Source: an uncultured Prevotella sp. (GTDB lineage: Bacteria > Bacteroidota > Bacteroidia > Bacteroidales > Bacteroidaceae). From it: a stretch of DNA of 51,479 bases. The notes under the pieces were generated by a model. It did no database searches. It had not been told where the DNA came from and saw nothing but the letters and a program-made list of their open reading frames with translations. The number at the start of each line of letters is the position of its first letter. Within the stretch, counting starts at the first letter, position 1. The DNA lies in the NCBI GenBank assembly GCA_900320905.1, contig ONTZ01000019.1, positions 1-51,479 of the forward strand, written 5' to 3'. Both the position numbers and the translations under genes were made by a program. Below are positions 1 through 51,479 of the stretch, piece after piece.

Positions 1-1
1 C

Positions 2-142
2 CTCTCGCGCGACTTCGGCAACAGTGTCGTGCCGCTGCTCATCGGCGGGCAGGGCACCCACAAGTCCACCTTCTGCAAACTGATCCTGCCGCCCGAACTG
101 CGCGAGTACTATATCGACGACGTGAAGATGGACAGTGCCGCT
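2..142 (+). pseudogene. VapE/DUF3987-type primase-helicase fragment
   Basis: An open frame enters from the left edge and encodes a stretch with the P-loop GGQGTHKST followed by ILPPELREYYIDD, the ATPase core typical of the VapE/DUF3987 proteins found on Bacteroidales mobile islands. The similarity stops at about position 142, after DVKMDSA. From there the DNA is homologous to a different gene in the opposite orientation, so the frame runs into unrelated sequence and ends at 340. The gene is therefore broken here, either truly or by an assembly or amplification chimera. The upstream part is outside the window. Family assignment rests on the P-loop and its flanks only. Confidence 0.6.
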
Positions 143-146
143 CTAG

Positions 147-322
147 GGCAGTTGGCAATGGCCGTGGCCAGCCACAATGCTCCAACCCATACGGTCGCCA
201 ATACCAAAGGACTTCCAGACTTCCTTCGCAGCCTTGGCAGAGACGAGCATAGAGCCGTCAGCCAGCCACTCGTAGTCAGGATTGCCAAGCAACAGGAGAG
301 CACGCGGACAGACCTTCAAGAA
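147..322 (-). pseudogene. Fragment of a CE15 glucuronoyl esterase gene
   Basis: On the minus strand this stretch reads VCPRALLLLGNPDYEW and ends near IVAGHGHCQLP. It is clearly homologous to the region around the catalytic histidine of the intact CE15 gene at 3504-4712, but diverged at many positions, so it comes from a paralogue rather than a recent copy. It covers only about 58 codons. It starts abruptly at VCPRA and stops abruptly after QLP, with no start or stop of its own. It is inverted relative to the VapE fragment on its left. Confidence 0.75.
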
Positions 323-380
323 CATCGGTTTCCCTGGTAACGATGTCATCCGCAAAGAACTGGAAGCAGCAAGTAAGTAA
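315..380 (+). pseudogene. Unassigned 3' gene tail
   Basis: A short plus-strand frame reads FKNIGFPGNDVIRKELEAAS and ends in tandem AAG TAA codons at 378-380. It looks like the natural C-terminus of a protein whose body is missing, because the upstream sequence is the inverted CE15 fragment. I do not recognise the family. It is the third scrap in the mosaic at the left end. Confidence 0.35.
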
Positions 381-383
381 GTT

Positions 384-1133
384 TCACTGATGTCGCAATT
401 TTTCTGCAAATTCCTTGCGGGCGGCAGCCATATCTTTAAGGAAATCCTCACTCGTATGCAGGCGGGCATAACAGGCAGATGCCAGTAGGCGCGAAGCATC
501 GGTGTCACTCTGCCAGTGGTATCCGGCTATCACGCGGCTCTCGCCCCACTCGTAGCCCTTCTTGAGGATTTCGTCCTGTGCGGCAGGATTGATCTCGCTG
601 AGCAGCAGTGCCATTGCCCATCCGCGCAAGGTATGGCCAGAGGGGTAGGATCCAGTATTGCGCAACTCGTCCTCTTCGGCAGGGATGAGTGTGGGTTCGG
701 AGAATACCACATAGGGGCGCCTCCGCTTATAGGTAGTCTTGAGGTTCGAGGCACTCAGGCGCATGGTAACAACTCCCAGATTGAGTACCTTGAAGATGGC
801 GGGCGTCTTCTCTTTCGAGATCTCCATGCCGAATACCGGACTGAACTCGCGAGCCATATCCCCGATGTCGATGACTACGTCACGTATGGCCTGCTGGGCA
901 CGCAGCGAATCCTGTCGCTTGCTCTTGCCCCAGACGTACTGTGAGATGTCGTACAAGAACTGTGCCGATGACGAATCGGGCGGTGCCGGCAAAAACACCA
1001 AGCCGTTGGGCAACTCAGTCTTGTTGAAATACAGTTCACTTGGAGTGGGATCCTGTGCTTGTACCGTCATACTGCACACCGCAAGGGCAACGGCGACCAG
1101 AAACCGTTTAGTTCTCATGTCCTTTGTTCTCAT
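384..1133 (-). CDS. Secreted class A acid phosphatase (PhoN/PAP2 type)
   Basis: A 249-residue periplasmic phosphatase expected to hydrolyse phosphomonoesters. The full class A signature is visible: KTTYKRRRP fits K-x6-RP, then SYPSGH, then SRVIAGYHWQSD fits SR-x5-H-x3-D. These supply the phosphate-binding Lys/Arg and the two catalytic histidines. The N-terminus is a signal peptide ending VQAQ. I chose the ATG at 1133 because it is preceded by AAGAAGT, as is the CE15 gene at 4712. The ATG at 1118 is a possible alternative, and the upstream TTG at 1151 is unlikely. It stands alone, transcribed divergently from the GH3 gene. Confidence 0.85.
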   Translation of the reverse strand: MRTKDMRTKRFLVAVALAVCSMTVQAQDPTPSELYFNKTELPNGLVFLPAPPDSSSAQFLYDISQYVWGKSKRQDSLRAQQAIRDVVIDIGDMAREFSPVFGMEISKEKTPAIFKVLNLGVVTMRLSASNLKTTYKRRRPYVVFSEPTLIPAEEDELRNTGSYPSGHTLRGWAMALLLSEINPAAQDEILKKGYEWGESRVIAGYHWQSDTDASRLLASACYARLHTSEDFLKDMAAARKEFAEKLRHQ

Positions 1134-1174
1134 ACTTCTTAACCTTAACAAGAATAAATATTTGTTTCAGAGGG

Positions 1175-1206
1175 CAAAGGTACGAAATATTTCCGTCCAT
1201 TCCAAG
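1175..1206 (-). promoter_or_regulatory. Bacteroidota-type promoter for the acid phosphatase
   Basis: On the minus strand, TACCTTTG at 1182-1175 matches the -7 element TAnnTTTG. CTTG lies 20 bases upstream at 1206-1203. It faces away from the promoter at 1223-1254, so the two genes share a compact divergent region. Confidence 0.6.
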
Positions 1207-1222
1207 AAAAATACGATTGAAA

Positions 1223-1254
1223 TTTGATTATTTCAGAAATAATATATATCTTTG
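1223..1254 (+). promoter_or_regulatory. Bacteroidota-type promoter for the GH3 lipoprotein
   Basis: TTTG at 1223-1226 and TATCTTTG at 1247-1254 are separated by 20 bases, the expected -33/-7 arrangement. The expected transcript start is near 1261, leaving a leader of about 40 bases before the ATG at 1302. Confidence 0.65.
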
Positions 1255-1301
1255 CAATCCCAATAAAAATAATGTACGGAGATATGTCACAAGATTCAGA
1301 T

Positions 1302-2468
1302 ATGATAAAAAAGAGTCTATTATGGATTGTCGCCATCCTGATTTCCTGCGGCGCGAGTTTGTTTACATCGTGTTCGAACGATGACAACCCAGTAAGTCCG
1401 ACACCTGGTGATGCGGTGGAGGAACAACTTCAGAAGATGACCCTGCGCGAGAAGGTAGGGCAGATGTTCTTTGTGCGCCCTGAGTGCCTCGACACCACTA
1501 TCCACTGGAAAGAATATGCTGACCTGATGCCCCTGGAACTACAGGAGGTGAACGACTGCATGAAAGGCATAAACGAGAAATACCCCGTGGGTGGCATTAT
1601 CCTCTATGCCTGGAACATGAAGGATGAGACACAGTTGGGACAGTTCCTGCCGCAACTGAAAGCACTGAACGGCAAACCGCTGATGTGTATCGACGAGGAA
1701 GGGGGCCGCGTGGCCCGTATCGCCAACAACGAGAACTTCCACGTGAAGAAGTACGAGTCGATGGGAGCCATCGGTGCTACTGGCGATCCCGCCAATGCCT
1801 ATGAGTGCGGCAACACCATCGGCACCTATCTGAAATACTACGGTTTCGACATCGATTTTGCCCCTGTGGCCGATGTGAACACCAATCCCGAGAACATCAT
1901 CATCGGCCCCCGTGCCTTCAGTGATGATCCCGCTGTGGCTGCACCCATGGTGACCAACTACCTGCAGGGACTGAAGGATGCCGGTATCATAGGATGCATC
2001 AAGCATTTCCCTGGTCATGGCGATGTGAAAAACGACACCCACTACGGCTATGCCCAGACCCAGAAGACGTGGGCTGAGATGCTCGACTGCGAGATTATCA
2101 CCTTCCGTGCAGGTATCCAGTGGGGCTGCCAACTCATTATGACCGCCCATATCAGTGCACCTAACGTCATCGGCGAGGACATCCCCTCCACCATGTCGTC
2201 GGTCATCCTACAGGACAAGTTACGTCGCGAGTTGGGCTATCAGAACATCATCGTGACCGATGCAATGGATATGGGTGCCATAACACAACAGTACACCATT
2301 GAAGAAGCCACTGTGGGCTGCATTCAGGCAGGGGCTGACATCGTGCTGTGCCCCAAGGATCTCGTCAAGGCCTTCGATGCCGTCATCGACGCTGTCGAGA
2401 ATGGCACCATCACTGAGGAGCGCATCAACCAGAGCGCCCGTCGCATCCTGAGACTGAAAATCAAATAA
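1302..2468 (+). CDS. GH3 NagZ-like glycosidase lipoprotein
   Basis: A 388-residue lipoprotein with a single GH3 TIM-barrel domain and no C-terminal second domain. The motif KHFPGHGDVKNDTH carries the Asp-His dyad typical of the NagZ branch (beta-N-acetylhexosaminidases). VTDAMDMGAI contains the expected nucleophile Asp. The N-terminus MIKKSLL leads to a hydrophobic stretch and the lipobox-like FTSCSN, so the protein is likely anchored to a membrane. I chose ATG 1302 because upstream in-frame methionines add an unnatural tail before the signal peptide. Family and fold are secure. The substrate is inferred: NagZ relatives act on peptidoglycan or chitin fragments, but some act on xylosides. Confidence 0.85.
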   Translation: MIKKSLLWIVAILISCGASLFTSCSNDDNPVSPTPGDAVEEQLQKMTLREKVGQMFFVRPECLDTTIHWKEYADLMPLELQEVNDCMKGINEKYPVGGIILYAWNMKDETQLGQFLPQLKALNGKPLMCIDEEGGRVARIANNENFHVKKYESMGAIGATGDPANAYECGNTIGTYLKYYGFDIDFAPVADVNTNPENIIIGPRAFSDDPAVAAPMVTNYLQGLKDAGIIGCIKHFPGHGDVKNDTHYGYAQTQKTWAEMLDCEIITFRAGIQWGCQLIMTAHISAPNVIGEDIPSTMSSVILQDKLRRELGYQNIIVTDAMDMGAITQQYTIEEATVGCIQAGADIVLCPKDLVKAFDAVIDAVENGTITEERINQSARRILRLKIK

Positions 2469-2517
2469 GGGGAGTCACTGAGCACGACTTATTATCGTCG
2501 GAATGACTCCACCTTAT
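2465..2517. terminator. Bidirectional hairpin terminator
   Basis: GGAGTCA at 2471-2477 pairs with TGACTCC at 2504-2510. The stem is extended by AATAAGG on the left and CCTTATT on the right. It lies between the convergent GH3 and nitroreductase genes and can serve both. Confidence 0.7.
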
Positions 2518-2542
2518 TATTACTAGAGTATGTGATGATTTC

Positions 2543-3169
2543 CTATTTGCCAAAACCTATGGGGTGGTTCAGCAGGACGATGCTGGTGTCAGCCAGTTTC
2601 AACTCGCGCTTGACGGCTTCTTTATCCATCATGGCACGGGCCACCGTATGCAGGCCGAGAGCCGTACAGGCCAAATAGATGTTCTGTGACACGTAACCTG
2701 CATCTACCCCACCGTAGCGATTATTGTCCATCCGCTCATTATCCTTCGTGCTGACAAGTATCAGGTTCACAGGTGCCGTCTTGGCAAAATCCTGTCCTGC
2801 GGCTAGACTGGGACGGATATCCGTCATTGTGACAGGCACCAGGGTATTCTCCTTGGGCATGTAACGGCAGACACCATACTGAGAGCACACAAACACCTTG
2901 ATATCCTGCATATTGACTGCCGACGGAGCGGTAATCTTACCTGTGGCAGGGTCGCTGATGCCGCAGGCTGCCCAGAGAATGGTTGATACGGTCTGAAGAT
3001 CGACTTCCTGTTCTGACATGTCGCGATAAGAACGGCGTTGCTTCAAGGCATCACCGAGTGTCATGGACAGTTTCTGTAATTCAGGTTGTGGCAACTGGAT
3101 GGCATCCTGTGCCTTGACTGCCATGCCCATCATCAGAAGGGCAAACATCATAAAAAGAGTCTTTTTCAT
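2543..3169 (-). CDS. Secreted nitroreductase-family protein
   Basis: A 208-residue protein with a signal peptide (MKKTLFMMF to VKAQ) and a nitroreductase-like FMN fold. Supporting segments are KQRRSYRDM near the N-terminus, LWAACGISDPATGK in the middle, the flavoprotein-like APSAVN, and GGVDAGYVSQNIYL and LGLHTVA in the C-terminal half. Such secreted SagB-like relatives are common in Bacteroidales and mostly uncharacterised; they are expected to catalyse flavin-dependent redox chemistry in the periplasm. The ATG follows directly on the stop codon of a decayed frame at 3171, so the gene may have lost its original upstream neighbour. The substrate is unknown. Confidence 0.75.
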   Translation of the reverse strand: MKKTLFMMFALLMMGMAVKAQDAIQLPQPELQKLSMTLGDALKQRRSYRDMSEQEVDLQTVSTILWAACGISDPATGKITAPSAVNMQDIKVFVCSQYGVCRYMPKENTLVPVTMTDIRPSLAAGQDFAKTAPVNLILVSTKDNERMDNNRYGGVDAGYVSQNIYLACTALGLHTVARAMMDKEAVKRELKLADTSIVLLNHPIGFGK

Positions 3170-3170
3170 T

Positions 3171-3444
3171 TTAGTTTTGTTTTTTGTGAATTAATTGTTG
3201 CATATACTGTACACTCGTTACATATTCATCGTCGGAAGACAGATGCTCGATAATCATGGGCATGCGAGGGTTCTCCGCAGAGGCTAACCGGGCATAGAGC
3301 AGCGAGCCGCTGAACCCGTTCCAGAAACAAATCATGGCGAACGCGGCCAATGGGATGCCGCCTAAGAGAAGCTAAATCACCTGAGCAGAACCCGATGCGC
3401 TCCCTCCACGAGAGTCTGTAATATCCGTTGACAGCATTTTCCAT
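3171..3444 (-). pseudogene. Remnant of a GPH sugar symporter start joined to an unrelated gene end
   Basis: From ATG 3444 the minus strand reads MENAVNGYYRLSWRERIGF and CSGDLA, the characteristic N-terminus of GPH-family sugar:cation symporters (MelB/XynB type). After about 25 codons the similarity ends and that frame closes at 3226. In another frame, starting near 3366, GGIPLAAFAMICFWNGFSGS is followed by PRMPMIIEHLSSDDEY and a stop at 3171. The latter motif resembles the C-terminus of sugar-phosphate isomerase/epimerase barrels. The simplest reading is a large deletion that joined the start of a transporter gene to the end of a sugar-metabolism gene. Identities are from short motifs only. 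Confidence 0.5.
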
Positions 3445-3464
3445 TTGATAACACCTTCTGAAAA

Positions 3465-3494
3465 GTCATCCCCGCTCAGTCGGGCGGGGATGAC
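3465..3494 (-). terminator. Intrinsic terminator after the CE15 gene
   Basis: GTCATCCCCGC at 3465-3475 pairs perfectly with GCGGGGATGAC at 3484-3494 across an 8-base loop. On the minus strand the hairpin is followed by TTTTCAG. It closes the xylanase-esterase transcription unit that ends at 3504. Confidence 0.8.
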
Positions 3495-3503
3495 CTCTTG
3501 ATT

Positions 3504-4712
3504 CTATTTCAGGCCTGACACAACCTGAACGTCTGTCGTGTTCGTTTCTCGTCCTAAAAGGAACTTGTCGATGAATGCCTGTACCTCGGGGAACTGACTC
3601 TCGGGCAACTGGCAGTGACCGTGACCAGCCACGATGGAATAGCCGAAACGGTCGCCAATACCAAACTGTTCCCATACCTTCTTCGCAGCCTTTGCCGAGA
3701 CAACCATCGAACCGTCGGCCAGCCACTCATAGTCGGGATTACCCAACAACAGGAGGGCACGCGGACAGACCAGCGCACAGAGTTCGTGCTGGTCGTAGGG
3801 CAGACGATAGACACTGTCGCCGTGGAAATTCTCTTTCTGACTCTCCAAGAACCAGTGGTAGTCGGTCTTGTCGAGGTCTTCCAGATTCTTTCCTGCCAAC
3901 GTCGATTCGTGAGAGGTACGCCAGGCAGCAGCACCGCCACCACCAGGCTCTTGTGCCACCACCAAAGCCACGCGCTCGTCGAAGGCACCGCAATAGAGAG
4001 ACATCTTACCGGCATACGAGCAGCCGGAGACACCGATATGCTTCGTATCTATCTTCGTCACCTCAGGACCTAACTGCTGCAGACCGTCAATAAGACGGCT
4101 CAGACCCCAGGCCCACTCACTATAAGCACCATTGTCCTTCAGTTCGGGATAGAGACGGTCGAAGTTGTGCTCTCCCCTCTCATGATGACGGCCCATCTGT
4201 CCGTAGTCGTTTACCTGCTTCTCACGGAAGTTCATGATGGCGATGGGACGGTCGGCGAACAACTGTCTCGGCAGAGCCAGCATGCTCGTACCGATCATCA
4301 GGGCATAAGGTGCCTCACCAACCTTCGGATAGGTAATAACCGATGACAGGGTGAGCGTCTCCCCATTAACCGTGACATCAACGATGAGGGTATCGCCACT
4401 CATACGAGCCTTGACGGCTCCTGGATCCACGGCAGGTTTCGTGCCGATGCCGTAGTGCTGTATCTGATGGGCTATCTCACTGCGACGGCGCGACCAGTCC
4501 TTAAAAGACTTCACCTTTCCCTTACCATTGCTAAAGGCAAAGGGGTCGGGCAACTCCTTGATGACAGGCAAAGCCTCGATACCGGGCATGGCAGGAGCAG
4601 CAAACTTACTGCCCGTATTCTCGACCTCATATACCAAAGGTACTTTCCCCTTCTGGGCATAGGCCATACCTATGCCACAGAAGAGCAACGATAATATAAA
4701 AATCTTTTTCAT
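3504..4712 (-). CDS. CE15 glucuronoyl esterase
   Basis: A 402-residue secreted esterase expected to cut ester bonds between 4-O-methyl-glucuronate side chains of xylan and lignin alcohols. A signal peptide (MKKIFILS to AYAQ) precedes an alpha/beta hydrolase domain. The nucleophile serine is in GVSGCSYAGK near residue 228 and the catalytic histidine in AGHGHCQLP near residue 365. QEPGGGGAAAWR is also characteristic of the family. Characterised members usually have GCSRxGK, where the Arg assists the oxyanion hole; here the position is Tyr. The gene starts 5 bases after the upstream xylanase stop, so it is the last gene of the operon, followed by a terminator. A diverged fragment of a paralogue lies at 147-322. 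Confidence 0.88.
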   Translation of the reverse strand: MKKIFILSLLFCGIGMAYAQKGKVPLVYEVENTGSKFAAPAMPGIEALPVIKELPDPFAFSNGKGKVKSFKDWSRRRSEIAHQIQHYGIGTKPAVDPGAVKARMSGDTLIVDVTVNGETLTLSSVITYPKVGEAPYALMIGTSMLALPRQLFADRPIAIMNFREKQVNDYGQMGRHHERGEHNFDRLYPELKDNGAYSEWAWGLSRLIDGLQQLGPEVTKIDTKHIGVSGCSYAGKMSLYCGAFDERVALVVAQEPGGGGAAAWRTSHESTLAGKNLEDLDKTDYHWFLESQKENFHGDSVYRLPYDQHELCALVCPRALLLLGNPDYEWLADGSMVVSAKAAKKVWEQFGIGDRFGYSIVAGHGHCQLPESQFPEVQAFIDKFLLGRETNTTDVQVVSGLK

Positions 4713-4717
4713 ACTTC

Positions 4718-6940
4718 TTACCTAAACAGACTCAAAGCCATCTGACGGAGGCAGCGGCGCCATGTGAGGAACTCATGGGCCGTACCCTCTGAGATCAGAC
4801 CTTCGGCATTGAAGCCGGCAGCCTTCAAGTCGGCAACGCTCTTGTTGATGCCATCAGGATTCTCCTTAGAGCCGCAGCCTTCGAAGATGTACTTCACAGC
4901 CGTAGGATCCTTGATCTCCTCAGGTGCATACTGGCCACCAGAGAGCAGCCCCCAGTAACCGAACATCTCAGGACGACGCAGGGTGATGAGTTTTGTGGTC
5001 ATACCACCCATCGACAGACCGGCCATGGCACGGTTCCACTTGTCGGACTTGGTCAGATAGTTCTTATCGATATATGGGATAAGTTCATCAATAAGCACTT
5101 TTTCAAATTCCTCGGCAGTAAACTGACCGATGGTTCCAAACTTAAAGTCGTTGGTCAGACCGTATGCCATCACGATGATGAACGGCTTGATCTTGCCGTC
5201 GGCAATCAGGTTATCCATGATCAGACCTGCTTTACCCTGGATGGGCCAACTGGTCTCGTTCTCACCCCAGCCATGCTGCAGGTAGAGCACAGGATATCGC
5301 TCCTGAATACCCTTGGCACCTTCCTTCACAGGATTTCCTTTCTTATCAACGAGTTTGCCGTAGCCATAGGGCAGATAGACAGTAGCCTCCTGCATCTTAC
5401 CCAGACTGGGCGAGTAGAATTTCACCGTCTGCATGCTGCCATGAGGAATATTGGTGCGCTCTGCATAGAAATCCTGATCAGGTGCAGGAATCTCGATACC
5501 ACTCTCCCAACGGCACGAACCGAAGTAGTTGCCTGTACCTGGGTCATTGACGGTAGCACCGTCGATGGTCAGGTGATAGTAGTGGAAACCAGGATCCATC
5601 GGACCCTCGGTAGTACCTGTCCAGACACCGTCGTTATCCTTCTTGAGCACAGTACCGCCACGACCACCAAGACCGAGACTGACAATCACCGACTTGGCAT
5701 CGGGAGCCTCGATACGGAAACGGGCATAACCCTCGCTGTTCACCTTCGGCCACTCCTGACCGGGCTGGTTCCACGGATTGCTGACGAAGTCTTCCTTCGG
5801 CACACGCCTGTCGAGGGATGGGTCGAAGTCACGGATGGCACGGAAGCAAGCCTTCGGACGGTAGTTCTCGTCGAAGGGCAGCGGGTGGTTGTTCACACCA
5901 AGCCAAGAGTCCTTGTCACCCAGATTCCAGAAGGTCACGTTGTCAATCACGTCGGCATGCTTACGGAACACCTTGAACAAACGGGCATACTGATCGGTCT
6001 GCAGGGTACCCATATACTCAGGCATCGGCTTAGCCTCACCACGCGAGAACATCAACTGGCCACCGCTCTCATTGTTCATACGCAGGTCGAGTTCAGTGAT
6101 ATTGATGTGCTTCACAATTTCCTTGAAACGGACGATGGCTTTCTCGAGTTGCTCCTCGCTGGGGAAGTAGATGTTGTAGTGGCCTTGCATACCGATACCG
6201 TCGATAGGCACGCCAGCATCCTTCATCTTCTTCACCATGTTATAGATGCGCTCACGCTTGCCCTCGTCTACGCAACTATAGTCATTGTAGAACAACAGCG
6301 TATTGGGGTCGGCCTCACGGGCAAACTGGAATGCCTTGGCAATGAACTCGTCACCACAGAGTTGGAAGTGACGGCTCTGACGATAAGGACTGGGTTCCTG
6401 ACCTGGACGTCCGAAACCGAAACGGGGACCGAACTGGTTGTCGTCAGCCATGGCTTCATTCACCACATCCCAAGCATAGACCACATCCTTGTAGCGGTTC
6501 ACTACCGTATGGATGTGCTCGCGCAGACGCTGGTAGAACACCTCTTTCGTGACGGGCTTGCCTTTCTTGTCGGTAAACATCCAGTCGGCAAACTGTGAGT
6601 GCCAGCACAGACAGTGACCACGCATCTTGATACCGTTCTGACGGCAGAAGTCTGCAATCTTGTCGGCACGCTCAAAGTTCCACACGCCTTCCTTCGGATG
6701 AATCTCACCGGGTTTCCAGTCGTTCTCGGCAGTCACACTATTGAACTGCTTGATGACGAGCGCCTTCTGGGCATCGTCACTAACATTACGCTGGTTCAGC
6801 GCTACACCAATGGTAAAATAATCTTTGTAGGCATCTTTCAGGCCAACATTTTCTCTGGGATCAACCTGACGCCATTGAGCAAATACGGACGTACCGCCCA
6901 CTACGGTCAGGATCAGTCCGAAAAACAATTTCTTCATCAT
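4718..6940 (-). CDS. GH10 xylanase fused to CE1 feruloyl esterase
   Basis: A 740-residue secreted bifunctional enzyme with the same order as Prevotella ruminicola Xyn10D-Fae1A. Residues about 25-385 form a GH10 barrel that cuts the xylan backbone: acid/base Glu in AWDVVNEAM near 161, nucleophile Glu in ITELDLRM near 283. Residues about 400-495 form an immunoglobulin-like E-set domain ([23 protein letters not shown]). Residues about 505-740 form a CE1 esterase with LQHGWGENE, serine in AGLSMGGM near 640 and histidine in [12 protein letters not shown] near 720. The signal peptide ends VFAQ. It sits 32 bases after the paralogous gene at 6973-9276, in the same operon, and 5 bases before CE15. Confidence 0.93.
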   Translation of the reverse strand: MMKKLFFGLILTVVGGTSVFAQWRQVDPRENVGLKDAYKDYFTIGVALNQRNVSDDAQKALVIKQFNSVTAENDWKPGEIHPKEGVWNFERADKIADFCRQNGIKMRGHCLCWHSQFADWMFTDKKGKPVTKEVFYQRLREHIHTVVNRYKDVVYAWDVVNEAMADDNQFGPRFGFGRPGQEPSPYRQSRHFQLCGDEFIAKAFQFAREADPNTLLFYNDYSCVDEGKRERIYNMVKKMKDAGVPIDGIGMQGHYNIYFPSEEQLEKAIVRFKEIVKHINITELDLRMNNESGGQLMFSRGEAKPMPEYMGTLQTDQYARLFKVFRKHADVIDNVTFWNLGDKDSWLGVNNHPLPFDENYRPKACFRAIRDFDPSLDRRVPKEDFVSNPWNQPGQEWPKVNSEGYARFRIEAPDAKSVIVSLGLGGRGGTVLKKDNDGVWTGTTEGPMDPGFHYYHLTIDGATVNDPGTGNYFGSCRWESGIEIPAPDQDFYAERTNIPHGSMQTVKFYSPSLGKMQEATVYLPYGYGKLVDKKGNPVKEGAKGIQERYPVLYLQHGWGENETSWPIQGKAGLIMDNLIADGKIKPFIIVMAYGLTNDFKFGTIGQFTAEEFEKVLIDELIPYIDKNYLTKSDKWNRAMAGLSMGGMTTKLITLRRPEMFGYWGLLSGGQYAPEEIKDPTAVKYIFEGCGSKENPDGINKSVADLKAAGFNAEGLISEGTAHEFLTWRRCLRQMALSLFR

Positions 6941-6943
6941 TTC

Positions 6944-6971
6944 AATATTTCAATTTTACAATTCTTCAATT
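6944..6971. repeat. Degenerate octamer tandem repeat between the two GH10-CE1 genes
   Basis: The 32-base spacer consists of about four imperfect copies of an eight-base unit (TTCAATAT, TTCAATTT, TACAATTC, TTCAATTT). It also contains the translation start region of the downstream gene, so copy number could alter spacing. No function can be read from it. Confidence 0.5.
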
Positions 6972-6972
6972 T

Positions 6973-11435
<4,463 letters not shown>

Positions 11436-13403
11436 TCACCCTACAATCACCACACCACCGTTGCAGGGAATGGTAATCACAACCTGTTGCTTTTTATTCT
11501 GTTTCAGTGTCTTCACGCTGCCATTCAGTTGGGCATCATCGCTGTAAATAGTTATTTCGGCACCCTTGTCGAACATCGGCAGGGTGATGGTCTGCTTCAA
11601 CGGCTCGTTTTCAGCATTGATGCCCACCACATACCATTTGTCGCCACAGCGACGGGCCATAATGACATACTTACCGGGATAACCGTCGATGAACTTCACC
11701 TCGTCCCAGGTCGTGGGTACCTGTTTCATAAAGTCGATGGCCCAGGCAGGGGCATCAGTCAGGTTGTTGGGAGCCATGGCGAAGTGCTGCACGGCGCTCT
11801 GGAAGAGCACGGCAGTAGCCAAGGCATAGACATCGGAGGTCTTGCGGACCGTACCACGCTTGTTGTCGGCACTATAATACTTGTTAAGGGTAGAACCGCC
11901 AAAGTCCATCGAACCCACAGTATTGCGGATGAACGGATGGGTACAGCCGTTACGGGCCTCCGCATCACAGGCACCCTGTCCGAAGTGCAGGTTCTCTGAG
12001 GCAAGCACAGCCTCCGAGGCAGCATAGTTAGGATACATGCGTTCCCAGCCACGCGGGAGGGTACAGCCGTGGAAGATGCAAAGCAGTCCGAAGTCGTTGG
12101 CATCGGCGAGGATATCCTCATAGAGTTGCATCGTCGGCTGCTTGTCACCACCGAAGAAGTCCACCTTGATACCACGGATGCCATTGTCGTGCATCCATTT
12201 CATCTCCTCACGACGGATTCGGGCATTATCCATCTTTCCGATGGGAGTCTGAGGGGCATCGTTCCACTTACCGTTGGAATTGTACCAGAGGAAGAGGCCC
12301 ACACCCTTGGTCTTGCCATAGCGAGCCAGTTCGGCTACTTTCTCGTAACCGATCTGCTTGTCCCAGAAAGCATCGATGAGCACACTCTGGTAGCCCATGG
12401 CAGCGGAAAAGTCGATATAGCGCTTCTGTTCATCGAAGTTACAACTGCCGTCCATGCCGATAATCCAACTCCATGAGCCTTTGCCATAGATATATTCCTG
12501 CGAGGCTTTGTACTTAGGCTGCACGAGATCGAAAGGTACGGTAGTCTCCACGATATTCGCCAACGTACCTACGGTGATGGTGCGCCAGGGAGTCTCACCT
12601 GGCAACGACATAGCGGGTGTCACGGATCCCACGCCATTGAGTTCGCCCGGTTGGGGGAACCCGATACGATAGTTGGCGCCGCCCTCGTTCAACAGACGAC
12701 AACCCACATAACCGCCATCGGTACCCGTCTCACTGATAAGAAGCCAATTGGCTTCCCCGGAGATTCCGGATTTTCCGGGAACTTTAAACAGGCAGGGGAA
12801 GGTATAGCCCTCACCCCAGCCATTCTTACCCATCGCATCGTCGAGGAAATAGGAAGTCTCATAACTGGGAGAGGTACGTGCAAAACCACCCATCGGTTTC
12901 GACTGCGGACAGAGGAAGGTAGTGGTACCCTCCGGCAAGACGAAACCGCTGGCCTCGCTCTTTACCACACAGACACGGGTATCGCGCTTTGGATAGATCT
13001 TATAACGGAAGGCCACGTCGCGGTTGCTGACGCGGAAGATGACATCCATCACGGGCTGGTTGTTTTGCAGATAGGTGGCCACGCCCTCGTTGGCCTGATA
13101 ACTCACCTCGCGCTGTTTGATATTATTCAGGGTATAGGTCTCGCTGACAGGCATCGTCGCAAAGCCTTCCTTCAAGGTCAGTCCCTGGGTGTAGTCACCG
13201 ATATTCGTCACCACACCGAGGGCGGAACGGTTCAACATCGTCTGTCCCTGATAGTTGACGCTATAACAGGGTTTGCCCCCCGACAACTCGAGGATGACCT
13301 GAATCTTCCCGTCAGGACTCCCGATGGTCTGGGCCTTTGCCCCCATCGTCAGGCACAACAGTGCCACACAAAACAACATCGTCTTTTTCATATCCTTTTT
13401 CAT
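11436..13403 (-). CDS. GH97 glycoside hydrolase, alpha-galactosidase-like
   Basis: A 655-residue secreted GH97 enzyme: signal peptide ending AKAQ, an N-terminal beta-sandwich, a central barrel and a C-terminal beta domain. The barrel contains SVLIDAFWD, GIRGIKVDFFGGD and HGCTLPRGWERMYPN. An Asp in KVDFF (near residue 413) at the end of a barrel strand is the nucleophile position in retaining GH97 alpha-galactosidases, whereas the inverting SusB-type alpha-glucosidases use glutamates. Removal of alpha-galactose from decorated xylan is therefore the likely role. Only 4 bases separate it from the GH43 stop, which implies co-translation. Start ATG 13403 or 13391 (MKKTML) are both possible. Confidence 0.87.
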   Translation of the reverse strand: MKKDMKKTMLFCVALLCLTMGAKAQTIGSPDGKIQVILELSGGKPCYSVNYQGQTMLNRSALGVVTNIGDYTQGLTLKEGFATMPVSETYTLNNIKQREVSYQANEGVATYLQNNQPVMDVIFRVSNRDVAFRYKIYPKRDTRVCVVKSEASGFVLPEGTTTFLCPQSKPMGGFARTSPSYETSYFLDDAMGKNGWGEGYTFPCLFKVPGKSGISGEANWLLISETGTDGGYVGCRLLNEGGANYRIGFPQPGELNGVGSVTPAMSLPGETPWRTITVGTLANIVETTVPFDLVQPKYKASQEYIYGKGSWSWIIGMDGSCNFDEQKRYIDFSAAMGYQSVLIDAFWDKQIGYEKVAELARYGKTKGVGLFLWYNSNGKWNDAPQTPIGKMDNARIRREEMKWMHDNGIRGIKVDFFGGDKQPTMQLYEDILADANDFGLLCIFHGCTLPRGWERMYPNYAASEAVLASENLHFGQGACDAEARNGCTHPFIRNTVGSMDFGGSTLNKYYSADNKRGTVRKTSDVYALATAVLFQSAVQHFAMAPNNLTDAPAWAIDFMKQVPTTWDEVKFIDGYPGKYVIMARRCGDKWYVVGINAENEPLKQTITLPMFDKGAEITIYSDDAQLNGSVKTLKQNKKQQVVITIPCNGGVVIVG

Positions 13404-13407
13404 TTTA

Positions 13408-15057
13408 CTATTTTATCTTTTGATAACAGAACTCATCCACATCCACATAGCCGCCGCTCTTTTTCGTGGCATAGTTGAAGATGCCGAACTTCGAACCCAT
13501 GAAGAAACGGCGCCAGTCGAAATTCAGACGGTAGTTCTCCGTGCCAATCCGTTCCCACTGCTCGCCGTCCATGCTGTAATAGAAGTTGGCGCAGTCGGCA
13601 CCGCCATTGCGCCCTTTGACAGGACGGAAGTCAGCATCGATGCGCAACCAGATCTTTTTGGCTTTGGGATAGAGTTGGGATAGTGCGATACCTTTTATCA
13701 TCTTCTCATCGACGTTTGTCACCTCCTTATTGCGATCTGAGAGTTCCACTTTTTGCTCGCTCATCTCTAAGTAGTACTTTTTACCGATGCGTTTGATAGT
13801 CAGGACACCCGAGTCGCTGTTGAAAGCAGCAAAACCAGCACGGTCGCCGTCTTTCATGTTCGAGTAGTCCATTACGATATAAGCACTGCATTGCGGTCCC
13901 TCCATGCGCTGTGTCAACGTGTTCGGGGCGAGATAGAGGGTGTTCACCACACGGTTGGTCTTCAGTCGGAGAAATCCGGGTTGCTCCGTCAGGCTCCAGG
14001 CATTGTCGACGGGGTTGTGGTTCCACTGCCACTGCAAACCGAGTTTCGGCTCAGCAAAATCGTCGCTCTTCACGATGCCCGTCTCAGGCTGACCGCTCAC
14101 AAATGGACGTACCTCATCGGGTACCTTACCATTCTCATCGCCCAGCATCGGCCATCCGTTGATCCAGCGACAAGGCATCACCGTAAGCACTCGACCCACA
14201 CCATTTCGATCTTGGAAGATGATGCCATACCAGTCGCCAGAAGGGGAGTCGACAATCGTTCCCTGAGCCTCGTAGGAGAAACCGCCGAACTCACTCTCCA
14301 GGATTACCTGCTTCTCATAGGGTCCGTGGATATCATCAGCACGATAGCACACTTCACGACGGTGCTTGCCAGGGGCATAGACGTGTGAGATCATCAGGAG
14401 GTAATACTTACCGTCGTGCTTGATCACACGACTGCCCTCCAGAAGTCCCCTCTCATCCTCTTCACGCTGGAAGATATGCATGTGCGTCCCTTCTATCACG
14501 TCAGAGAGATCGGGCTTCAGTTCCATCAGTTCGCCCGTACCATATATTACATATACGCGACCATCGTCGTCGAAGAACAGCGAACAGTCATGGAAATGGC
14601 GCATACGCGACAAGATTTTCCATGGTCCCTCGGCCTTATCGGCAGTAAAGATATAGGTGTCACCCATCGCCCCCTGTTCATTGGGAGCCAGAAGGGCATA
14701 GAATTTTCCATTGTGGTACTTCAGCGAGGTGGCCCACTGTCCACGTCCGTAGACCGTGCCTTGCAGCAGGTCGTACTTCGGCGAGTCGGTCAGTTTATCA
14801 AAGATATAGCCCACCGTCTCCCAGTTCTTCAAGTCTTTCGAGGCCATCACGGGCGCACCCGGCATCAGGTGCATGGTAGTGGACACGAGATAGAAAGTGT
14901 CACCGACGCGAATCACATCGGGATCAGGCACATCAGCCCATAGCATGGGGTTCTGTATTTTCTCTGTGTGTAGCGTCGCGTAGTCGTCAGCCATCACCCC
15001 TGCAGAAGGCAGGAGCAACAGGGCTGTCAACAGCACATTTGATAGTACTTTTCTCAT
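13408..15057 (-). CDS. GH43 beta-xylosidase/arabinofuranosidase
   Basis: A 549-residue secreted protein with a five-bladed GH43 domain (about 35-330) and a C-terminal beta-sandwich (about 350-545, ending GGYVDVDEFCY) typical of GH43 enzymes with a DUF1349-like or C2 domain. Visible catalytic elements are WADVPDPDVIR (Asp base), HFHDCSLFFDDDG (pKa-modulating Asp) and LLEGSRVIK (Glu acid). The signal peptide is MRKVLSN to VMADD. It should release xylose or arabinose from xylo-oligosaccharides. It is the first gene of its unit, with a full promoter 32 bases upstream. Exact specificity cannot be read from sequence. Confidence 0.88.
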   Translation of the reverse strand: MRKVLSNVLLTALLLLPSAGVMADDYATLHTEKIQNPMLWADVPDPDVIRVGDTFYLVSTTMHLMPGAPVMASKDLKNWETVGYIFDKLTDSPKYDLLQGTVYGRGQWATSLKYHNGKFYALLAPNEQGAMGDTYIFTADKAEGPWKILSRMRHFHDCSLFFDDDGRVYVIYGTGELMELKPDLSDVIEGTHMHIFQREEDERGLLEGSRVIKHDGKYYLLMISHVYAPGKHRREVCYRADDIHGPYEKQVILESEFGGFSYEAQGTIVDSPSGDWYGIIFQDRNGVGRVLTVMPCRWINGWPMLGDENGKVPDEVRPFVSGQPETGIVKSDDFAEPKLGLQWQWNHNPVDNAWSLTEQPGFLRLKTNRVVNTLYLAPNTLTQRMEGPQCSAYIVMDYSNMKDGDRAGFAAFNSDSGVLTIKRIGKKYYLEMSEQKVELSDRNKEVTNVDEKMIKGIALSQLYPKAKKIWLRIDADFRPVKGRNGGADCANFYYSMDGEQWERIGTENYRLNFDWRRFFMGSKFGIFNYATKKSGGYVDVDEFCYQKIK

Positions 15058-15088
15058 TTCAATTGGTTTTAAGTTTAATTTGTGTGCG

Positions 15089-15120
15089 CAAAGGTACGAA
15101 ATAATCAGGACATAAGCAAA
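15089..15120 (-). promoter_or_regulatory. Promoter for the GH43-GH97 unit
   Basis: On the minus strand TTTG at 15120-15117 is followed after 20 bases by TACCTTTG at 15096-15089. This is a textbook Bacteroidota promoter located about 30 bases before ATG 15057. Confidence 0.7.
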
Positions 15121-15186
15121 TACTTCTTTACTTTTTTTCGCAATGTTGTATTTTTACTTTTTTACTTTCCGCAGGTCATATAAGTA

Positions 15187-15729
15187 ATGACAGACGACAA
15201 TCAGATGATCTCACTGATCAGGGAGAATGCGGAACGGGGTTTCCGAATACTGATGGCGAAGTACAAGGAGCCCGTCTATTGGCACATCCGTCGACTGGTG
15301 GTCAACCATGCCGACGCTCAGGACGCGACACAGGAGACCTTCGTGCGGATATTCCGTTCTTTCGGCCAGTACAGCGGTGAGGGCACGTTCAAGTCCTGGA
15401 TCTTCCGTATCGCCACCAACGAGGCTCTGCGCCTCTTAGGACGGAACCAGGGAAAGACCACCCTGACACTCGACGAGACAGCACCAGCCATCCTCACGAT
15501 GAAGGCCGATGACTATTTCGACTACGGCGATGTGGAGGCTGTGAAACTGCAGAAGGCCATCCTCGCCTTGCCTGCCAAACAGCAATTGGCATTCAACCTG
15601 AGATACTACGACGATCTGTCGTACAAGGAGATATCGGCCGTCATCGGCTCTACGGAGACATCCGCCAAGGCCAACTACCACTTTGCGAAAGAAAAGATTA
15701 TCAAGTATATGAACTCAAACGAGATATAG
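15187..15729 (+). CDS. ECF-type RNA polymerase sigma factor
   Basis: A 180-residue sigma-70 family protein of the extracytoplasmic-function group. Region 2 includes HADAQDATQETFVRIF and GEGTFKSWIFRIATNEA, which bind the -10 region and core polymerase. Region 4 includes LPAKQQLAFNLRYYDD and LSYKEISAVIGSTETSA, a helix-turn-helix for the -35 region. It has no N-terminal or C-terminal extension. The next gene begins 3 bases later and encodes a small one-span membrane protein, the usual place for an anti-sigma factor. The upstream region has only weak matches to the -7 consensus, so it may be read by an alternative sigma factor, possibly itself. Confidence 0.9.
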   Translation: MTDDNQMISLIRENAERGFRILMAKYKEPVYWHIRRLVVNHADAQDATQETFVRIFRSFGQYSGEGTFKSWIFRIATNEALRLLGRNQGKTTLTLDETAPAILTMKADDYFDYGDVEAVKLQKAILALPAKQQLAFNLRYYDDLSYKEISAVIGSTETSAKANYHFAKEKIIKYMNSNEI

Positions 15730-15732
15730 CGT

Positions 15733-16131
15733 ATGGAAGAGAACAATGAATTCATCAGCGTGGGCAAGAAGATGCCCTACACCGTACCCGACGGCTTCTT
15801 CGACCAGTTGGAGGAGAACGTGATGAAAGCGTGGAATGTGGATCATAATAAGAGGGAAGAGAAATCATCCTCGTCCGGAAAAGGCAAAACCATCCGCATT
15901 GCCATTCACACATTACTGGCCGTTGCCGCCTGTCTTGCCTTGTTCCTGATCGTCAAGAAGGCTCTGCCACAACGCAATGATGCTGCCATCGACGATTTCA
16001 CTAACGTGGAACTGGCATTCAACAACCTCAGCACGGAAGACCAGGACTACCTGCTGGAGGTCTATCAAGAAGAGGAAGAACTCATATATGACAACGACTT
16101 AAATGAATGGAAAAATGAAGAAAGTATTTAG
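15733..16131 (+). CDS. Small membrane protein, likely anti-sigma factor
   Basis: A 132-residue protein with a cytoplasmic N-terminus containing YTVPDGFFDQLEENVM, one membrane span at about residues 56-76 (IAIHTLLAVAACLALFLIV) and a short acidic outer segment ending EEEELIYDNDLNEWKNEE. The VPDGFF motif and this layout are common in proteins encoded directly after ECF sigma genes in Bacteroidales. It has no zinc-binding HxxxCxxC motif. The reading frame overlaps the next gene by up to 29 bases. The role as sigma antagonist is inferred from position and topology, not from a recognised domain. Confidence 0.65.
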   Translation: MEENNEFISVGKKMPYTVPDGFFDQLEENVMKAWNVDHNKREEKSSSSGKGKTIRIAIHTLLAVAACLALFLIVKKALPQRNDAAIDDFTNVELAFNNLSTEDQDYLLEVYQEEEELIYDNDLNEWKNEESI

Positions 16132-16690
16132 TATCCTGCTAACTGCCATTATGATGATGGCGTTTAGCACCGCCGTCTCTGCACAGGAGAACAACGGACA
16201 ACAGCCCAGTAAGAAACAGCGCATGAGCCGTGAGCAGATGGCTGAGATGCAGGCTAAGCACATTGCCCGTCAGTTGGCTCTAGACGATGCTACCAGCCAG
16301 AAGTTCATCGATACCTTCAGCGCTTATCAGAAGGAAGTGTGGACTCTCCGTCCACTGGGAAAGCAACATGGGAAAAAGAAATCGGAAATGACGGATGCCG
16401 AGGTGGAGAAGTCCATCAAGGACCAGTTCGACCACAGTCAGAAGATTCTCACGCTGCGTCAGGAGTATTACAAGAAATATAGCAAGTTCCTGACGCCGAA
16501 GCAGATTCAGCGTGTCTACGAACTGGAGAAACAGTCGATGAACCGCCTCTCGAAACGTGGCAGGGGCAATGCGGCAGGCAGGCAAAATGCCCCCGGCAGG
16601 CCTCAGGCTGGTCGTCCCAACGGTCTCGGCAAGGGCAAGCACAATGGCAAATTCCAAAGGAAGCCCCAAACCCAAGAGGAAAAGAAATGA
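16115..16690 (+). CDS. Secreted Spy/CpxP-like stress protein
   Basis: A small secreted protein of 191 residues with a signal peptide (MKKVFSIL to AVSAQ). The mature part is rich in helix-forming charged residues: REQMAEMQAKHIARQLALDD and LTPKQIQRVYELEKQSMNR resemble the LTxxQ segments of Spy/CpxP proteins and other DUF4890-like proteins. The last 45 residues are a very basic Arg/Gly/Pro/Gln-rich tail (GRQNAPGRPQAGRPNGLGKG). ATG 16115 gives the cleanest signal peptide; ATG 16103 is possible. It overlaps the preceding gene, so the three genes form one operon: sigma factor, membrane antagonist and periplasmic sensor or chaperone. The envelope-stress role is inferred. Confidence 0.7.
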   Translation: MKKVFSILLTAIMMMAFSTAVSAQENNGQQPSKKQRMSREQMAEMQAKHIARQLALDDATSQKFIDTFSAYQKEVWTLRPLGKQHGKKKSEMTDAEVEKSIKDQFDHSQKILTLRQEYYKKYSKFLTPKQIQRVYELEKQSMNRLSKRGRGNAAGRQNAPGRPQAGRPNGLGKGKHNGKFQRKPQTQEEKK

Positions 16691-16732
16691 CCAACATGAT
16701 TAATAGATAGATAAAAGTTAGTAGTTATTTAA

Positions 16733-16770
16733 ATCCCCCGTCGTCGCATCAATCTGCTTTGGCGGGGGAT
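16733..16770. terminator. Bidirectional terminator between the sigma operon and GH97-esterase gene
   Basis: ATCCCCCG at 16733-16740 pairs with CGGGGGAT at 16763-16770 around a 22-base loop. AACTTTTCTGG follows on the plus strand and a T/A-rich tract on the minus strand. It separates two convergent units. Confidence 0.7.
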
Positions 16771-16802
16771 AACTTTTCTGGAAAGTCAAACGTATTGGAG
16801 TA

Positions 16803-19800
16803 TTATTTGTTCCTTTGTTTCTCCGTCTCTTCTCGCTTGGCCTTGTAAAAGCGGTCAACGAAGTCTACCTGTTCATGGTTGGGACGCATGATGAGCGAGG
16901 CACCATTGCTGAACTGCATCGTGGTGGGCTTTGCATCATCGAACGAGGGCCAGTAAGGTAATCCAGCACCATTGGGATTGCATGTCTTGGCGAAGTTCAC
17001 CCAATACTGTTGGATAATCTCGGCCACAGCCGACTCAGCGGGATATTTGTCGGGCTGCGTCAGGAACTCCCCGTTCAGATAGAGGATATCATCGGCATGA
17101 GCCACACCCTTGCGGCGCTTGTCCTGCGAGAAACTGCGTGTGGAGGGCTGGGCGAGGAAGGCAGCGTAGGCAGGACTCTTACCCGTCTTGCTTTGCAGAC
17201 TCACCCAGGCGTATGAAGGCCAGGCAAAGCCCACGTCACGGAAGGTGTCGCCAAAGCCGTGCCATGCCTCATCATCTGTATTGCCGGGATAGACCTTCAA
17301 AGCCTCATCAGCAAAGTCTCCAAAAATCTGCCGCACCTGCTTCTGGTAGTCTGCTGCCTTGATATTCCCTGGCGAGAAGAGGGCACCCTCGTCGCTGTTG
17401 GTCATCACGATGACAGGCACATCATTATATTCTCCCCTCTCGTAGAGACGATACTGGTCGTCGGTAATCACATAGCCATCCACACAAGGCCAGAAACCGG
17501 CAAAGCCCACATCCCCGTCGCAGAGCGACATCGCATCCATCTGGCGCAGTTCTTTCAGTGATTTCTTCTTCAAATGTTTCTGGAAGGCAAGACCCTGTTG
17601 TTCGGCACCCTTCTGTGAGGCATCGAAGCCCAGTGAGCGTGGTTGGTCGCTCCACGGGGCAAACGAGCCACCACTCTGACTGATGCAGGCACGGAAGAGC
17701 CCCTTTGCCAAGGGCGAGCCACAGAGCAGACTACAACTGATGGCACCGGCACTCTCGCCAAAGATCGTCACCTTCGTGGGGTCGCCGCCAAAATTGGCAA
17801 TGTTACGCTGTACCCATTGGAGGGCATAGATCTGGTCGAGCAGGCCGTAGTTGCCGGAATGGCCTTGGGGATCCTCCTTCGACAATTCGGGATGTGCCAT
17901 AAATCCTAAGGCTCCCGTCCGGTATTCCACACTGACGATGACCACACCCCGTAAGGCGAGGTATTTCCACAGGTCACCACCATAGTGCTCTGTCTGGAAA
18001 CCGCCTCCGTGAATCCACACCATCACCGGCAGACGGTCGGCTGTGGAGGTGGCTGGGGTTGCGATACCTAAGTAAAGACAGTCCTCACTCATCATATCTG
18101 CCGTACGACCCTGACGGGTTGGCTGTGGTGGCCAGGGGCCGAACTTGTCGCATTTGAGTACACCCTCCCACGCCTTAGCGGGCTGCGGGGCACGCCAACG
18201 CAGGTTTCCTACTGGCGGAGCGGCGTAGGGGATGGCCTTATAGACAGCCAACGAGCCATCGGCAACACCTTCCAGTTCACCTGTCTCGACACAGGTACGG
18301 AGCAGGGGTTGCGGCTGTGCAGGAGATATCTTCAGGATGAAGCCGCCACGGGGTTGACAGGTCATCTGCGAGGGAAGACGATTCGACGTGGACAGATCCC
18401 AGCCGCCACCGACGGGGTCGGCAAAGGTTTCCACCCGCCAGTCCTCATTGCCGAGGAACGAGAGGTCGAACTTCAATGTCTGTACCTCGTCGCATCCGTT
18501 GATGCCAGCCACATACCAGGTATTCCCACTGCGACGGGCCATAACGGCACGTTCTCCGGGATAGCCGTCGAGCAGACGGGTCTCATCCCACACATTCGGC
18601 AGGGTGGAAAGGAACTGCTGTACTTCCTGCGGCTGTGCCAGGAAACTCTCCGGTCTGTCGGCGAGATGCTGCAAGCCACTCTCGAAGAGTACCGTCAGAG
18701 CGAGTTCATGGGCATTCGACGTGATATGCGGATGCTGGGAGTCGCTAAAGGCACAGGGGGTATAGTCCATCGGCCCGATGACATTACGAGTAAAGGGCAG
18801 GGTGGCATTGTGAGATGCCGCCTGCTTGGTGAATGTCGGTACATTATTATACCACTCGGCTCCATAGACTCCCTCGGTGGAGAGCAGGTTCGGATAGGTA
18901 CGCTGCCAACCACGCGGAATGGTGGCACCGTGGAAGTTCACCAACAGATGATGCCGGGCGGCACACTCCATCAATTCGATACAGTAGTCCATATTCATCT
19001 GGTTGTCACCGGAGAAGAAGTCAATCTTCACACCGGCCACCCCAATCTGTTCGCACCAGGCAAACTCCTTCTCGCGATCCTCAGGCTTGTTCAGACGGTA
19101 TTTAGGTGTAGGCGCACCATCCACCCAACCCACAGAAGAATTGTACCAGATCATCGGCTGAATGCCCTGAGACTTGGCGTAGTTGACAGCATCCTCGACG
19201 GTCTTGCCATCCTTCATCGTATCCCACTCCGCATCGATCAGCACATAAGGGAGATGGAGGGCAACTGCCAAATCCACATATTTCTTGATGATATTATAGT
19301 CGTTGCTGCCATGGTTATAAGCCCAGTAGACCCACGACACCACCCCCGGACGGATCCAACTGGTATCCTCGAGTTTGCAGGGTTCAGAGACATCGGTGAT
19401 AAGGGTGGAAGCCACCACATCAGCCAGACTGCCGATGATGGCCACCCGCCACGGACTATGCCACTCACCCGACACCTTCACCTCATTCTGGTCGGGGGTC
19501 ACACGGTAGAGTTCCCCATCGCTATAGAGGCACGAGGCACTCTGACGGCGCTCGATATTCGCCTCGGAGAGCAGGGCAAACACCTCGTCAGCAGGCTCGA
19601 TGAGGGCAGGATACCCCCAACGGATGTTCCAGCCATCGGCTGACTTGAATGTTCCGCTAAAGGAGCGTACAGGCTGTGTCTTATAGGAGATCGTCAGGGG
19701 GAAGAAGCCCTCGTAGGCATCGGTCCACTGTTGTATCCAGCGCTTCGTACCTTCTGGAATACGGTAGGTGGTCTGTTCCCTTGGGAGTGAGGCATCCTTC

Positions 19801-20156
19801 AATCCCGATAGTTCGTAACGGAAGGCGAGTCCGTCGTTATAGAGGCGCACCACCAAGCGTACATTCTTCCCCAAAGAGGCCTGATAGACATTCGCCTCAT
19901 TGGTACAGTGCAGCCGTTTGCCGGCCAGCATCTGATAGTCGGCTTTCACCGTACCAGCCCCCTTCAGTTTCGGTACCGCCTGACTGCCTTCATAGCCCAC
20001 AGCAGGGATGTCGAGCACCTGTTGGTTATCATAACTGACCACAAGTCCACTACCCTTCGTTTCTACCGTCAACTTCCCGTTCGGTGAGGCCACACGCTGT
20101 GCCGCTGCCGCCATCACCAACCCTATCAGGGCGATGCTTAAAAGAATTCTTTTCAT
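16803..20156 (-). CDS. GH97 glycoside hydrolase fused to a type B carboxylesterase
   Basis: A 1117-residue secreted fusion. Residues 1-612 are a complete GH97 enzyme: signal peptide ending AAAQ, VLIDAEWDTMKDG, VAGVKIDFFSGD (nucleophile-type Asp near 376), HGATIPRGWQRTYPN and a C-terminal beta domain. From about residue 620 to 1105 follows a complete type B carboxylesterase: YKAIPYAAPPVGNLRWRAP, SEDCLYLGI, VMVWIHGGGFQ, serine in IFGESAGAIS near 800, acidic residue in NSDEGALF and histidine in KGVAHADDILY. Both halves keep their catalytic residues. One protein could therefore remove an alpha-linked sugar and an ester group from the same side chain. The gene follows GH31 by 6 bases. No frameshift or repeat marks the junction. 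Confidence 0.88.
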   Translation of the reverse strand: MKRILLSIALIGLVMAAAAQRVASPNGKLTVETKGSGLVVSYDNQQVLDIPAVGYEGSQAVPKLKGAGTVKADYQMLAGKRLHCTNEANVYQASLGKNVRLVVRLYNDGLAFRYELSGLKDASLPREQTTYRIPEGTKRWIQQWTDAYEGFFPLTISYKTQPVRSFSGTFKSADGWNIRWGYPALIEPADEVFALLSEANIERRQSASCLYSDGELYRVTPDQNEVKVSGEWHSPWRVAIIGSLADVVASTLITDVSEPCKLEDTSWIRPGVVSWVYWAYNHGSNDYNIIKKYVDLAVALHLPYVLIDAEWDTMKDGKTVEDAVNYAKSQGIQPMIWYNSSVGWVDGAPTPKYRLNKPEDREKEFAWCEQIGVAGVKIDFFSGDNQMNMDYCIELMECAARHHLLVNFHGATIPRGWQRTYPNLLSTEGVYGAEWYNNVPTFTKQAASHNATLPFTRNVIGPMDYTPCAFSDSQHPHITSNAHELALTVLFESGLQHLADRPESFLAQPQEVQQFLSTLPNVWDETRLLDGYPGERAVMARRSGNTWYVAGINGCDEVQTLKFDLSFLGNEDWRVETFADPVGGGWDLSTSNRLPSQMTCQPRGGFILKISPAQPQPLLRTCVETGELEGVADGSLAVYKAIPYAAPPVGNLRWRAPQPAKAWEGVLKCDKFGPWPPQPTRQGRTADMMSEDCLYLGIATPATSTADRLPVMVWIHGGGFQTEHYGGDLWKYLALRGVVIVSVEYRTGALGFMAHPELSKEDPQGHSGNYGLLDQIYALQWVQRNIANFGGDPTKVTIFGESAGAISCSLLCGSPLAKGLFRACISQSGGSFAPWSDQPRSLGFDASQKGAEQQGLAFQKHLKKKSLKELRQMDAMSLCDGDVGFAGFWPCVDGYVITDDQYRLYERGEYNDVPVIVMTNSDEGALFSPGNIKAADYQKQVRQIFGDFADEALKVYPGNTDDEAWHGFGDTFRDVGFAWPSYAWVSLQSKTGKSPAYAAFLAQPSTRSFSQDKRRKGVAHADDILYLNGEFLTQPDKYPAESAVAEIIQQYWVNFAKTCNPNGAGLPYWPSFDDAKPTTMQFSNGASLIMRPNHEQVDFVDRFYKAKREETEKQRNK

Positions 20157-20162
20157 CTTTAC

Positions 20163-22358
20163 TTACTTTTTTAAACTTTCCGTCAGTTCTTTTTTGTGAG
20201 AGACTCGTGCGAAGACAGGGATAAACTCCTTGTGCACCTTTGTGGTGACGGTCTGTCCGCCCTCGAAATGCTCAGCCGTATGGATTTCTTCCCATCCGCC
20301 CTCAGACTTGGGGAGATAGGTCTTCCACTCCGTGACACCTGGTTCTGTAATCGGACTGACAAGCAATGAGGGACCGAACATATACTCGTATTTCTGCCTC
20401 AGGGCCTGAGGGTCGTCGGCGAAATCAAACACCAACGGGCGCATCAGGGTATAGCCTTCTTTCGACACACGTTCGGCACAAGCCTTGATATAGGGTTGCA
20501 AGGTCTCACGCTCCTGCAGACTCACCTTAAACAATCGCTGGGCCTCCTCACCGTAATTCCAAGGCTCCGTATTGCTCATATAACCATGCACACGCATCAG
20601 AGGCAGATAGACACTGGTCTGTATCCAACGGAGCATCCGTTCGATATAGTCCTGATTGTTGTACTGGTCTCCGGGACGGAAGAACCCACCTGCGTCGTAA
20701 GTCCACCAGGGGATACCTGCGGCCTGCATGCCGAGACCCGCCGTGATCTGCCTGCGGAACGCTTCCCAGTCGTTGCCCACATCACCGCTCCACAGGGCAG
20801 AACCATAACGCTGGATGCCCGGGAAACCGCAACGGGTGAGGATCATCGGTTCCTTGCCTGCCTTCATCAGACCTTCATAGACCGTCTTGTTCACCAGCAA
20901 CGGATAGACGTTACGCACCAGTTCGCCCGCCCAGCGCCCATTATTCACACGCCGTCCTACTAGGTCGTCATTCTCAGGCTCCGTAGCATCCTGCCACCAG
21001 GCATCAATACCGAGGGGAACCAGTCGCTGGTTGAAGTGCTTCCAATAGGCGGCAGCCGCCTCCGGGTTGAAGAAGTCAATCCAGTCGGTACCGGGGATAT
21101 AATAGTTGCCGGCCACCATCTGCCGACCCACCTCTGAGTTCTTGTCAATCTTCGACCAGACACTCACCATCAGTCGGATGTCCATCTGGTGCAGACTGTC
21201 TGTCAGAGCCTTGGGGTCGGGATAGTACTGCTCGTCAAATTGCATCGAGTTCCAGCCATACTTGCCCCAGTACTGCCAGTCCTGGACAATCACGCTAATA
21301 GGCATCTCTTCCTTGCGGAAGCGCTTGGCTGTCTGCAAGATCTCGTCAGAGGAATGGAAGCGTTCGCGACAATGGATATAGCCCAGTGCCCATGTCGGCA
21401 TGGGAGGGCACTCGCCTGTCAGGTAGCGATAGGAGGCAATGATCTCGTCGGGAGTGCCGACAAACACGGTATAGTCGACGGCATTGGCAATCGGTGAACG
21501 GAACACCGTCTCATTGTTCACTTTCTTATAATAGACTACGGGTTTGTCGCCTCGTGAAAGTTCTGCCATCAACTGATGCTTTCCTGCCGTCAGATGCACG
21601 ATGGCCGAAGCCGTAGGCGGCAACCACGTATTCTGTATCTCAATGACAGTCTTCCCGTCAATGAGGAGATTGTGTCGGCGTGCCATTTTCTGGCCTACGT
21701 CGAGCAACAGCGCATAGTCGCCAGCCTCTGTCACGTCAATTGTGGCTTCATAGAGGTTACGCTGGCGCACCTCCCGACGATTACCCTCTGTCGTGGTGAC
21801 GTTCACCACCTCACTGGCACCCTGTCCCTCTCGCCGTTCCAACGCGACGCTGAGGTCGCAAGGGTTGAACTCCGTCAGACCGTAGTTGTTCCAAAGGATG
21901 CCATAACCCTTGTTCGACAAGAGCATCGGAATGGATATCTGAGTATTCACCTGTGTGAGCCGCCGAGAAAGGCCTCTTACATTGCTATAGCCATCCTGAA
22001 ACTGTCCCAGTCCATATAGGAATTCATCCTCGGGAGAGACAAAAGCCAGTTTAGCCTCACCGGCCTGTAACTGATGACGGAGAGCCGTAAACACCACCCG
22101 CCCCTGCTTATTCTTGACGGTCAGCCGTTGCTGCCGTGCATCCACATTGACGGATATGGCATTACTCTCCACCTCATTGTGTTTCACATAGAGCCAGTCA
22201 GGGAGCGTGTCGACCAACGTTCCTTCAAAATACTGGATACGCACGGCGTTCTTCGCCACCGTCGTCACCTTCACTTGACCCTTCCCAAACTTTACCGTCT
22301 TTGCCTGTGCCGTCAGACAAAGCAACAGGGTCAACAATAGTAAAAAAGTCTTTCTCAT
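20163..22358 (-). CDS. GH31 alpha-xylosidase-like enzyme with PA14-like insert
   Basis: A 731-residue secreted GH31 enzyme. After a signal peptide ending AQAK comes an N-terminal beta-sandwich interrupted at about residues 190-290 by an insert (YEATIDVTEAGDYALLLDVG, HNLLIDGKTVIEI, HLTAGKHQLMAELSRG) that resembles a PA14 carbohydrate-binding domain, as in several alpha-xylosidases. The barrel has ISVIVQDWQYWG, the nucleophile in WWQDATEPEND near 455 and the acid/base in LWSGDVGNDW near 525. With xylanases around it, removal of alpha-xylosyl branches from complex xylan, or from xyloglucan, is the best guess. First gene of its unit, 6 bases ahead of the GH97-esterase fusion. Confidence 0.88.
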   Translation of the reverse strand: MRKTFLLLLTLLLCLTAQAKTVKFGKGQVKVTTVAKNAVRIQYFEGTLVDTLPDWLYVKHNEVESNAISVNVDARQQRLTVKNKQGRVVFTALRHQLQAGEAKLAFVSPEDEFLYGLGQFQDGYSNVRGLSRRLTQVNTQISIPMLLSNKGYGILWNNYGLTEFNPCDLSVALERREGQGASEVVNVTTTEGNRREVRQRNLYEATIDVTEAGDYALLLDVGQKMARRHNLLIDGKTVIEIQNTWLPPTASAIVHLTAGKHQLMAELSRGDKPVVYYKKVNNETVFRSPIANAVDYTVFVGTPDEIIASYRYLTGECPPMPTWALGYIHCRERFHSSDEILQTAKRFRKEEMPISVIVQDWQYWGKYGWNSMQFDEQYYPDPKALTDSLHQMDIRLMVSVWSKIDKNSEVGRQMVAGNYYIPGTDWIDFFNPEAAAAYWKHFNQRLVPLGIDAWWQDATEPENDDLVGRRVNNGRWAGELVRNVYPLLVNKTVYEGLMKAGKEPMILTRCGFPGIQRYGSALWSGDVGNDWEAFRRQITAGLGMQAAGIPWWTYDAGGFFRPGDQYNNQDYIERMLRWIQTSVYLPLMRVHGYMSNTEPWNYGEEAQRLFKVSLQERETLQPYIKACAERVSKEGYTLMRPLVFDFADDPQALRQKYEYMFGPSLLVSPITEPGVTEWKTYLPKSEGGWEEIHTAEHFEGGQTVTTKVHKEFIPVFARVSHKKELTESLKK

Positions 22359-22384
22359 ACCAATAATTGTTGTTTAGTAGGTTG

Positions 22385-22392
22385 CAAAGGTA
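22385..22392 (-). promoter_or_regulatory. -7 element for the GH31 unit
   Basis: The minus strand reads TACCTTTG, a perfect TAnnTTTG match about 30 bases before ATG 22358. The region upstream at the -33 distance is A/T-rich but lacks a clear TTTG. Confidence 0.55.
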
Positions 22393-22521
22393 CAAAAGAA
22401 TTTGCAGAAAAAACCCTCCAAATGTATCAAGAATTATTCAAAATGTAACACCATTAACATTCACGTGTATTTTCTACACATAATTTATACATTAATTATT
22501 TTAGACATACCTTTTTTTTAG

Positions 22522-22529
22522 TACCTTTG
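22522..22529 (+). promoter_or_regulatory. -7 element for the CotH protein gene
   Basis: TACCTTTG is a perfect -7 match. The expected transcript start is near 22536, which leaves a leader of about 18 bases before ATG 22554. A TTG codon at 22527 lies inside the box and cannot be the start of a message made from this promoter. Confidence 0.6.
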
Positions 22530-22553
22530 CGGCCAAATTTCATTAAAAGTATT

Positions 22554-25500
22554 ATGTGGTCAACTTTACTATCAGTAGTTCTGGTCATCAATGAACTGAT
22601 GGCCTCCAATGCGGGACAAGTGATGAGTCCCGCCATCAATTTCGACAGTTGGATTGAGGTTTACAACCCCTCTGATCAGGCTGTCAACTTAGGTGGCATG
22701 TATCTGAGTGACGATGCCAACAACCTGAAGCGTTGGCAGATGCCCAAAGACATGGGTACTGTCCCCGCCAAAGGGTTCAAGGTCATCTGGCTCGGTTCCA
22801 ACAACATCAGTGAATTGCAAGCCCCCTTCAAACTCGATTGCGACGGTGGAGAAATCTTTCTGAGCGACACAAACGGCAGTTTGATTACCAGCGAGAAATA
22901 TCCTGAGGCCCTGAGTCGTACGGCCTGGGCCCGCACCACCGACGGTGATGGCGAATGGAGATGGACATCGACAGCCACCCCAGGCAAAAGCAACGCCACA
23001 GCCACCTTTGCCGACCAAAGGTTGGATGCCCCCAAAGTCAGCGTCGACAGCAAACTGTTCGATGGCTCCCTGAACATCAAGGTGACCATCCCCGAAGGGA
23101 CCCGTCTGGCGTATACCACCAACGGTAGTCTGCCCACAGACCCGAAGGACATACCCACCGAGGATCCCTGGACTCAGCAGATCAAGAACGGCAACTGCGA
23201 GAGTGACGATGTCTCCTGCTTCGTCAGCAAGGACGGCGACAGCGACAAAAAGAATGAGAACCCCATCGCTGACGGTGTCGGCGTAAACGATTCACGTGGC
23301 ATCACCGTACATTCCATCAAGGGTGCGAAAAAAGATGAGACAACCCAATTCTATGTCTATACCCCAGACCATATCTGGCAGACGGGCGAGAGATACCGCT
23401 TCACCATGAAGGTACGCGCCGACAAAGCCGCTAAGATCAAAGCCGTCGCCAATAAAAAGCCTGGCGAGGCCATCGAGAAGACAAGTGGCGGCTGGTGGGG
23501 CGGCGGCGGTACGACTACCCCCATTAGCATACTGGCCAGCCAATACAATGTCACCACCGAATGGACTGAGTACAGTTACGAAGGCACCATCACATCCGAC
23601 CAGGCCGACGAGCAGTGGGACTGGGGCGGAGGCGGCTGGGGCGGCTGGGGCGGAGGTGGCTCCGGAACGACCACCTACTCCATGCAGACCATCGCCTTCA
23701 ACCTGAACATCGACAAGAACAATGATAACAACTTCTACTTCGATGAGATCTCGTGGGAGTCACTTCCTGCTGGCTATACAGAATTTCCTACCAAGGAGAG
23801 TACAGATGGTGAATTCGCCATTTCAGCAACCACCAACTATACGTTCCGTCTCTATCAAGACGGCTATCTGCCCAGCGTACCCGTTACCCGTTCCTACATC
23901 AAGACCAGCAACAAATACACCCTGCCCGTAATCAGCATCGTAGGTGACGAGGATTTCTTCTGGGACGACAAGATCGGATTTGACTGCGATGGTGACGGCA
24001 CCAACGGTAAGACAGGTAACGGTCAGGACTGGCCTAAGAACTACAACTGCGACTGGGATCGTCCTGTGAATTTCAGTTTCATTGATCCCTCAAAGGGCAT
24101 GCTCTTCAACCAGGATGTGAATATCAGTGTCTCCGGTGGTTATACCCGTTCACAGAACTACCGTTCATTCAAATTGAAGAGCAACAAGATATTCGACGGC
24201 CAGAACCGCCTCGACTACCTGTTCTTCCCGCAGAAGCCCTACAACCGCAACAAGGTGCTGCTCATCCGCAACGGCGGTAATGACTTCTGGCGTCACAATG
24301 CCCGTTTCATCGATCCGGCCTTGGAGACCATCATCCAGCGCTCGGGCATAGACCTCGATGTGCAGTCGTATGTTCCCGTCATTGAATATGTGAACGGTAC
24401 ACTCCGTGGTGTATTCAACATGCGCGAACCCAACAACGACAAGTTTGCTTATGCCAACTTCGGTTATGACGACGAGGAACTCGACGCTTTGGAAAATAGC
24501 GAAGTCAAGAACGGCAGCGACGAGGTGATGAAGCGCATCTACGAACTCGGTAAGAAGATCAACGAGGCTGGTGTCTACGAAGAACTGCTGACGCTGCTCG
24601 ACATCGACGAGTTCACCAATTACATGGCCGTCACCCTGTTCCTCCACAACGACGACTGGCCAGACAATAACATCAAGTGCTACCGTAGCCAGAACGACGG
24701 TCGCTACCGCTTTGTCAGTTTCGACCTCGACTATGCCTTCAAAGCATGCTGGCCAAACAATAGTAAGGACAATCCCTTCGACAACTTCGCTATGTTCAAG
24801 GATAACAAGACGGCTCCGAGAACCAGTAAGAACATCGATTTCGTCAATTTCTTCCTCAATCTGCTGAACCACGACGGCTATCGTAAGAAGTTCATCGATA
24901 CCTTCTGTCTGGTAGCAGGCAGTGTCTTCGAGCCGACCCGTTCCAACAAAATCGTCGACGAGTTGCATAATAAGGTGAAGTCCATGTGTCAGATGATGAA
25001 GCAACTAGGCATCAACGACGGACATGATCCTGACCGTGCAGTCAGCACCATTAAGAACAACCTGAAAGGACGTTCCAAGAAGATGACAGACTACTTGCAG
25101 AAGTACAGTCAGATGAACCTTAAAAATGTCACCAGACAGGAAGTAACCCTCAGCGCCGATACAGAAGGTGCCAGTCTCTTCGTCAACGGAATAGAGGTAC
25201 CGTATGCCGACTTCAATGGCCATCTCTTCGCCCCTGTCACCCTCAAAGCCAAGGCGCCCGCAGGCCATGTCTTCAAAGGCTGGAAGGACGGCGACGAGTT
25301 CATTTCTACATCTGCCGAGATGGAACTCCCCGAGGATGCTACCTTATCGCTTGTGGCCTGCTTCGAAGCCCTCTCCGACGACCAGATGATGGCCCAGGGC
25401 ATCACACCAGTGCGCATCAACGAGGTAAGCGCTGCCAACACCATCTACGCCAATGAATTCTGGAAGCGCAATGACTGGGTGGAACTCTACAACACCACTG

Positions 25501-26147
25501 ACAAGGCCATCGTCGTATCGGACATGTATCTGTCTGACAATCCTAATAAGCCCAAGAAATATAAGATATCCAAGGGCAATTCAAAGGCAAAGACCACGAT
25601 TCCCGCTCACGGCTACCTCATCGTTTGGTGCGACAAACTCGAACCCGAATCGCAGTTGCACGCTGACTTCAAACTGGCTGCCGAGGGTGGCGATGTGCTG
25701 CTCACCGCTGCCGACGAGTCGTGGTGCGACCACTTCGTCTATACCGAGCATAGGGGCGACGAGACCGTAGGCCGTTATCCTGACGGTGGCTCGGAGGTCT
25801 ATGTGATGAATACGCCTACGATTGCCAAGTCCAACATCATATCGAGTTACATACAGCCTGTGGAGCAACCCATCGTCACTAGTATCCGTGACCTGATGGC
25901 CGATGTCACCGAGGAGGAACTCAGCATCCGCTACGCAGAAGGTCACCTCGCCATCCGCAGCACCTCGGCAGAGCGCCCACAAGTCAGGATTGCCAACCTT
26001 GCCGGACAGTCTGTCATCATGCTTCAACCACAGTTGAACGGTGGTTATACCGAAATCAATATTGAACAACTGCCCGCAGGTGTCTATGTGGCTGTCATCA
26101 CCGACCAGCAGGGACACAAGGCTACGTGTAAGTTCATCAAGCGCTAA
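22554..26147 (+). CDS. Large secreted CotH-domain protein with lamin-tail domains and type IX sorting tail
   Basis: A 1197-residue multidomain surface protein. In order: a lamin-tail-like domain (about 10-140; WIEVYNPSDQAVNLGGMYLS); a chitobiase-type beta domain (RLAYTTNGSLPTDP) split by an inserted carbohydrate-binding-like sandwich (about 215-400) with glycine/tryptophan-rich loops (GGWWGGGG, WGGGGWGGWGGGGSG); a CotH kinase-like domain (about 450-760; SIVGDEDFFWDD, YRFVSFDLDYAF); an InlB/beta-repeat-like domain (about 860-945); a second lamin-tail domain (about 955-1100); and a type IX sorting domain ending QLPAGVYVAVITDQQGHKAT. CotH proteins phosphorylate protein targets in Bacillus spores, and CotH domains also occur in fibre-binding proteins. 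The N-terminus has only a short hydrophobic run before the first domain and no clear signal cleavage site. Confidence 0.8.
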   Translation: MWSTLLSVVLVINELMASNAGQVMSPAINFDSWIEVYNPSDQAVNLGGMYLSDDANNLKRWQMPKDMGTVPAKGFKVIWLGSNNISELQAPFKLDCDGGEIFLSDTNGSLITSEKYPEALSRTAWARTTDGDGEWRWTSTATPGKSNATATFADQRLDAPKVSVDSKLFDGSLNIKVTIPEGTRLAYTTNGSLPTDPKDIPTEDPWTQQIKNGNCESDDVSCFVSKDGDSDKKNENPIADGVGVNDSRGITVHSIKGAKKDETTQFYVYTPDHIWQTGERYRFTMKVRADKAAKIKAVANKKPGEAIEKTSGGWWGGGGTTTPISILASQYNVTTEWTEYSYEGTITSDQADEQWDWGGGGWGGWGGGGSGTTTYSMQTIAFNLNIDKNNDNNFYFDEISWESLPAGYTEFPTKESTDGEFAISATTNYTFRLYQDGYLPSVPVTRSYIKTSNKYTLPVISIVGDEDFFWDDKIGFDCDGDGTNGKTGNGQDWPKNYNCDWDRPVNFSFIDPSKGMLFNQDVNISVSGGYTRSQNYRSFKLKSNKIFDGQNRLDYLFFPQKPYNRNKVLLIRNGGNDFWRHNARFIDPALETIIQRSGIDLDVQSYVPVIEYVNGTLRGVFNMREPNNDKFAYANFGYDDEELDALENSEVKNGSDEVMKRIYELGKKINEAGVYEELLTLLDIDEFTNYMAVTLFLHNDDWPDNNIKCYRSQNDGRYRFVSFDLDYAFKACWPNNSKDNPFDNFAMFKDNKTAPRTSKNIDFVNFFLNLLNHDGYRKKFIDTFCLVAGSVFEPTRSNKIVDELHNKVKSMCQMMKQLGINDGHDPDRAVSTIKNNLKGRSKKMTDYLQKYSQMNLKNVTRQEVTLSADTEGASLFVNGIEVPYADFNGHLFAPVTLKAKAPAGHVFKGWKDGDEFISTSAEMELPEDATLSLVACFEALSDDQMMAQGITPVRINEVSAANTIYANEFWKRNDWVELYNTTDKAIVVSDMYLSDNPNKPKKYKISKGNSKAKTTIPAHGYLIVWCDKLEPESQLHADFKLAAEGGDVLLTAADESWCDHFVYTEHRGDETVGRYPDGGSEVYVMNTPTIAKSNIISSYIQPVEQPIVTSIRDLMADVTEEELSIRYAEGHLAIRSTSAERPQVRIANLAGQSVIMLQPQLNGGYTEINIEQLPAGVYVAVITDQQGHKATCKFIKR

Positions 26148-26170
26148 AGGTTAGTTTCCCATACAACACA

Positions 26171-26210
26171 AAAGCGGGGGTGTGTCTTTGAATTAACACA
26201 TCCCCGTTTT
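26171..26210 (+). terminator. Intrinsic terminator after the CotH gene
   Basis: AAAGCGGGGGTGTGT at 26171-26185 pairs, with G-T wobbles, with AACACATCCCCGTTTT at 26195-26210. It ends in a T-run. Confidence 0.75.
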
Positions 26211-26395
26211 CTAAACACATCACAGTCGGGCAGAAGGGACAATTTGCCAACACGCACGCCGAGACCCGATTTCCGTAGGCACGGATCCTCGAGACCTTCA
26301 CGACCAGCCCGGGGGGCGGAAGGAATGACTCTGCTATGTTGTTCGTACGGATCAGAATATGCACAGGGTAGAGACCTGTCCGAAATCAGGGACTA

Positions 26396-26438
26396 AAAAC
26401 TCAGGCATATTTTCTAACCCTTGTGATGACGTGCCTGA
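26396..26438 (-). terminator. Terminator after the nucleoside hydrolase-like gene
   Basis: TCAGGCA at 26401-26407 pairs with TGCCTGA at 26432-26438. On the minus strand the hairpin is followed by GTTTTTAG. The rest of the 300-base gap (26211-26395) shows only a small hairpin, ACAGG with CCTGT at 26363-26379, and no credible gene. Confidence 0.55.
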
Positions 26439-26449
26439 AAACTCAAGGT

Positions 26450-27508
26450 TCACTTCATCCTACTATAATCCCTGATTTTCTCCAATATCTCATCGCACCA
26501 CGCTTTGGATCCTGTTTTCTGATAGCGCTCATTGCCTGTGGCCGAGGGGGTGAAGACGGTTACGAACTTATCTGTGAGGGTGACAATACCACGCTCAGAG
26601 AGTGTGAACACTGCATCGCCTTCTACGGCATGGATTACGACTAGCGGATCCCACATCTTCTGCCCTGTGTCGCAGTTGTATTTCATATAGACCTGTTTGA
26701 TGGGGTGAATGTCAGTCCAGTTGATGTCGCTGACCACTGTCTCGGGCTTGTATTCGATTTCGTTGCCCACTTCCATAGGTGAGAATACGACCGCTACACT
26801 GCGAGGCCATAATTCAAAGAGTTTCTTGGTAGAGACCGGATCCTGAAGGAAATTAAAGTCGGGCTCGTCTGACGATGTGAATACACCAGCCATGAGGTAG
26901 AGACATTTCACTTTCTTGCGCACCAGTTCTACACCCGAGAGCGGCGAGAGGTCGTCGGGCTCCGATGCCAGCAGTTGAGCAAGACTACTTACAAAGCCTG
27001 TCGAGCAAATGCTCACCGAATAATCAGGCTGTGAGGCCAGCAACTGTCGGTAGAGTTGCCATCCGTCAGGCAGTTTGGAATAGTCGCTGACGGTTCTCTT
27101 AAACATCAGTTCCCCTTTGTCGGTCTTATGATTGTAGAGATACTTGTAATCGATAAACACCTTAGGATCTTCCAAGCCGTTGCGCTCCACTCCAATGGGT
27201 ACGCTGCCATAGCCGAAGTATGTGTTCATCACATCGGCCAGAACGGCATATTCTTCACCCTGGCGATCGACCACGACGCCGAGCAGTTTGCAGCGCCCTT
27301 CGTCTTCGTAGCGGTAGAGCATCTCCATGGCGAAGAGGTCATCGGTAGAGGAGCCGATATCCGTGTCGAATATCACGAGGGGCACTCCCTCGTACTCCGG
27401 TTGTTCTGGCTTTATGGGGTTGTCATAATTGTCCGACGAACATGATGAGAGTATAAATGAGCCGCACACAAGGATGGCGGTCAACATCCAATGTATTTTT
27501 TTTACCAT
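26450..27508 (-). CDS. Nucleoside hydrolase-like lipoprotein
   Basis: A 352-residue lipoprotein (lipobox ILSSCSS) with a nucleoside hydrolase-like fold, predicted to cleave ribosyl or related N- or C-glycosidic bonds at the cell surface or in the periplasm. The N-terminal metal-site motif is DTDIGSSTDDLFAMEML, similar to the family's DTDPGxDDA but with two extra residues between the Asp groups. KCLYLMAGVF and the later metal-site-like DPLVVIHAV also fit. It has its own promoter facing that of the phosphatase gene at 27687. The substrate is unknown; the altered loop may mean a non-nucleoside sugar substrate. Confidence 0.72.
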   Translation of the reverse strand: MVKKIHWMLTAILVCGSFILSSCSSDNYDNPIKPEQPEYEGVPLVIFDTDIGSSTDDLFAMEMLYRYEDEGRCKLLGVVVDRQGEEYAVLADVMNTYFGYGSVPIGVERNGLEDPKVFIDYKYLYNHKTDKGELMFKRTVSDYSKLPDGWQLYRQLLASQPDYSVSICSTGFVSSLAQLLASEPDDLSPLSGVELVRKKVKCLYLMAGVFTSSDEPDFNFLQDPVSTKKLFELWPRSVAVVFSPMEVGNEIEYKPETVVSDINWTDIHPIKQVYMKYNCDTGQKMWDPLVVIHAVEGDAVFTLSERGIVTLTDKFVTVFTPSATGNERYQKTGSKAWCDEILEKIRDYSRMK

Positions 27509-27574
27509 ATCATTCTTATATTATTACTTTTGAAAACGTTTTAGTCAGATATCTCTATGTAATAGTTCCGCTTG

Positions 27575-27606
27575 CAAAATTAACTATAAAAGTTAATAAT
27601 ACCAAA
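27575..27606 (-). promoter_or_regulatory. Promoter for the nucleoside hydrolase-like gene
   Basis: On the minus strand TTTG at 27606-27603 lies 20 bases from TAATTTTG at 27582-27575, which matches TAnnTTTG. The leader is about 60 bases. Confidence 0.6.
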
Positions 27607-27626
27607 TAATTTTTCTTAAATAATAT

Positions 27627-27657
27627 TTTGGAGTTTGAGAATAAGTTTGTATCTTTG
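27627..27657 (+). promoter_or_regulatory. Promoter for the TPR/PP2C phosphatase gene
   Basis: TTTG at 27627-27630 and TATCTTTG at 27650-27657 are 19 bases apart. The ATG at 27687 follows a modest ribosome site (AAAGGA). Confidence 0.65.
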
Positions 27658-27686
27658 CACACTGACAATCTACAAATAAAGGATAT

Positions 27687-29759
27687 ATGGGCAAAAACAT
27701 ACTTCGCTGTTTGAGTCTGGTAGTGACGGTCGCTGCCGCCTTATTCCTGTCAGGATGTGGAGGCGACTCCGAAGAACAGGAAAGGCAGCGCAGGGAAGCA
27801 GAAGACATGGTGTACGCGGCCTATTTGGCCAAGGACTATCCACGCATCATAGAACTTGTGGACAGTTTCAAGCCGCTGGGAAGTTTCACCGAGGGCAAGG
27901 GCTGCTACTGGCTGGGCTACGCCTACGACCGGATGATGCAGAAGCGCATGGCCGAACTATACTGGAAGACGGGTATCGCCGCCGTAGAGAACTCCACCGA
28001 CGATGAGGACGTGCGGGTGTATGCCGGCATTACCAACCGCCTGACAGGCCTTCTGAATACATGGACCGAATATGAAGCCGCCCTGAAAGTGGCCATACCC
28101 GCGACGGAACGTTTGAAAAGCCTGGGGCGCGACACGACCAGCGAATACAACAATATGCTCATTTATATCGGTTGTTGTCAGAGCCGTCTCGGATTGAGAG
28201 ATGACAAAACTTTCAATAGTCTGGAAGAAGCCTATAACGCCCAATTAAACAATATCAAGAAACACCCGAATGCCGTCACTTACCGCGATGCCATCATAGG
28301 CGTGATCAATATCAGTTACAACTACTTGGAAATAGCCGACTATGAGAAGGCCAGACTATGGCTTGAGCGCATGCGTCAACTGATTGAGGGATATAAAAAG
28401 CAAGCAGACGCGCGCCCCGACTATGCCGAAAAGCAGTTGGCACGCTACAACATCTATCTGGCCCGGGCCCTAGAGGGGTTGAAGTTCAAGGACGAAGCCG
28501 CCGAGGCCTACAGGCAGTTCTGCCAGACAGATTTCTTCCAGACGGCAGAAGGCAAGATACTGGCCAGCGACTATCTGCGGCTGGCAGGACGGTGGCAGGA
28601 TGCCGCCGACAACTTCGGGAGCATGGATGAACTGATGAAGGCGTTCGGCACCAGTTATTCGCTGGAGAACATACAGCAAATGCTCTTAAAGAAGTATGAA
28701 GTCAATATGAAGGCCGGCCGTATAGACACAGCCCGTGCCGTGAGCATGACCATTGCCGAACGGCTCGACTCGGCTATCACGCTTTCGCGCAGTGCCGAAG
28801 CCCGGGAAGAGGCGGCTGTACACGAGAAAGAACTGGAGATGACCGCAGAGAACGAACGGAATGTGCGCCAGCGCCATATCAGCCAACTCGTTACCATGGC
28901 AACACTCATCGTTTTCCTCATCATCTACATCATTGTGCGCCATCGCATGGGAGTCCGCCTGGCGAAAGCCCATAACGACCTGAAGACGGCCTACGACCAA
29001 CTCGAAGAGACCACCACCGCCAAAGAGCGTATGGAGAGTGAACTGCGCATTGCCCGCGACATTCAGATGTCGATGGTGCCCAGTGTGTTCCCCAGCGTGG
29101 AGAGCATCGACATGTACGCCTCGATGACACCCGCCAAGGAGGTGGGCGGCGACCTATACAACTTCCTCCGGAAAGGCGACAAACTCTATTTCTGTATTGG
29201 CGATGTCAGCGGTAAGGGCGTGCCTGCCTCACTCTTTATGACGCTGGCCACTCGCGGATTCCTGACGCTGGCCTCGACAGGGAGAGGACCCGCTGAGATA
29301 GCCACCCGCATGAATGCCGAACTGTCGGATAACAACGAGATGGGCATGTTTGTCACCATGTTCATCTGCATGTACGACCTGAAACAGGGCCGTCTGGAAT
29401 ACTGCAATGCCGGGCACAATCCGCCCATCATCGGCAATGCCGAAGGAGAATACACCTTCCTCGACGTCAAGGAGTCCAATGCCCCCATCGGACTTTGGCC
29501 CTCCCTGGAATATGTGGGCGAAGAGATGGACTTACCCAGCGGCAATATGATACTGCTCTATACCGACGGTCTGAACGAGGCAGAGAACCGTCGGCAAGAG
29601 CAGTATGGCGAGGATCGCATCCTCCAGTTGATGACGTCACACGCTTCTCAAAGTACCCGTGACATGATTGAGGCCCTCAAGGCCGACACCGACCAGTTCC
29701 GTGACGGTGCCGAACAGAATGACGACCTCACCATGCTGGCCTTCCGTGTGACCAGATAG
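27687..29759 (+). CDS. TPR sensor with PP2C (SpoIIE/RsbU-type) serine phosphatase domain
   Basis: A 690-residue signalling protein. It begins with a lipoprotein-like signal (LFLSGCGG), continues with a helical repeat region of TPR type (about 30-380; YYLAKDYP-like and ARAL, YRQFCQTDFF repeats), one membrane span near 398-418 (MATLIVFLIIYIIV), a coiled coil (about 425-455) and a C-terminal PP2C-like phosphatase (about 455-690; IARDIQMSMVP, VGGDLYNF, IGDVSGKGVPASLFM, NAGHNPP, LLYTDGLNEAEN, NDDLTMLAFR). Family members dephosphorylate anti-sigma-factor antagonists. The topology suggests that an outside sensor controls an inside phosphatase. No anti-anti-sigma gene is adjacent. It ends 18 bases before a convergent gene. 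Confidence 0.85.
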   Translation: MGKNILRCLSLVVTVAAALFLSGCGGDSEEQERQRREAEDMVYAAYLAKDYPRIIELVDSFKPLGSFTEGKGCYWLGYAYDRMMQKRMAELYWKTGIAAVENSTDDEDVRVYAGITNRLTGLLNTWTEYEAALKVAIPATERLKSLGRDTTSEYNNMLIYIGCCQSRLGLRDDKTFNSLEEAYNAQLNNIKKHPNAVTYRDAIIGVINISYNYLEIADYEKARLWLERMRQLIEGYKKQADARPDYAEKQLARYNIYLARALEGLKFKDEAAEAYRQFCQTDFFQTAEGKILASDYLRLAGRWQDAADNFGSMDELMKAFGTSYSLENIQQMLLKKYEVNMKAGRIDTARAVSMTIAERLDSAITLSRSAEAREEAAVHEKELEMTAENERNVRQRHISQLVTMATLIVFLIIYIIVRHRMGVRLAKAHNDLKTAYDQLEETTTAKERMESELRIARDIQMSMVPSVFPSVESIDMYASMTPAKEVGGDLYNFLRKGDKLYFCIGDVSGKGVPASLFMTLATRGFLTLASTGRGPAEIATRMNAELSDNNEMGMFVTMFICMYDLKQGRLEYCNAGHNPPIIGNAEGEYTFLDVKESNAPIGLWPSLEYVGEEMDLPSGNMILLYTDGLNEAENRRQEQYGEDRILQLMTSHASQSTRDMIEALKADTDQFRDGAEQNDDLTMLAFRVTR

Positions 29760-29777
29760 GGGAGCATCAGGCTTTCT

Positions 29778-30737
29778 TTACTTGCCTGCACGGACAGCGT
29801 TGAGGAAGTTAACCATCTTCTGGAGGTTAGCCTCATCGTACATACCCATGCCGTGTCCCCCCTCGGGAACAAAGGTAGCCTCAGTCTTTACACCAGCAGC
29901 CACCAGTTTCTCGTAGAACATCTTACCCTGACAGCAAGGAACGACATTGTCCTTCTCACCGTGGAAGATGATGATGGGAGGATCGTTCTTATCGACATAG
30001 TAGGTAGCACTCAAACTACGGTACTTGTCTGGCTCCTTGGCAAGTTTGGAATCCAACAACACATCCTCAGGGCTGTTCTCGCCCATCTTCATGCCCTCAC
30101 CGCAGTCCATCGCTGTGAGATCCACAGGACCTGACCAGTCGCAGGCGGCATTGACGCTGCTGCTCTCATTGGCATAACAACCGACAGTACCCTCCAAGTC
30201 GATATCCACTGTGCCGACCTTTGTCTTTTTCAGACCACTGGTGGTAGCCGTCGTAGAAGAGAGATGACCACCAGAAGAAAAGCCGCTGGTAGCCACAAAC
30301 GACGGGTCGAACTTATACTTCTTTGCCTCACCACGCACGAAGCGTATGACGGCACGGATGTCGTGGATCTGAGCAGGCCACTTGGCATCCATACTGCTGC
30401 GGTGATTCGGACAAACAACGGCATAGCCAGCCTTCAGCAGAGCATTCACGATGGTACCGAGGTCGGCGGCACCCTTGCTGTTATTGCTGAACCAAGCACT
30501 GCCATAGATATGTATTACGACGGGATAGGAAGCCTTCTCTTCCTTCGGCAGGTAGATGTCACAGGTATGATAGGCCTGATCGTCGCCGGCATAGTTTACA
30601 TCCTTCCATTCCTGGGAGGTTTCCAGTTTCACCTGTGGACGCTGGAAGCCACCAAAGCCTCCGAAGCCACCTCCAGGCTGTGCCATCACCACTGCGGAGA
30701 GACACAGCATCACTGTTGATAATAAAGTCTTTTTCAT
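29778..30737 (-). CDS. Secreted alpha/beta hydrolase, BD-FAE/acetylxylan esterase-like
   Basis: A 319-residue secreted esterase: signal peptide ending VMAQ, then a glycine/phenylalanine-rich stretch (PGGGFGGFGGFQRP), then an alpha/beta hydrolase domain. Visible elements are VVIHIYGSAWFSN (oxyanion region), TSGFSSGGHLS (nucleophile Ser), FHGEKDNVVP (Asp region) and VPEGGHGMGMYD (His). It resembles the Bacteroidetes-type feruloyl esterases and small acetylxylan esterases. It is the last gene of the operon starting at 37764, 39 bases after the GH3 gene. Feruloyl versus acetyl specificity is not decided by the sequence. Confidence 0.8.
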   Translation of the reverse strand: MKKTLLSTVMLCLSAVVMAQPGGGFGGFGGFQRPQVKLETSQEWKDVNYAGDDQAYHTCDIYLPKEEKASYPVVIHIYGSAWFSNNSKGAADLGTIVNALLKAGYAVVCPNHRSSMDAKWPAQIHDIRAVIRFVRGEAKKYKFDPSFVATSGFSSGGHLSSTTATTSGLKKTKVGTVDIDLEGTVGCYANESSSVNAACDWSGPVDLTAMDCGEGMKMGENSPEDVLLDSKLAKEPDKYRSLSATYYVDKNDPPIIIFHGEKDNVVPCCQGKMFYEKLVAAGVKTEATFVPEGGHGMGMYDEANLQKMVNFLNAVRAGK

Positions 30738-30776
30738 TTGATAATTGTTAGAATAAAAGTTATGTGATAAAAAAGT

Positions 30777-33104
30777 TTACTCCACTGTACTCTCTGAGAA
30801 ATAGAACTCTCTCAACGGCTTGCTGACCAGATCTCCCTTCAGGGTGACCTGCTGCTGCAGGCGGATATCCTGCGAGGAGGCTCCCACCTTCACGATGAAC
30901 GAGCCGGGACGGACAATCCAAAGGCGCTTGCCGTCGTTGGTATAGAAACCGAACTGCTCCGTATAGAGTTTCACCTTCACCGTCTTGGTCTGTCCCGGAT
31001 CAAGGCTCACACGAGCAAAGCCCTGCAACTGTATCGGACGGATTTGCTGATCATCGGCAGTTGGCGAGAGATAGATCTGCACGATCTCATCGGCAGCCAT
31101 CTGACCCGTATTCTTCACCTCGAAGGAGAGATTGATGCTTTGGTCGGCTGTTGTTGCGGCACTGTCTACTTTCAGGCTCTGATAGTCAAAGGTCGTATAG
31201 GCCAGACCATAGCCGAAGGGCCATGCGACACGTGGGTCTTTCTCTGCCTGATAGTTATAGCACAATGGCTCGTAGACCTCCGTATTCGGATAACTGACGG
31301 AGAGTTTTGCCGACGGCGACACCTTGCCATAAAGGATATCTGCTACGGCGTTACCACCCTCCTCGCCCGGATACCAGGCCTGGATGACGGCAGCACACTG
31401 CTCGGCAAGTCCAGAAACCACCTGAGCACGACCTCCGAACATCACCAGCACTACAGGCTTACCCGTAGCCAATAGTTCCTTCACGAACTGTTCCTGCTTG
31501 CCAGGCAGACGGAGGCCCTTGCGGTCACGGTTCTCACCGCAGAGCATCACATTCTCACCCACAGCGGCAATGATGACATCAGCCTGCTTCGCCAGTTTCA
31601 GGGCATTGGCCTTATCAGCCTTCTCGCCAGAGTCCACCTTCCTGTGCAGGAGTTCATACTCCCAGGCACGTGCATCACCCAGTTCACCATATTTCGTCTC
31701 AATTTCCTCCGTCCAGTCACAGCCACGCTCATACATCAGGTTCACACCCTCAGGAACCTTGGCTTTCATACCCTCCAAAAGCGTAATGGTGTGGGGATGG
31801 TCGAGGTCATCCTGTACCCGTTTCCAGAAGTACGACATGGCAGGGAAGGAATAGTCGCCTAACATCGCCCACATCGTGTTGGCATTAGGCCCCGTCAGCA
31901 GGATATTCTTCGCCTCTTTCAGAGGAAGGACACCATTATTCTCCAAGAGCACCACCGACTGGGTGGCGATGTCGTAGGCCGTCTGACGCTCCTCAGGTGT
32001 GTCGAGGGTAATCTGTTCGGTGCTATAGAGATAGCCATCCTTGTCGAAGAGTCCCGCACGGAACTTTATACGAAGCACGTTCTTTACAGCCCGTTCCAAC
32101 ACCTCCTGCTTCACCAGTTCCTGATCAATAGCATCTTGCAGGAACTTATAGTTGGCACCGTGAGGGAAGTCCACATCGTTGCCATTATTGATGGCAGCGG
32201 CAGCCTTCTGAACTACAGAGTCGAGGCCCGGAATCTGGTCGATGGCGGTATAGTCGCTCACCACCATCCCGTCGAAGCCGACATAGTCGCGCAGGATATC
32301 CTGGAGGATCTCACTGTTGCAGACACATCGTGTACCGTGTACATCATGATAGCCCGGCATCACCGCCACACTCCCTGTCTTGCGAATCATCGTCTCGTGG
32401 GGCAGGAGAATCTCTTCCATCAGTTCCTTCTCCTCGGCATCACCGCCTCCGCCGTAGCCGAGATAGTGCTTCGTGCAGGCACCCACACCTTTCTTCAAGT
32501 CACCCTGTTGCAGTCCCTTCACAAAGGCCACACCCATCGCGGCAGAGAGATAGGCATCCTCGCCATACGACTCTTCCAGACGGTTGAAACTCGGTGTACG
32601 ACACACATCCACCATCGGCGAGAGAGCCAGCACGCCACCCATCTTTCGCATAGCGGTACTCGTCTGACGGGTCTTCAACTCCGCCAGAGCAGTATTAAAC
32701 GAACCCGCCTGTCCGATCTGTTGCGGATAGATGGTAGAGCCTTTCGTATTGATACCCGACAACACCTCCTCGTGGAAGAGAGCCGGGATACCATTGGGAG
32801 TGTTATGCATCAGCCAGTCCTGCACCGCCACCACCTTATCACGGATATCGTTGGGGTCGCGAGGCTTTTGCAGGGCAAACTGTGAGAAGTGTCCGATACC
32901 ATAGGGAATCAGTTCACGGCATTTCGCCGTGTCGAGGTTTCCCGCCTCGTCGAAGAGTTCATCCATATACATACTCCTCAACTGTGCGATGCGTTCTTCC
33001 TGTGGCATCTTCTGGTAGAGTTCGTCAATCTGCTGTTCCAGGTCCGGACCAGCCGTACAACCTGCCAATAACGCAGTCACACTTATCATTACCAATTTCT
33101 TCAT
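30777..33104 (-). CDS. GH3 beta-glucosidase/beta-xylosidase lipoprotein
   Basis: A 775-residue GH3 enzyme with a lipoprotein signal (VTALLAGCTAG). The N-terminal barrel contains FHEEVLSGI, SPMVDVCRTPSFNRLEESYG, CTKHYLGYGGG and the nucleophile Asp in GMVVSDYTAIDQI near residue 280. The second domain has LLTGPNANTMWAMLGDYS and the third is fibronectin-like (VKNTGQMAADEIVQIYLS). The gene sits 6 bases after the CE6 gene, in an operon with sugar transport and oxidation genes. Releasing xylose from xylo-oligosaccharides at the cell envelope is the most likely role, but GH3 members with beta-glucosidase activity look alike. Confidence 0.87.
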   Translation of the reverse strand: MKKLVMISVTALLAGCTAGPDLEQQIDELYQKMPQEERIAQLRSMYMDELFDEAGNLDTAKCRELIPYGIGHFSQFALQKPRDPNDIRDKVVAVQDWLMHNTPNGIPALFHEEVLSGINTKGSTIYPQQIGQAGSFNTALAELKTRQTSTAMRKMGGVLALSPMVDVCRTPSFNRLEESYGEDAYLSAAMGVAFVKGLQQGDLKKGVGACTKHYLGYGGGGDAEEKELMEEILLPHETMIRKTGSVAVMPGYHDVHGTRCVCNSEILQDILRDYVGFDGMVVSDYTAIDQIPGLDSVVQKAAAAINNGNDVDFPHGANYKFLQDAIDQELVKQEVLERAVKNVLRIKFRAGLFDKDGYLYSTEQITLDTPEERQTAYDIATQSVVLLENNGVLPLKEAKNILLTGPNANTMWAMLGDYSFPAMSYFWKRVQDDLDHPHTITLLEGMKAKVPEGVNLMYERGCDWTEEIETKYGELGDARAWEYELLHRKVDSGEKADKANALKLAKQADVIIAAVGENVMLCGENRDRKGLRLPGKQEQFVKELLATGKPVVLVMFGGRAQVVSGLAEQCAAVIQAWYPGEEGGNAVADILYGKVSPSAKLSVSYPNTEVYEPLCYNYQAEKDPRVAWPFGYGLAYTTFDYQSLKVDSAATTADQSINLSFEVKNTGQMAADEIVQIYLSPTADDQQIRPIQLQGFARVSLDPGQTKTVKVKLYTEQFGFYTNDGKRLWIVRPGSFIVKVGASSQDIRLQQQVTLKGDLVSKPLREFYFSESTVE

Positions 33105-33110
33105 TTTCTA

Positions 33111-34496
33111 TCAGACACCTTTTAGGCTGTAAAAACTGAAATACATGGGATCGTCATACTTTGCGGGAGAGGCATCTTGCAGATATTTGCCAGTACCCAC
33201 ATTCAACAGTGAGAAGCCTTTGCCGCTGACATATTCGATCTTCCAGACGGCACCATCCTTGATGTCCTGTCCGTTCTGGTTATTCAGGCCAAGGATGAAA
33301 CTGCACCATCCATCAACAGGCTGGGAGTTCAGATAACCGGGACTACCCCAGATATTGTACTCGCTGCCATCTGGTGTGATGCCCCGCAACAGGTAGTTGC
33401 TGCCAGACTTTTCCAGACGGAAACTGAGTACGGCATTGGTCTTCTGCAGAGCCACGGAGAGGGCATCATAGCCCAGGTTCTGATTGTCGGAACCGAAGAA
33501 GGCCTTATCAGAAGCCTCGTTATAGATAGCCACCGGTGTATTGCCTATCTTATCCAGGCTGGTAAACTTCTTGTCAAGGGCATACGCTGAGGCAGGCTTG
33601 GTAGGCTCGTCTATCTGCGCCTCAATGCCCAACACCTTCAAGGCAGCCTTGGCATAACGCTGCCCCATGATACGATAGCCCTGCGCCGTGAAATGCAGGC
33701 CGTCACCCTTCTGCGGACAATCGGCAGAAGAGATGACATACGAATTGGGAATGACATTGGGCACCTTGGCGATGACGCTGTTATGATGCCAGCAGGCACC
33801 ACCAGCAGCCTGGCTAACCGTCTCACCCACAAAGAGGGGTACTTCCTCGGGATTGAGGTTCAGGTCATTCATCAGACGGTCGTAGATGAGTTTCACCTTC
33901 TTCGGCCAGTCCTGCTGACCATTATTGGTCTCACCCTGGTGCAGCAGAATACCTTTGATGACACCCGTCTCCTGGGCAATCTTCGCCATATCAACCAGAC
34001 GCTTGTACGGGTCATTATTATAGGCTTTGAAATAGTTCTTCAACCAGTCGGCAGCCGTCTTGATATAAGCAGGAGTCTCTTCCTGTATAAATCCCTTGAT
34101 ATCTGTACCACCGAGAGCCACATCCACGACACCCACCTTCACATTCTCAGGCAGGTTCGCCACCATCGTACGTCCGAAATAGTCGGCCATACCCAGTCCT
34201 GTACCCTGACGGACCAGAGGAGGTGTGGCGGTATACCACTCCCCCATCTTACGCTTGGGGCTGGAAAAATCCACACAGGCCAGCATCTGGAAACGCGGAT
34301 CCACCGTCTTGTCCTGTGCCTCTGGGGTGGCATTACCCTCCATGTTCGACTGTCCGAAACAGAGATAGACGTAGAACTGAGGCTCATCCTTCGGATCCTC
34401 TTCCTGCTCTTCGGGGTTCACGGGGAAGTCTTCATTAGAACAGGCGGTAAAGCCCATTGCCAATGTCACTGCAAATAAAAGAAATAGTTTTTTCAT
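33111..34496 (-). CDS. CE6-type acetyl esterase lipoprotein
   Basis: A 461-residue lipoprotein (MGFTACSNED) with an SGNH esterase domain at about 45-300: [44 protein letters not shown] and GDGLHFTAQGYR. These blocks match the N-terminal domain of the CE6-CE1 protein at 9288-11318, so the two are paralogues. A C-terminal domain of about 150 residues (KFTSLDKIGNTPVAIYNEA to YSLKGV) is not recognised and may be a ligand-binding beta domain. Expected to remove acetyl groups from xylan fragments. It lies 28 bases after fucP and 6 bases before GH3. Confidence 0.85.
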   Translation of the reverse strand: MKKLFLLFAVTLAMGFTACSNEDFPVNPEEQEEDPKDEPQFYVYLCFGQSNMEGNATPEAQDKTVDPRFQMLACVDFSSPKRKMGEWYTATPPLVRQGTGLGMADYFGRTMVANLPENVKVGVVDVALGGTDIKGFIQEETPAYIKTAADWLKNYFKAYNNDPYKRLVDMAKIAQETGVIKGILLHQGETNNGQQDWPKKVKLIYDRLMNDLNLNPEEVPLFVGETVSQAAGGACWHHNSVIAKVPNVIPNSYVISSADCPQKGDGLHFTAQGYRIMGQRYAKAALKVLGIEAQIDEPTKPASAYALDKKFTSLDKIGNTPVAIYNEASDKAFFGSDNQNLGYDALSVALQKTNAVLSFRLEKSGSNYLLRGITPDGSEYNIWGSPGYLNSQPVDGWCSFILGLNNQNGQDIKDGAVWKIEYVSGKGFSLLNVGTGKYLQDASPAKYDDPMYFSFYSLKGV

Positions 34497-34524
34497 TGTC
34501 GTTATATTTTAGTTGTTTGTAAGA

Positions 34525-35802
34525 TTATCTTTTTGCCGTCCGCATGCCATAGATGAACACCACAAGGAAACAGAACAACGGCAGGACGAAAGAAAAGTTC
34601 GTGGCGGGGAAATCGCCGAATACCGTACCCTGGTCGATGATCATCGCCTGCAACGGCGGTAGTACCGAGCCACCCAGGATAGCCATGATCAGACCGGCAG
34701 CACCGAACTTCGCATCGTCGCCCATCCCGTCGAGGGCAATGCCGTAGATAGTGGGGAACATCAGTGACATACAACCACTGACGCACACCAGACAATAGAG
34801 CCCCATGCGGTTCTGGAAGATGATGACACCTAATGTGAAGATCATCGCTAAAACGGCGAAGGCTGCCAACAGCCTGGCGGGCTTCACCCAGCGCATGAGG
34901 AAGGTGGCGATGAAGCGCGAACAGATAAAGAAAAGCATCGCATAGATATTAAACTGCTGCGACAGAACCTCTGCCGCCTGCTCCTCCATACCCTCGGCCA
35001 TAAACACTCGCGTACCATATTGTATAATAAAGGTCCAGCACATGATCTGTGCACCCACGTAGAAGAACTGGGCCACCACCCCTTCACAATAGTGTGGCAG
35101 AGAGAAGATACGTTTCAGGGTAACCATGAAATGGATGTCGTGGCTCTGGTCGGCGTTCTTCGGCATCTTCGTGAAGAGGATGATGAGGAACATCACCACA
35201 ATCACCAGTCCGATGGCGAGGTAGGGTGAGATGAGCACATCGAGGTCGGCATTCTTAATCGCCTCAAACTGCGCATCGTCCAACAGCGCCCTCTCATCAC
35301 TGCTCATCGGGTTGAGTTTCGCCTGGATGAAATTCATCGCCACGAACATACCGATGATGGAGCCACAGGGGTTGAAGCACTGCGCCAGGTTCAGACGGCG
35401 CGTGGCGGTCTCCGGCTCTCCCATCGAGAGGATATAAGGGTTACAAGAGGTCTCCAGGAACGACAGTCCACAGGTCATGATGAAATACGACATCAGGAAA
35501 CAGCCGTAGAGTCCGATGCTCTTCGAGGGGAAGAACAGCAGGGCACCGGCAGCATAGAGCCCCAGTCCCATCAGCACACCCGCCTTGTAACTATATTTAC
35601 GGATAAAGATAGCAGCAGGCAGGGCCATACAGAAATAGCCGCCATAGAAGGCCATCTGCACCAGTGCCCCGTCGGTGACACTCATACGGAAGATCTTCGA
35701 GAAGGCCTTCACCATCGGGTTCGTGATATCGTTGGCAAAGCCCCACAGGGCAAAGCAGAACGTCACGAGGATAAACGGAACGAGGTAATTATTCTTTTTC
35801 AT
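34525..35802 (-). CDS. fucP: FucP-type sugar:proton symporter
   Basis: A 425-residue major-facilitator protein with about twelve hydrophobic segments and the FucP-type start (YLVPFILVTFCFALWGFAND). Other family features are FLETSCNPYILSMG and RRLNLAQCFNPCGSIIGM. E. coli FucP takes up L-fucose and also accepts L-galactose and D-arabinose. Here it is placed between an acetyl esterase and a dehydrogenase/lactonase pair matching an L-galactose pathway, so L-galactose is the substrate I would test first. It should sit in the inner membrane. It starts 31 bases after the dehydrogenase stop. Confidence 0.85.
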   Translation of the reverse strand: MKKNNYLVPFILVTFCFALWGFANDITNPMVKAFSKIFRMSVTDGALVQMAFYGGYFCMALPAAIFIRKYSYKAGVLMGLGLYAAGALLFFPSKSIGLYGCFLMSYFIMTCGLSFLETSCNPYILSMGEPETATRRLNLAQCFNPCGSIIGMFVAMNFIQAKLNPMSSDERALLDDAQFEAIKNADLDVLISPYLAIGLVIVVMFLIILFTKMPKNADQSHDIHFMVTLKRIFSLPHYCEGVVAQFFYVGAQIMCWTFIIQYGTRVFMAEGMEEQAAEVLSQQFNIYAMLFFICSRFIATFLMRWVKPARLLAAFAVLAMIFTLGVIIFQNRMGLYCLVCVSGCMSLMFPTIYGIALDGMGDDAKFGAAGLIMAILGGSVLPPLQAMIIDQGTVFGDFPATNFSFVLPLFCFLVVFIYGMRTAKR

Positions 35803-35821
35803 TTGCTTGTCCAGTAATCAC

Positions 35822-35840
35822 AATTACTAATTACTAATTA
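35822..35840. repeat. Heptamer tandem repeat at the dehydrogenase stop codon
   Basis: AATTACT AATTACT AATTA overlaps the TAG stop of the dehydrogenase gene and lies in the spacer before fucP. It is one of several seven-base tandem repeats in the window. Confidence 0.6.
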
Positions 35841-36853
35841 AACCTGACGAGGATACGGAACACCTTGCCGGGATTCTCCGCCCACTGCTGCATGGCCCAG
35901 GGAGCCTGCTCAGGCGATACCTCGTTACTAATCAGACGATCTACGGGACACGTCCCTCTCTCCAGATAATGTATCACAGCCCGGAAGTCACTGGGCTGGG
36001 CATTGCGCGAGCCGCGGATGTCGAGTTCCTTCTGCACGAAATACTTCGTCTGGAACGACACCTCTGTCTTGGCATAGCCGATACAGACCACCCGACCCGT
36101 AAAGGCCACCTCGTTGACAGCCATATTATAAGTGACAGGACTGCCCACTGCCTCAATCATCACATCAGGCCCGAAGCCACCCGTCATCTCCTGTAGTCGG
36201 GCATGCACATCCTCTGTCTTCGTGTTGATGGCATAGGTGGCACCCATCTCCTTCGCCAGTGCCAGTTTCTCATCGTCTATGTCAGCGGCAATGACGGTGG
36301 CACCACGCAGGGCCGAGCGAACGATGGCACCCATACCCACCATGCCACAGCCAATCACCACCACCGTGTCGATATCCGTCACCTGTGCACGGTTCACGGC
36401 GTGGAAACCCACACTCATCGGTTCTATCAGGGCACAGGTACGCGGATCGAGTCCTCCGGCAGGGATCACTTTCTCCCAGGGCAGGGCGATAAACTCCCGC
36501 ATGGCGCCGTTGCGTTGCACACCGAGGGTCTCGTTGTGCTCACAGGCATTCACCCGTCCGTTGCGACACGAGGCGCACTTGCCACAGTTCGTATAGGGAT
36601 TACAGGTCACCACCATCCCGGGCTTCAAGATCTCAGGCACATCGGCACCCACCTTTTCTATCACAGCACCAACCTCATGACCCGGTATCACCGGCATCTT
36701 CACCATCGGGTTCCTGCCGAGCCACGTGTTCAGGTCGGAACCACAGAACCCCACATAGGCGAGGCGCAGCAGCACCTCGTTGGCCTTCAATGCCTGTTCG
36801 GCCACACTCACTATTTCCATCTGGCGCTCACCAGAAATCTGAATTGCTTTCAT
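35834..36853 (-). CDS. Zn-dependent alcohol dehydrogenase, probable L-galactonate 5-dehydrogenase
   Basis: A 339-residue medium-chain dehydrogenase. The catalytic zinc ligands are in GFCGSDLN (Cys near 37) and PGHEVGA. The structural zinc site is the four-Cys NCGKCASCRNGRVNACEH. VVVIGCGMVGMGAI is the NAD-binding Rossmann loop. Its ATG overlaps the end of the lactonase gene by 4 bases (ATGA), and fucP follows. In Bacteroides vulgatus an enzyme of this class oxidises L-galactonate at C5 to D-tagaturonate, downstream of a dehydrogenase and a lactonase of the same types seen here. The enzyme class is certain; the substrate is inferred from that parallel. Confidence 0.82.
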   Translation of the reverse strand: MKAIQISGERQMEIVSVAEQALKANEVLLRLAYVGFCGSDLNTWLGRNPMVKMPVIPGHEVGAVIEKVGADVPEILKPGMVVTCNPYTNCGKCASCRNGRVNACEHNETLGVQRNGAMREFIALPWEKVIPAGGLDPRTCALIEPMSVGFHAVNRAQVTDIDTVVVIGCGMVGMGAIVRSALRGATVIAADIDDEKLALAKEMGATYAINTKTEDVHARLQEMTGGFGPDVMIEAVGSPVTYNMAVNEVAFTGRVVCIGYAKTEVSFQTKYFVQKELDIRGSRNAQPSDFRAVIHYLERGTCPVDRLISNEVSPEQAPWAMQQWAENPGKVFRILVRFN

Positions 36854-37764
36854 TCGCTCATATTCTTTATATATGGTAATACTTTCAAATCACGGAAACC
36901 GAAGAACCGTCGGGCATTCTCGCCTAAAAACAGCCGTTTCTCCCCGTCCGTCATCTCACTGCTCTTCACCACAAAGTCGTACGACATCTTATAGGTGATA
37001 GCGGTGATGGTACGGGGGTAGTCCGAGCCCCACATCAGTTTCTCCATCCCCACGGCGTCAGCCGCCTCCCTGATGGCGCGGATGGCTGAGGGGAAGGGAT
37101 AAAACTCATCGTTGAAGAGCCACGTGATACCGCCGCTCTCCACATAGACATTCTCGTGACGGGCCAACCGGATCTGACTCATCCAGTTCTCTCGCGTCAC
37201 CATCCCGAAATGCCCGATGGCGATTTTCAGGTTAGGACACTCTTGGATAATCTCCTCCATCTGTCCCACCTGGGCATCACCATCGGCCAGTTCGATACCG
37301 AGCAGGATGCCACGCTCTTCCATCAGGTGCATCATCTGCATCATCTCGTCGTTGAGGAACTGCCTCGGCAGCCGGGCGGCAGGCACCTTGATACCCTTGA
37401 AGCACTGCATCAGTCCGTCAGCCACACGCAGGAAGCCCGGCACACGGTAGTCGGCCATCCCGAAACAGAAGAAGCGGTCGGGATACTGCCGCTGCACCTC
37501 GGAAAGATAGTCGTTCTGCAGGCCGTCGATAAACTCCTGCGTCACCACTGCCGCCGCCACCTGGGCATAGTCCATATTTGAGAGGAAGCGCTCCGCCGTG
37601 TTCTGGCCGTCAGTCATAAAGGGCGGTAACATCTGTCGCTCCTCACCGAAAAACAGGCTTCTGCTCCGGTTGGGTTCCAACTGACAGATGCGTTGTCCGT
37701 CCACCGTCGTGTCTTGCGTCAGCCACAGATGGCTGTGCGCGTCAATGATATGAGGTTGGTTCAT
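36850..37764 (-). CDS. Amidohydrolase-family sugar lactonase, probable L-galactono/L-fucono-1,5-lactonase
   Basis: A 304-residue cytoplasmic protein without signal peptide. IIDAHSHLW at the start and MLMWGSDYPRTI-like sequence near residue 245 (KLMWGSDYP) mark an amidohydrolase-2/cog3618 barrel. IAIGHFGMV supplies the internal histidine. Cog3618 includes L-fucono- and L-galactono-1,5-lactonases. It is the first gene of a six-gene operon (lactonase, Zn-dehydrogenase, fucP, CE6, GH3, esterase) with a full promoter 27 bases upstream. The lactonase role is supported by the neighbours rather than by unique residues. Confidence 0.78.
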   Translation of the reverse strand: MNQPHIIDAHSHLWLTQDTTVDGQRICQLEPNRSRSLFFGEERQMLPPFMTDGQNTAERFLSNMDYAQVAAAVVTQEFIDGLQNDYLSEVQRQYPDRFFCFGMADYRVPGFLRVADGLMQCFKGIKVPAARLPRQFLNDEMMQMMHLMEERGILLGIELADGDAQVGQMEEIIQECPNLKIAIGHFGMVTRENWMSQIRLARHENVYVESGGITWLFNDEFYPFPSAIRAIREAADAVGMEKLMWGSDYPRTITAITYKMSYDFVVKSSEMTDGEKRLFLGENARRFFGFRDLKVLPYIKNMSE

Positions 37765-37790
37765 TTTGCAGAGTTATTCAATATCGGGTG

Positions 37791-37822
37791 CAAAGATATA
37801 TATATTTTTTTAAACAACCAAA
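37791..37822 (-). promoter_or_regulatory. Promoter for the lactonase-fucP-CE6-GH3 operon
   Basis: On the minus strand TTTG at 37822-37819 lies 20 bases upstream of TATCTTTG at 37798-37791. ATG 37764 is about 27 bases further. Confidence 0.68.
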
Positions 37823-37869
37823 AAAAACATGCTTACAAGGTGACACTCTGTGTGCAATGATAGTAGTAA

Positions 37870-38649
37870 TCATCTCTTCGTAATTTGCCAGGAGATGCCC
37901 GCAGCAATGCTCCAGAAACTTTTGAAGTCGTTCAGGTAGATGTCAGTGTTCACGTCTATCTGCACCCGACGTGACAACTGCCAGATAATTCCCAGTTCCA
38001 TCCAGTTATCATGGCTGTCGGGGTATTTGTAGTTGTACTCTTCGACCATCAGTTGCCATCGGTCGTTGAGAGTAAATCCCAGATTGGCCCCGTAGAAGAT
38101 GATGGGCTTTTCAGAATCGAACCATGTCAGATCTCCTTCGTAGCCAAGGGAGAGCCATGGCGTCAGTTGGTTCTGACAGAGAAGACCCATCTGGCCACTC
38201 CAATTGTTGGGCATATTGTTATTGCTGTTGCTTGGTATGATGACATTGCCTAACAATGAAACGGCGGGCACGAACTTCCATCCATCAAAAAGTTTGGCCT
38301 TCGCACCGATGGCCACATTGTCCGATCCGCTATAATCGAAAATATCACCGCCCTCATTGTTCCAGTCGCCCTGCAGGCGCAGTTCAGCATAGTCAGAGAT
38401 TCCAAAACGAAGGAGTGTGGTGTTCAACGTCCAAATGTATGACTTAGTACCATTCTGTCTGACTTGTTGATAGCCCATTCCCATTTCCCACTGCAATCGT
38501 CCTTTAGGCAGCACATCAGGACCTGTGATTACTCCTGGCCGGTCAGCCGTGAATCCTGCCTCCTCGCTCTGGGCCAAGACCGAGAGTGGAAGAAAGGATA
38601 ATAATATAGCGATAACTCCCCAAAAAGCCAAATATAATTCTTTAGTCAT
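37870..38649 (-). CDS. Outer-membrane beta-barrel protein, transporter family (PF13557-like)
   Basis: A 259-residue secreted protein. The signal peptide (AFWGVIAILLSFLPLSVLAQ) is followed by GFTADRPGV, a sequence typical of small barrel proteins annotated as phenol-degradation-type transporters. The rest alternates hydrophobic and polar residues in short strands ending in W/Y/F (LQWEMGMGYQQV, AELRLQGDW, AGISWQI), as expected for a 10-12 stranded barrel. I chose ATG 38649 because the -7 box at 38672-38679 would fall inside a frame begun at 38715. The cargo is unknown. It is upstream of, and in the same direction as, the lactonase operon, which has its own promoter. Confidence 0.72.
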   Translation of the reverse strand: MTKELYLAFWGVIAILLSFLPLSVLAQSEEAGFTADRPGVITGPDVLPKGRLQWEMGMGYQQVRQNGTKSYIWTLNTTLLRFGISDYAELRLQGDWNNEGGDIFDYSGSDNVAIGAKAKLFDGWKFVPAVSLLGNVIIPSNSNNNMPNNWSGQMGLLCQNQLTPWLSLGYEGDLTWFDSEKPIIFYGANLGFTLNDRWQLMVEEYNYKYPDSHDNWMELGIIWQLSRRVQIDVNTDIYLNDFKSFWSIAAGISWQITKR

Positions 38650-38671
38650 GTAACAGTCAATATTGATGTTG

Positions 38672-38679
38672 CAAAGATA
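38672..38679 (-). promoter_or_regulatory. -7 element for the beta-barrel gene
   Basis: The minus strand carries TATCTTTG, a perfect -7 match about 22 bases before ATG 38649. No clear -33 partner. Confidence 0.5.
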
Positions 38680-38808
38680 CAAAATAATGCCAAGATTGTT
38701 CATAAGACAGCACATTTTTACACATTATTTAATAAAAGGGATTTGGGTGACTGTCTTCGTTTTTTAAAGATTTTCTGATTTTTTTACACGAATCTCGAAA
38801 AAAAACTG

Positions 38809-38816
38809 TATATTTG
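38809..38816 (+). promoter_or_regulatory. -7 element immediately before the sensor pair
   Basis: TATATTTG is a -7 match ending only 8 bases before ATG 38825. The transcript start should fall at about 38820-38825, so the message would be leaderless or nearly so. A T-rich stretch, but no exact TTTG, lies at the upstream distance. Confidence 0.5.
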
Positions 38817-38824
38817 CCGCTGAT

Positions 38825-40198
38825 ATGTCTAAAGTTACTACGTTTATCGCCAAGACCCTGTCGTTTAGGCTCAGTCTGAGAATCATCGCCGCCTTGGCGC
38901 TGTTGCTCATGCTGGCGCTGGTGACGATGTTCTATTTCTCGCGTAAGGCTGTGAGGGAAGAAGCCCTGCAGAATGCCGGGCAGACCCTGGAGGCGATGGT
39001 GGAAAACATTGACAATGTGCTGCTGAGCGTGGAGCAGGCAGCAGGAAACATCTACTGGAAGATGTTAGGCAAAGCCAACAAGCCAGAACTCATGGAAATG
39101 TATGCCCACAAACTCATGGAGTGCAATCCCTACATTATGAACAGCCGGATTATCTGGGATGTGGACAGCAATAAGGTGCAGGCCGTCGCCCAGTGGACGA
39201 CACCACCCAAGGTGGACAGCGACAAGGGCGATGCCGTGGTGACCTTCAGCCTGCCTTTCTACGACAAAGAGCAGAAGATGAACGTGCTGGCCATCGACGT
39301 GTCGCTGGCACTGCTGTCAAAGATCGTGCTCGAAGAGAAACCCTCGCCCAATTCCACCTGTGCCCTGTTAGCAAAGGACGGCACGGTGATTGTCTATAAC
39401 AAAAGCGACATGCTAGACCAGAACCTGATTACACTGGCAAAGAAATACTACCACCCTTCGGTGATTGAGGCAGCGGAGGCGATGCTGGCGGGTGAGACAG
39501 GCTATAAGAAAATGATACTGCACGGGAAGAACTGCTACGCCTTCTACAAACCCTTCAAGCAGGCCGAGGTGACGGGACGTGCCATGACAGACCTGGGATG
39601 GAGCGCAGGTATCATCTATCCAGAAGAGGATATCTTCGGCAGTTACAACCGGCTGGTATGGACGGTGCTTATCATCGCCGTTGTGGGACTGGGACTGCTG
39701 TTTGTGCTCTGCCGGCTCTTCATCCACCACCAACTGCTGCCCCTCAGACGACTCGGAAGGTCGGCACAACTCATTGCCGAGGGACAATACGTGGAGCCTA
39801 TACCCGAAAGCAAGCACCTCGATGAGGTGGGACGCCTGCAAAACCATTTCCACGCCATGCAGCAGTCGCTGGCCCAGCACATGCAGGAACTGCAACAGTT
39901 GTCCGACACCCTGAAGGAGCGAGGCGAGGTGCTGCAGGATGCCTACGAGCAGGCGCAGGGTGCCGACAGGATCAAGACGAACTTCCTTTATAACATGTCG
40001 GATCAGATGAAGGCACCCGTCAGCAGCATCCTGCAAAGTGTCAGGACCATCAGTCAGCACGGCAGTGAACTGACGGACGAGGACACCAACAAGATCGTAG
40101 ATGATATCATGCGGCGCGGAGAAAAGGTGACGGCGTTGTTGAACCAGTTGATTGCAGACTCGGAGAAACTGGAAGTGAGAAGTGAAAAAAAAGAGTGA
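38825..40198 (+). CDS. Membrane sensor with degenerate histidine kinase domain (pseudokinase)
   Basis: A 457-residue sensor. A first membrane span (about 16-38), an extracytoplasmic Cache-like domain (about 39-275), a second span (about 276-300), a HAMP linker (LLPLRRLGRSAQLIAEGQY), a coiled coil and a truncated dimerisation domain. The block that normally carries the phosphorylated histidine reads LYNMSDQMKAPVSSIL, with Asp (near 392) where SHE or SHQ is expected. The protein ends without any ATP-binding domain. It overlaps the downstream full kinase by one base, and the two share architecture, which suggests duplication followed by loss of catalysis. A partner or decoy role in a heterodimer is inferred. 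Confidence 0.8.
   Translation: MSKVTTFIAKTLSFRLSLRIIAALALLLMLALVTMFYFSRKAVREEALQNAGQTLEAMVENIDNVLLSVEQAAGNIYWKMLGKANKPELMEMYAHKLMECNPYIMNSRIIWDVDSNKVQAVAQWTTPPKVDSDKGDAVVTFSLPFYDKEQKMNVLAIDVSLALLSKIVLEEKPSPNSTCALLAKDGTVIVYNKSDMLDQNLITLAKKYYHPSVIEAAEAMLAGETGYKKMILHGKNCYAFYKPFKQAEVTGRAMTDLGWSAGIIYPEEDIFGSYNRLVWTVLIIAVVGLGLLFVLCRLFIHHQLLPLRRLGRSAQLIAEGQYVEPIPESKHLDEVGRLQNHFHAMQQSLAQHMQELQQLSDTLKERGEVLQDAYEQAQGADRIKTNFLYNMSDQMKAPVSSILQSVRTISQHGSELTDEDTNKIVDDIMRRGEKVTALLNQLIADSEKLEVRSEKKE
40172..40186. repeat. GAAGTGA heptamer repeat at the pseudokinase C-terminus
   Basis: GAAGTGA GAAGTGA encodes part of the C-terminal LEVRSEKKE. The same heptamer forms a longer array at 44467-44526. Confidence 0.5.
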
Positions 40199-42108
40199 TG
40201 CGTAGAATCATACAATATATCAGACGGTCGCTTTCCCGGAAACTCAGTCTGGGAATCCTGCTGATGGCCATACCCATCTTCATGCTGTCGATAGGCATCC
40301 TGTTCCAGCAGTCGAAAGAGCAGTTGAAGAAGGAGGCGACGAAGCATGCCAGCAGTGTGCTCAACACCACGATGCAGCACATTGACCGGTACATGAACAT
40401 CGTGGAGACCGCTACAGACATCAACGACTGGGAGGTGACTGCCCACCTGGATCCCGACTCAATACTGGCCTACTCACGCTCCATCGTCATGCTCAACGGG
40501 CAGATCGACGGCTGCTCCATCAGTGCTGAGCCGAACACCTTCCCAAAATATGGCAGGAACTTCTCGGCCTATACCGTCAGGGAGGGAGACAGCGTGACCA
40601 CCGTCATAGAAGAACCGTATGAGTACTTCGAAAAAGTATGGTACAAGACACCGCACCTGTATGGCAAGCCCTGCTGGGTGGTGTACTACGACGAGAGCGA
40701 CTCACTGGAACTGACCCTCGACGGGATGATTGCCTCGTACGGCAAACCCCTCTACGATGCCGACAAGCATTTCGTGGGTGTCATCTCCTCCGACCTCTCA
40801 CTGATACGCCTCTCGAAGATCATCACGGCAGAGGTGCCCTACCCGGACTCTTACTTCGTGATGACTGGCGAGGAAGGACGCTACTTCGTGCATCCTGACT
40901 CCACACAACTCTTCACGCATACGATCTTCAGCGATGCTGACCCGCAGCAGAATGCCGACATCTTTGCCCTGGGACACGAGATGACCACAGGCAAGGAGGG
41001 CAGTATGAGCGTCAGGATCGACGGCAAGCCATGCCTGGTGTGCTACCAGCCCGTGCCTGGCACACCGTGGAGCCTCGCACTCGTCTGTCCCGAATGGAGC
41101 ATCCTACGGGGCTATCACCGTATGAACTTCATCATCGGCCCGCTCATCATCCTCGGGCTGCTGTTCATCCTGCTGTATTGCAGCGTCACCGTAACACATG
41201 CCATCCACCCGCTCAACCGACTGACAAGCAAGGTGCAGCGTATTGCCGAGGGACACTATGACGAGCGCATCAAACAGAGTAAATACAACGATGTGGTCGG
41301 ACGCCTGCAAAACACCTTCGCCACCATGCAGGAGTCACTGAGCCAGCATGTGGCCGACATCAAGCAGATGAACGAAGAGACGGCACGGCGCAACGAGGAA
41401 TTGGTGCGTGCCAGTGAGATGGCGAAGGAAGCCGACCGGCAGAAGACGCTGTTTATCCAGAACGTGTCGCACCAGATCCGTACGCCCCTGAACATCATCA
41501 TGGGCTTTGCACAGGTGATGAAAGAAAGTAAGGGTACACTGCCGGAAGAGGAAACCAAGAGCATCACGGACATGATGAAGCATAATGCCATGATGCTCCA
41601 CCGTATGGCGCTGATGCTCTTCGACAGTTCGGCCAGAGGCACCATCGAGGAAATATATGCGGACAAGAACGATGAGGTGATCTGTAATGAGGTGGCCCGC
41701 AAGAGCATCGCCGCCATTCAGGAGCAATATCCGGAGATACCTATGCGCTTCTCGTCGGACGTGCCCGACGATTTCTGCATCACCACCAATCGCACCTACC
41801 TGAGAAACAGCATCCGTGAGATACTCTACAATGCCGTCAAATACTCCGACGGACAACACATATCCTTGCACGTCAGTGAGGCGGGGTCGAAGATCCGCTT
41901 TATCTTAGAGGATACGGGCCCGGGCATCGCCGAGGAAGAATGTAGTCACCTGTTTGAGATGTTCACGAAGGTGAACGACCTCTCAGAAGGTCTCGGACTA
42001 GGACTGCCATTAGCCAGACGCCATATCCGAAACCTCGGCGGCGACCTCCTCCTCGACCTCGACTACCACAAGGGCTGCCGCTTCATCATCGAAATACCGA
42101 AGGTATAG
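40198..42108 (+). CDS. Membrane sensor histidine kinase
   Basis: A 636-residue kinase from ATG 40198; GTG 40195 would add one residue and give a 4-base overlap with the upstream gene. Order: span (about 16-36), Cache-like extracytoplasmic domain (about 37-300), span (about 305-330), HAMP (HPLNRLTSKVQRIAEGHY), coiled coil, dimerisation domain with phosphoacceptor His in IQNVSHQIRTPLN near 425, and ATPase domain with REILYNAVKYSDG (N box), LEDTGPGIAEEE (G1) and GLGLGLPLARRH (G2). All catalytic boxes are intact. No response regulator gene is adjacent and there is no fused receiver domain, so the target lies elsewhere. The sensed ligand may be a sugar from the neighbouring pathways, which is only inference. 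Confidence 0.88.
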   Translation: MRRIIQYIRRSLSRKLSLGILLMAIPIFMLSIGILFQQSKEQLKKEATKHASSVLNTTMQHIDRYMNIVETATDINDWEVTAHLDPDSILAYSRSIVMLNGQIDGCSISAEPNTFPKYGRNFSAYTVREGDSVTTVIEEPYEYFEKVWYKTPHLYGKPCWVVYYDESDSLELTLDGMIASYGKPLYDADKHFVGVISSDLSLIRLSKIITAEVPYPDSYFVMTGEEGRYFVHPDSTQLFTHTIFSDADPQQNADIFALGHEMTTGKEGSMSVRIDGKPCLVCYQPVPGTPWSLALVCPEWSILRGYHRMNFIIGPLIILGLLFILLYCSVTVTHAIHPLNRLTSKVQRIAEGHYDERIKQSKYNDVVGRLQNTFATMQESLSQHVADIKQMNEETARRNEELVRASEMAKEADRQKTLFIQNVSHQIRTPLNIIMGFAQVMKESKGTLPEEETKSITDMMKHNAMMLHRMALMLFDSSARGTIEEIYADKNDEVICNEVARKSIAAIQEQYPEIPMRFSSDVPDDFCITTNRTYLRNSIREILYNAVKYSDGQHISLHVSEAGSKIRFILEDTGPGIAEEECSHLFEMFTKVNDLSEGLGLGLPLARRHIRNLGGDLLLDLDYHKGCRFIIEIPKV

Positions 42109-42111
42109 GCA

Positions 42112-43062
42112 TCAGGAGTTCTTCCACCTGACGAACATCTGGTCGCCGATGATCTCCTGCACCTCACCCACCAACTGCTCATCCATCGGCTCGTTCACGT
42201 AGTCAATGTTTTTCAGCACATTGTCAGGATTGGCACTGCTGAAAAGCGTCGTGGCGATACGCGGGTTCATACTGGTAGAGAACTGGATGGCGAGTTTCTC
42301 GATGGGATAGCCTTTCTCCTGACAATAGGCTGCCGCCTTGGCACAGGCATTCTTCAAGTCGCGGCCTGCGGGATGCCACATCGGGGCACCACGCTGCGAC
42401 AGCAGACCCATCGACAGGGGCGAGGCATTGATGACCCCCACCCCATGCTGCTCGAAGAAACCGAGATAGTCGGCAAGCAGGGTGTCGTTAAGACTATAGT
42501 GACAGAAGTTCAGGATACTCTCCACCACGCCGTCGTCGCAGTGCTCGATGACCCACTTCAGGTTCTCTGGCTGCAGGTCGGTGATACCCACATGACCTAC
42601 CACGCCCTTCTCCCGCAGTGCCACGAGGGCAGGCAGTGTCTCGTCGACAATCTTCTGCAAGCCGCCTTCCATAGCCCCCTGAAACTCGATGTCGTGTACG
42701 TTGATGAGGTCGATATAGTCCACGTTCAGGCGTTCCATACTCTCATAGACACTCTCCGTGGCCCGTTTCGCGCTGTAGTCCCACGTGTTCACGCCATCTT
42801 TGCCGTAGCGCCCCACCTTCGTAGAGAGGTAGTACTTGTCACGGGGAATCTCTTTCAGGGCCTTGCCCAAGACGGTCTCTGCCTTCAGATGACCATAGTA
42901 GGGCGACACGTCGATGAAGTTGATGCCGTTGTCAACGGCGACATGGACGGCACGGATGCCTTCCTCTTCGCGGATGCTATGGAAGACGCCTCCCAACGAG
43001 GAGGCACCGAAGGCGAGATTGGCCACCCGCATGCCAGTCTTTCCTATTTCATTATATACCAT
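42112..43062 (-). CDS. Aldo-keto reductase, probable L-galactose/L-fucose dehydrogenase
   Basis: A 316-residue cytoplasmic aldo-keto reductase. MVYNEIGKTGMRVANLAFG, SSLGGVF and FIDVSPYYGHLKAETVLG resemble plant L-galactose dehydrogenase and bacterial L-fucose dehydrogenases. The catalytic set is visible: Asp in FIDVSPYYG, Tyr in the same block, Lys in YLSTKVGRY and His in INVHDIEF. A longer frame reaches 43227, but its first 55 residues are Arg/Cys-rich read-through from the GH8 gene, so I chose ATG 43062. It starts 2 bases after the GH8 stop and thus belongs to the GH43-GH8 operon. With the lactonase and Zn-dehydrogenase it supplies the first step of an L-galactose pathway. Confidence 0.82.
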   Translation of the reverse strand: MVYNEIGKTGMRVANLAFGASSLGGVFHSIREEEGIRAVHVAVDNGINFIDVSPYYGHLKAETVLGKALKEIPRDKYYLSTKVGRYGKDGVNTWDYSAKRATESVYESMERLNVDYIDLINVHDIEFQGAMEGGLQKIVDETLPALVALREKGVVGHVGITDLQPENLKWVIEHCDDGVVESILNFCHYSLNDTLLADYLGFFEQHGVGVINASPLSMGLLSQRGAPMWHPAGRDLKNACAKAAAYCQEKGYPIEKLAIQFSTSMNPRIATTLFSSANPDNVLKNIDYVNEPMDEQLVGEVQEIIGDQMFVRWKNS

Positions 43063-43064
43063 AT

Positions 43065-44447
43065 TTATTTTTGTGGGGTAATGATACGGTAGTTGCCACT
43101 CAGGTGCATGAAGGCGAAGAGGCGCAGCAGACCGTCGTAATAAGCATCGAAATAGCCGTCCTCGAAGGGCACGTGCTTGGCATTCCACAGGGCATCGACA
43201 AACTCCTTGCTCTTGTCGTGGCTGCACAGCATAGAGGAAGCGGCAACGGTAGCCACCAGTCCGATACTGTGGCGCAGTTTACGGAAACCGCCAGCACCCA
43301 GGATCTCATTGCCCTCGGGGATGGAGCCGTCCTTACGATACTGGTCGAGGAAGGTATCGACACCCTGGGAATAGAAGAAGTTCTGGATCTTTTCGCCGTA
43401 CTGCCGCTGCCACTCACCGTCGGCACAACTCCACTCGTAGTCGAGGGTGATGTTCATCGGCACGCGCCAGGAGTCATAGCGGAAGTTATTGTTGCCATTG
43501 CGGGGAGGTGTCTGAGGCGCTCCGTTCTGCTGCTGACCCTGCGGTCTGCCGGGGAAACGGAAGCCCGCCATCTCCGAGCCATCAAACTGGCACTGGTCGC
43601 CATTCAGACCCGTCTTCTCGTCGGTAGCCTTATGCAGGAACTCACGACTCTTCTGGGCGCACTCTTTCCAGAAGTCGGCACGTCCGTCGTCACCCCATTT
43701 TGCCCAGACCTCGTAGAAGGCAGGGATATGATAGGAGGGGTCGGTATGACGCTGTCCGAAACCATCTGGTGTGAAAGTGATGAGTTTCGTCTCAGGGTCG
43801 ATGAGATACATCTTCTGTGGACCCTGTTGCTGCTGTCCGCCCCCGAAACCGCCAAAGCCGCCAAAGCCACCGCGCTGCTCGGGCTCGTATTCCTTCGGCT
43901 GGATGGCATTGAGGATGCGCTGGGCCTCAGCCTTGTAGTTGATGCCGGTATCATTGCCCCAGCGGTTGGAGGCAAAGAGGAGTGCCGTGATGAAATACAA
44001 CTCGCCGTCGCTGGCTGCACCTGGGGAGTTACGGGTACCGTCCGTCCGACAACTCCAGGCGAAGTAGCCCTCGCGGATGCCGTCCTGATGCTGCATATAT
44101 TTCTTCGTCCAGCGCCACAGACGGTCGAAGATATCCTTCTCATTAAACTGCACAGCCACCATCAGACCGTACGACATTCCCTCGGTACGGGCATCGTGGT
44201 TCTTGATGTCAGAGACATAACCCATCGAGTCGCCTACCTCGAAATATACCTTGTTGGGGCCACGGAACACATCGTTGAACACTTCCTTCAACTTCGCGTC
44301 GACATCGGCCTGCTTGTAGCCCATCTCCACGAAGAGGTTACGGTATTTACCAGTCTCAAAAGCACCCTTCTTCCAAGGGGTCAGTGCCATTGTCGGCACC
44401 GTCAGCAGCAGCATCACTGCCACAATCATTAATTTCTTCAAATTCAT
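43065..44447 (-). CDS. GH8 enzyme, probable reducing-end xylose-releasing exo-oligoxylanase
   Basis: A 460-residue secreted GH8 protein with an (alpha/alpha)6 barrel. The catalytic acid is in ARTEGMSYGLMVA, and GAASDGELYFITALLFAS and HSIGLVATVAA are also family blocks. Two insertions are low-complexity: GGFGGFGGFGGGQQQQGP (about 195-212) and PQGQQQNGAPQTPPRNGNNN (about 300-320). The signal peptide is MNLKKLMIV to TMAL. Bacteroidales GH8 enzymes in xylan loci usually release xylose from the reducing end of xylo-oligosaccharides. It lies 70 bases after the double GH43 gene and 2 bases before the aldo-keto reductase start. Confidence 0.85.
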   Translation of the reverse strand: MNLKKLMIVAVMLLLTVPTMALTPWKKGAFETGKYRNLFVEMGYKQADVDAKLKEVFNDVFRGPNKVYFEVGDSMGYVSDIKNHDARTEGMSYGLMVAVQFNEKDIFDRLWRWTKKYMQHQDGIREGYFAWSCRTDGTRNSPGAASDGELYFITALLFASNRWGNDTGINYKAEAQRILNAIQPKEYEPEQRGGFGGFGGFGGGQQQQGPQKMYLIDPETKLITFTPDGFGQRHTDPSYHIPAFYEVWAKWGDDGRADFWKECAQKSREFLHKATDEKTGLNGDQCQFDGSEMAGFRFPGRPQGQQQNGAPQTPPRNGNNNFRYDSWRVPMNITLDYEWSCADGEWQRQYGEKIQNFFYSQGVDTFLDQYRKDGSIPEGNEILGAGGFRKLRHSIGLVATVAASSMLCSHDKSKEFVDALWNAKHVPFEDGYFDAYYDGLLRLFAFMHLSGNYRIITPQK

Positions 44448-44466
44448 AATAATAACCCTATTTATT

Positions 44467-44526
44467 CACTTTTCACAATTTGCACTTCTCACTTTTCACT
44501 TCTCACTTCTAAACTTCTCACTTCTT
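44467..44526. repeat. GAAGTGA-type heptamer repeat in the GH43-GH8 spacer
   Basis: On the minus strand the unit GAAGTGA or GAAAAGTGA recurs about five times, interrupted once by GAAGTTTA. The GH43 stop codon TGA (44518-44520) is part of the array. No promoter or terminator is evident inside it. Confidence 0.65.
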
Positions 44527-47406
44527 AACCGTCCACCAGTCCAGACGCACATCGCCACTGACATTGCTGAAACAGAGATAGAGGTCGTGGACACCTGCGG
44601 CACTCTTGATCTTACCGGTGAAGAGACGGTATTTCTCCACGTTGCCGGTCTTACCAATGGTGCAGGAACCAACCACCTGACCGTCTTTGCTGTCGAGACG
44701 CAGGCTGACGGTGCAGCCACCGGTAGAGGCTGCCATGACACAGAACTGCTTGGCACCCTGTGCGAAGTCCACACCACGCAGACGGATATACTCACCGTCG
44801 TCGATGTCGAAGATATACATATTCTTCTTACCTGTCGAGGCGGGCATGTCTGCCACGACACCGGTGTTCTCGATACCCATCTTGGCACTCTTCAGTCCGA
44901 AGCCCCATGCCATCGTCTCAGCCTCCACACGCTGGTAGGGATTGAGCCACTGCAACTGCTTCATGGGTTCCAGATCCAACCAGTAGGGTGTCTCGCGGAT
45001 GGTGCCGTCGGCATTGTAGAATATCTCTGCCCCGTTCACGCTGCGACGCTCATGGTGTACGAAGGTCTCCAGGTGCATCAGGTCGTAGTCCTGCCCGAAG
45101 AGATACGAATGGCCCTTGAAGTCGGCGATGCCGGGGTGATTGCCCCTGTCGCGCTGGGTGGGTGCCATCAGATAGTTCTGTTCTTTCCAGGGACCCAACG
45201 GCGAATCGCTCATCGCATAGCCCAGGCCCTCAGGACAACAGGTAGATGCAAAACCCATATAGTAGTGCCCGTTGCGCTTATAGAACCACGGTCCCTCCTG
45301 ATAGTGCTTCACTGCCCAGGTGGCCTTCTCGCTGAACGGCACCCGGAGGTTGATCTTTGCGCCCTCCTCCTTCACAGGACGCATCATACCGTCCTTGGGA
45401 TTGAGCACGTAGATGTCGCCCTTGGTGGATATCATGTCCTCATTCAACTTGACACAATAGGTCTGTGGATTACCCCAGAACATATAGGCCTGTCCGTCGT
45501 CGTCGATCCAGACGGAGGGGTCGATGTCGTCCCAGTGCTCCTGCTGCCATACCAGCGGCTTACCCAGAGGATCCTTGAAGGGTCCGTGGGGCGAGTCCGC
45601 CACCAGCACCCCGATGCCGTGTCCGTGCAACGGGGCATAGAGGTAGTACTTGCCGTTGCGTGCGATGGTCTGGATGGCCCAGGCACCGTTCTCCCTGCTG
45701 CGCCAGGAGAACTCCTTCAACGAAGCCACAGCGCCGTGCTCCGTCCAGTTCACCATATCGGTGGTGCTCCACAGCAGCCAGTCGTACATGAAGAAACCGG
45801 CAGAACTCTTCTCGTTGGCATCGGGGATATCCTCTGGCGAGGCATCGTGCGAGGTATATAAGAATAAGGTGTCGCCCACCACCAGCGGTGAGGGGTCGGC
45901 GGTGTATTTCGTCTGGAAGAGGGGCATATTCACCTGTTCCAGTCCGCGCATCTCCCACCAGTCGAAGTTGAAGAGTTTCGGTCCCTTGCGCCCCTTGAAG
46001 ACAAAGTAGAGGTCTGCGGTCTCTGGCAGGGCAATACCGGAGAGGGTGCGTTTAGGCGCATCCAGTTCTTTCAGGGTAGAATAGTCTAAGTCGAGGGTGA
46101 GGGTCTGCCATTTCTCCCAGCCACCGGTGCCAGGCACATTGACTACACCGAGGCATCTTCCGCCGACGCTGTCAAGACGTATCTCTATCTGTCCGCCCCG
46201 CAGACCAGAAGCCACACGGGCCTTGAAGACACGGGGATATTTGTTGTCAAACGCCACATTCTGCAGTTTGATATAGTCGCCGTTGTGGATATCGGTCACA
46301 TAGACACCCACCTCATCGTTCTGCTCGGTCTTGATGCCCTTCGAGAAAGCCATCGTCTCTGCCTCCACCTTACGGTAGGGGTCGAACTTACCCACAGGCT
46401 TCACCCCCTCGTCGGTAGGCATGATGGTGGGGAAGGAACCGTCGGCATTATATTTGAATTCCTCCACAGCCACACTGCGTCCGAAACCTCCGCCATTGGG
46501 CAGTTTCCCCGTGTGGTAGAAGAAATAACTATGTCCCTTATAGTCCGCTACGCCGCAATGGTTCGTAAACGACTTCGTGTCGCAGAGCGGCATGATCTCA
46601 CCGGCGTAGGTCCAGGGGCCTAAGGGCGACGGTGCCGTGCTGTAAGAGATATGCTCCGGCACGCCCCCGGCGGCATAAAGCAGAAAATAAGAGTCTCCAG
46701 GCCTCCACGACTCCTGACTCCTGACTCCTGACTCCTGTCTCCTCTTCATCAGCCACGGGCCTTCCACATACGAGTCCTTGTATTCCTTGCCCTGCACACG
46801 CTTGTCCCTCAAAGGTGAGCCAAAGCCCTCCTCCGTCATGTCGAGCATACCGAGTTCGCCGGAATAGGAGATCATGTCGCGGTTCAGTTTCAGGTAATAC
46901 ACACGGGGGTTACCCCACATCAGCCATGCCTGTCCGTCATCGTCGATCATCACCGTCGGGTCGATATGATCCCACGAACCGTTCTCGAAGAGCGGTTTCC
47001 CGATGGCATCCTTGAAAGGTCCTGTAGGACTGTCACCCACTGCCACGCCGATGGCCATACCACCTGACAGTTTGGAGTGGGCACAGATATACCAATAGAA
47101 CTTGCCGTCGCGTTCGATGGTCTGCGAGGCCCAGGCACGGTCATCGGCCCACGAGAAACTCTCGAGGGCGAGCGGGGAACCGTGATCCTGCCAGTTCACC
47201 ATGTCCTGCGTCGAATAGACGCGCCACTCCTGCATCCAGAAGAAGTCGGCACCGTCTTCGTCGTGGCCTGTATAGACATACATCGTACAATCGTGTACCA
47301 TCGGCGCGGGGTCGCTCGTACACCATGTTTGCACAAAGGGATTCTGCGCGCTGGCAGACAGAGCCATTGCCGTAGCAACGGCGATAAAAGCATCTCTTAG
47401 TTTCAT
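44518..47406 (-). CDS. Double GH43 protein with two CBM6-like modules
   Basis: A 962-residue secreted protein with two complete GH43-CBM6 units. Unit 1 (about 20-345, CBM about 350-490): CTSDPAPMVHDC, DHIDPTVMIDDD and the acid Glu in YVEGPWLMKR. Unit 2 (about 500-815, CBM about 825-962): TADPSPLVVGD, DDIDPSVWIDDD and YQEGPWFYKR. Each CBM has the VEAETMA start. Both active sites look intact, so it probably acts as beta-xylosidase and/or arabinofuranosidase. Unit 1 carries an insertion of about 13 residues (RQESGVRSQESW) at 222-234, encoded by a heptamer repeat and absent from unit 2, directly after the catalytic acid strand. Signal peptide ends ASAQ. First gene of an operon with GH8 and the aldo-keto reductase. 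Confidence 0.88.
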   Translation of the reverse strand: MKLRDAFIAVATAMALSASAQNPFVQTWCTSDPAPMVHDCTMYVYTGHDEDGADFFWMQEWRVYSTQDMVNWQDHGSPLALESFSWADDRAWASQTIERDGKFYWYICAHSKLSGGMAIGVAVGDSPTGPFKDAIGKPLFENGSWDHIDPTVMIDDDGQAWLMWGNPRVYYLKLNRDMISYSGELGMLDMTEEGFGSPLRDKRVQGKEYKDSYVEGPWLMKRRQESGVRSQESWRPGDSYFLLYAAGGVPEHISYSTAPSPLGPWTYAGEIMPLCDTKSFTNHCGVADYKGHSYFFYHTGKLPNGGGFGRSVAVEEFKYNADGSFPTIMPTDEGVKPVGKFDPYRKVEAETMAFSKGIKTEQNDEVGVYVTDIHNGDYIKLQNVAFDNKYPRVFKARVASGLRGGQIEIRLDSVGGRCLGVVNVPGTGGWEKWQTLTLDLDYSTLKELDAPKRTLSGIALPETADLYFVFKGRKGPKLFNFDWWEMRGLEQVNMPLFQTKYTADPSPLVVGDTLFLYTSHDASPEDIPDANEKSSAGFFMYDWLLWSTTDMVNWTEHGAVASLKEFSWRSRENGAWAIQTIARNGKYYLYAPLHGHGIGVLVADSPHGPFKDPLGKPLVWQQEHWDDIDPSVWIDDDGQAYMFWGNPQTYCVKLNEDMISTKGDIYVLNPKDGMMRPVKEEGAKINLRVPFSEKATWAVKHYQEGPWFYKRNGHYYMGFASTCCPEGLGYAMSDSPLGPWKEQNYLMAPTQRDRGNHPGIADFKGHSYLFGQDYDLMHLETFVHHERRSVNGAEIFYNADGTIRETPYWLDLEPMKQLQWLNPYQRVEAETMAWGFGLKSAKMGIENTGVVADMPASTGKKNMYIFDIDDGEYIRLRGVDFAQGAKQFCVMAASTGGCTVSLRLDSKDGQVVGSCTIGKTGNVEKYRLFTGKIKSAAGVHDLYLCFSNVSGDVRLDWWTVKK
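46707..46742. repeat. In-frame GGAGTCA heptamer repeat inside GH43 unit 1
   Basis: On the minus strand about four tandem copies of a seven-base unit (CAGGAGT, with flanking CAGGAGA variants) lie within the coding sequence. A gain or loss of one unit would shift the frame and end the protein early; three units would keep it in frame. Confidence 0.8.
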
Positions 47407-47448
47407 ACGTAGATTATGTTAAAATACAACTTCGTGAGGTTTACGCTG

Positions 47449-47456
47449 CAAAATTA
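47449..47456 (-). promoter_or_regulatory. -7 element for the GH43-GH8-reductase operon
   Basis: The minus strand reads TAATTTTG, a TAnnTTTG match about 42 bases before ATG 47406. No clear -33 partner. Confidence 0.45.
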
Positions 47457-47640
47457 CGAAATAAAAATGGAAAGCCCCGCGGTTTAACATTATTTATTGA
47501 CTAAAAAAGTCCTGTACGTTCACGGGGGCTGATATTCTTGATCCACACATTCTTTTGGACAGGAATCAGAGCGATTTCGGCGATTTGTCCAAGAGCAGGG
47601 CGTTTGTCCATACAAGTTTGAGAAGAATTCGAGATTTTTC
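47457..47640. other. Intergenic region with repeated TTTGTCCA motif
   Basis: No gene is seen. TTTGTCCA occurs at 47584-47591 and again at 47603-47610, 19 bases apart, and its complement-like TGGACA at 47556-47561. The spacing of close to two helical turns upstream of the promoter at 47641-47671 would suit an operator for a dimeric regulator, but this is only a pattern. Confidence 0.3.
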
Positions 47641-47671
47641 TTGGAATCGGAGAATAATCGCCGTAACTTTG
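47641..47671 (+). promoter_or_regulatory. Promoter for the small repeat protein
   Basis: TTGG at 47641-47644 and TAACTTTG at 47664-47671 are 19 bases apart. The leader of about 55 bases is A-rich just before ATG 47735, as is usual for strong Bacteroidota genes. Confidence 0.55.
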
Positions 47672-47734
47672 CAATGTCAAAAGGAAACAGAAGACAAAGT
47701 TAAACGAAGTATAAACATTTAAAAATTTAAAGTT

Positions 47735-48061
47735 ATGACAACAAAGAATTTCAATGCAAAGAAGATGCTCATGAGCACAGTTGCAGCAGTCGTTTTCTCA
47801 TTCGTGTTCACCACCAACGCAAACGCAAACCCTAATGCCGGAACCCCACAGAAGAGTTCTTTAGAGATTCGCGTGAAAGATGCTCCAAAGCGTAATGTAG
47901 GGATTCGGGTGAAAGGTGCCCAAAAGGGTAATGTAGAGATTCGGGTGAAAGATGCCCAAAAGAGTAACCTTGAGATTCGGGTGAAAGATAATCCAAACCA
48001 GATTGAAGAGTTCTTCATGAAGATGCTGGGCGGCATCCCGAGAGGAGGAAAGATCCACTGA
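47735..48061 (+). CDS. Small secreted protein with four 12-residue repeats
   Basis: A 108-residue protein of unknown function. A signal peptide (MLMSTVAAVVFSFVF to TTNANA) leaves a mature part of about 76 residues. Residues 42-89 are four tandem 12-residue units of pattern NxEIRVKDAQKx: SLEIRVKDAPKR, NVGIRVKGAQKG, NVEIRVKDAQKS, NLEIRVKDNPNQ. The C-terminus is IEEFFMKMLGGIPRGGKIH. The repeats are basic and alternate hydrophobic and charged residues, suggesting short beta strands or an amphipathic surface. It has its own promoter and terminator, so it is an independent gene. I do not recognise a family. A surface, adhesive or peptide-like role is possible. Confidence 0.7.
   Translation: MTTKNFNAKKMLMSTVAAVVFSFVFTTNANANPNAGTPQKSSLEIRVKDAPKRNVGIRVKGAQKGNVEIRVKDAQKSNLEIRVKDNPNQIEEFFMKMLGGIPRGGKIH
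47858..48001 (+). repeat. Four 36-base coding tandem repeats
   Basis: Four units of 36 bases, each containing GAGATTCGGGTGAAAGATG or a close variant, code for the 12-residue repeats of the small secreted protein. Unit length is a multiple of three, so copy number can change without frameshift. Confidence 0.85.
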
Positions 48062-48143
48062 TATAACAGACTACTCTACCCTAGCAGCCTGCTCCGGTTT
48101 ATAAGACAGTCTATTAAGCGATCCGGAAACGAATCTGAAGTGC

Positions 48144-48173
48144 CCCCGAAAGTCTTTTGTCTGACTTTCGGGG
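48144..48173 (+). terminator. Intrinsic terminator after the repeat protein gene
   Basis: CCCCGAAAGTC at 48144-48154 pairs perfectly with GACTTTCGGGG at 48163-48173 over an 8-base loop and is followed by TTTAT. The remaining gap to 48349 shows no credible gene. Confidence 0.8.
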
Positions 48174-48349
48174 TTTATCATGTAACATACCATAGGAACC
48201 TCTTTTACGTTATTTGACATGATAGTAATTCTATTGCTGACGGGATCAAAAACCTGTCCCAATCCCTGTTTTGTCTTTTGTTGGAAATGATTTGATGCTG
48301 ATTAACTTATTTTAACGGGAGAGGTGGCGGAGATGTGCCGTTTATTTCT

Positions 48350-48357
48350 TATATTTG
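48350..48357 (+). promoter_or_regulatory. -7 element for the large lipoprotein gene
   Basis: TATATTTG matches the -7 consensus, about 55 bases before the start codon. The -33 region is not clear. Confidence 0.5.
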
Positions 48358-48419
48358 CAAAATAATTAGGTAAAGATTACGATACTAAAATATATTTAAT
48401 AACCCAAATGATTTCAAGT

Positions 48420-50381
48420 ATGAAACAAAAACTGTTTGCATTATTTGCAGCCGCAGTGCTCCTGCTAGGCATGAGCGCCTGCGAAAACGAAGACAATCCG
48501 TCATCAGGAGGGGGAGACAACATATCGGCTCCCGCCCAACTGAAGCAGGGCATCTGGACGGAGTATGACGAGGCTCTTTTAACCTCAGGCAAGTACACCG
48601 CTGAGGAACTGGCCGCAATGCCTACCGTCGGCATAAAGATTGAAGGCGACAAGGGCTACTTCTTCACCTACACGGCTGATGACGCCAGTGAGCCCGTGGA
48701 GGGACAGATCAGCTACGACAAGAGCACGGGCAAAGGCACCATCACCTTCCCCACCATCGCAGACAGTCCGCTCTCAGACCAGAAGGTCAACTTCACCGCC
48801 ACCACCGACGAGACGTTGGAGTTTGAGCTGACCTACGAAGGCCAGAAGACGACTGCCACCTGTGCATGGCTCTGCGAGAACCTGGACAACTGGAACTGGG
48901 AAATCACGGACGAAGACTGGAAGGAGCTGATGGCCTACTATGAGCAGTATGCCGCCGATGCAGGCCCCGACGCCAGCATCGACTGGAGCGACTCTGACGT
49001 GGAAGGTCTGGCCGAGCCGCTGGTGTGGGACGAAGATGCTTTGGCACCAGCCAAGACCAGGGCTATCGTCATAGGCACAGTTATCTCCATAGGCGCACAA
49101 ATACTGGGTGCCCTCTTTGAGGAGGAACCAGACCCAAGTGTGGAGATTAACAAGAGACTTGATATTGTCACCAGGAGACTCGATCAGGTGCTGGGAAATC
49201 AGGAGAAGATGATGGAACAGATAGACCTGCGATTCAATCAGATGGACCAGCATTTCAGCAAGGTGAACGAACGCCTCATCGCTATTGCCAATAAAATGAA
49301 ACACAGCGATGCCGTGAAGATATTTAACGACCGTAATTCACTATATTACAATCCGTTGAAGGTGCAGAACCAGAGCTACTTTGACGCTGCCTATAAACTC
49401 TACAACGACAACAAGAGCGATCTGAGCAAGGTGAGCACCACCTTAGGCGAATATGGCAAGGAATGGGTAGGCAACAACGAGGAGTATCTCAAACTGACTT
49501 GGCAGTATATCGAATACCTCACCACCGTGCAGCATCCCGATTACGGCACGGGCATGGACAAAATCTACGACGGACTGACATTCGACAAGTATCCCTGGGA
49601 GCACCTTGCCACTGCCGACCGCCTGAGTTACAGATCCTACGACATGTTCATGATCACCAAGTGCCTCTTCATGATCTGCCTCTATGCCAACTATTGCGAT
49701 CTCTCGGACATCAAGAAAGAGGGAATCTATAACAACTACGATATCTACAAGGACAAATTTTTGAAATTCAGCATGTTTAAGGCCACCGACCCCGATAAGT
49801 TCCGCGTCTGCCAGATTCCGGGTGCCCACTTCGTGATGCACAAGGAGATACAGAAGTATAACTACAAAGGTGCGAATAACGAGGCCCCCCATCCGGCTAT
49901 TTACGGCCCGATGGCTGTTTATAGACCTGAGTGGCATGAGGCTGGCTCCATCAAGATAGAGAATCCTGAAAAGTTGAGGACAAGTTTATTGAGTTGGCAA
50001 GATGCTCAAGCCATCTACAAGTATTATAAATCTGCTGTTTATCCCAAAAATAGCTTCGACTGGTATGAAGTGTTTGCAACTAGTGATATGGGAGCCGGTG
50101 CAGTCTTTGCCAAGGAGCCAGACAATTATAGTCCGGGCACTATTAGATTTTTGTTGTATGATCGGGATGAAGTTGGCGGAGTGGAGAATTATGGTATTCA
50201 AAACGATCTTTATATAAGATCTGTATCAGGGAGGTCTCTAGAAGGTCAATGGAGTAAGAATTCACTTCAATTGGGAATTACAGATGCCCCTCAAAATGGT
50301 AAGGCACTATGGCGTAATAATGGTAATGATTATCTTCCATATAATTATTACGCAGCGATAGTTGCAGAGCGCTTCGACTAA
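48420..50381 (+). CDS. Large lipoprotein with hydrophobic helix, coiled coil and distinct C-terminus
   Basis: A 653-residue lipoprotein (LLLGMSACEN, Cys 21) of unrecognised family; ATG 48408 would add four residues. Residues about 30-150 look like a beta domain of the lipocalin-like type common in Bacteroidales lipoproteins. At about 210-230 a hydrophobic, glycine-containing helix occurs (AIVIGTVISIGAQILGALF). A long coiled coil follows at about 236-300 (INKRLDIVTRRLDQVLGNQ and onward). Residues 300-500 are probably helical and rich in Tyr, Lys and Asp. From about residue 517 (position 49970) codon third positions change from mostly G/C to mostly A/T. Hydrophobic helix plus coiled coil resembles the pore-forming part of alpha-helical toxins, but this is inference. 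Confidence 0.75.
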   Translation: MKQKLFALFAAAVLLLGMSACENEDNPSSGGGDNISAPAQLKQGIWTEYDEALLTSGKYTAEELAAMPTVGIKIEGDKGYFFTYTADDASEPVEGQISYDKSTGKGTITFPTIADSPLSDQKVNFTATTDETLEFELTYEGQKTTATCAWLCENLDNWNWEITDEDWKELMAYYEQYAADAGPDASIDWSDSDVEGLAEPLVWDEDALAPAKTRAIVIGTVISIGAQILGALFEEEPDPSVEINKRLDIVTRRLDQVLGNQEKMMEQIDLRFNQMDQHFSKVNERLIAIANKMKHSDAVKIFNDRNSLYYNPLKVQNQSYFDAAYKLYNDNKSDLSKVSTTLGEYGKEWVGNNEEYLKLTWQYIEYLTTVQHPDYGTGMDKIYDGLTFDKYPWEHLATADRLSYRSYDMFMITKCLFMICLYANYCDLSDIKKEGIYNNYDIYKDKFLKFSMFKATDPDKFRVCQIPGAHFVMHKEIQKYNYKGANNEAPHPAIYGPMAVYRPEWHEAGSIKIENPEKLRTSLLSWQDAQAIYKYYKSAVYPKNSFDWYEVFATSDMGAGAVFAKEPDNYSPGTIRFLLYDRDEVGGVENYGIQNDLYIRSVSGRSLEGQWSKNSLQLGITDAPQNGKALWRNNGNDYLPYNYYAAIVAERFD

Positions 50382-50386
50382 GTCGC

Positions 50387-50468
50387 TTCCCGCATTCCGT
50401 AACATTCAAAAGAGTCCCCGCTCATCACATTGGGCGGGGACTCTTTTGAATGTTACGGAATGCGGGAA
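50387..50468. terminator. Perfect 35-base inverted repeat, terminator-like
   Basis: The arms 50387-50421 and 50434-50468 are exact reverse complements, 35 bases each, around a 12-base loop. The inner part (AAAGAGTCCCCGC / GCGGGGACTCTTT) resembles the other terminators of the window. The outer 20 bases of each arm (TTCCCGCATTCCGTAACATT and its complement) go well beyond what termination needs. It begins 6 bases after the lipoprotein stop codon. Confidence 0.85.
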
Positions 50469-50520
50469 CAACATGACATTGCCAAACGACTGACAACTAT
50501 ATGAAACTCATAATTTCATA

Positions 50521-50623
50521 AATTCAGAAACAGCAGCCCGACTTTAATCTGTTTCTTTAATATTTTCTGTTTTTCTGAATTACTATCTTTCAGTATTTCA
50601 TAATTTCTAAAAAATAGTAATTC
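50521..50623. other. Inverted-repeat cluster upstream of the relaxase, candidate transfer origin
   Basis: Two inverted repeats lie in an A/T-rich region: AATTCAGAAACAG (50521-50533) with CTGTTTTTCTGAATT (50567-50581), and the exact GAATTACTAT (50577-50586) with ATAGTAATTC (50614-50623). Such repeats just upstream of a relaxase gene are where a nick site (oriT) or a self-regulating operator is expected. No nick consensus could be identified by eye. Confidence 0.4.
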
Positions 50624-50628
50624 TACAA

Positions 50629-51479
50629 ATGATAGCCACTATTCTGCCATCGAGCACAACCTTCCACGCCGTCGATTACAACGAGCGCAAGGTCAGTGAG
50701 GGAGTTGCAGAACTCCTTGAAATGGAAAACTTCGGTTTCATCGGAAGAGTAGATTCCTATACTCCCGAACAGTTGAAGCAGTATCTAACCAAGTACACTT
50801 ATCGTCACAACCAAAGGATTCAATCCCCACAGTTCCACCTCGCCATCAGCTGCCGAGGCGACGAATACACCTACGAGCAACTGTTAGACATCGCCCATCA
50901 GTACCTCAAAGAAATGGGCTATGGAGAGGACGGCCAGCCTATTCTCATCTACGCCCATCACGATACTGACAACCACCATATTCATATAGTGACGAGCCGT
51001 GTGGCTCCCGATGGCCACAAGATAGACCACAATCAGGAACGCATCCGTTCTCAGGAAGTCATCAACCGCATTATGGGCGAGAACCAGGAACAGCGGGCTT
51101 CCGATACCGTCAAGAAAGCTTTGGAGTACCGTTTCTCTACGGTCAACCAGTTCAAGGCCATCCTCGAATCCTGCGGCTACGAGTGCTATACCAAAGATGA
51201 TGATCTTTGTATCAAGCGTGATGGGCACGTTATCGAGACCCTGCCGCTGAGTGTCATCCAGCAGCACTGCCAAACTTTCGAATCCGATGAAAAGCGACGG
51301 AAACAGCTTAGAGCCATCCTCTTGAAGTACCGCGACATGACTGCCGACAAAGAAGAACTCCGAACGGTTATGAAACAGAAGTTTGGTATTGATCTTGTTT
51401 TCCATGGTTCCAAGGATAAGCCCTATGGCTATACCATCATCGACCACCAGAACAAGACCGTCCTCAAAGGTGGTGAAGT
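50629..51479 (+). CDS. Relaxase/mobilization nuclease, 3' end outside the window
   Basis: An open frame from ATG 50629 to the window edge, 283 codons. The three-histidine metal motif is visible as AHHDTDNHHIHIVTSRV near residues 107-122, typical of the MobA/relaxase family (PF03432-like) of Bacteroidales mobilizable elements. Upstream, GFIGRVDSYTPEQL and KYTYRHNQR offer tyrosines that could attack DNA. The later YRFSTVNQFKAILESCGYEC and KYRDMTADKEELRTVM segments also fit the family. The protein should nick the element's transfer origin and lead the strand into a recipient. No MobC-type accessory gene precedes it. The C-terminal part is not seen. Confidence 0.85.
   Translation, partial: MIATILPSSTTFHAVDYNERKVSEGVAELLEMENFGFIGRVDSYTPEQLKQYLTKYTYRHNQRIQSPQFHLAISCRGDEYTYEQLLDIAHQYLKEMGYGEDGQPILIYAHHDTDNHHIHIVTSRVAPDGHKIDHNQERIRSQEVINRIMGENQEQRASDTVKKALEYRFSTVNQFKAILESCGYECYTKDDDLCIKRDGHVIETLPLSVIQQHCQTFESDEKRRKQLRAILLKYRDMTADKEELRTVMKQKFGIDLVFHGSKDKPYGYTIIDHQNKTVLKGGE

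Follow-up and report, generated by a model that had tools for sequence, protein, structure and literature searches.

L-Galactose catabolism and xylan breakdown are each known, and it is their coupling that looks new; in the open literature searched, no paper was found that connects a xylan locus with the catabolism of L-galactose. An L-galactose pathway was reportedly described by Hobbs et al. in 2014 for BVU_0219-BVU_0222 of Bacteroides (Phocaeicola) vulgatus. The locus reported here, from an uncultured Prevotella sp., resembles it in having the three enzyme types (reductase, lactonase, and Zn-dehydrogenase) and a fucose-type permease, which most relatives keep together. It differs in that the reductase is detached from the rest, with xylan genes attached to each of the two parts. 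In addition, its permease is of the FucP type, whereas many relatives have a distant MFS protein. The dual L-glucose/L-galactose pathway of Luteolibacter sp. LG18 likewise runs via L-galactonate, D-tagaturonate, and D-altronate, but is described, in the available text of that report, without a link to a polysaccharide (PMC12632266). There, LguA groups with BVU_0219, and most Lgu enzymes are called distant from known enzymes with the same activity, BVU_0222 being among these (PMC12632266).

As for xylan, the B. ovatus PUL-XylL, which includes GH31, GH97, and GH95 (Rogowski et al. 2015, PMC4491172), is matched by GH10, GH43, GH31, GH97, and CE6-CE1-type genes in the window, i.e. the whole stretch of 51,479 nt that was analyzed, and by a 4UFC-like GH95 in the same genome. 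Unlike PUL-XylL, the window has no SusC/SusD and carries L-galactose catabolism genes within hydrolase operons. The available part of the B. ovatus study describes how L-galactose is set free from corn xylan but not how it is used (PMC4491172). Finally, the last gene of the lactonase operon encodes a protein of the same Pfam family as BD-FAE, a feruloyl/acetyl xylan esterase (PMC8165983), from which it differs by sharing an operon with L-galactose catabolism.

Layout of the L-galactose and xylan genes

All four pathway genes are complete ORFs at the positions proposed by a sequence-only reading of this DNA (Table 1), and the Zn-dehydrogenase and FucP transporter named by that reading were recovered by their domain matches. 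The set is split in two. Lactonase, Zn-dehydrogenase, and FucP form the head of one operon, continuing with a SASA-domain protein that we take to be CE6, a GH3 enzyme, and a BD-FAE family esterase, whereas the reductase is the last gene of a GH43-GH8 operon. This is the layout originally read from the DNA, with all genes on the same strand and little space between them. The lactonase gene shares 4 bases with that of the Zn-dehydrogenase, the following gaps through FucP, CE6, GH3, and the esterase are 31, 28, 6, and 39 bases, and the double GH43 and GH8 genes are separated by 70 bases, followed by 2 bases before the reductase. From these gaps and the common strand we infer that each run is co-transcribed, and the genes may also be co-regulated. 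The start codon of the reductase is the ATG at 43062; a longer ORF, beginning with GTG, extends to 43227 and overlaps GH8. For GH3, the best NCBIfam model is a β-xylosidase/arabinosidase, with 470 bits, which is below its cut-off of 1050.

Table 1. Features of the window, with the matches on which each name rests
Feature	Coordinates	Strand	Evidence
Xylan run: GH43, GH97, CE6-CE1, GH10-CE1, GH10-CE1, glucuronoyl esterase	3504..15057	-	Pfam; gaps 4-54 bases
GH97 fused to carboxylesterase, putative side-chain uncapping enzyme	16803..20156	-	Pfam GH97, COesterase
GH31, putative α-xylosidase	20163..22358	-	Pfam GH31
BD-FAE family esterase, putative feruloyl esterase, last in lactonase operon	29778..30737	-	Pfam BD-FAE, 246 bits, cut-off 26.8
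GH3, putative β-xylosidase, lactonase operon	30777..33104	-	Pfam GH3
CE6-type acetylesterase, lactonase operon	33111..34496	-	Pfam SASA, 113 bits
FucP-type sugar:H+ symporter, putative L-galactose importer	34525..35802	-	NCBIfam TIGR00885, 611 bits vs cut-off 280
Putative L-galactonate 5-dehydrogenase (Zn alcohol dehydrogenase superfamily)	35834..36853	-	Pfam ADH_N, ADH_zinc_N
Putative L-galactono-lactonase (amidohydrolase superfamily)	36850..37764	-	Pfam Amidohydro_2
Bacteroidetes-type promoter-like site 5' of lactonase	37791..37822	-	Match to TTTG-N18-22-TAnnTTTG
L-galactose dehydrogenase (aldo-keto reductase), putative activity	42112..43062	-	Pfam Aldo_ket_red; 487 bits to 7lh6
GH8 enzyme upstream of reductase	43065..44447	-	Pfam GH8
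Double GH43 with CBM6, first gene of GH43-GH8-reductase run	44518..47406	-	Pfam GH43 (two stretches), CBM_6 (two stretches)

The pattern TTTG-N18-22-TAnnTTTG, which we take to be the Bacteroidetes promoter consensus, has five matches in the window versus 0.32 expected. One directly precedes the lactonase ATG at 37764; the same scan found no exact match before the double GH43 gene, and scanning the window for sigma-70 promoters and terminators was uninformative. Because Pfam identified no SusC/SusD gene among 25 scanned ORFs of the window, a point against the L-galactose/xylan reading, we do not class the locus as a canonical PUL.

Assignment of a probable L-galactose pathway

As assessed by similarity to PDB sequences, the reductase belongs with the L-galactose dehydrogenases (L-GalDH). 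Its top matches are five distinct sequences bearing that name (253-487 bits), and the best chain outside the group reaches 92 bits, in line with the resemblance claimed by the sequence-only reading. Asp51, Tyr56, Lys82, and His123, presumably the tetrad with a known role, are conserved in 107/107 aligned relatives. In the lactonase, His10, His12, His185, and Asp248 are conserved in all 115 aligned relatives and Lys126 in 86 of them. Its sole PDB match by single sequence is 4i6k (29 bits), and a 24-sequence profile had no match among PDB sequences at 1e-10. The Zn-dehydrogenase has eight residues conserved in 108/108 aligned relatives, to which we assign zinc-site roles, and of the 25 NCBIfam families listed out of 28, none reached its cut-off. 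Both proteins were assigned to the B. vulgatus-type pathway by their co-occurrence in operons with the reductase.

Among 119 lactonase operons, the Zn-dehydrogenase is found in 108, the reductase in 104, and both in 99, and 37 have the exact order L-GalDH, lactonase, MFS, Zn-dehydrogenase. In the 121 genomes of the family, lactonase and L-GalDH are both present in 52, one alone in two, and neither in 67. As judged from these counts, the three genes are one conserved set. In a mirror-tree check of 68 loci, their distances correlate at 0.67-0.78, whereas none of 500 permutations each exceeded 0.12, although such a comparison keeps species history and therefore shows little beyond shared descent. 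The gene order in the relatives' operons is that of BVU_0219-BVU_0222, as given in the available text on that locus (PMC4555090), and together with the 99 complete operons this upholds the proposal that the enzymes are the B. vulgatus L-galactose set.

The operons also indicate the product. Tagaturonate reductase (UxaB) and altronate dehydratase (UxaA) occur in 10 of the 119 operons (at most nine distinct contigs, because L046 and L118 are one), including the P. plebeius locus whose L-GalDH is 7lh6, which points to D-tagaturonate. The look-up of tagaturonate reductase suggested by the sequence-only reading found UxaB in the source genome (621 bits, cut-off 359), and UxaA is present as well, sharing 64% identity with the copy in the P. 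plebeius operon; both lie on contigs other than that of the window. A RhaM mutarotase was looked for in the same genome and not found, which we counted against an L-galactose/xylan system.

The genes might instead be for a non-phosphorylating route of L-fucose (6-deoxy-L-galactose) use, with FucP importing fucose and the neighboring GH29, GH95, and GH141 enzymes acting as fucosidases. The importer is indeed in the L-fucose symporter family, and these three families, which include fucosidases, occur near the operon in 9/40 family loci versus 1/40 controls. The RhaM, UxaA, GH29, and GH141 probes were picked after being seen near operons, and their p-values therefore flatter the reading. The source genome has no match to L-fucose isomerase (FucI, PF02952), which would leave the other fucose route free, but it is 82% complete and the absence is thus weak evidence either way. 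On the other hand, a frame of FucI size (593-677 residues, 163-183 bits) accompanies the operon in six of the nine relatives' genomes searched, and the lactonase scores only 22 bits on the NCBIfam L-fucono-1,5-lactonase model, far below its cut-off of 400. The reductase has exclusively L-GalDH among its five top PDB matches, and UxaB/UxaA fit D-tagaturonate, a product of the 6-hydroxy sugar only. We consider an L-fucose role of these genes very improbable; the pathway assignment from L-galactose to D-tagaturonate is supported by the sequence comparisons.

The GH95 enzyme and a probable link to xylan

The sequence-only reading saw no GH95 in this stretch and offered two ways out, a GH97 or unassigned enzyme doing the step, or a gene elsewhere. 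The second fits: the genome encodes a GH95 on contig C57, outside the window, and a GH97 need not do the step. The best PDB match of this GH95 is 4UFC, the B. ovatus α-L-galactosidase active on corn xylan, with 1015 bits versus 650 for the next. Residues aligned to Thr370, Asn372, Asn374, and Glu501 of 4UFC were located, with positions counted along the alignment; a Thr at the Thr370 position is also found in other GH95. In a near-identical sister genome the GH95 operon adjoins the xylanase operon of the window. Because our GH95 lies on another contig, extending ∼6 kb beyond the stretch common with the sister genome, this adjacency is only probable in our genome. A role in a xyloglucan system was considered because the gene is placed between GH31 and GH3, and was given less weight because its relatives in Prevotella UBA4339 and X. 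ruminicola Ga6B6 sit in xylanase runs.

That the GH97 is itself the α-L-galactosidase of this system is very improbable in our view. Relatives of the GH97 part of the fusion are found in 9/119 L-galactose operons, as such a role would suggest, but a 4UFC-like GH95 is already in the genome, and the best PDB matches of the GH97 part are a chain named α-glucosidase (255 bits) and α-galactosidases (174 and 170 bits). A B. ovatus GH97 is active on pNP-α-D-galactoside, according to the available text (PMC4491172), and the side chain FAXGG, described with α-D-Gal on L-Gal (PMC4712305), offers GH97 another job on the same chain.

Does the L-galactose come from xylan? The pathway could be real and its sugar derived from pectin RG-II, algal galactan, or a shared pool, its position among xylan genes being incidental; porphyran, for example, contains L-galactose-6-sulfate, as stated in the accessible text of one report (PMC12316285). 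Most L-galactose operons have no xylan enzyme, and in the flanks examined family-wide, xylan-type CAZymes occur near 9/40 operons versus 5/40 control stretches, or 4/33 after dropping seven controls that overlapped another, which is not a significant enrichment. The coupling is thus taken to be lineage-specific. CE6 and a BD-FAE esterase share an operon with the lactonase in only 3/119 loci, two of them close kin. What argues against an incidental placement is that the window genes are part of two xylan runs, 2-31 bases from their neighbors, that UBA4339 (L163) and Bacteroides show the pairing again in other layouts, and that the GH95 of this genome is nearest to the corn-xylan L-galactosidase. 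In B. xylanisolvens, 290 bases lie between an L-galactose operon and the xylan PUL that follows it, which includes a close homologue of 4UFC. We therefore regard another source as unlikely. The coupling of side-chain removal with L-galactose catabolism, first proposed from the DNA alone, gains from the GH95 adjoining xylanase genes in the sister genome and from the pairing in B. xylanisolvens.

A proposed route for grass side chains

We think it quite probable that the locus serves the breakdown of complex grass glucuronoarabinoxylan and the consumption of the released L-galactose. The grass side chain α-L-Gal-(1→2)-β-D-Xyl-(1→2)-5-O-feruloyl-Ara (FAXG) is, together with its capped forms, the likely substrate; the FAXG, FAXGG, and FAXGX structures, as presented in the available text, fit the enzymes of the window plus GH95 (PMC4712305). 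Xylanases and esterases would open the xylan first. The side chain would then be uncapped in the periplasm, α-D-Gal being removed by GH97 and α-D-Xyl by GH31, and GH95, encoded on the other contig but probably adjacent in the genome, would release L-galactose. GH3 may remove the β-xylose, the BD-FAE esterase the ferulate, a cut described for BD-FAE on this side chain in the accessible text (PMC8165983), and GH43 enzymes the arabinose. L-Galactose would enter via FucP, to be converted to L-galactonolactone by the reductase, to L-galactonate by the lactonase, to D-tagaturonate by the Zn-dehydrogenase, and to 2-keto-3-deoxygluconate by UxaB and UxaA.

More tentatively, and less likely than not, the GH97-carboxylesterase fusion may be built for FAXGG, its GH97 half uncapping the chain or cutting L-galactose and its esterase half removing ferulate or acetate. 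The L-galactose operon would then mark L-galactose side-chain enzymes, and GH29 and GH141 neighbors elsewhere would be unrecognized α-L-galactosidases. If true, cutting of L-galactose by the GH97 half would be a new GH97 activity.

The source organism, a relative of rumen-type Prevotella, appears to carry L-galactose-eating enzymes inside side-chain-stripping gene sets, and the cell probably feeds on L-galactose cut off grass or corn fiber. The locus offers a testable gene-level answer on the fate of xylan-released L-galactose, and suggests that the B. xylanisolvens operon next to an already studied xylan PUL serves the same task. L-Galactose genes could then be a predictor of the bacteria that gain full benefit from the fiber of maize and grasses, and could flag uncharacterized L-galactosidases.

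Two putative minus-strand operons and their catabolic genes

All four genes that the sequence-only reading had assigned to L-galactose catabolism lie where it placed them and are complete. They are found on a complete contig of 51,479 bases in a 3.2-Mb assembly (82% completeness), in two minus-strand runs. The first comprises GH43-GH43, GH8, and L-galactose dehydrogenase (L-GalDH), with gaps of 70 and 2 bases. The second comprises the lactonase, Zn-dehydrogenase, FucP, CE6, GH3, and a BD-FAE esterase, with gaps of −4, 31, 28, 6, and 39 bases. Directly upstream of the lactonase start is a promoter-like match to the Bacteroidetes-type consensus; this pattern has five matches in the window versus 0.32 expected. 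As judged by eye, the hydrolases and esterases have signal-sequence-like N termini, and the three catabolic enzymes have none. Prevotella sp. RGIG6054 (sheep omasum), the nearest named relative among the 80 loci kept, encodes counterparts of the four proteins that are 97–99% identical. Homologues of both sensor-kinase-like genes adjoin the lactonase in three relatives' loci (L085, L159, and L163), and the pair is a candidate sensor for the system. In the first of these genes, Pfam matches HisKA and not the ATPase domain.

Coordinates of features in the window and in relatives' L-galactose loci (L-numbers)
Location	Strand	Feature	Remark
34525-35802	-	FucP
35834-36853	-	Zn-dehydrogenase
36850-37764	-	Lactonase
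37870-38715	-	Outer-membrane-like protein	Pfam Phenol_MetA_deg; 105 bases upstream of lactonase
38825-42108	+	Two neighbouring sensor-kinase-like genes	dCache and HAMP domains
42112-43062	-	L-GalDH
48408-50381	+	Lipoprotein-like ORF, 657 residues	Zero Pfam matches
1-376		Contig end	Resembles assembly junction
141-314		Stretch	80% alike to 3598-3771
304-376		Stretch shared with contig C57	98.6% match
L140 (Phocaeicola sartorii) 9007-11724		L-GalDH and Zn-dehydrogenase frames, each split in two	Draft genome; real frameshift or sequencing error
L161 8621-9004		RhaM-family mutarotase
L122 6993-8633		GH29	Also L047, L065, L074, L076, L077, L081, L112, L128, L138, L145
L095 9481-11292		GH141	Also L099, L100, L105, L106, L115, L136, L137, L155 (in L155 within the operon itself)

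The best PDB matches of the reductase are five sequences named L-galactose dehydrogenase (253–487 bits; the next scores 92 bits). A Phocaeicola plebeius DSM 17135 protein is identical to the top match, 7lh6, across 310 residues. The gene order in that species (RhaM-type mutarotase, L-GalDH, lactonase, MFS permease, Zn-dehydrogenase, UxaB-like tagaturonate reductase, UxaA-like altronate dehydratase) reads as a putative route from L-galactose to 2-keto-3-deoxygluconate. In Bacteroides vulgatus, BVU_0219, BVU_0220, and BVU_0222 reportedly turn L-galactose into D-tagaturonate, in work by Hobbs et al. from 2014. A figure legend in PMC4555090 gives the four-gene order BVU_0219 to BVU_0222, and passages of PMC12632266 group BVU_0219 with known L-galactose dehydrogenases, name BVU_0222 L-galactonate dehydrogenase, and list D-tagaturonate as an intermediate in B. 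vulgatus. Aligned relatives keep the putative catalytic and zinc residues, except for lactonase Lys126 (86/115). A search of the window genome for tagaturonate reductase found UxaB on contig C47; UxaA is on C62.

GH95 and the L-galactose side chain

GH95, rather than the GH97 raised as one option in the sequence-only reading, is the likely L-galactosidase. The genome has two GH95 genes. For the C57 copy, the best PDB hit is 4UFC, the characterised B. ovatus alpha-L-galactosidase (1015 bits; next 650; B. bifidum fucosidase 2EAE ∼290), and the nearest PDB entry to the other is 2RDY. The C57 protein keeps the residues aligned to 4UFC Thr370, Asn372, Asn374, and Glu501, whose roles are described in PMC4491172. 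Other members of GH95 have the Thr as well, so this conservation is no proof.

The C57 gene sits in a GH31-GH95-GH3 run. The sister genome RGIG6054 has it directly joined to the counterpart of the left part of the window (GH3, glucuronoyl esterase, two GH10, CE6-CE1, and GH97; DNA identity 88–96%). The window contig and C57 have a 73-base stretch in common, but because C57 continues ∼6 kb past it, we only infer that the two adjoin. GH95 follows GH43, CE6-CE1, GH10-CE1, and glucuronoyl esterase and precedes GH3 in Prevotella UBA4339, and is flanked by GH10-CE1 and GH3 in X. ruminicola Ga6B6.

B. xylanisolvens XB1A offers a second example, with a LacI gene and an operon of L-GalDH, lactonase, MFS, and Zn-dehydrogenase. 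After 290 bases come GH43, GH3, a GH43-like gene, GH31, GH97, and GH43, then SusC/SusD-type genes, GH10, GH5, CE6-CE1, and GH43. Its GH95 (1882 bits to 4UFC, covering all 811 residues) and GH115 lie ∼38 kb from the operon. GH3 and GH43 genes also adjoin the operon in B. reticulotermitis and Bacteroides sp. GM023, with GH95 33–40 kb on. Judging from gene content, this XB1A locus is probably PUL 43, which is xylan-induced and contains GH95 and GH115, and whose section in PMC4855328 makes no mention of L-galactose genes.

PMC4712305 gives the structure of FAXG, a side chain in grasses, as alpha-L-Gal-(1->2)-beta-D-Xyl-(1->2)-5-O-feruloyl-Ara; its capped forms have alpha-D-Gal (FAXGG) or alpha-D-Xyl (FAXGX) on the L-Gal. 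BD-FAE takes ferulate off xylan pieces bearing FAXG-type side chains (PMC8165983). Of the B. ovatus enzymes, GH31 frees xylose from corn xylan, GH97 is active on pNP-alpha-D-galactoside, and GH95 frees L-galactose (PMC4491172). The gene list fits every bond of these side chains: GH97 would remove alpha-D-Gal, GH31 alpha-D-Xyl, GH95 alpha-L-Gal, GH3 beta-D-Xyl, BD-FAE ferulate, and GH43 arabinose. FucP would then import L-galactose, and UxaB and UxaA would process D-tagaturonate.

Distribution in the family

Lactonase and L-GalDH occur together in 52/121 family genomes (thresholds 1e-15 and 1e-60), one alone in 2, and neither in 67. Among 119 lactonase operons, 108 contain Zn-dehydrogenase, 104 L-GalDH, 99 both, 60 a FucP or MFS gene, and 10 UxaB together with UxaA. 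A RhaM-family mutarotase, perhaps acting on L-galactose, is encoded in 15/119, and was not found in the window genome (82% complete). GH29 genes are present in 11/119; their products are possible alpha-L-galactosidases within a fucosidase family.

We compared 40 L-galactose loci with 40 random 19.5-kb contig stretches from 20 of those genomes, and recounted with 33 controls after dropping seven overlapping ones. UxaA/UxaB (6 versus 0; recount 6/40 versus 0/33, p 0.02), RhaM (9 versus 0; 9/40 versus 0/33, p 0.003), and GH29/GH95/GH141 (9 versus 1; 9/40 versus 1/33, p 0.016) are more frequent near the loci, in tests that were not blind because several probes were picked after being seen near operons. 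The GH29 and GH141 neighbours alone would suit L-fucose equally, because both are "fucosidase" families. Xylan-type CAZymes were not significantly enriched (9 versus 5, one-sided p 0.19; recount 9/40 versus 4/33, p 0.20). The L-galactose reading holds family-wide, and the xylan embedding is specific to some lineages.

The sequence-only observation is confirmed, and its reading as an L-galactose pathway embedded in xylan-degradation operons is supported. Neither the L-galactose pathway nor the complex-xylan system is new in itself; what looks new is the presence of catabolic genes within hydrolase operons, beside a putative feruloyl esterase, so far in 3/119 operons.

Follow-up and report, generated by a model that had tools for sequence, protein, structure and literature searches.

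Genes for an apparent L-galactose pathway lie among xylan-degrading enzymes in one stretch of bacterial DNA, which raises the question of whether removal of this sugar from xylan is coupled to its use. L-Galactose, which is rare, forms the terminal residue on side chains of corn-type xylan. The stretch analysed, referred to here as the window, comprises 51,479 nt of an uncultured Prevotella sp. (contig ONTZ01000019.1, assembly GCA_900320905.1), the source organism probably being a rumen Prevotella. We assign a probability of about 0.8 to the reading that this genome uses L-galactose from complex-xylan side chains through a split operon joined to xylan enzymes. The interpretation offered in an earlier note on this DNA is thereby supported, the case being one of an established pathway whose genomic surroundings are partly new. 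The relevant features are as follows.

9288..11381, minus strand: CE6-CE1 esterase, 54% to CE6-CE1 of the xylan locus of Bacteroides xylanisolvens XB1A
11436..13403, minus strand: GH97, 66% to GH97 of the XB1A xylan locus
13408..15057, minus strand: GH43, 54% over 99% to the GH43 that comes first after the L-galactose operon in XB1A
29778..30737, minus strand: BD-FAE type esterase (PF20434, 246 bits), in the same unit as FucP, Zn-dehydrogenase and lactonase
30777..33104, minus strand: GH3 (PF00933/PF01915), same unit
33111..34496, minus strand: CE6-type acetyl esterase (SASA; PF03629), same unit
34525..35802, minus strand: FucP-type sugar:H+ symporter (TIGR00885; 3o7q), probable L-galactose uptake
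35834..36853, minus strand: probable L-galactonate dehydrogenase (Zn-dependent MDR; PF00107/PF08240, zinc motifs), step 3, to D-tagaturonate
36850..37764, minus strand: probable L-galactono-lactonase (amidohydrolase, COG3618-like; PF04909), step 2
37791..37822, minus strand: promoter-like site of Bacteroidales type (TTTG-N20-TAnnTTTG, motif match)
38825..42108, plus strand: two overlapping Cache-HAMP sensor kinase genes (Pfam), splitting the L-galactose operon
42112..43062, minus strand: predicted L-galactose dehydrogenase (aldo-keto reductase; PF00248, best solved sequences, AKR-type motifs), step 1
43065..44447, minus strand: GH8 (PF01270, partial match), separated by 2 bases from the L-galactose dehydrogenase gene downstream
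44518..47406, minus strand: GH43-GH43-CBM6 fusion (PF04616/PF03422), head of the L-galactose dehydrogenase unit

Open frames confirmed the coordinates proposed earlier for all four L-galactose genes. Those at 34525-35802, 35834-36853 and 36850-37764, all on the minus strand, coincide exactly; the reductase frame begins with GTG at 43227, and the ATG at 43062 fits as its start, 2 bases behind the GH8 gene. The xylan neighbours reported previously were also found, namely GH43-GH43 with CBM6, GH8 (a partial match), the CE6-type esterase, GH3 and the BD-FAE esterase. The best NCBIfam model for the GH3 was beta-xylosidase/alpha-L-arabinosidase at 469.5 bits, under its cut-off of 1050. Within each of two groups the genes all run in one direction with intergenic gaps of -4 to 70 bases, a spacing that suggests co-transcription. 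The pathway claimed earlier thus stands with respect to its genes, which are divided over two apparent transcription units. The promoter-like site, of a motif presumed to be the Bacteroidales type, ends 26 bases before the lactonase start. This motif occurs at 5 sites in the window, whereas 100 first-order Markov sequences averaged 0.32 and never exceeded 3; no such site was found ahead of the GH43-GH43 gene. In the first sensor kinase, the HATPase domain was unmatched in Pfam. Of the 63 ORFs of at least 150 aa on a list that excludes frames cut by the window ends, 29 were covered by the domain scan, including every ORF of at least 457 aa; among these 29 there was no GH95, as had been stated, and no SusC/SusD gene, so that a canonical polysaccharide utilization locus (a SusC/SusD pair with enzymes) was not seen among the scanned ORFs.

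The identity of the first enzyme is the clearest. By score, the solved sequences closest to the reductase, five in all (7lh6, 9w6y, 8scc, 7smi, 7ezi), are named L-galactose dehydrogenase, at 487.1 (7lh6) to 253 bits compared with 91.8 bits for the next reductase, consistent with the resemblance noticed earlier. The catalytic tetrad of aldo-keto reductases is D-Y-K-H; the protein carries this tetrad and the PF00248 domain, with motifs FIDVSPYYG at 49, STKVGRY at 80 and NVHDIE at 121. NAD(P)-dependent oxidation of L-galactose is accordingly predicted for it on the basis of sequence. The Zn-dehydrogenase possesses domains PF00107/PF08240 and zinc motifs, its nearest solved chain being RspB. Its best curated model is scyllo-inosose 3-dehydrogenase (177.5 bits, under the cut-off of 450), and with 174.5 bits it falls below the cut-off of 376 for NF007489 (PRK10083, which we take to be LgoD) and is not filed as a member. 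It probably works like an L-galactonate dehydrogenase without belonging to the LgoD-like family. The lactonase (PF04909) displays an amidohydrolase fold like that of COG3618 structures, in a fold search that did not discriminate lactonases from other amidohydrolases. By sequence, the solved chain closest to it, at 29 bits, belongs to a probable 2-pyrone-4,6-dicarboxylate hydrolase, and it scored 22.3 bits with the L-fucono-1,5-lactonase model NF052480 (cut-off 400); neither it nor the Zn-dehydrogenase reached any curated family cut-off. The transporter exceeds the cut-off of TIGR00885 (611.5 compared with 280.4 bits) and matches 3o7q, an L-fucose-proton symporter. No named B. vulgatus protein was present among the best 120 of 7999 proteins (87 to 100% identity) in each of two homologue searches.

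The genes required after D-tagaturonate are located elsewhere in the genome. A search for tagaturonate reductase, proposed as a check in the earlier note, revealed UxaB at 621.4 bits (cut-off 359), and on contig 62 the genes for UxaA (altronate dehydratase) and KDPG aldolase are separated by about 3 kb, so that these three enzymes of the route from tagaturonate to KDPG are all encoded. Moreover, UxaB stands directly behind the Zn-dehydrogenase in two related loci (L081, L143) and one ORF further in a third (L156), which points to tagaturonate.

Conservation of the grouping was analysed in 80 loci fetched by means of the lactonase, homologues being accepted at 45% identity or above over half the query. 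A homologue of L-galactose dehydrogenase was present in 75, lying at most 400 bases upstream of the lactonase in 72, and the Zn-dehydrogenase in 77. We assume that the B. vulgatus kind of L-galactonate dehydrogenase shares an operon with L-galactose dehydrogenase and lactonase, and all three enzymes occur together in 74 loci. The grouping is not chance: since the dehydrogenase lies directly upstream of the lactonase in those 72 loci, it is a real operon, cut here by the sensor-kinase pair. This split was observed only in L003, L005 and L006. The xylan neighbours are similarly restricted, with CE6 in only 6 of the 80 loci and GH43-GH43 plus GH8 in only 3; in the window's family a dehydrogenase ORF was called in 37 further loci (40 fetched), and all 37 lacked the xylan set. 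Within the fetched stretches, GH29 was found in 13 of these 37 loci and in 2 of 20 from the genus Bacteroides. In 22 of the 80 loci a GH97 (17 like 16803-20156 and 5 like 11436-13403) comes after the transporter, after the Zn-dehydrogenase or, in L013 and L032, after the lactonase, and L-fucose isomerase is in or by the operon in seven relatives (L021, L023, L027, L028, L136, L149, L153). These neighbours imply that xylan is neither the only nor the general partner of the operon.

Release of L-galactose requires a further enzyme, and a genome-wide search for GH95, also suggested earlier, located one on contig 57. Among GH95 structures it is closest to 4ufc (1015 bits; next 7kmq, 650 bits) and is thus of the BACOVA_03438 type; it is also the best match in this genome of the XB1A GH95 (58%). 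The structure 4ufc is that of a B. ovatus alpha-L-galactosidase, as given in the excerpt of PMC8245568. The earlier proposal that a GH97 or unassigned enzyme performs this step is therefore unneeded, a GH95 of the right type being present on another contig. By alignment, Thr occupies the Thr370 position in this GH95. The same residue is present in the second GH95 of the genome and, according to the same excerpt, in an L-fucose-specific enzyme, so it is not diagnostic of specificity. On contig 57 the GH95 is adjoined by an alpha-xylosidase-like GH31, with a gap of 2 bases, and, after a further 226 bases, by a GH3 that passes the curated xylan 1,4-beta-xylosidase model (1395.9, cut-off 1250); the length of the latter gap implies that the GH3 may have its own promoter. 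The nearest solved structure to the GH31 is the alpha-xylosidase BoGH31A (458 bits), a likeness that would speak for a xyloglucan operon. That assignment was set aside, given the 53% identity of the GH31 to the XB1A xylan-locus GH31 and the xylan model passed by the GH3. The dehydrogenase tends to accompany a GH95 of at least 700 bits in the window's family: of 151 genomes, 61 have both, 11 the dehydrogenase only (of 72 possessing it), 15 GH95 only and 64 neither, giving a Fisher odds ratio of 23.7 (p 1.1e-16) with a 700-bit line chosen post hoc and kinship uncorrected.

The strongest support comes from comparison with Bacteroides xylanisolvens XB1A and its genus. In XB1A the operon order is dehydrogenase, lactonase, MFS transporter and Zn-dehydrogenase, after which GH43, GH3, GH43, GH31, GH97 and GH43 continue in the same orientation; further on, where not all genes were scanned, a SusD-type gene, GH10, GH5, CE6-CE1 and GH43 were found, with HTCS, GH95 and GH115 on the opposite strand. 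Of 20 additional loci from this genus, 5 likewise carry such xylan genes downstream of the operon. The GH43s, GH97, CE6-CE1, GH31, GH3 and GH95 of the present genome are relatives of those in the XB1A locus (53 to 66% identity). The two halves of the window GH43-GH43 match two different XB1A xylan-locus GH43s (60% for the first, 56% for the second), and the CE6 at 33111..34496 aligns partially with CE6-CE1 (57%); the window's own GH31 and GH3 show just 33% and 31% to their XB1A counterparts. The link with corn-type xylan drawn previously is thus upheld by an alpha-L-galactosidase-type GH95 beside a xylan beta-xylosidase and by an operon that stands before complex-xylan genes in Bacteroides.

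Taken together, the contig 57 GH95 would cut L-galactose off the side chains of complex (corn-type) glucuronoarabinoxylan, and the FucP-like symporter would import it. The aldo-keto reductase would then form L-galactono-lactone, the amidohydrolase L-galactonate, and the Zn-dehydrogenase D-tagaturonate, which UxaB and UxaA would convert to 2-keto-3-deoxygluconate, split after phosphorylation by KDPG aldolase. In the split operon, a GH43-GH43 of complex-xylan type and a GH8 precede the first gene, and the remaining three head the CE6-GH3-esterase unit. Since each half is placed in a xylan unit, removal and use of L-galactose are probably induced jointly.

Other sources and other sugars have to be weighed against this. 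The pathway might act on L-galactose drawn mainly from rhamnogalacturonan II or xyloglucan, the xylan neighbours reflecting chance rearrangement. In some Prevotella relatives, genes for GH141, GH127, GH31, a rhamnosidase-like enzyme and an SSF symporter are found close to the operon, a set we take to be rhamnogalacturonan-II-like, and both the rarity of the sensor-kinase split and the BoGH31A likeness on contig 57 are in keeping with this alternative. Such a source is nevertheless unlikely, as the GH141-type genes lie on the opposite strand in L037, L044 and L068 (not in L063, the fourth locus laid out), the nearest GH95 here adjoins a curated xylan beta-xylosidase, and the Bacteroides operon precedes a complex-xylan locus.

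Oxidative use of L-fucose, in which FucP would import L-fucose and the dehydrogenase and lactonase would yield L-fuconate, is suggested by the curated L-fucose permease model that FucP passes and by the relatives bearing GH29 (the alpha-L-fucosidase family) or L-fucose isomerase. It appears very improbable in view of the closeness of the reductase to L-galactose dehydrogenases, the low score of the lactonase with the L-fucono-lactonase model, and the UxaB neighbours that point to tagaturonate; L-fucose isomerase was not found in this genome (assembly 82% complete), and GH29 also includes an exo-alpha-L-galactosidase (PMC12316285, in part). That a window GH97 rather than GH95 frees the sugar is scarcely credible despite the 22 loci in which GH97 follows an operon gene, because in the B. 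ovatus complex-xylan locus, as described in the excerpted PMC4491172, GH97 acts on an alpha-D-galactoside and GH95 released only L-galactose from corn xylan. GH95 was also present in 31 of 31 tested genomes with a lactonase locus, a weak argument since GH95 is common, the contig 57 enzyme being matched at 1e-60 or better in 123 of the 151 family genomes.

With L-galactose from complex xylan as the preferred reading, a broader proposal stands at even odds: that the three- to four-gene operon is a movable catabolic module attached repeatedly to loci that free L-galactose, before a complex-xylan locus in one branch of Bacteroides, divided and interspersed with xylan units in the present branch of rumen Prevotella, and beside GH29 or GH97 elsewhere. 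If so, its neighbourhood would predict new alpha-L-galactosidases, for example the neighbouring GH29 group, and L-galactose would be marked as a sugar kept and burned by xylan degraders. The findings offer a testable fate for the L-galactose released by complex-xylan loci, which is probably retained and burned by the degrader, and the operon could serve as a genomic marker for alpha-L-galactosidases and for rumen and gut organisms that use corn-type xylan. The operon adjoins a studied type of Bacteroides xylan locus and goes unmentioned in the excerpted published accounts of such loci; among the matches listed from CC-licensed PubMed Central (title and abstract start), none connected a xylan locus of Bacteroides or Prevotella with the catabolism of L-galactose or L-galactonate.

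Comparison with known systems places the locus more exactly. The dual L-glucose/L-galactose cluster lguABCDEF of Luteolibacter, as excerpted from PMC12632266, likewise proceeds through L-galactose and L-galactonate dehydrogenases, tagaturonate reductase and altronate dehydratase; the genes for the latter two lie inside that cluster, whereas here they are elsewhere in the genome, and the excerpt describes no link to xylan enzymes. The pathway of Phocaeicola (Bacteroides) vulgatus (BVU_0219, BVU_0222; Hobbs 2014, as cited in PMC12632266), known here by description, is alike in its aldo-keto reductase L-galactose dehydrogenase, separate L-galactonate dehydrogenase and D-tagaturonate intermediate, but the present operon differs in its interruption by sensor kinases and its attachment to xylan enzymes. 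Of the related loci PUL-XylL of B. ovatus and PUL 43 of XB1A (PMC4491172, PMC4855328, both in part), the XB1A enzymes have relatives in this genome, and an L-galactose operon lies next to the XB1A locus, which was equated with PUL 43 by families rather than locus tags. In contrast to those loci, the set here is scattered across several units on two or more contigs, with no Sus gene in the scanned window ORFs, and the L-galactose genes are divided between two xylan units.

In a draft assembly of 3.2 Mb in 118 contigs (81.9% complete), the window makes up contig 43, and the named records closest to its lactonase belong to six ruminant-gut Prevotella or Prevotellaceae assemblies (91 to 97%). Open reading frame and family checks confirmed the places that the earlier note had assigned to the L-galactose dehydrogenase, the lactonase, the Zn-dehydrogenase and FucP, which lie with the xylan enzymes as follows.

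Minus strand, unit 1: GH43-GH43, GH8 and L-galactose dehydrogenase (42112-43062), spaced 70 and 2 bases apart
38825-42108, plus strand: two overlapping Cache-HAMP histidine-kinase-like (sensor-kinase) genes between the two units
37870-38715: a PF13557 gene, lying between the kinase pair and the lactonase gene
Minus strand, unit 2: lactonase (36850-37764), Zn-dehydrogenase (35834-36853), FucP (34525-35802), CE6, GH3 and esterase, with gaps of -4, 31, 28, 6 and 39 bases

No HATPase domain was matched in the first sensor-kinase gene. With what we take to be the Bacteroidales-type promoter motif, five promoter-like sites were located in the window, compared with a mean of 0.32 across 100 Markov sequences; one ends 26 bases ahead of the lactonase start, and the same scan found none ahead of the GH43-GH43 gene. 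The two halves of the GH43-GH43 protein match two different GH43 enzymes of the xylan locus of Bacteroides xylanisolvens XB1A, at 60% and 56%, respectively, so that it resembles two GH43 enzymes of that locus joined into one. By position, these two XB1A enzymes would be of the BACOVA_03436 and BACOVA_03424 types, to which the accessible text of the Bacteroides ovatus study ascribes limited activity, on corn xylan only (PMC4491172).

The L-galactose operon is a real, widely conserved unit. Among the best 80 of 544 confirmed lactonase loci, the dehydrogenase is present in 75, the Zn-dehydrogenase in 77 and both together with the lactonase in 74, the dehydrogenase ending less than 400 bases from the lactonase in 72. 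A sensor-kinase pair separates these two genes in the window and in loci L003, L005 and L006; the corresponding gap before the L005 lactonase is too small for a PF13557 gene. The dehydrogenase is absent from the available stretch in five of the 80 (L004, L007, L008, L013, L032), the first three of which are among the six loci nearest to the window. For L008, just 219 bases are available upstream of the lactonase, and in L004 and L007 other genes occupy that region.

The xylan setting of the operon is not general. Of 40 further loci fetched from the window's family, 37 had a called dehydrogenase; none of these 37 showed the xylan set, and 13 carry GH29. Within the best 80, CE6 is a neighbour in six, GH43-GH43 and GH8 in three, and GH97 lies behind the operon in 22; the cluster whose scanned member is a GH141 appears in 16, and that with an L-fucose isomerase in four. 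In L021, L023, L027 and L028, a gene of the latter cluster lies within the operon, ahead of FucP. Near the operon in L037, L044, L063 and L068, though not all in each, are GH141, GH127, rhamnosidase-like, GH31 and SSF symporter genes, a set which we presume to be rhamnogalacturonan-II-like. Elsewhere in the window, a GH97 fused to a type-B carboxylesterase (16803-20156), adjoining a GH31, is 65-72% to the GH97 behind the operon in 17 of the 80 loci, including Xylanibacter ruminicola. A protein of 1206 aa with lamin-tail and CotH kinase domains is encoded at 22527-26147, and CotH-type genes lie near the operon in L013, L126 and L127; a plus-strand ORF of 657 aa (48408-50381) gave no Pfam match. 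The GH29 genes of L125, L126, L127, L129, L135, L136 and L163 are 66-68% to that of L082, and this group lies directly behind or near the operon. Since an exo-alpha-L-galactosidase is known within GH29, at least from the accessible text of PMC12316285, GH29 neighbours are compatible with either L-fucose or L-galactose. The GH29 genes of these seven loci are candidate alpha-L-galactosidases.

Regarding the later steps, tagaturonate reductase (UxaB) lies directly behind the Zn-dehydrogenase in L081 and L143, and one ORF further in L156, which supports D-tagaturonate as the probable product of that enzyme. In the window genome, contig 47 carries UxaB (621.4 bits, cut-off 359), with UxuA and a further reductase beside it, and contig 62 carries altronate dehydratase (UxaA) and KDPG aldolase; L-fucose isomerase was not found in this 81.9% complete assembly. 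Two GH95 genes are present. That on contig 57 is closest to 4ufc, a B. ovatus enzyme for which, according to the accessible text of the two sources, L-galactose was the only sugar released from corn xylan (PMC4491172, PMC8245568); it is flanked by GH31 and by a GH3 above the cut-off of the curated xylan 1,4-beta-xylosidase model. The second is closest to 2rdy. Among 151 family genomes drawn from a larger group, the dehydrogenase occurs in 72 and a GH95 of at least 700 bits, a line set after the list was known, in 76; with kinship ignored, 61 have both, 11 the dehydrogenase only, 15 the GH95 only and 64 neither.

The proposal that an L-galactose to D-tagaturonate pathway is tied to xylan enzymes is supported by the conserved operon, UxaB, UxaA and KDPG aldolase, GH95, and synteny in XB1A. 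The pathway itself is already known; the apparently new part is its linkage to complex-xylan enzymes, in the window genome and in Bacteroides, a gene coupling of which no description was found among the papers turned up by the literature searches. The main text of the XB1A study (PMC4855328) does not contain the terms galactose, aldo, fucose, permease or dehydrogenase, and the accessible part of the B. ovatus study mentions L-galactose solely as a released sugar (PMC4491172). A cultured Bacteroides would allow a direct test of the coupling. In XB1A, a divergent LacI-type gene precedes the operon, behind which GH43, GH3, GH43, GH31, GH97 and GH43 follow in the same direction, the first starting 290 bases past the Zn-dehydrogenase. 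Further on, among incompletely scanned genes, are SusD-type, GH10, GH5, CE6-CE1 and GH43 genes, with HTCS, GH95 and GH115 on the opposite strand. Xylan genes of this kind lie downstream in five of 20 further loci of the genus, some of which end at contig ends. In the accessible text, PUL 43, the complex-xylan locus of XB1A, comprises GH3, GH5, GH10, GH43, GH95, GH115, CE1-CE6 and HTCS (PMC4855328), and the stretch agrees with it by families and order rather than by locus tags. GH31 and GH97, both present in the stretch, are missing from that list, whereas PUL-XylL, the B. ovatus counterpart, includes them (PMC4491172).
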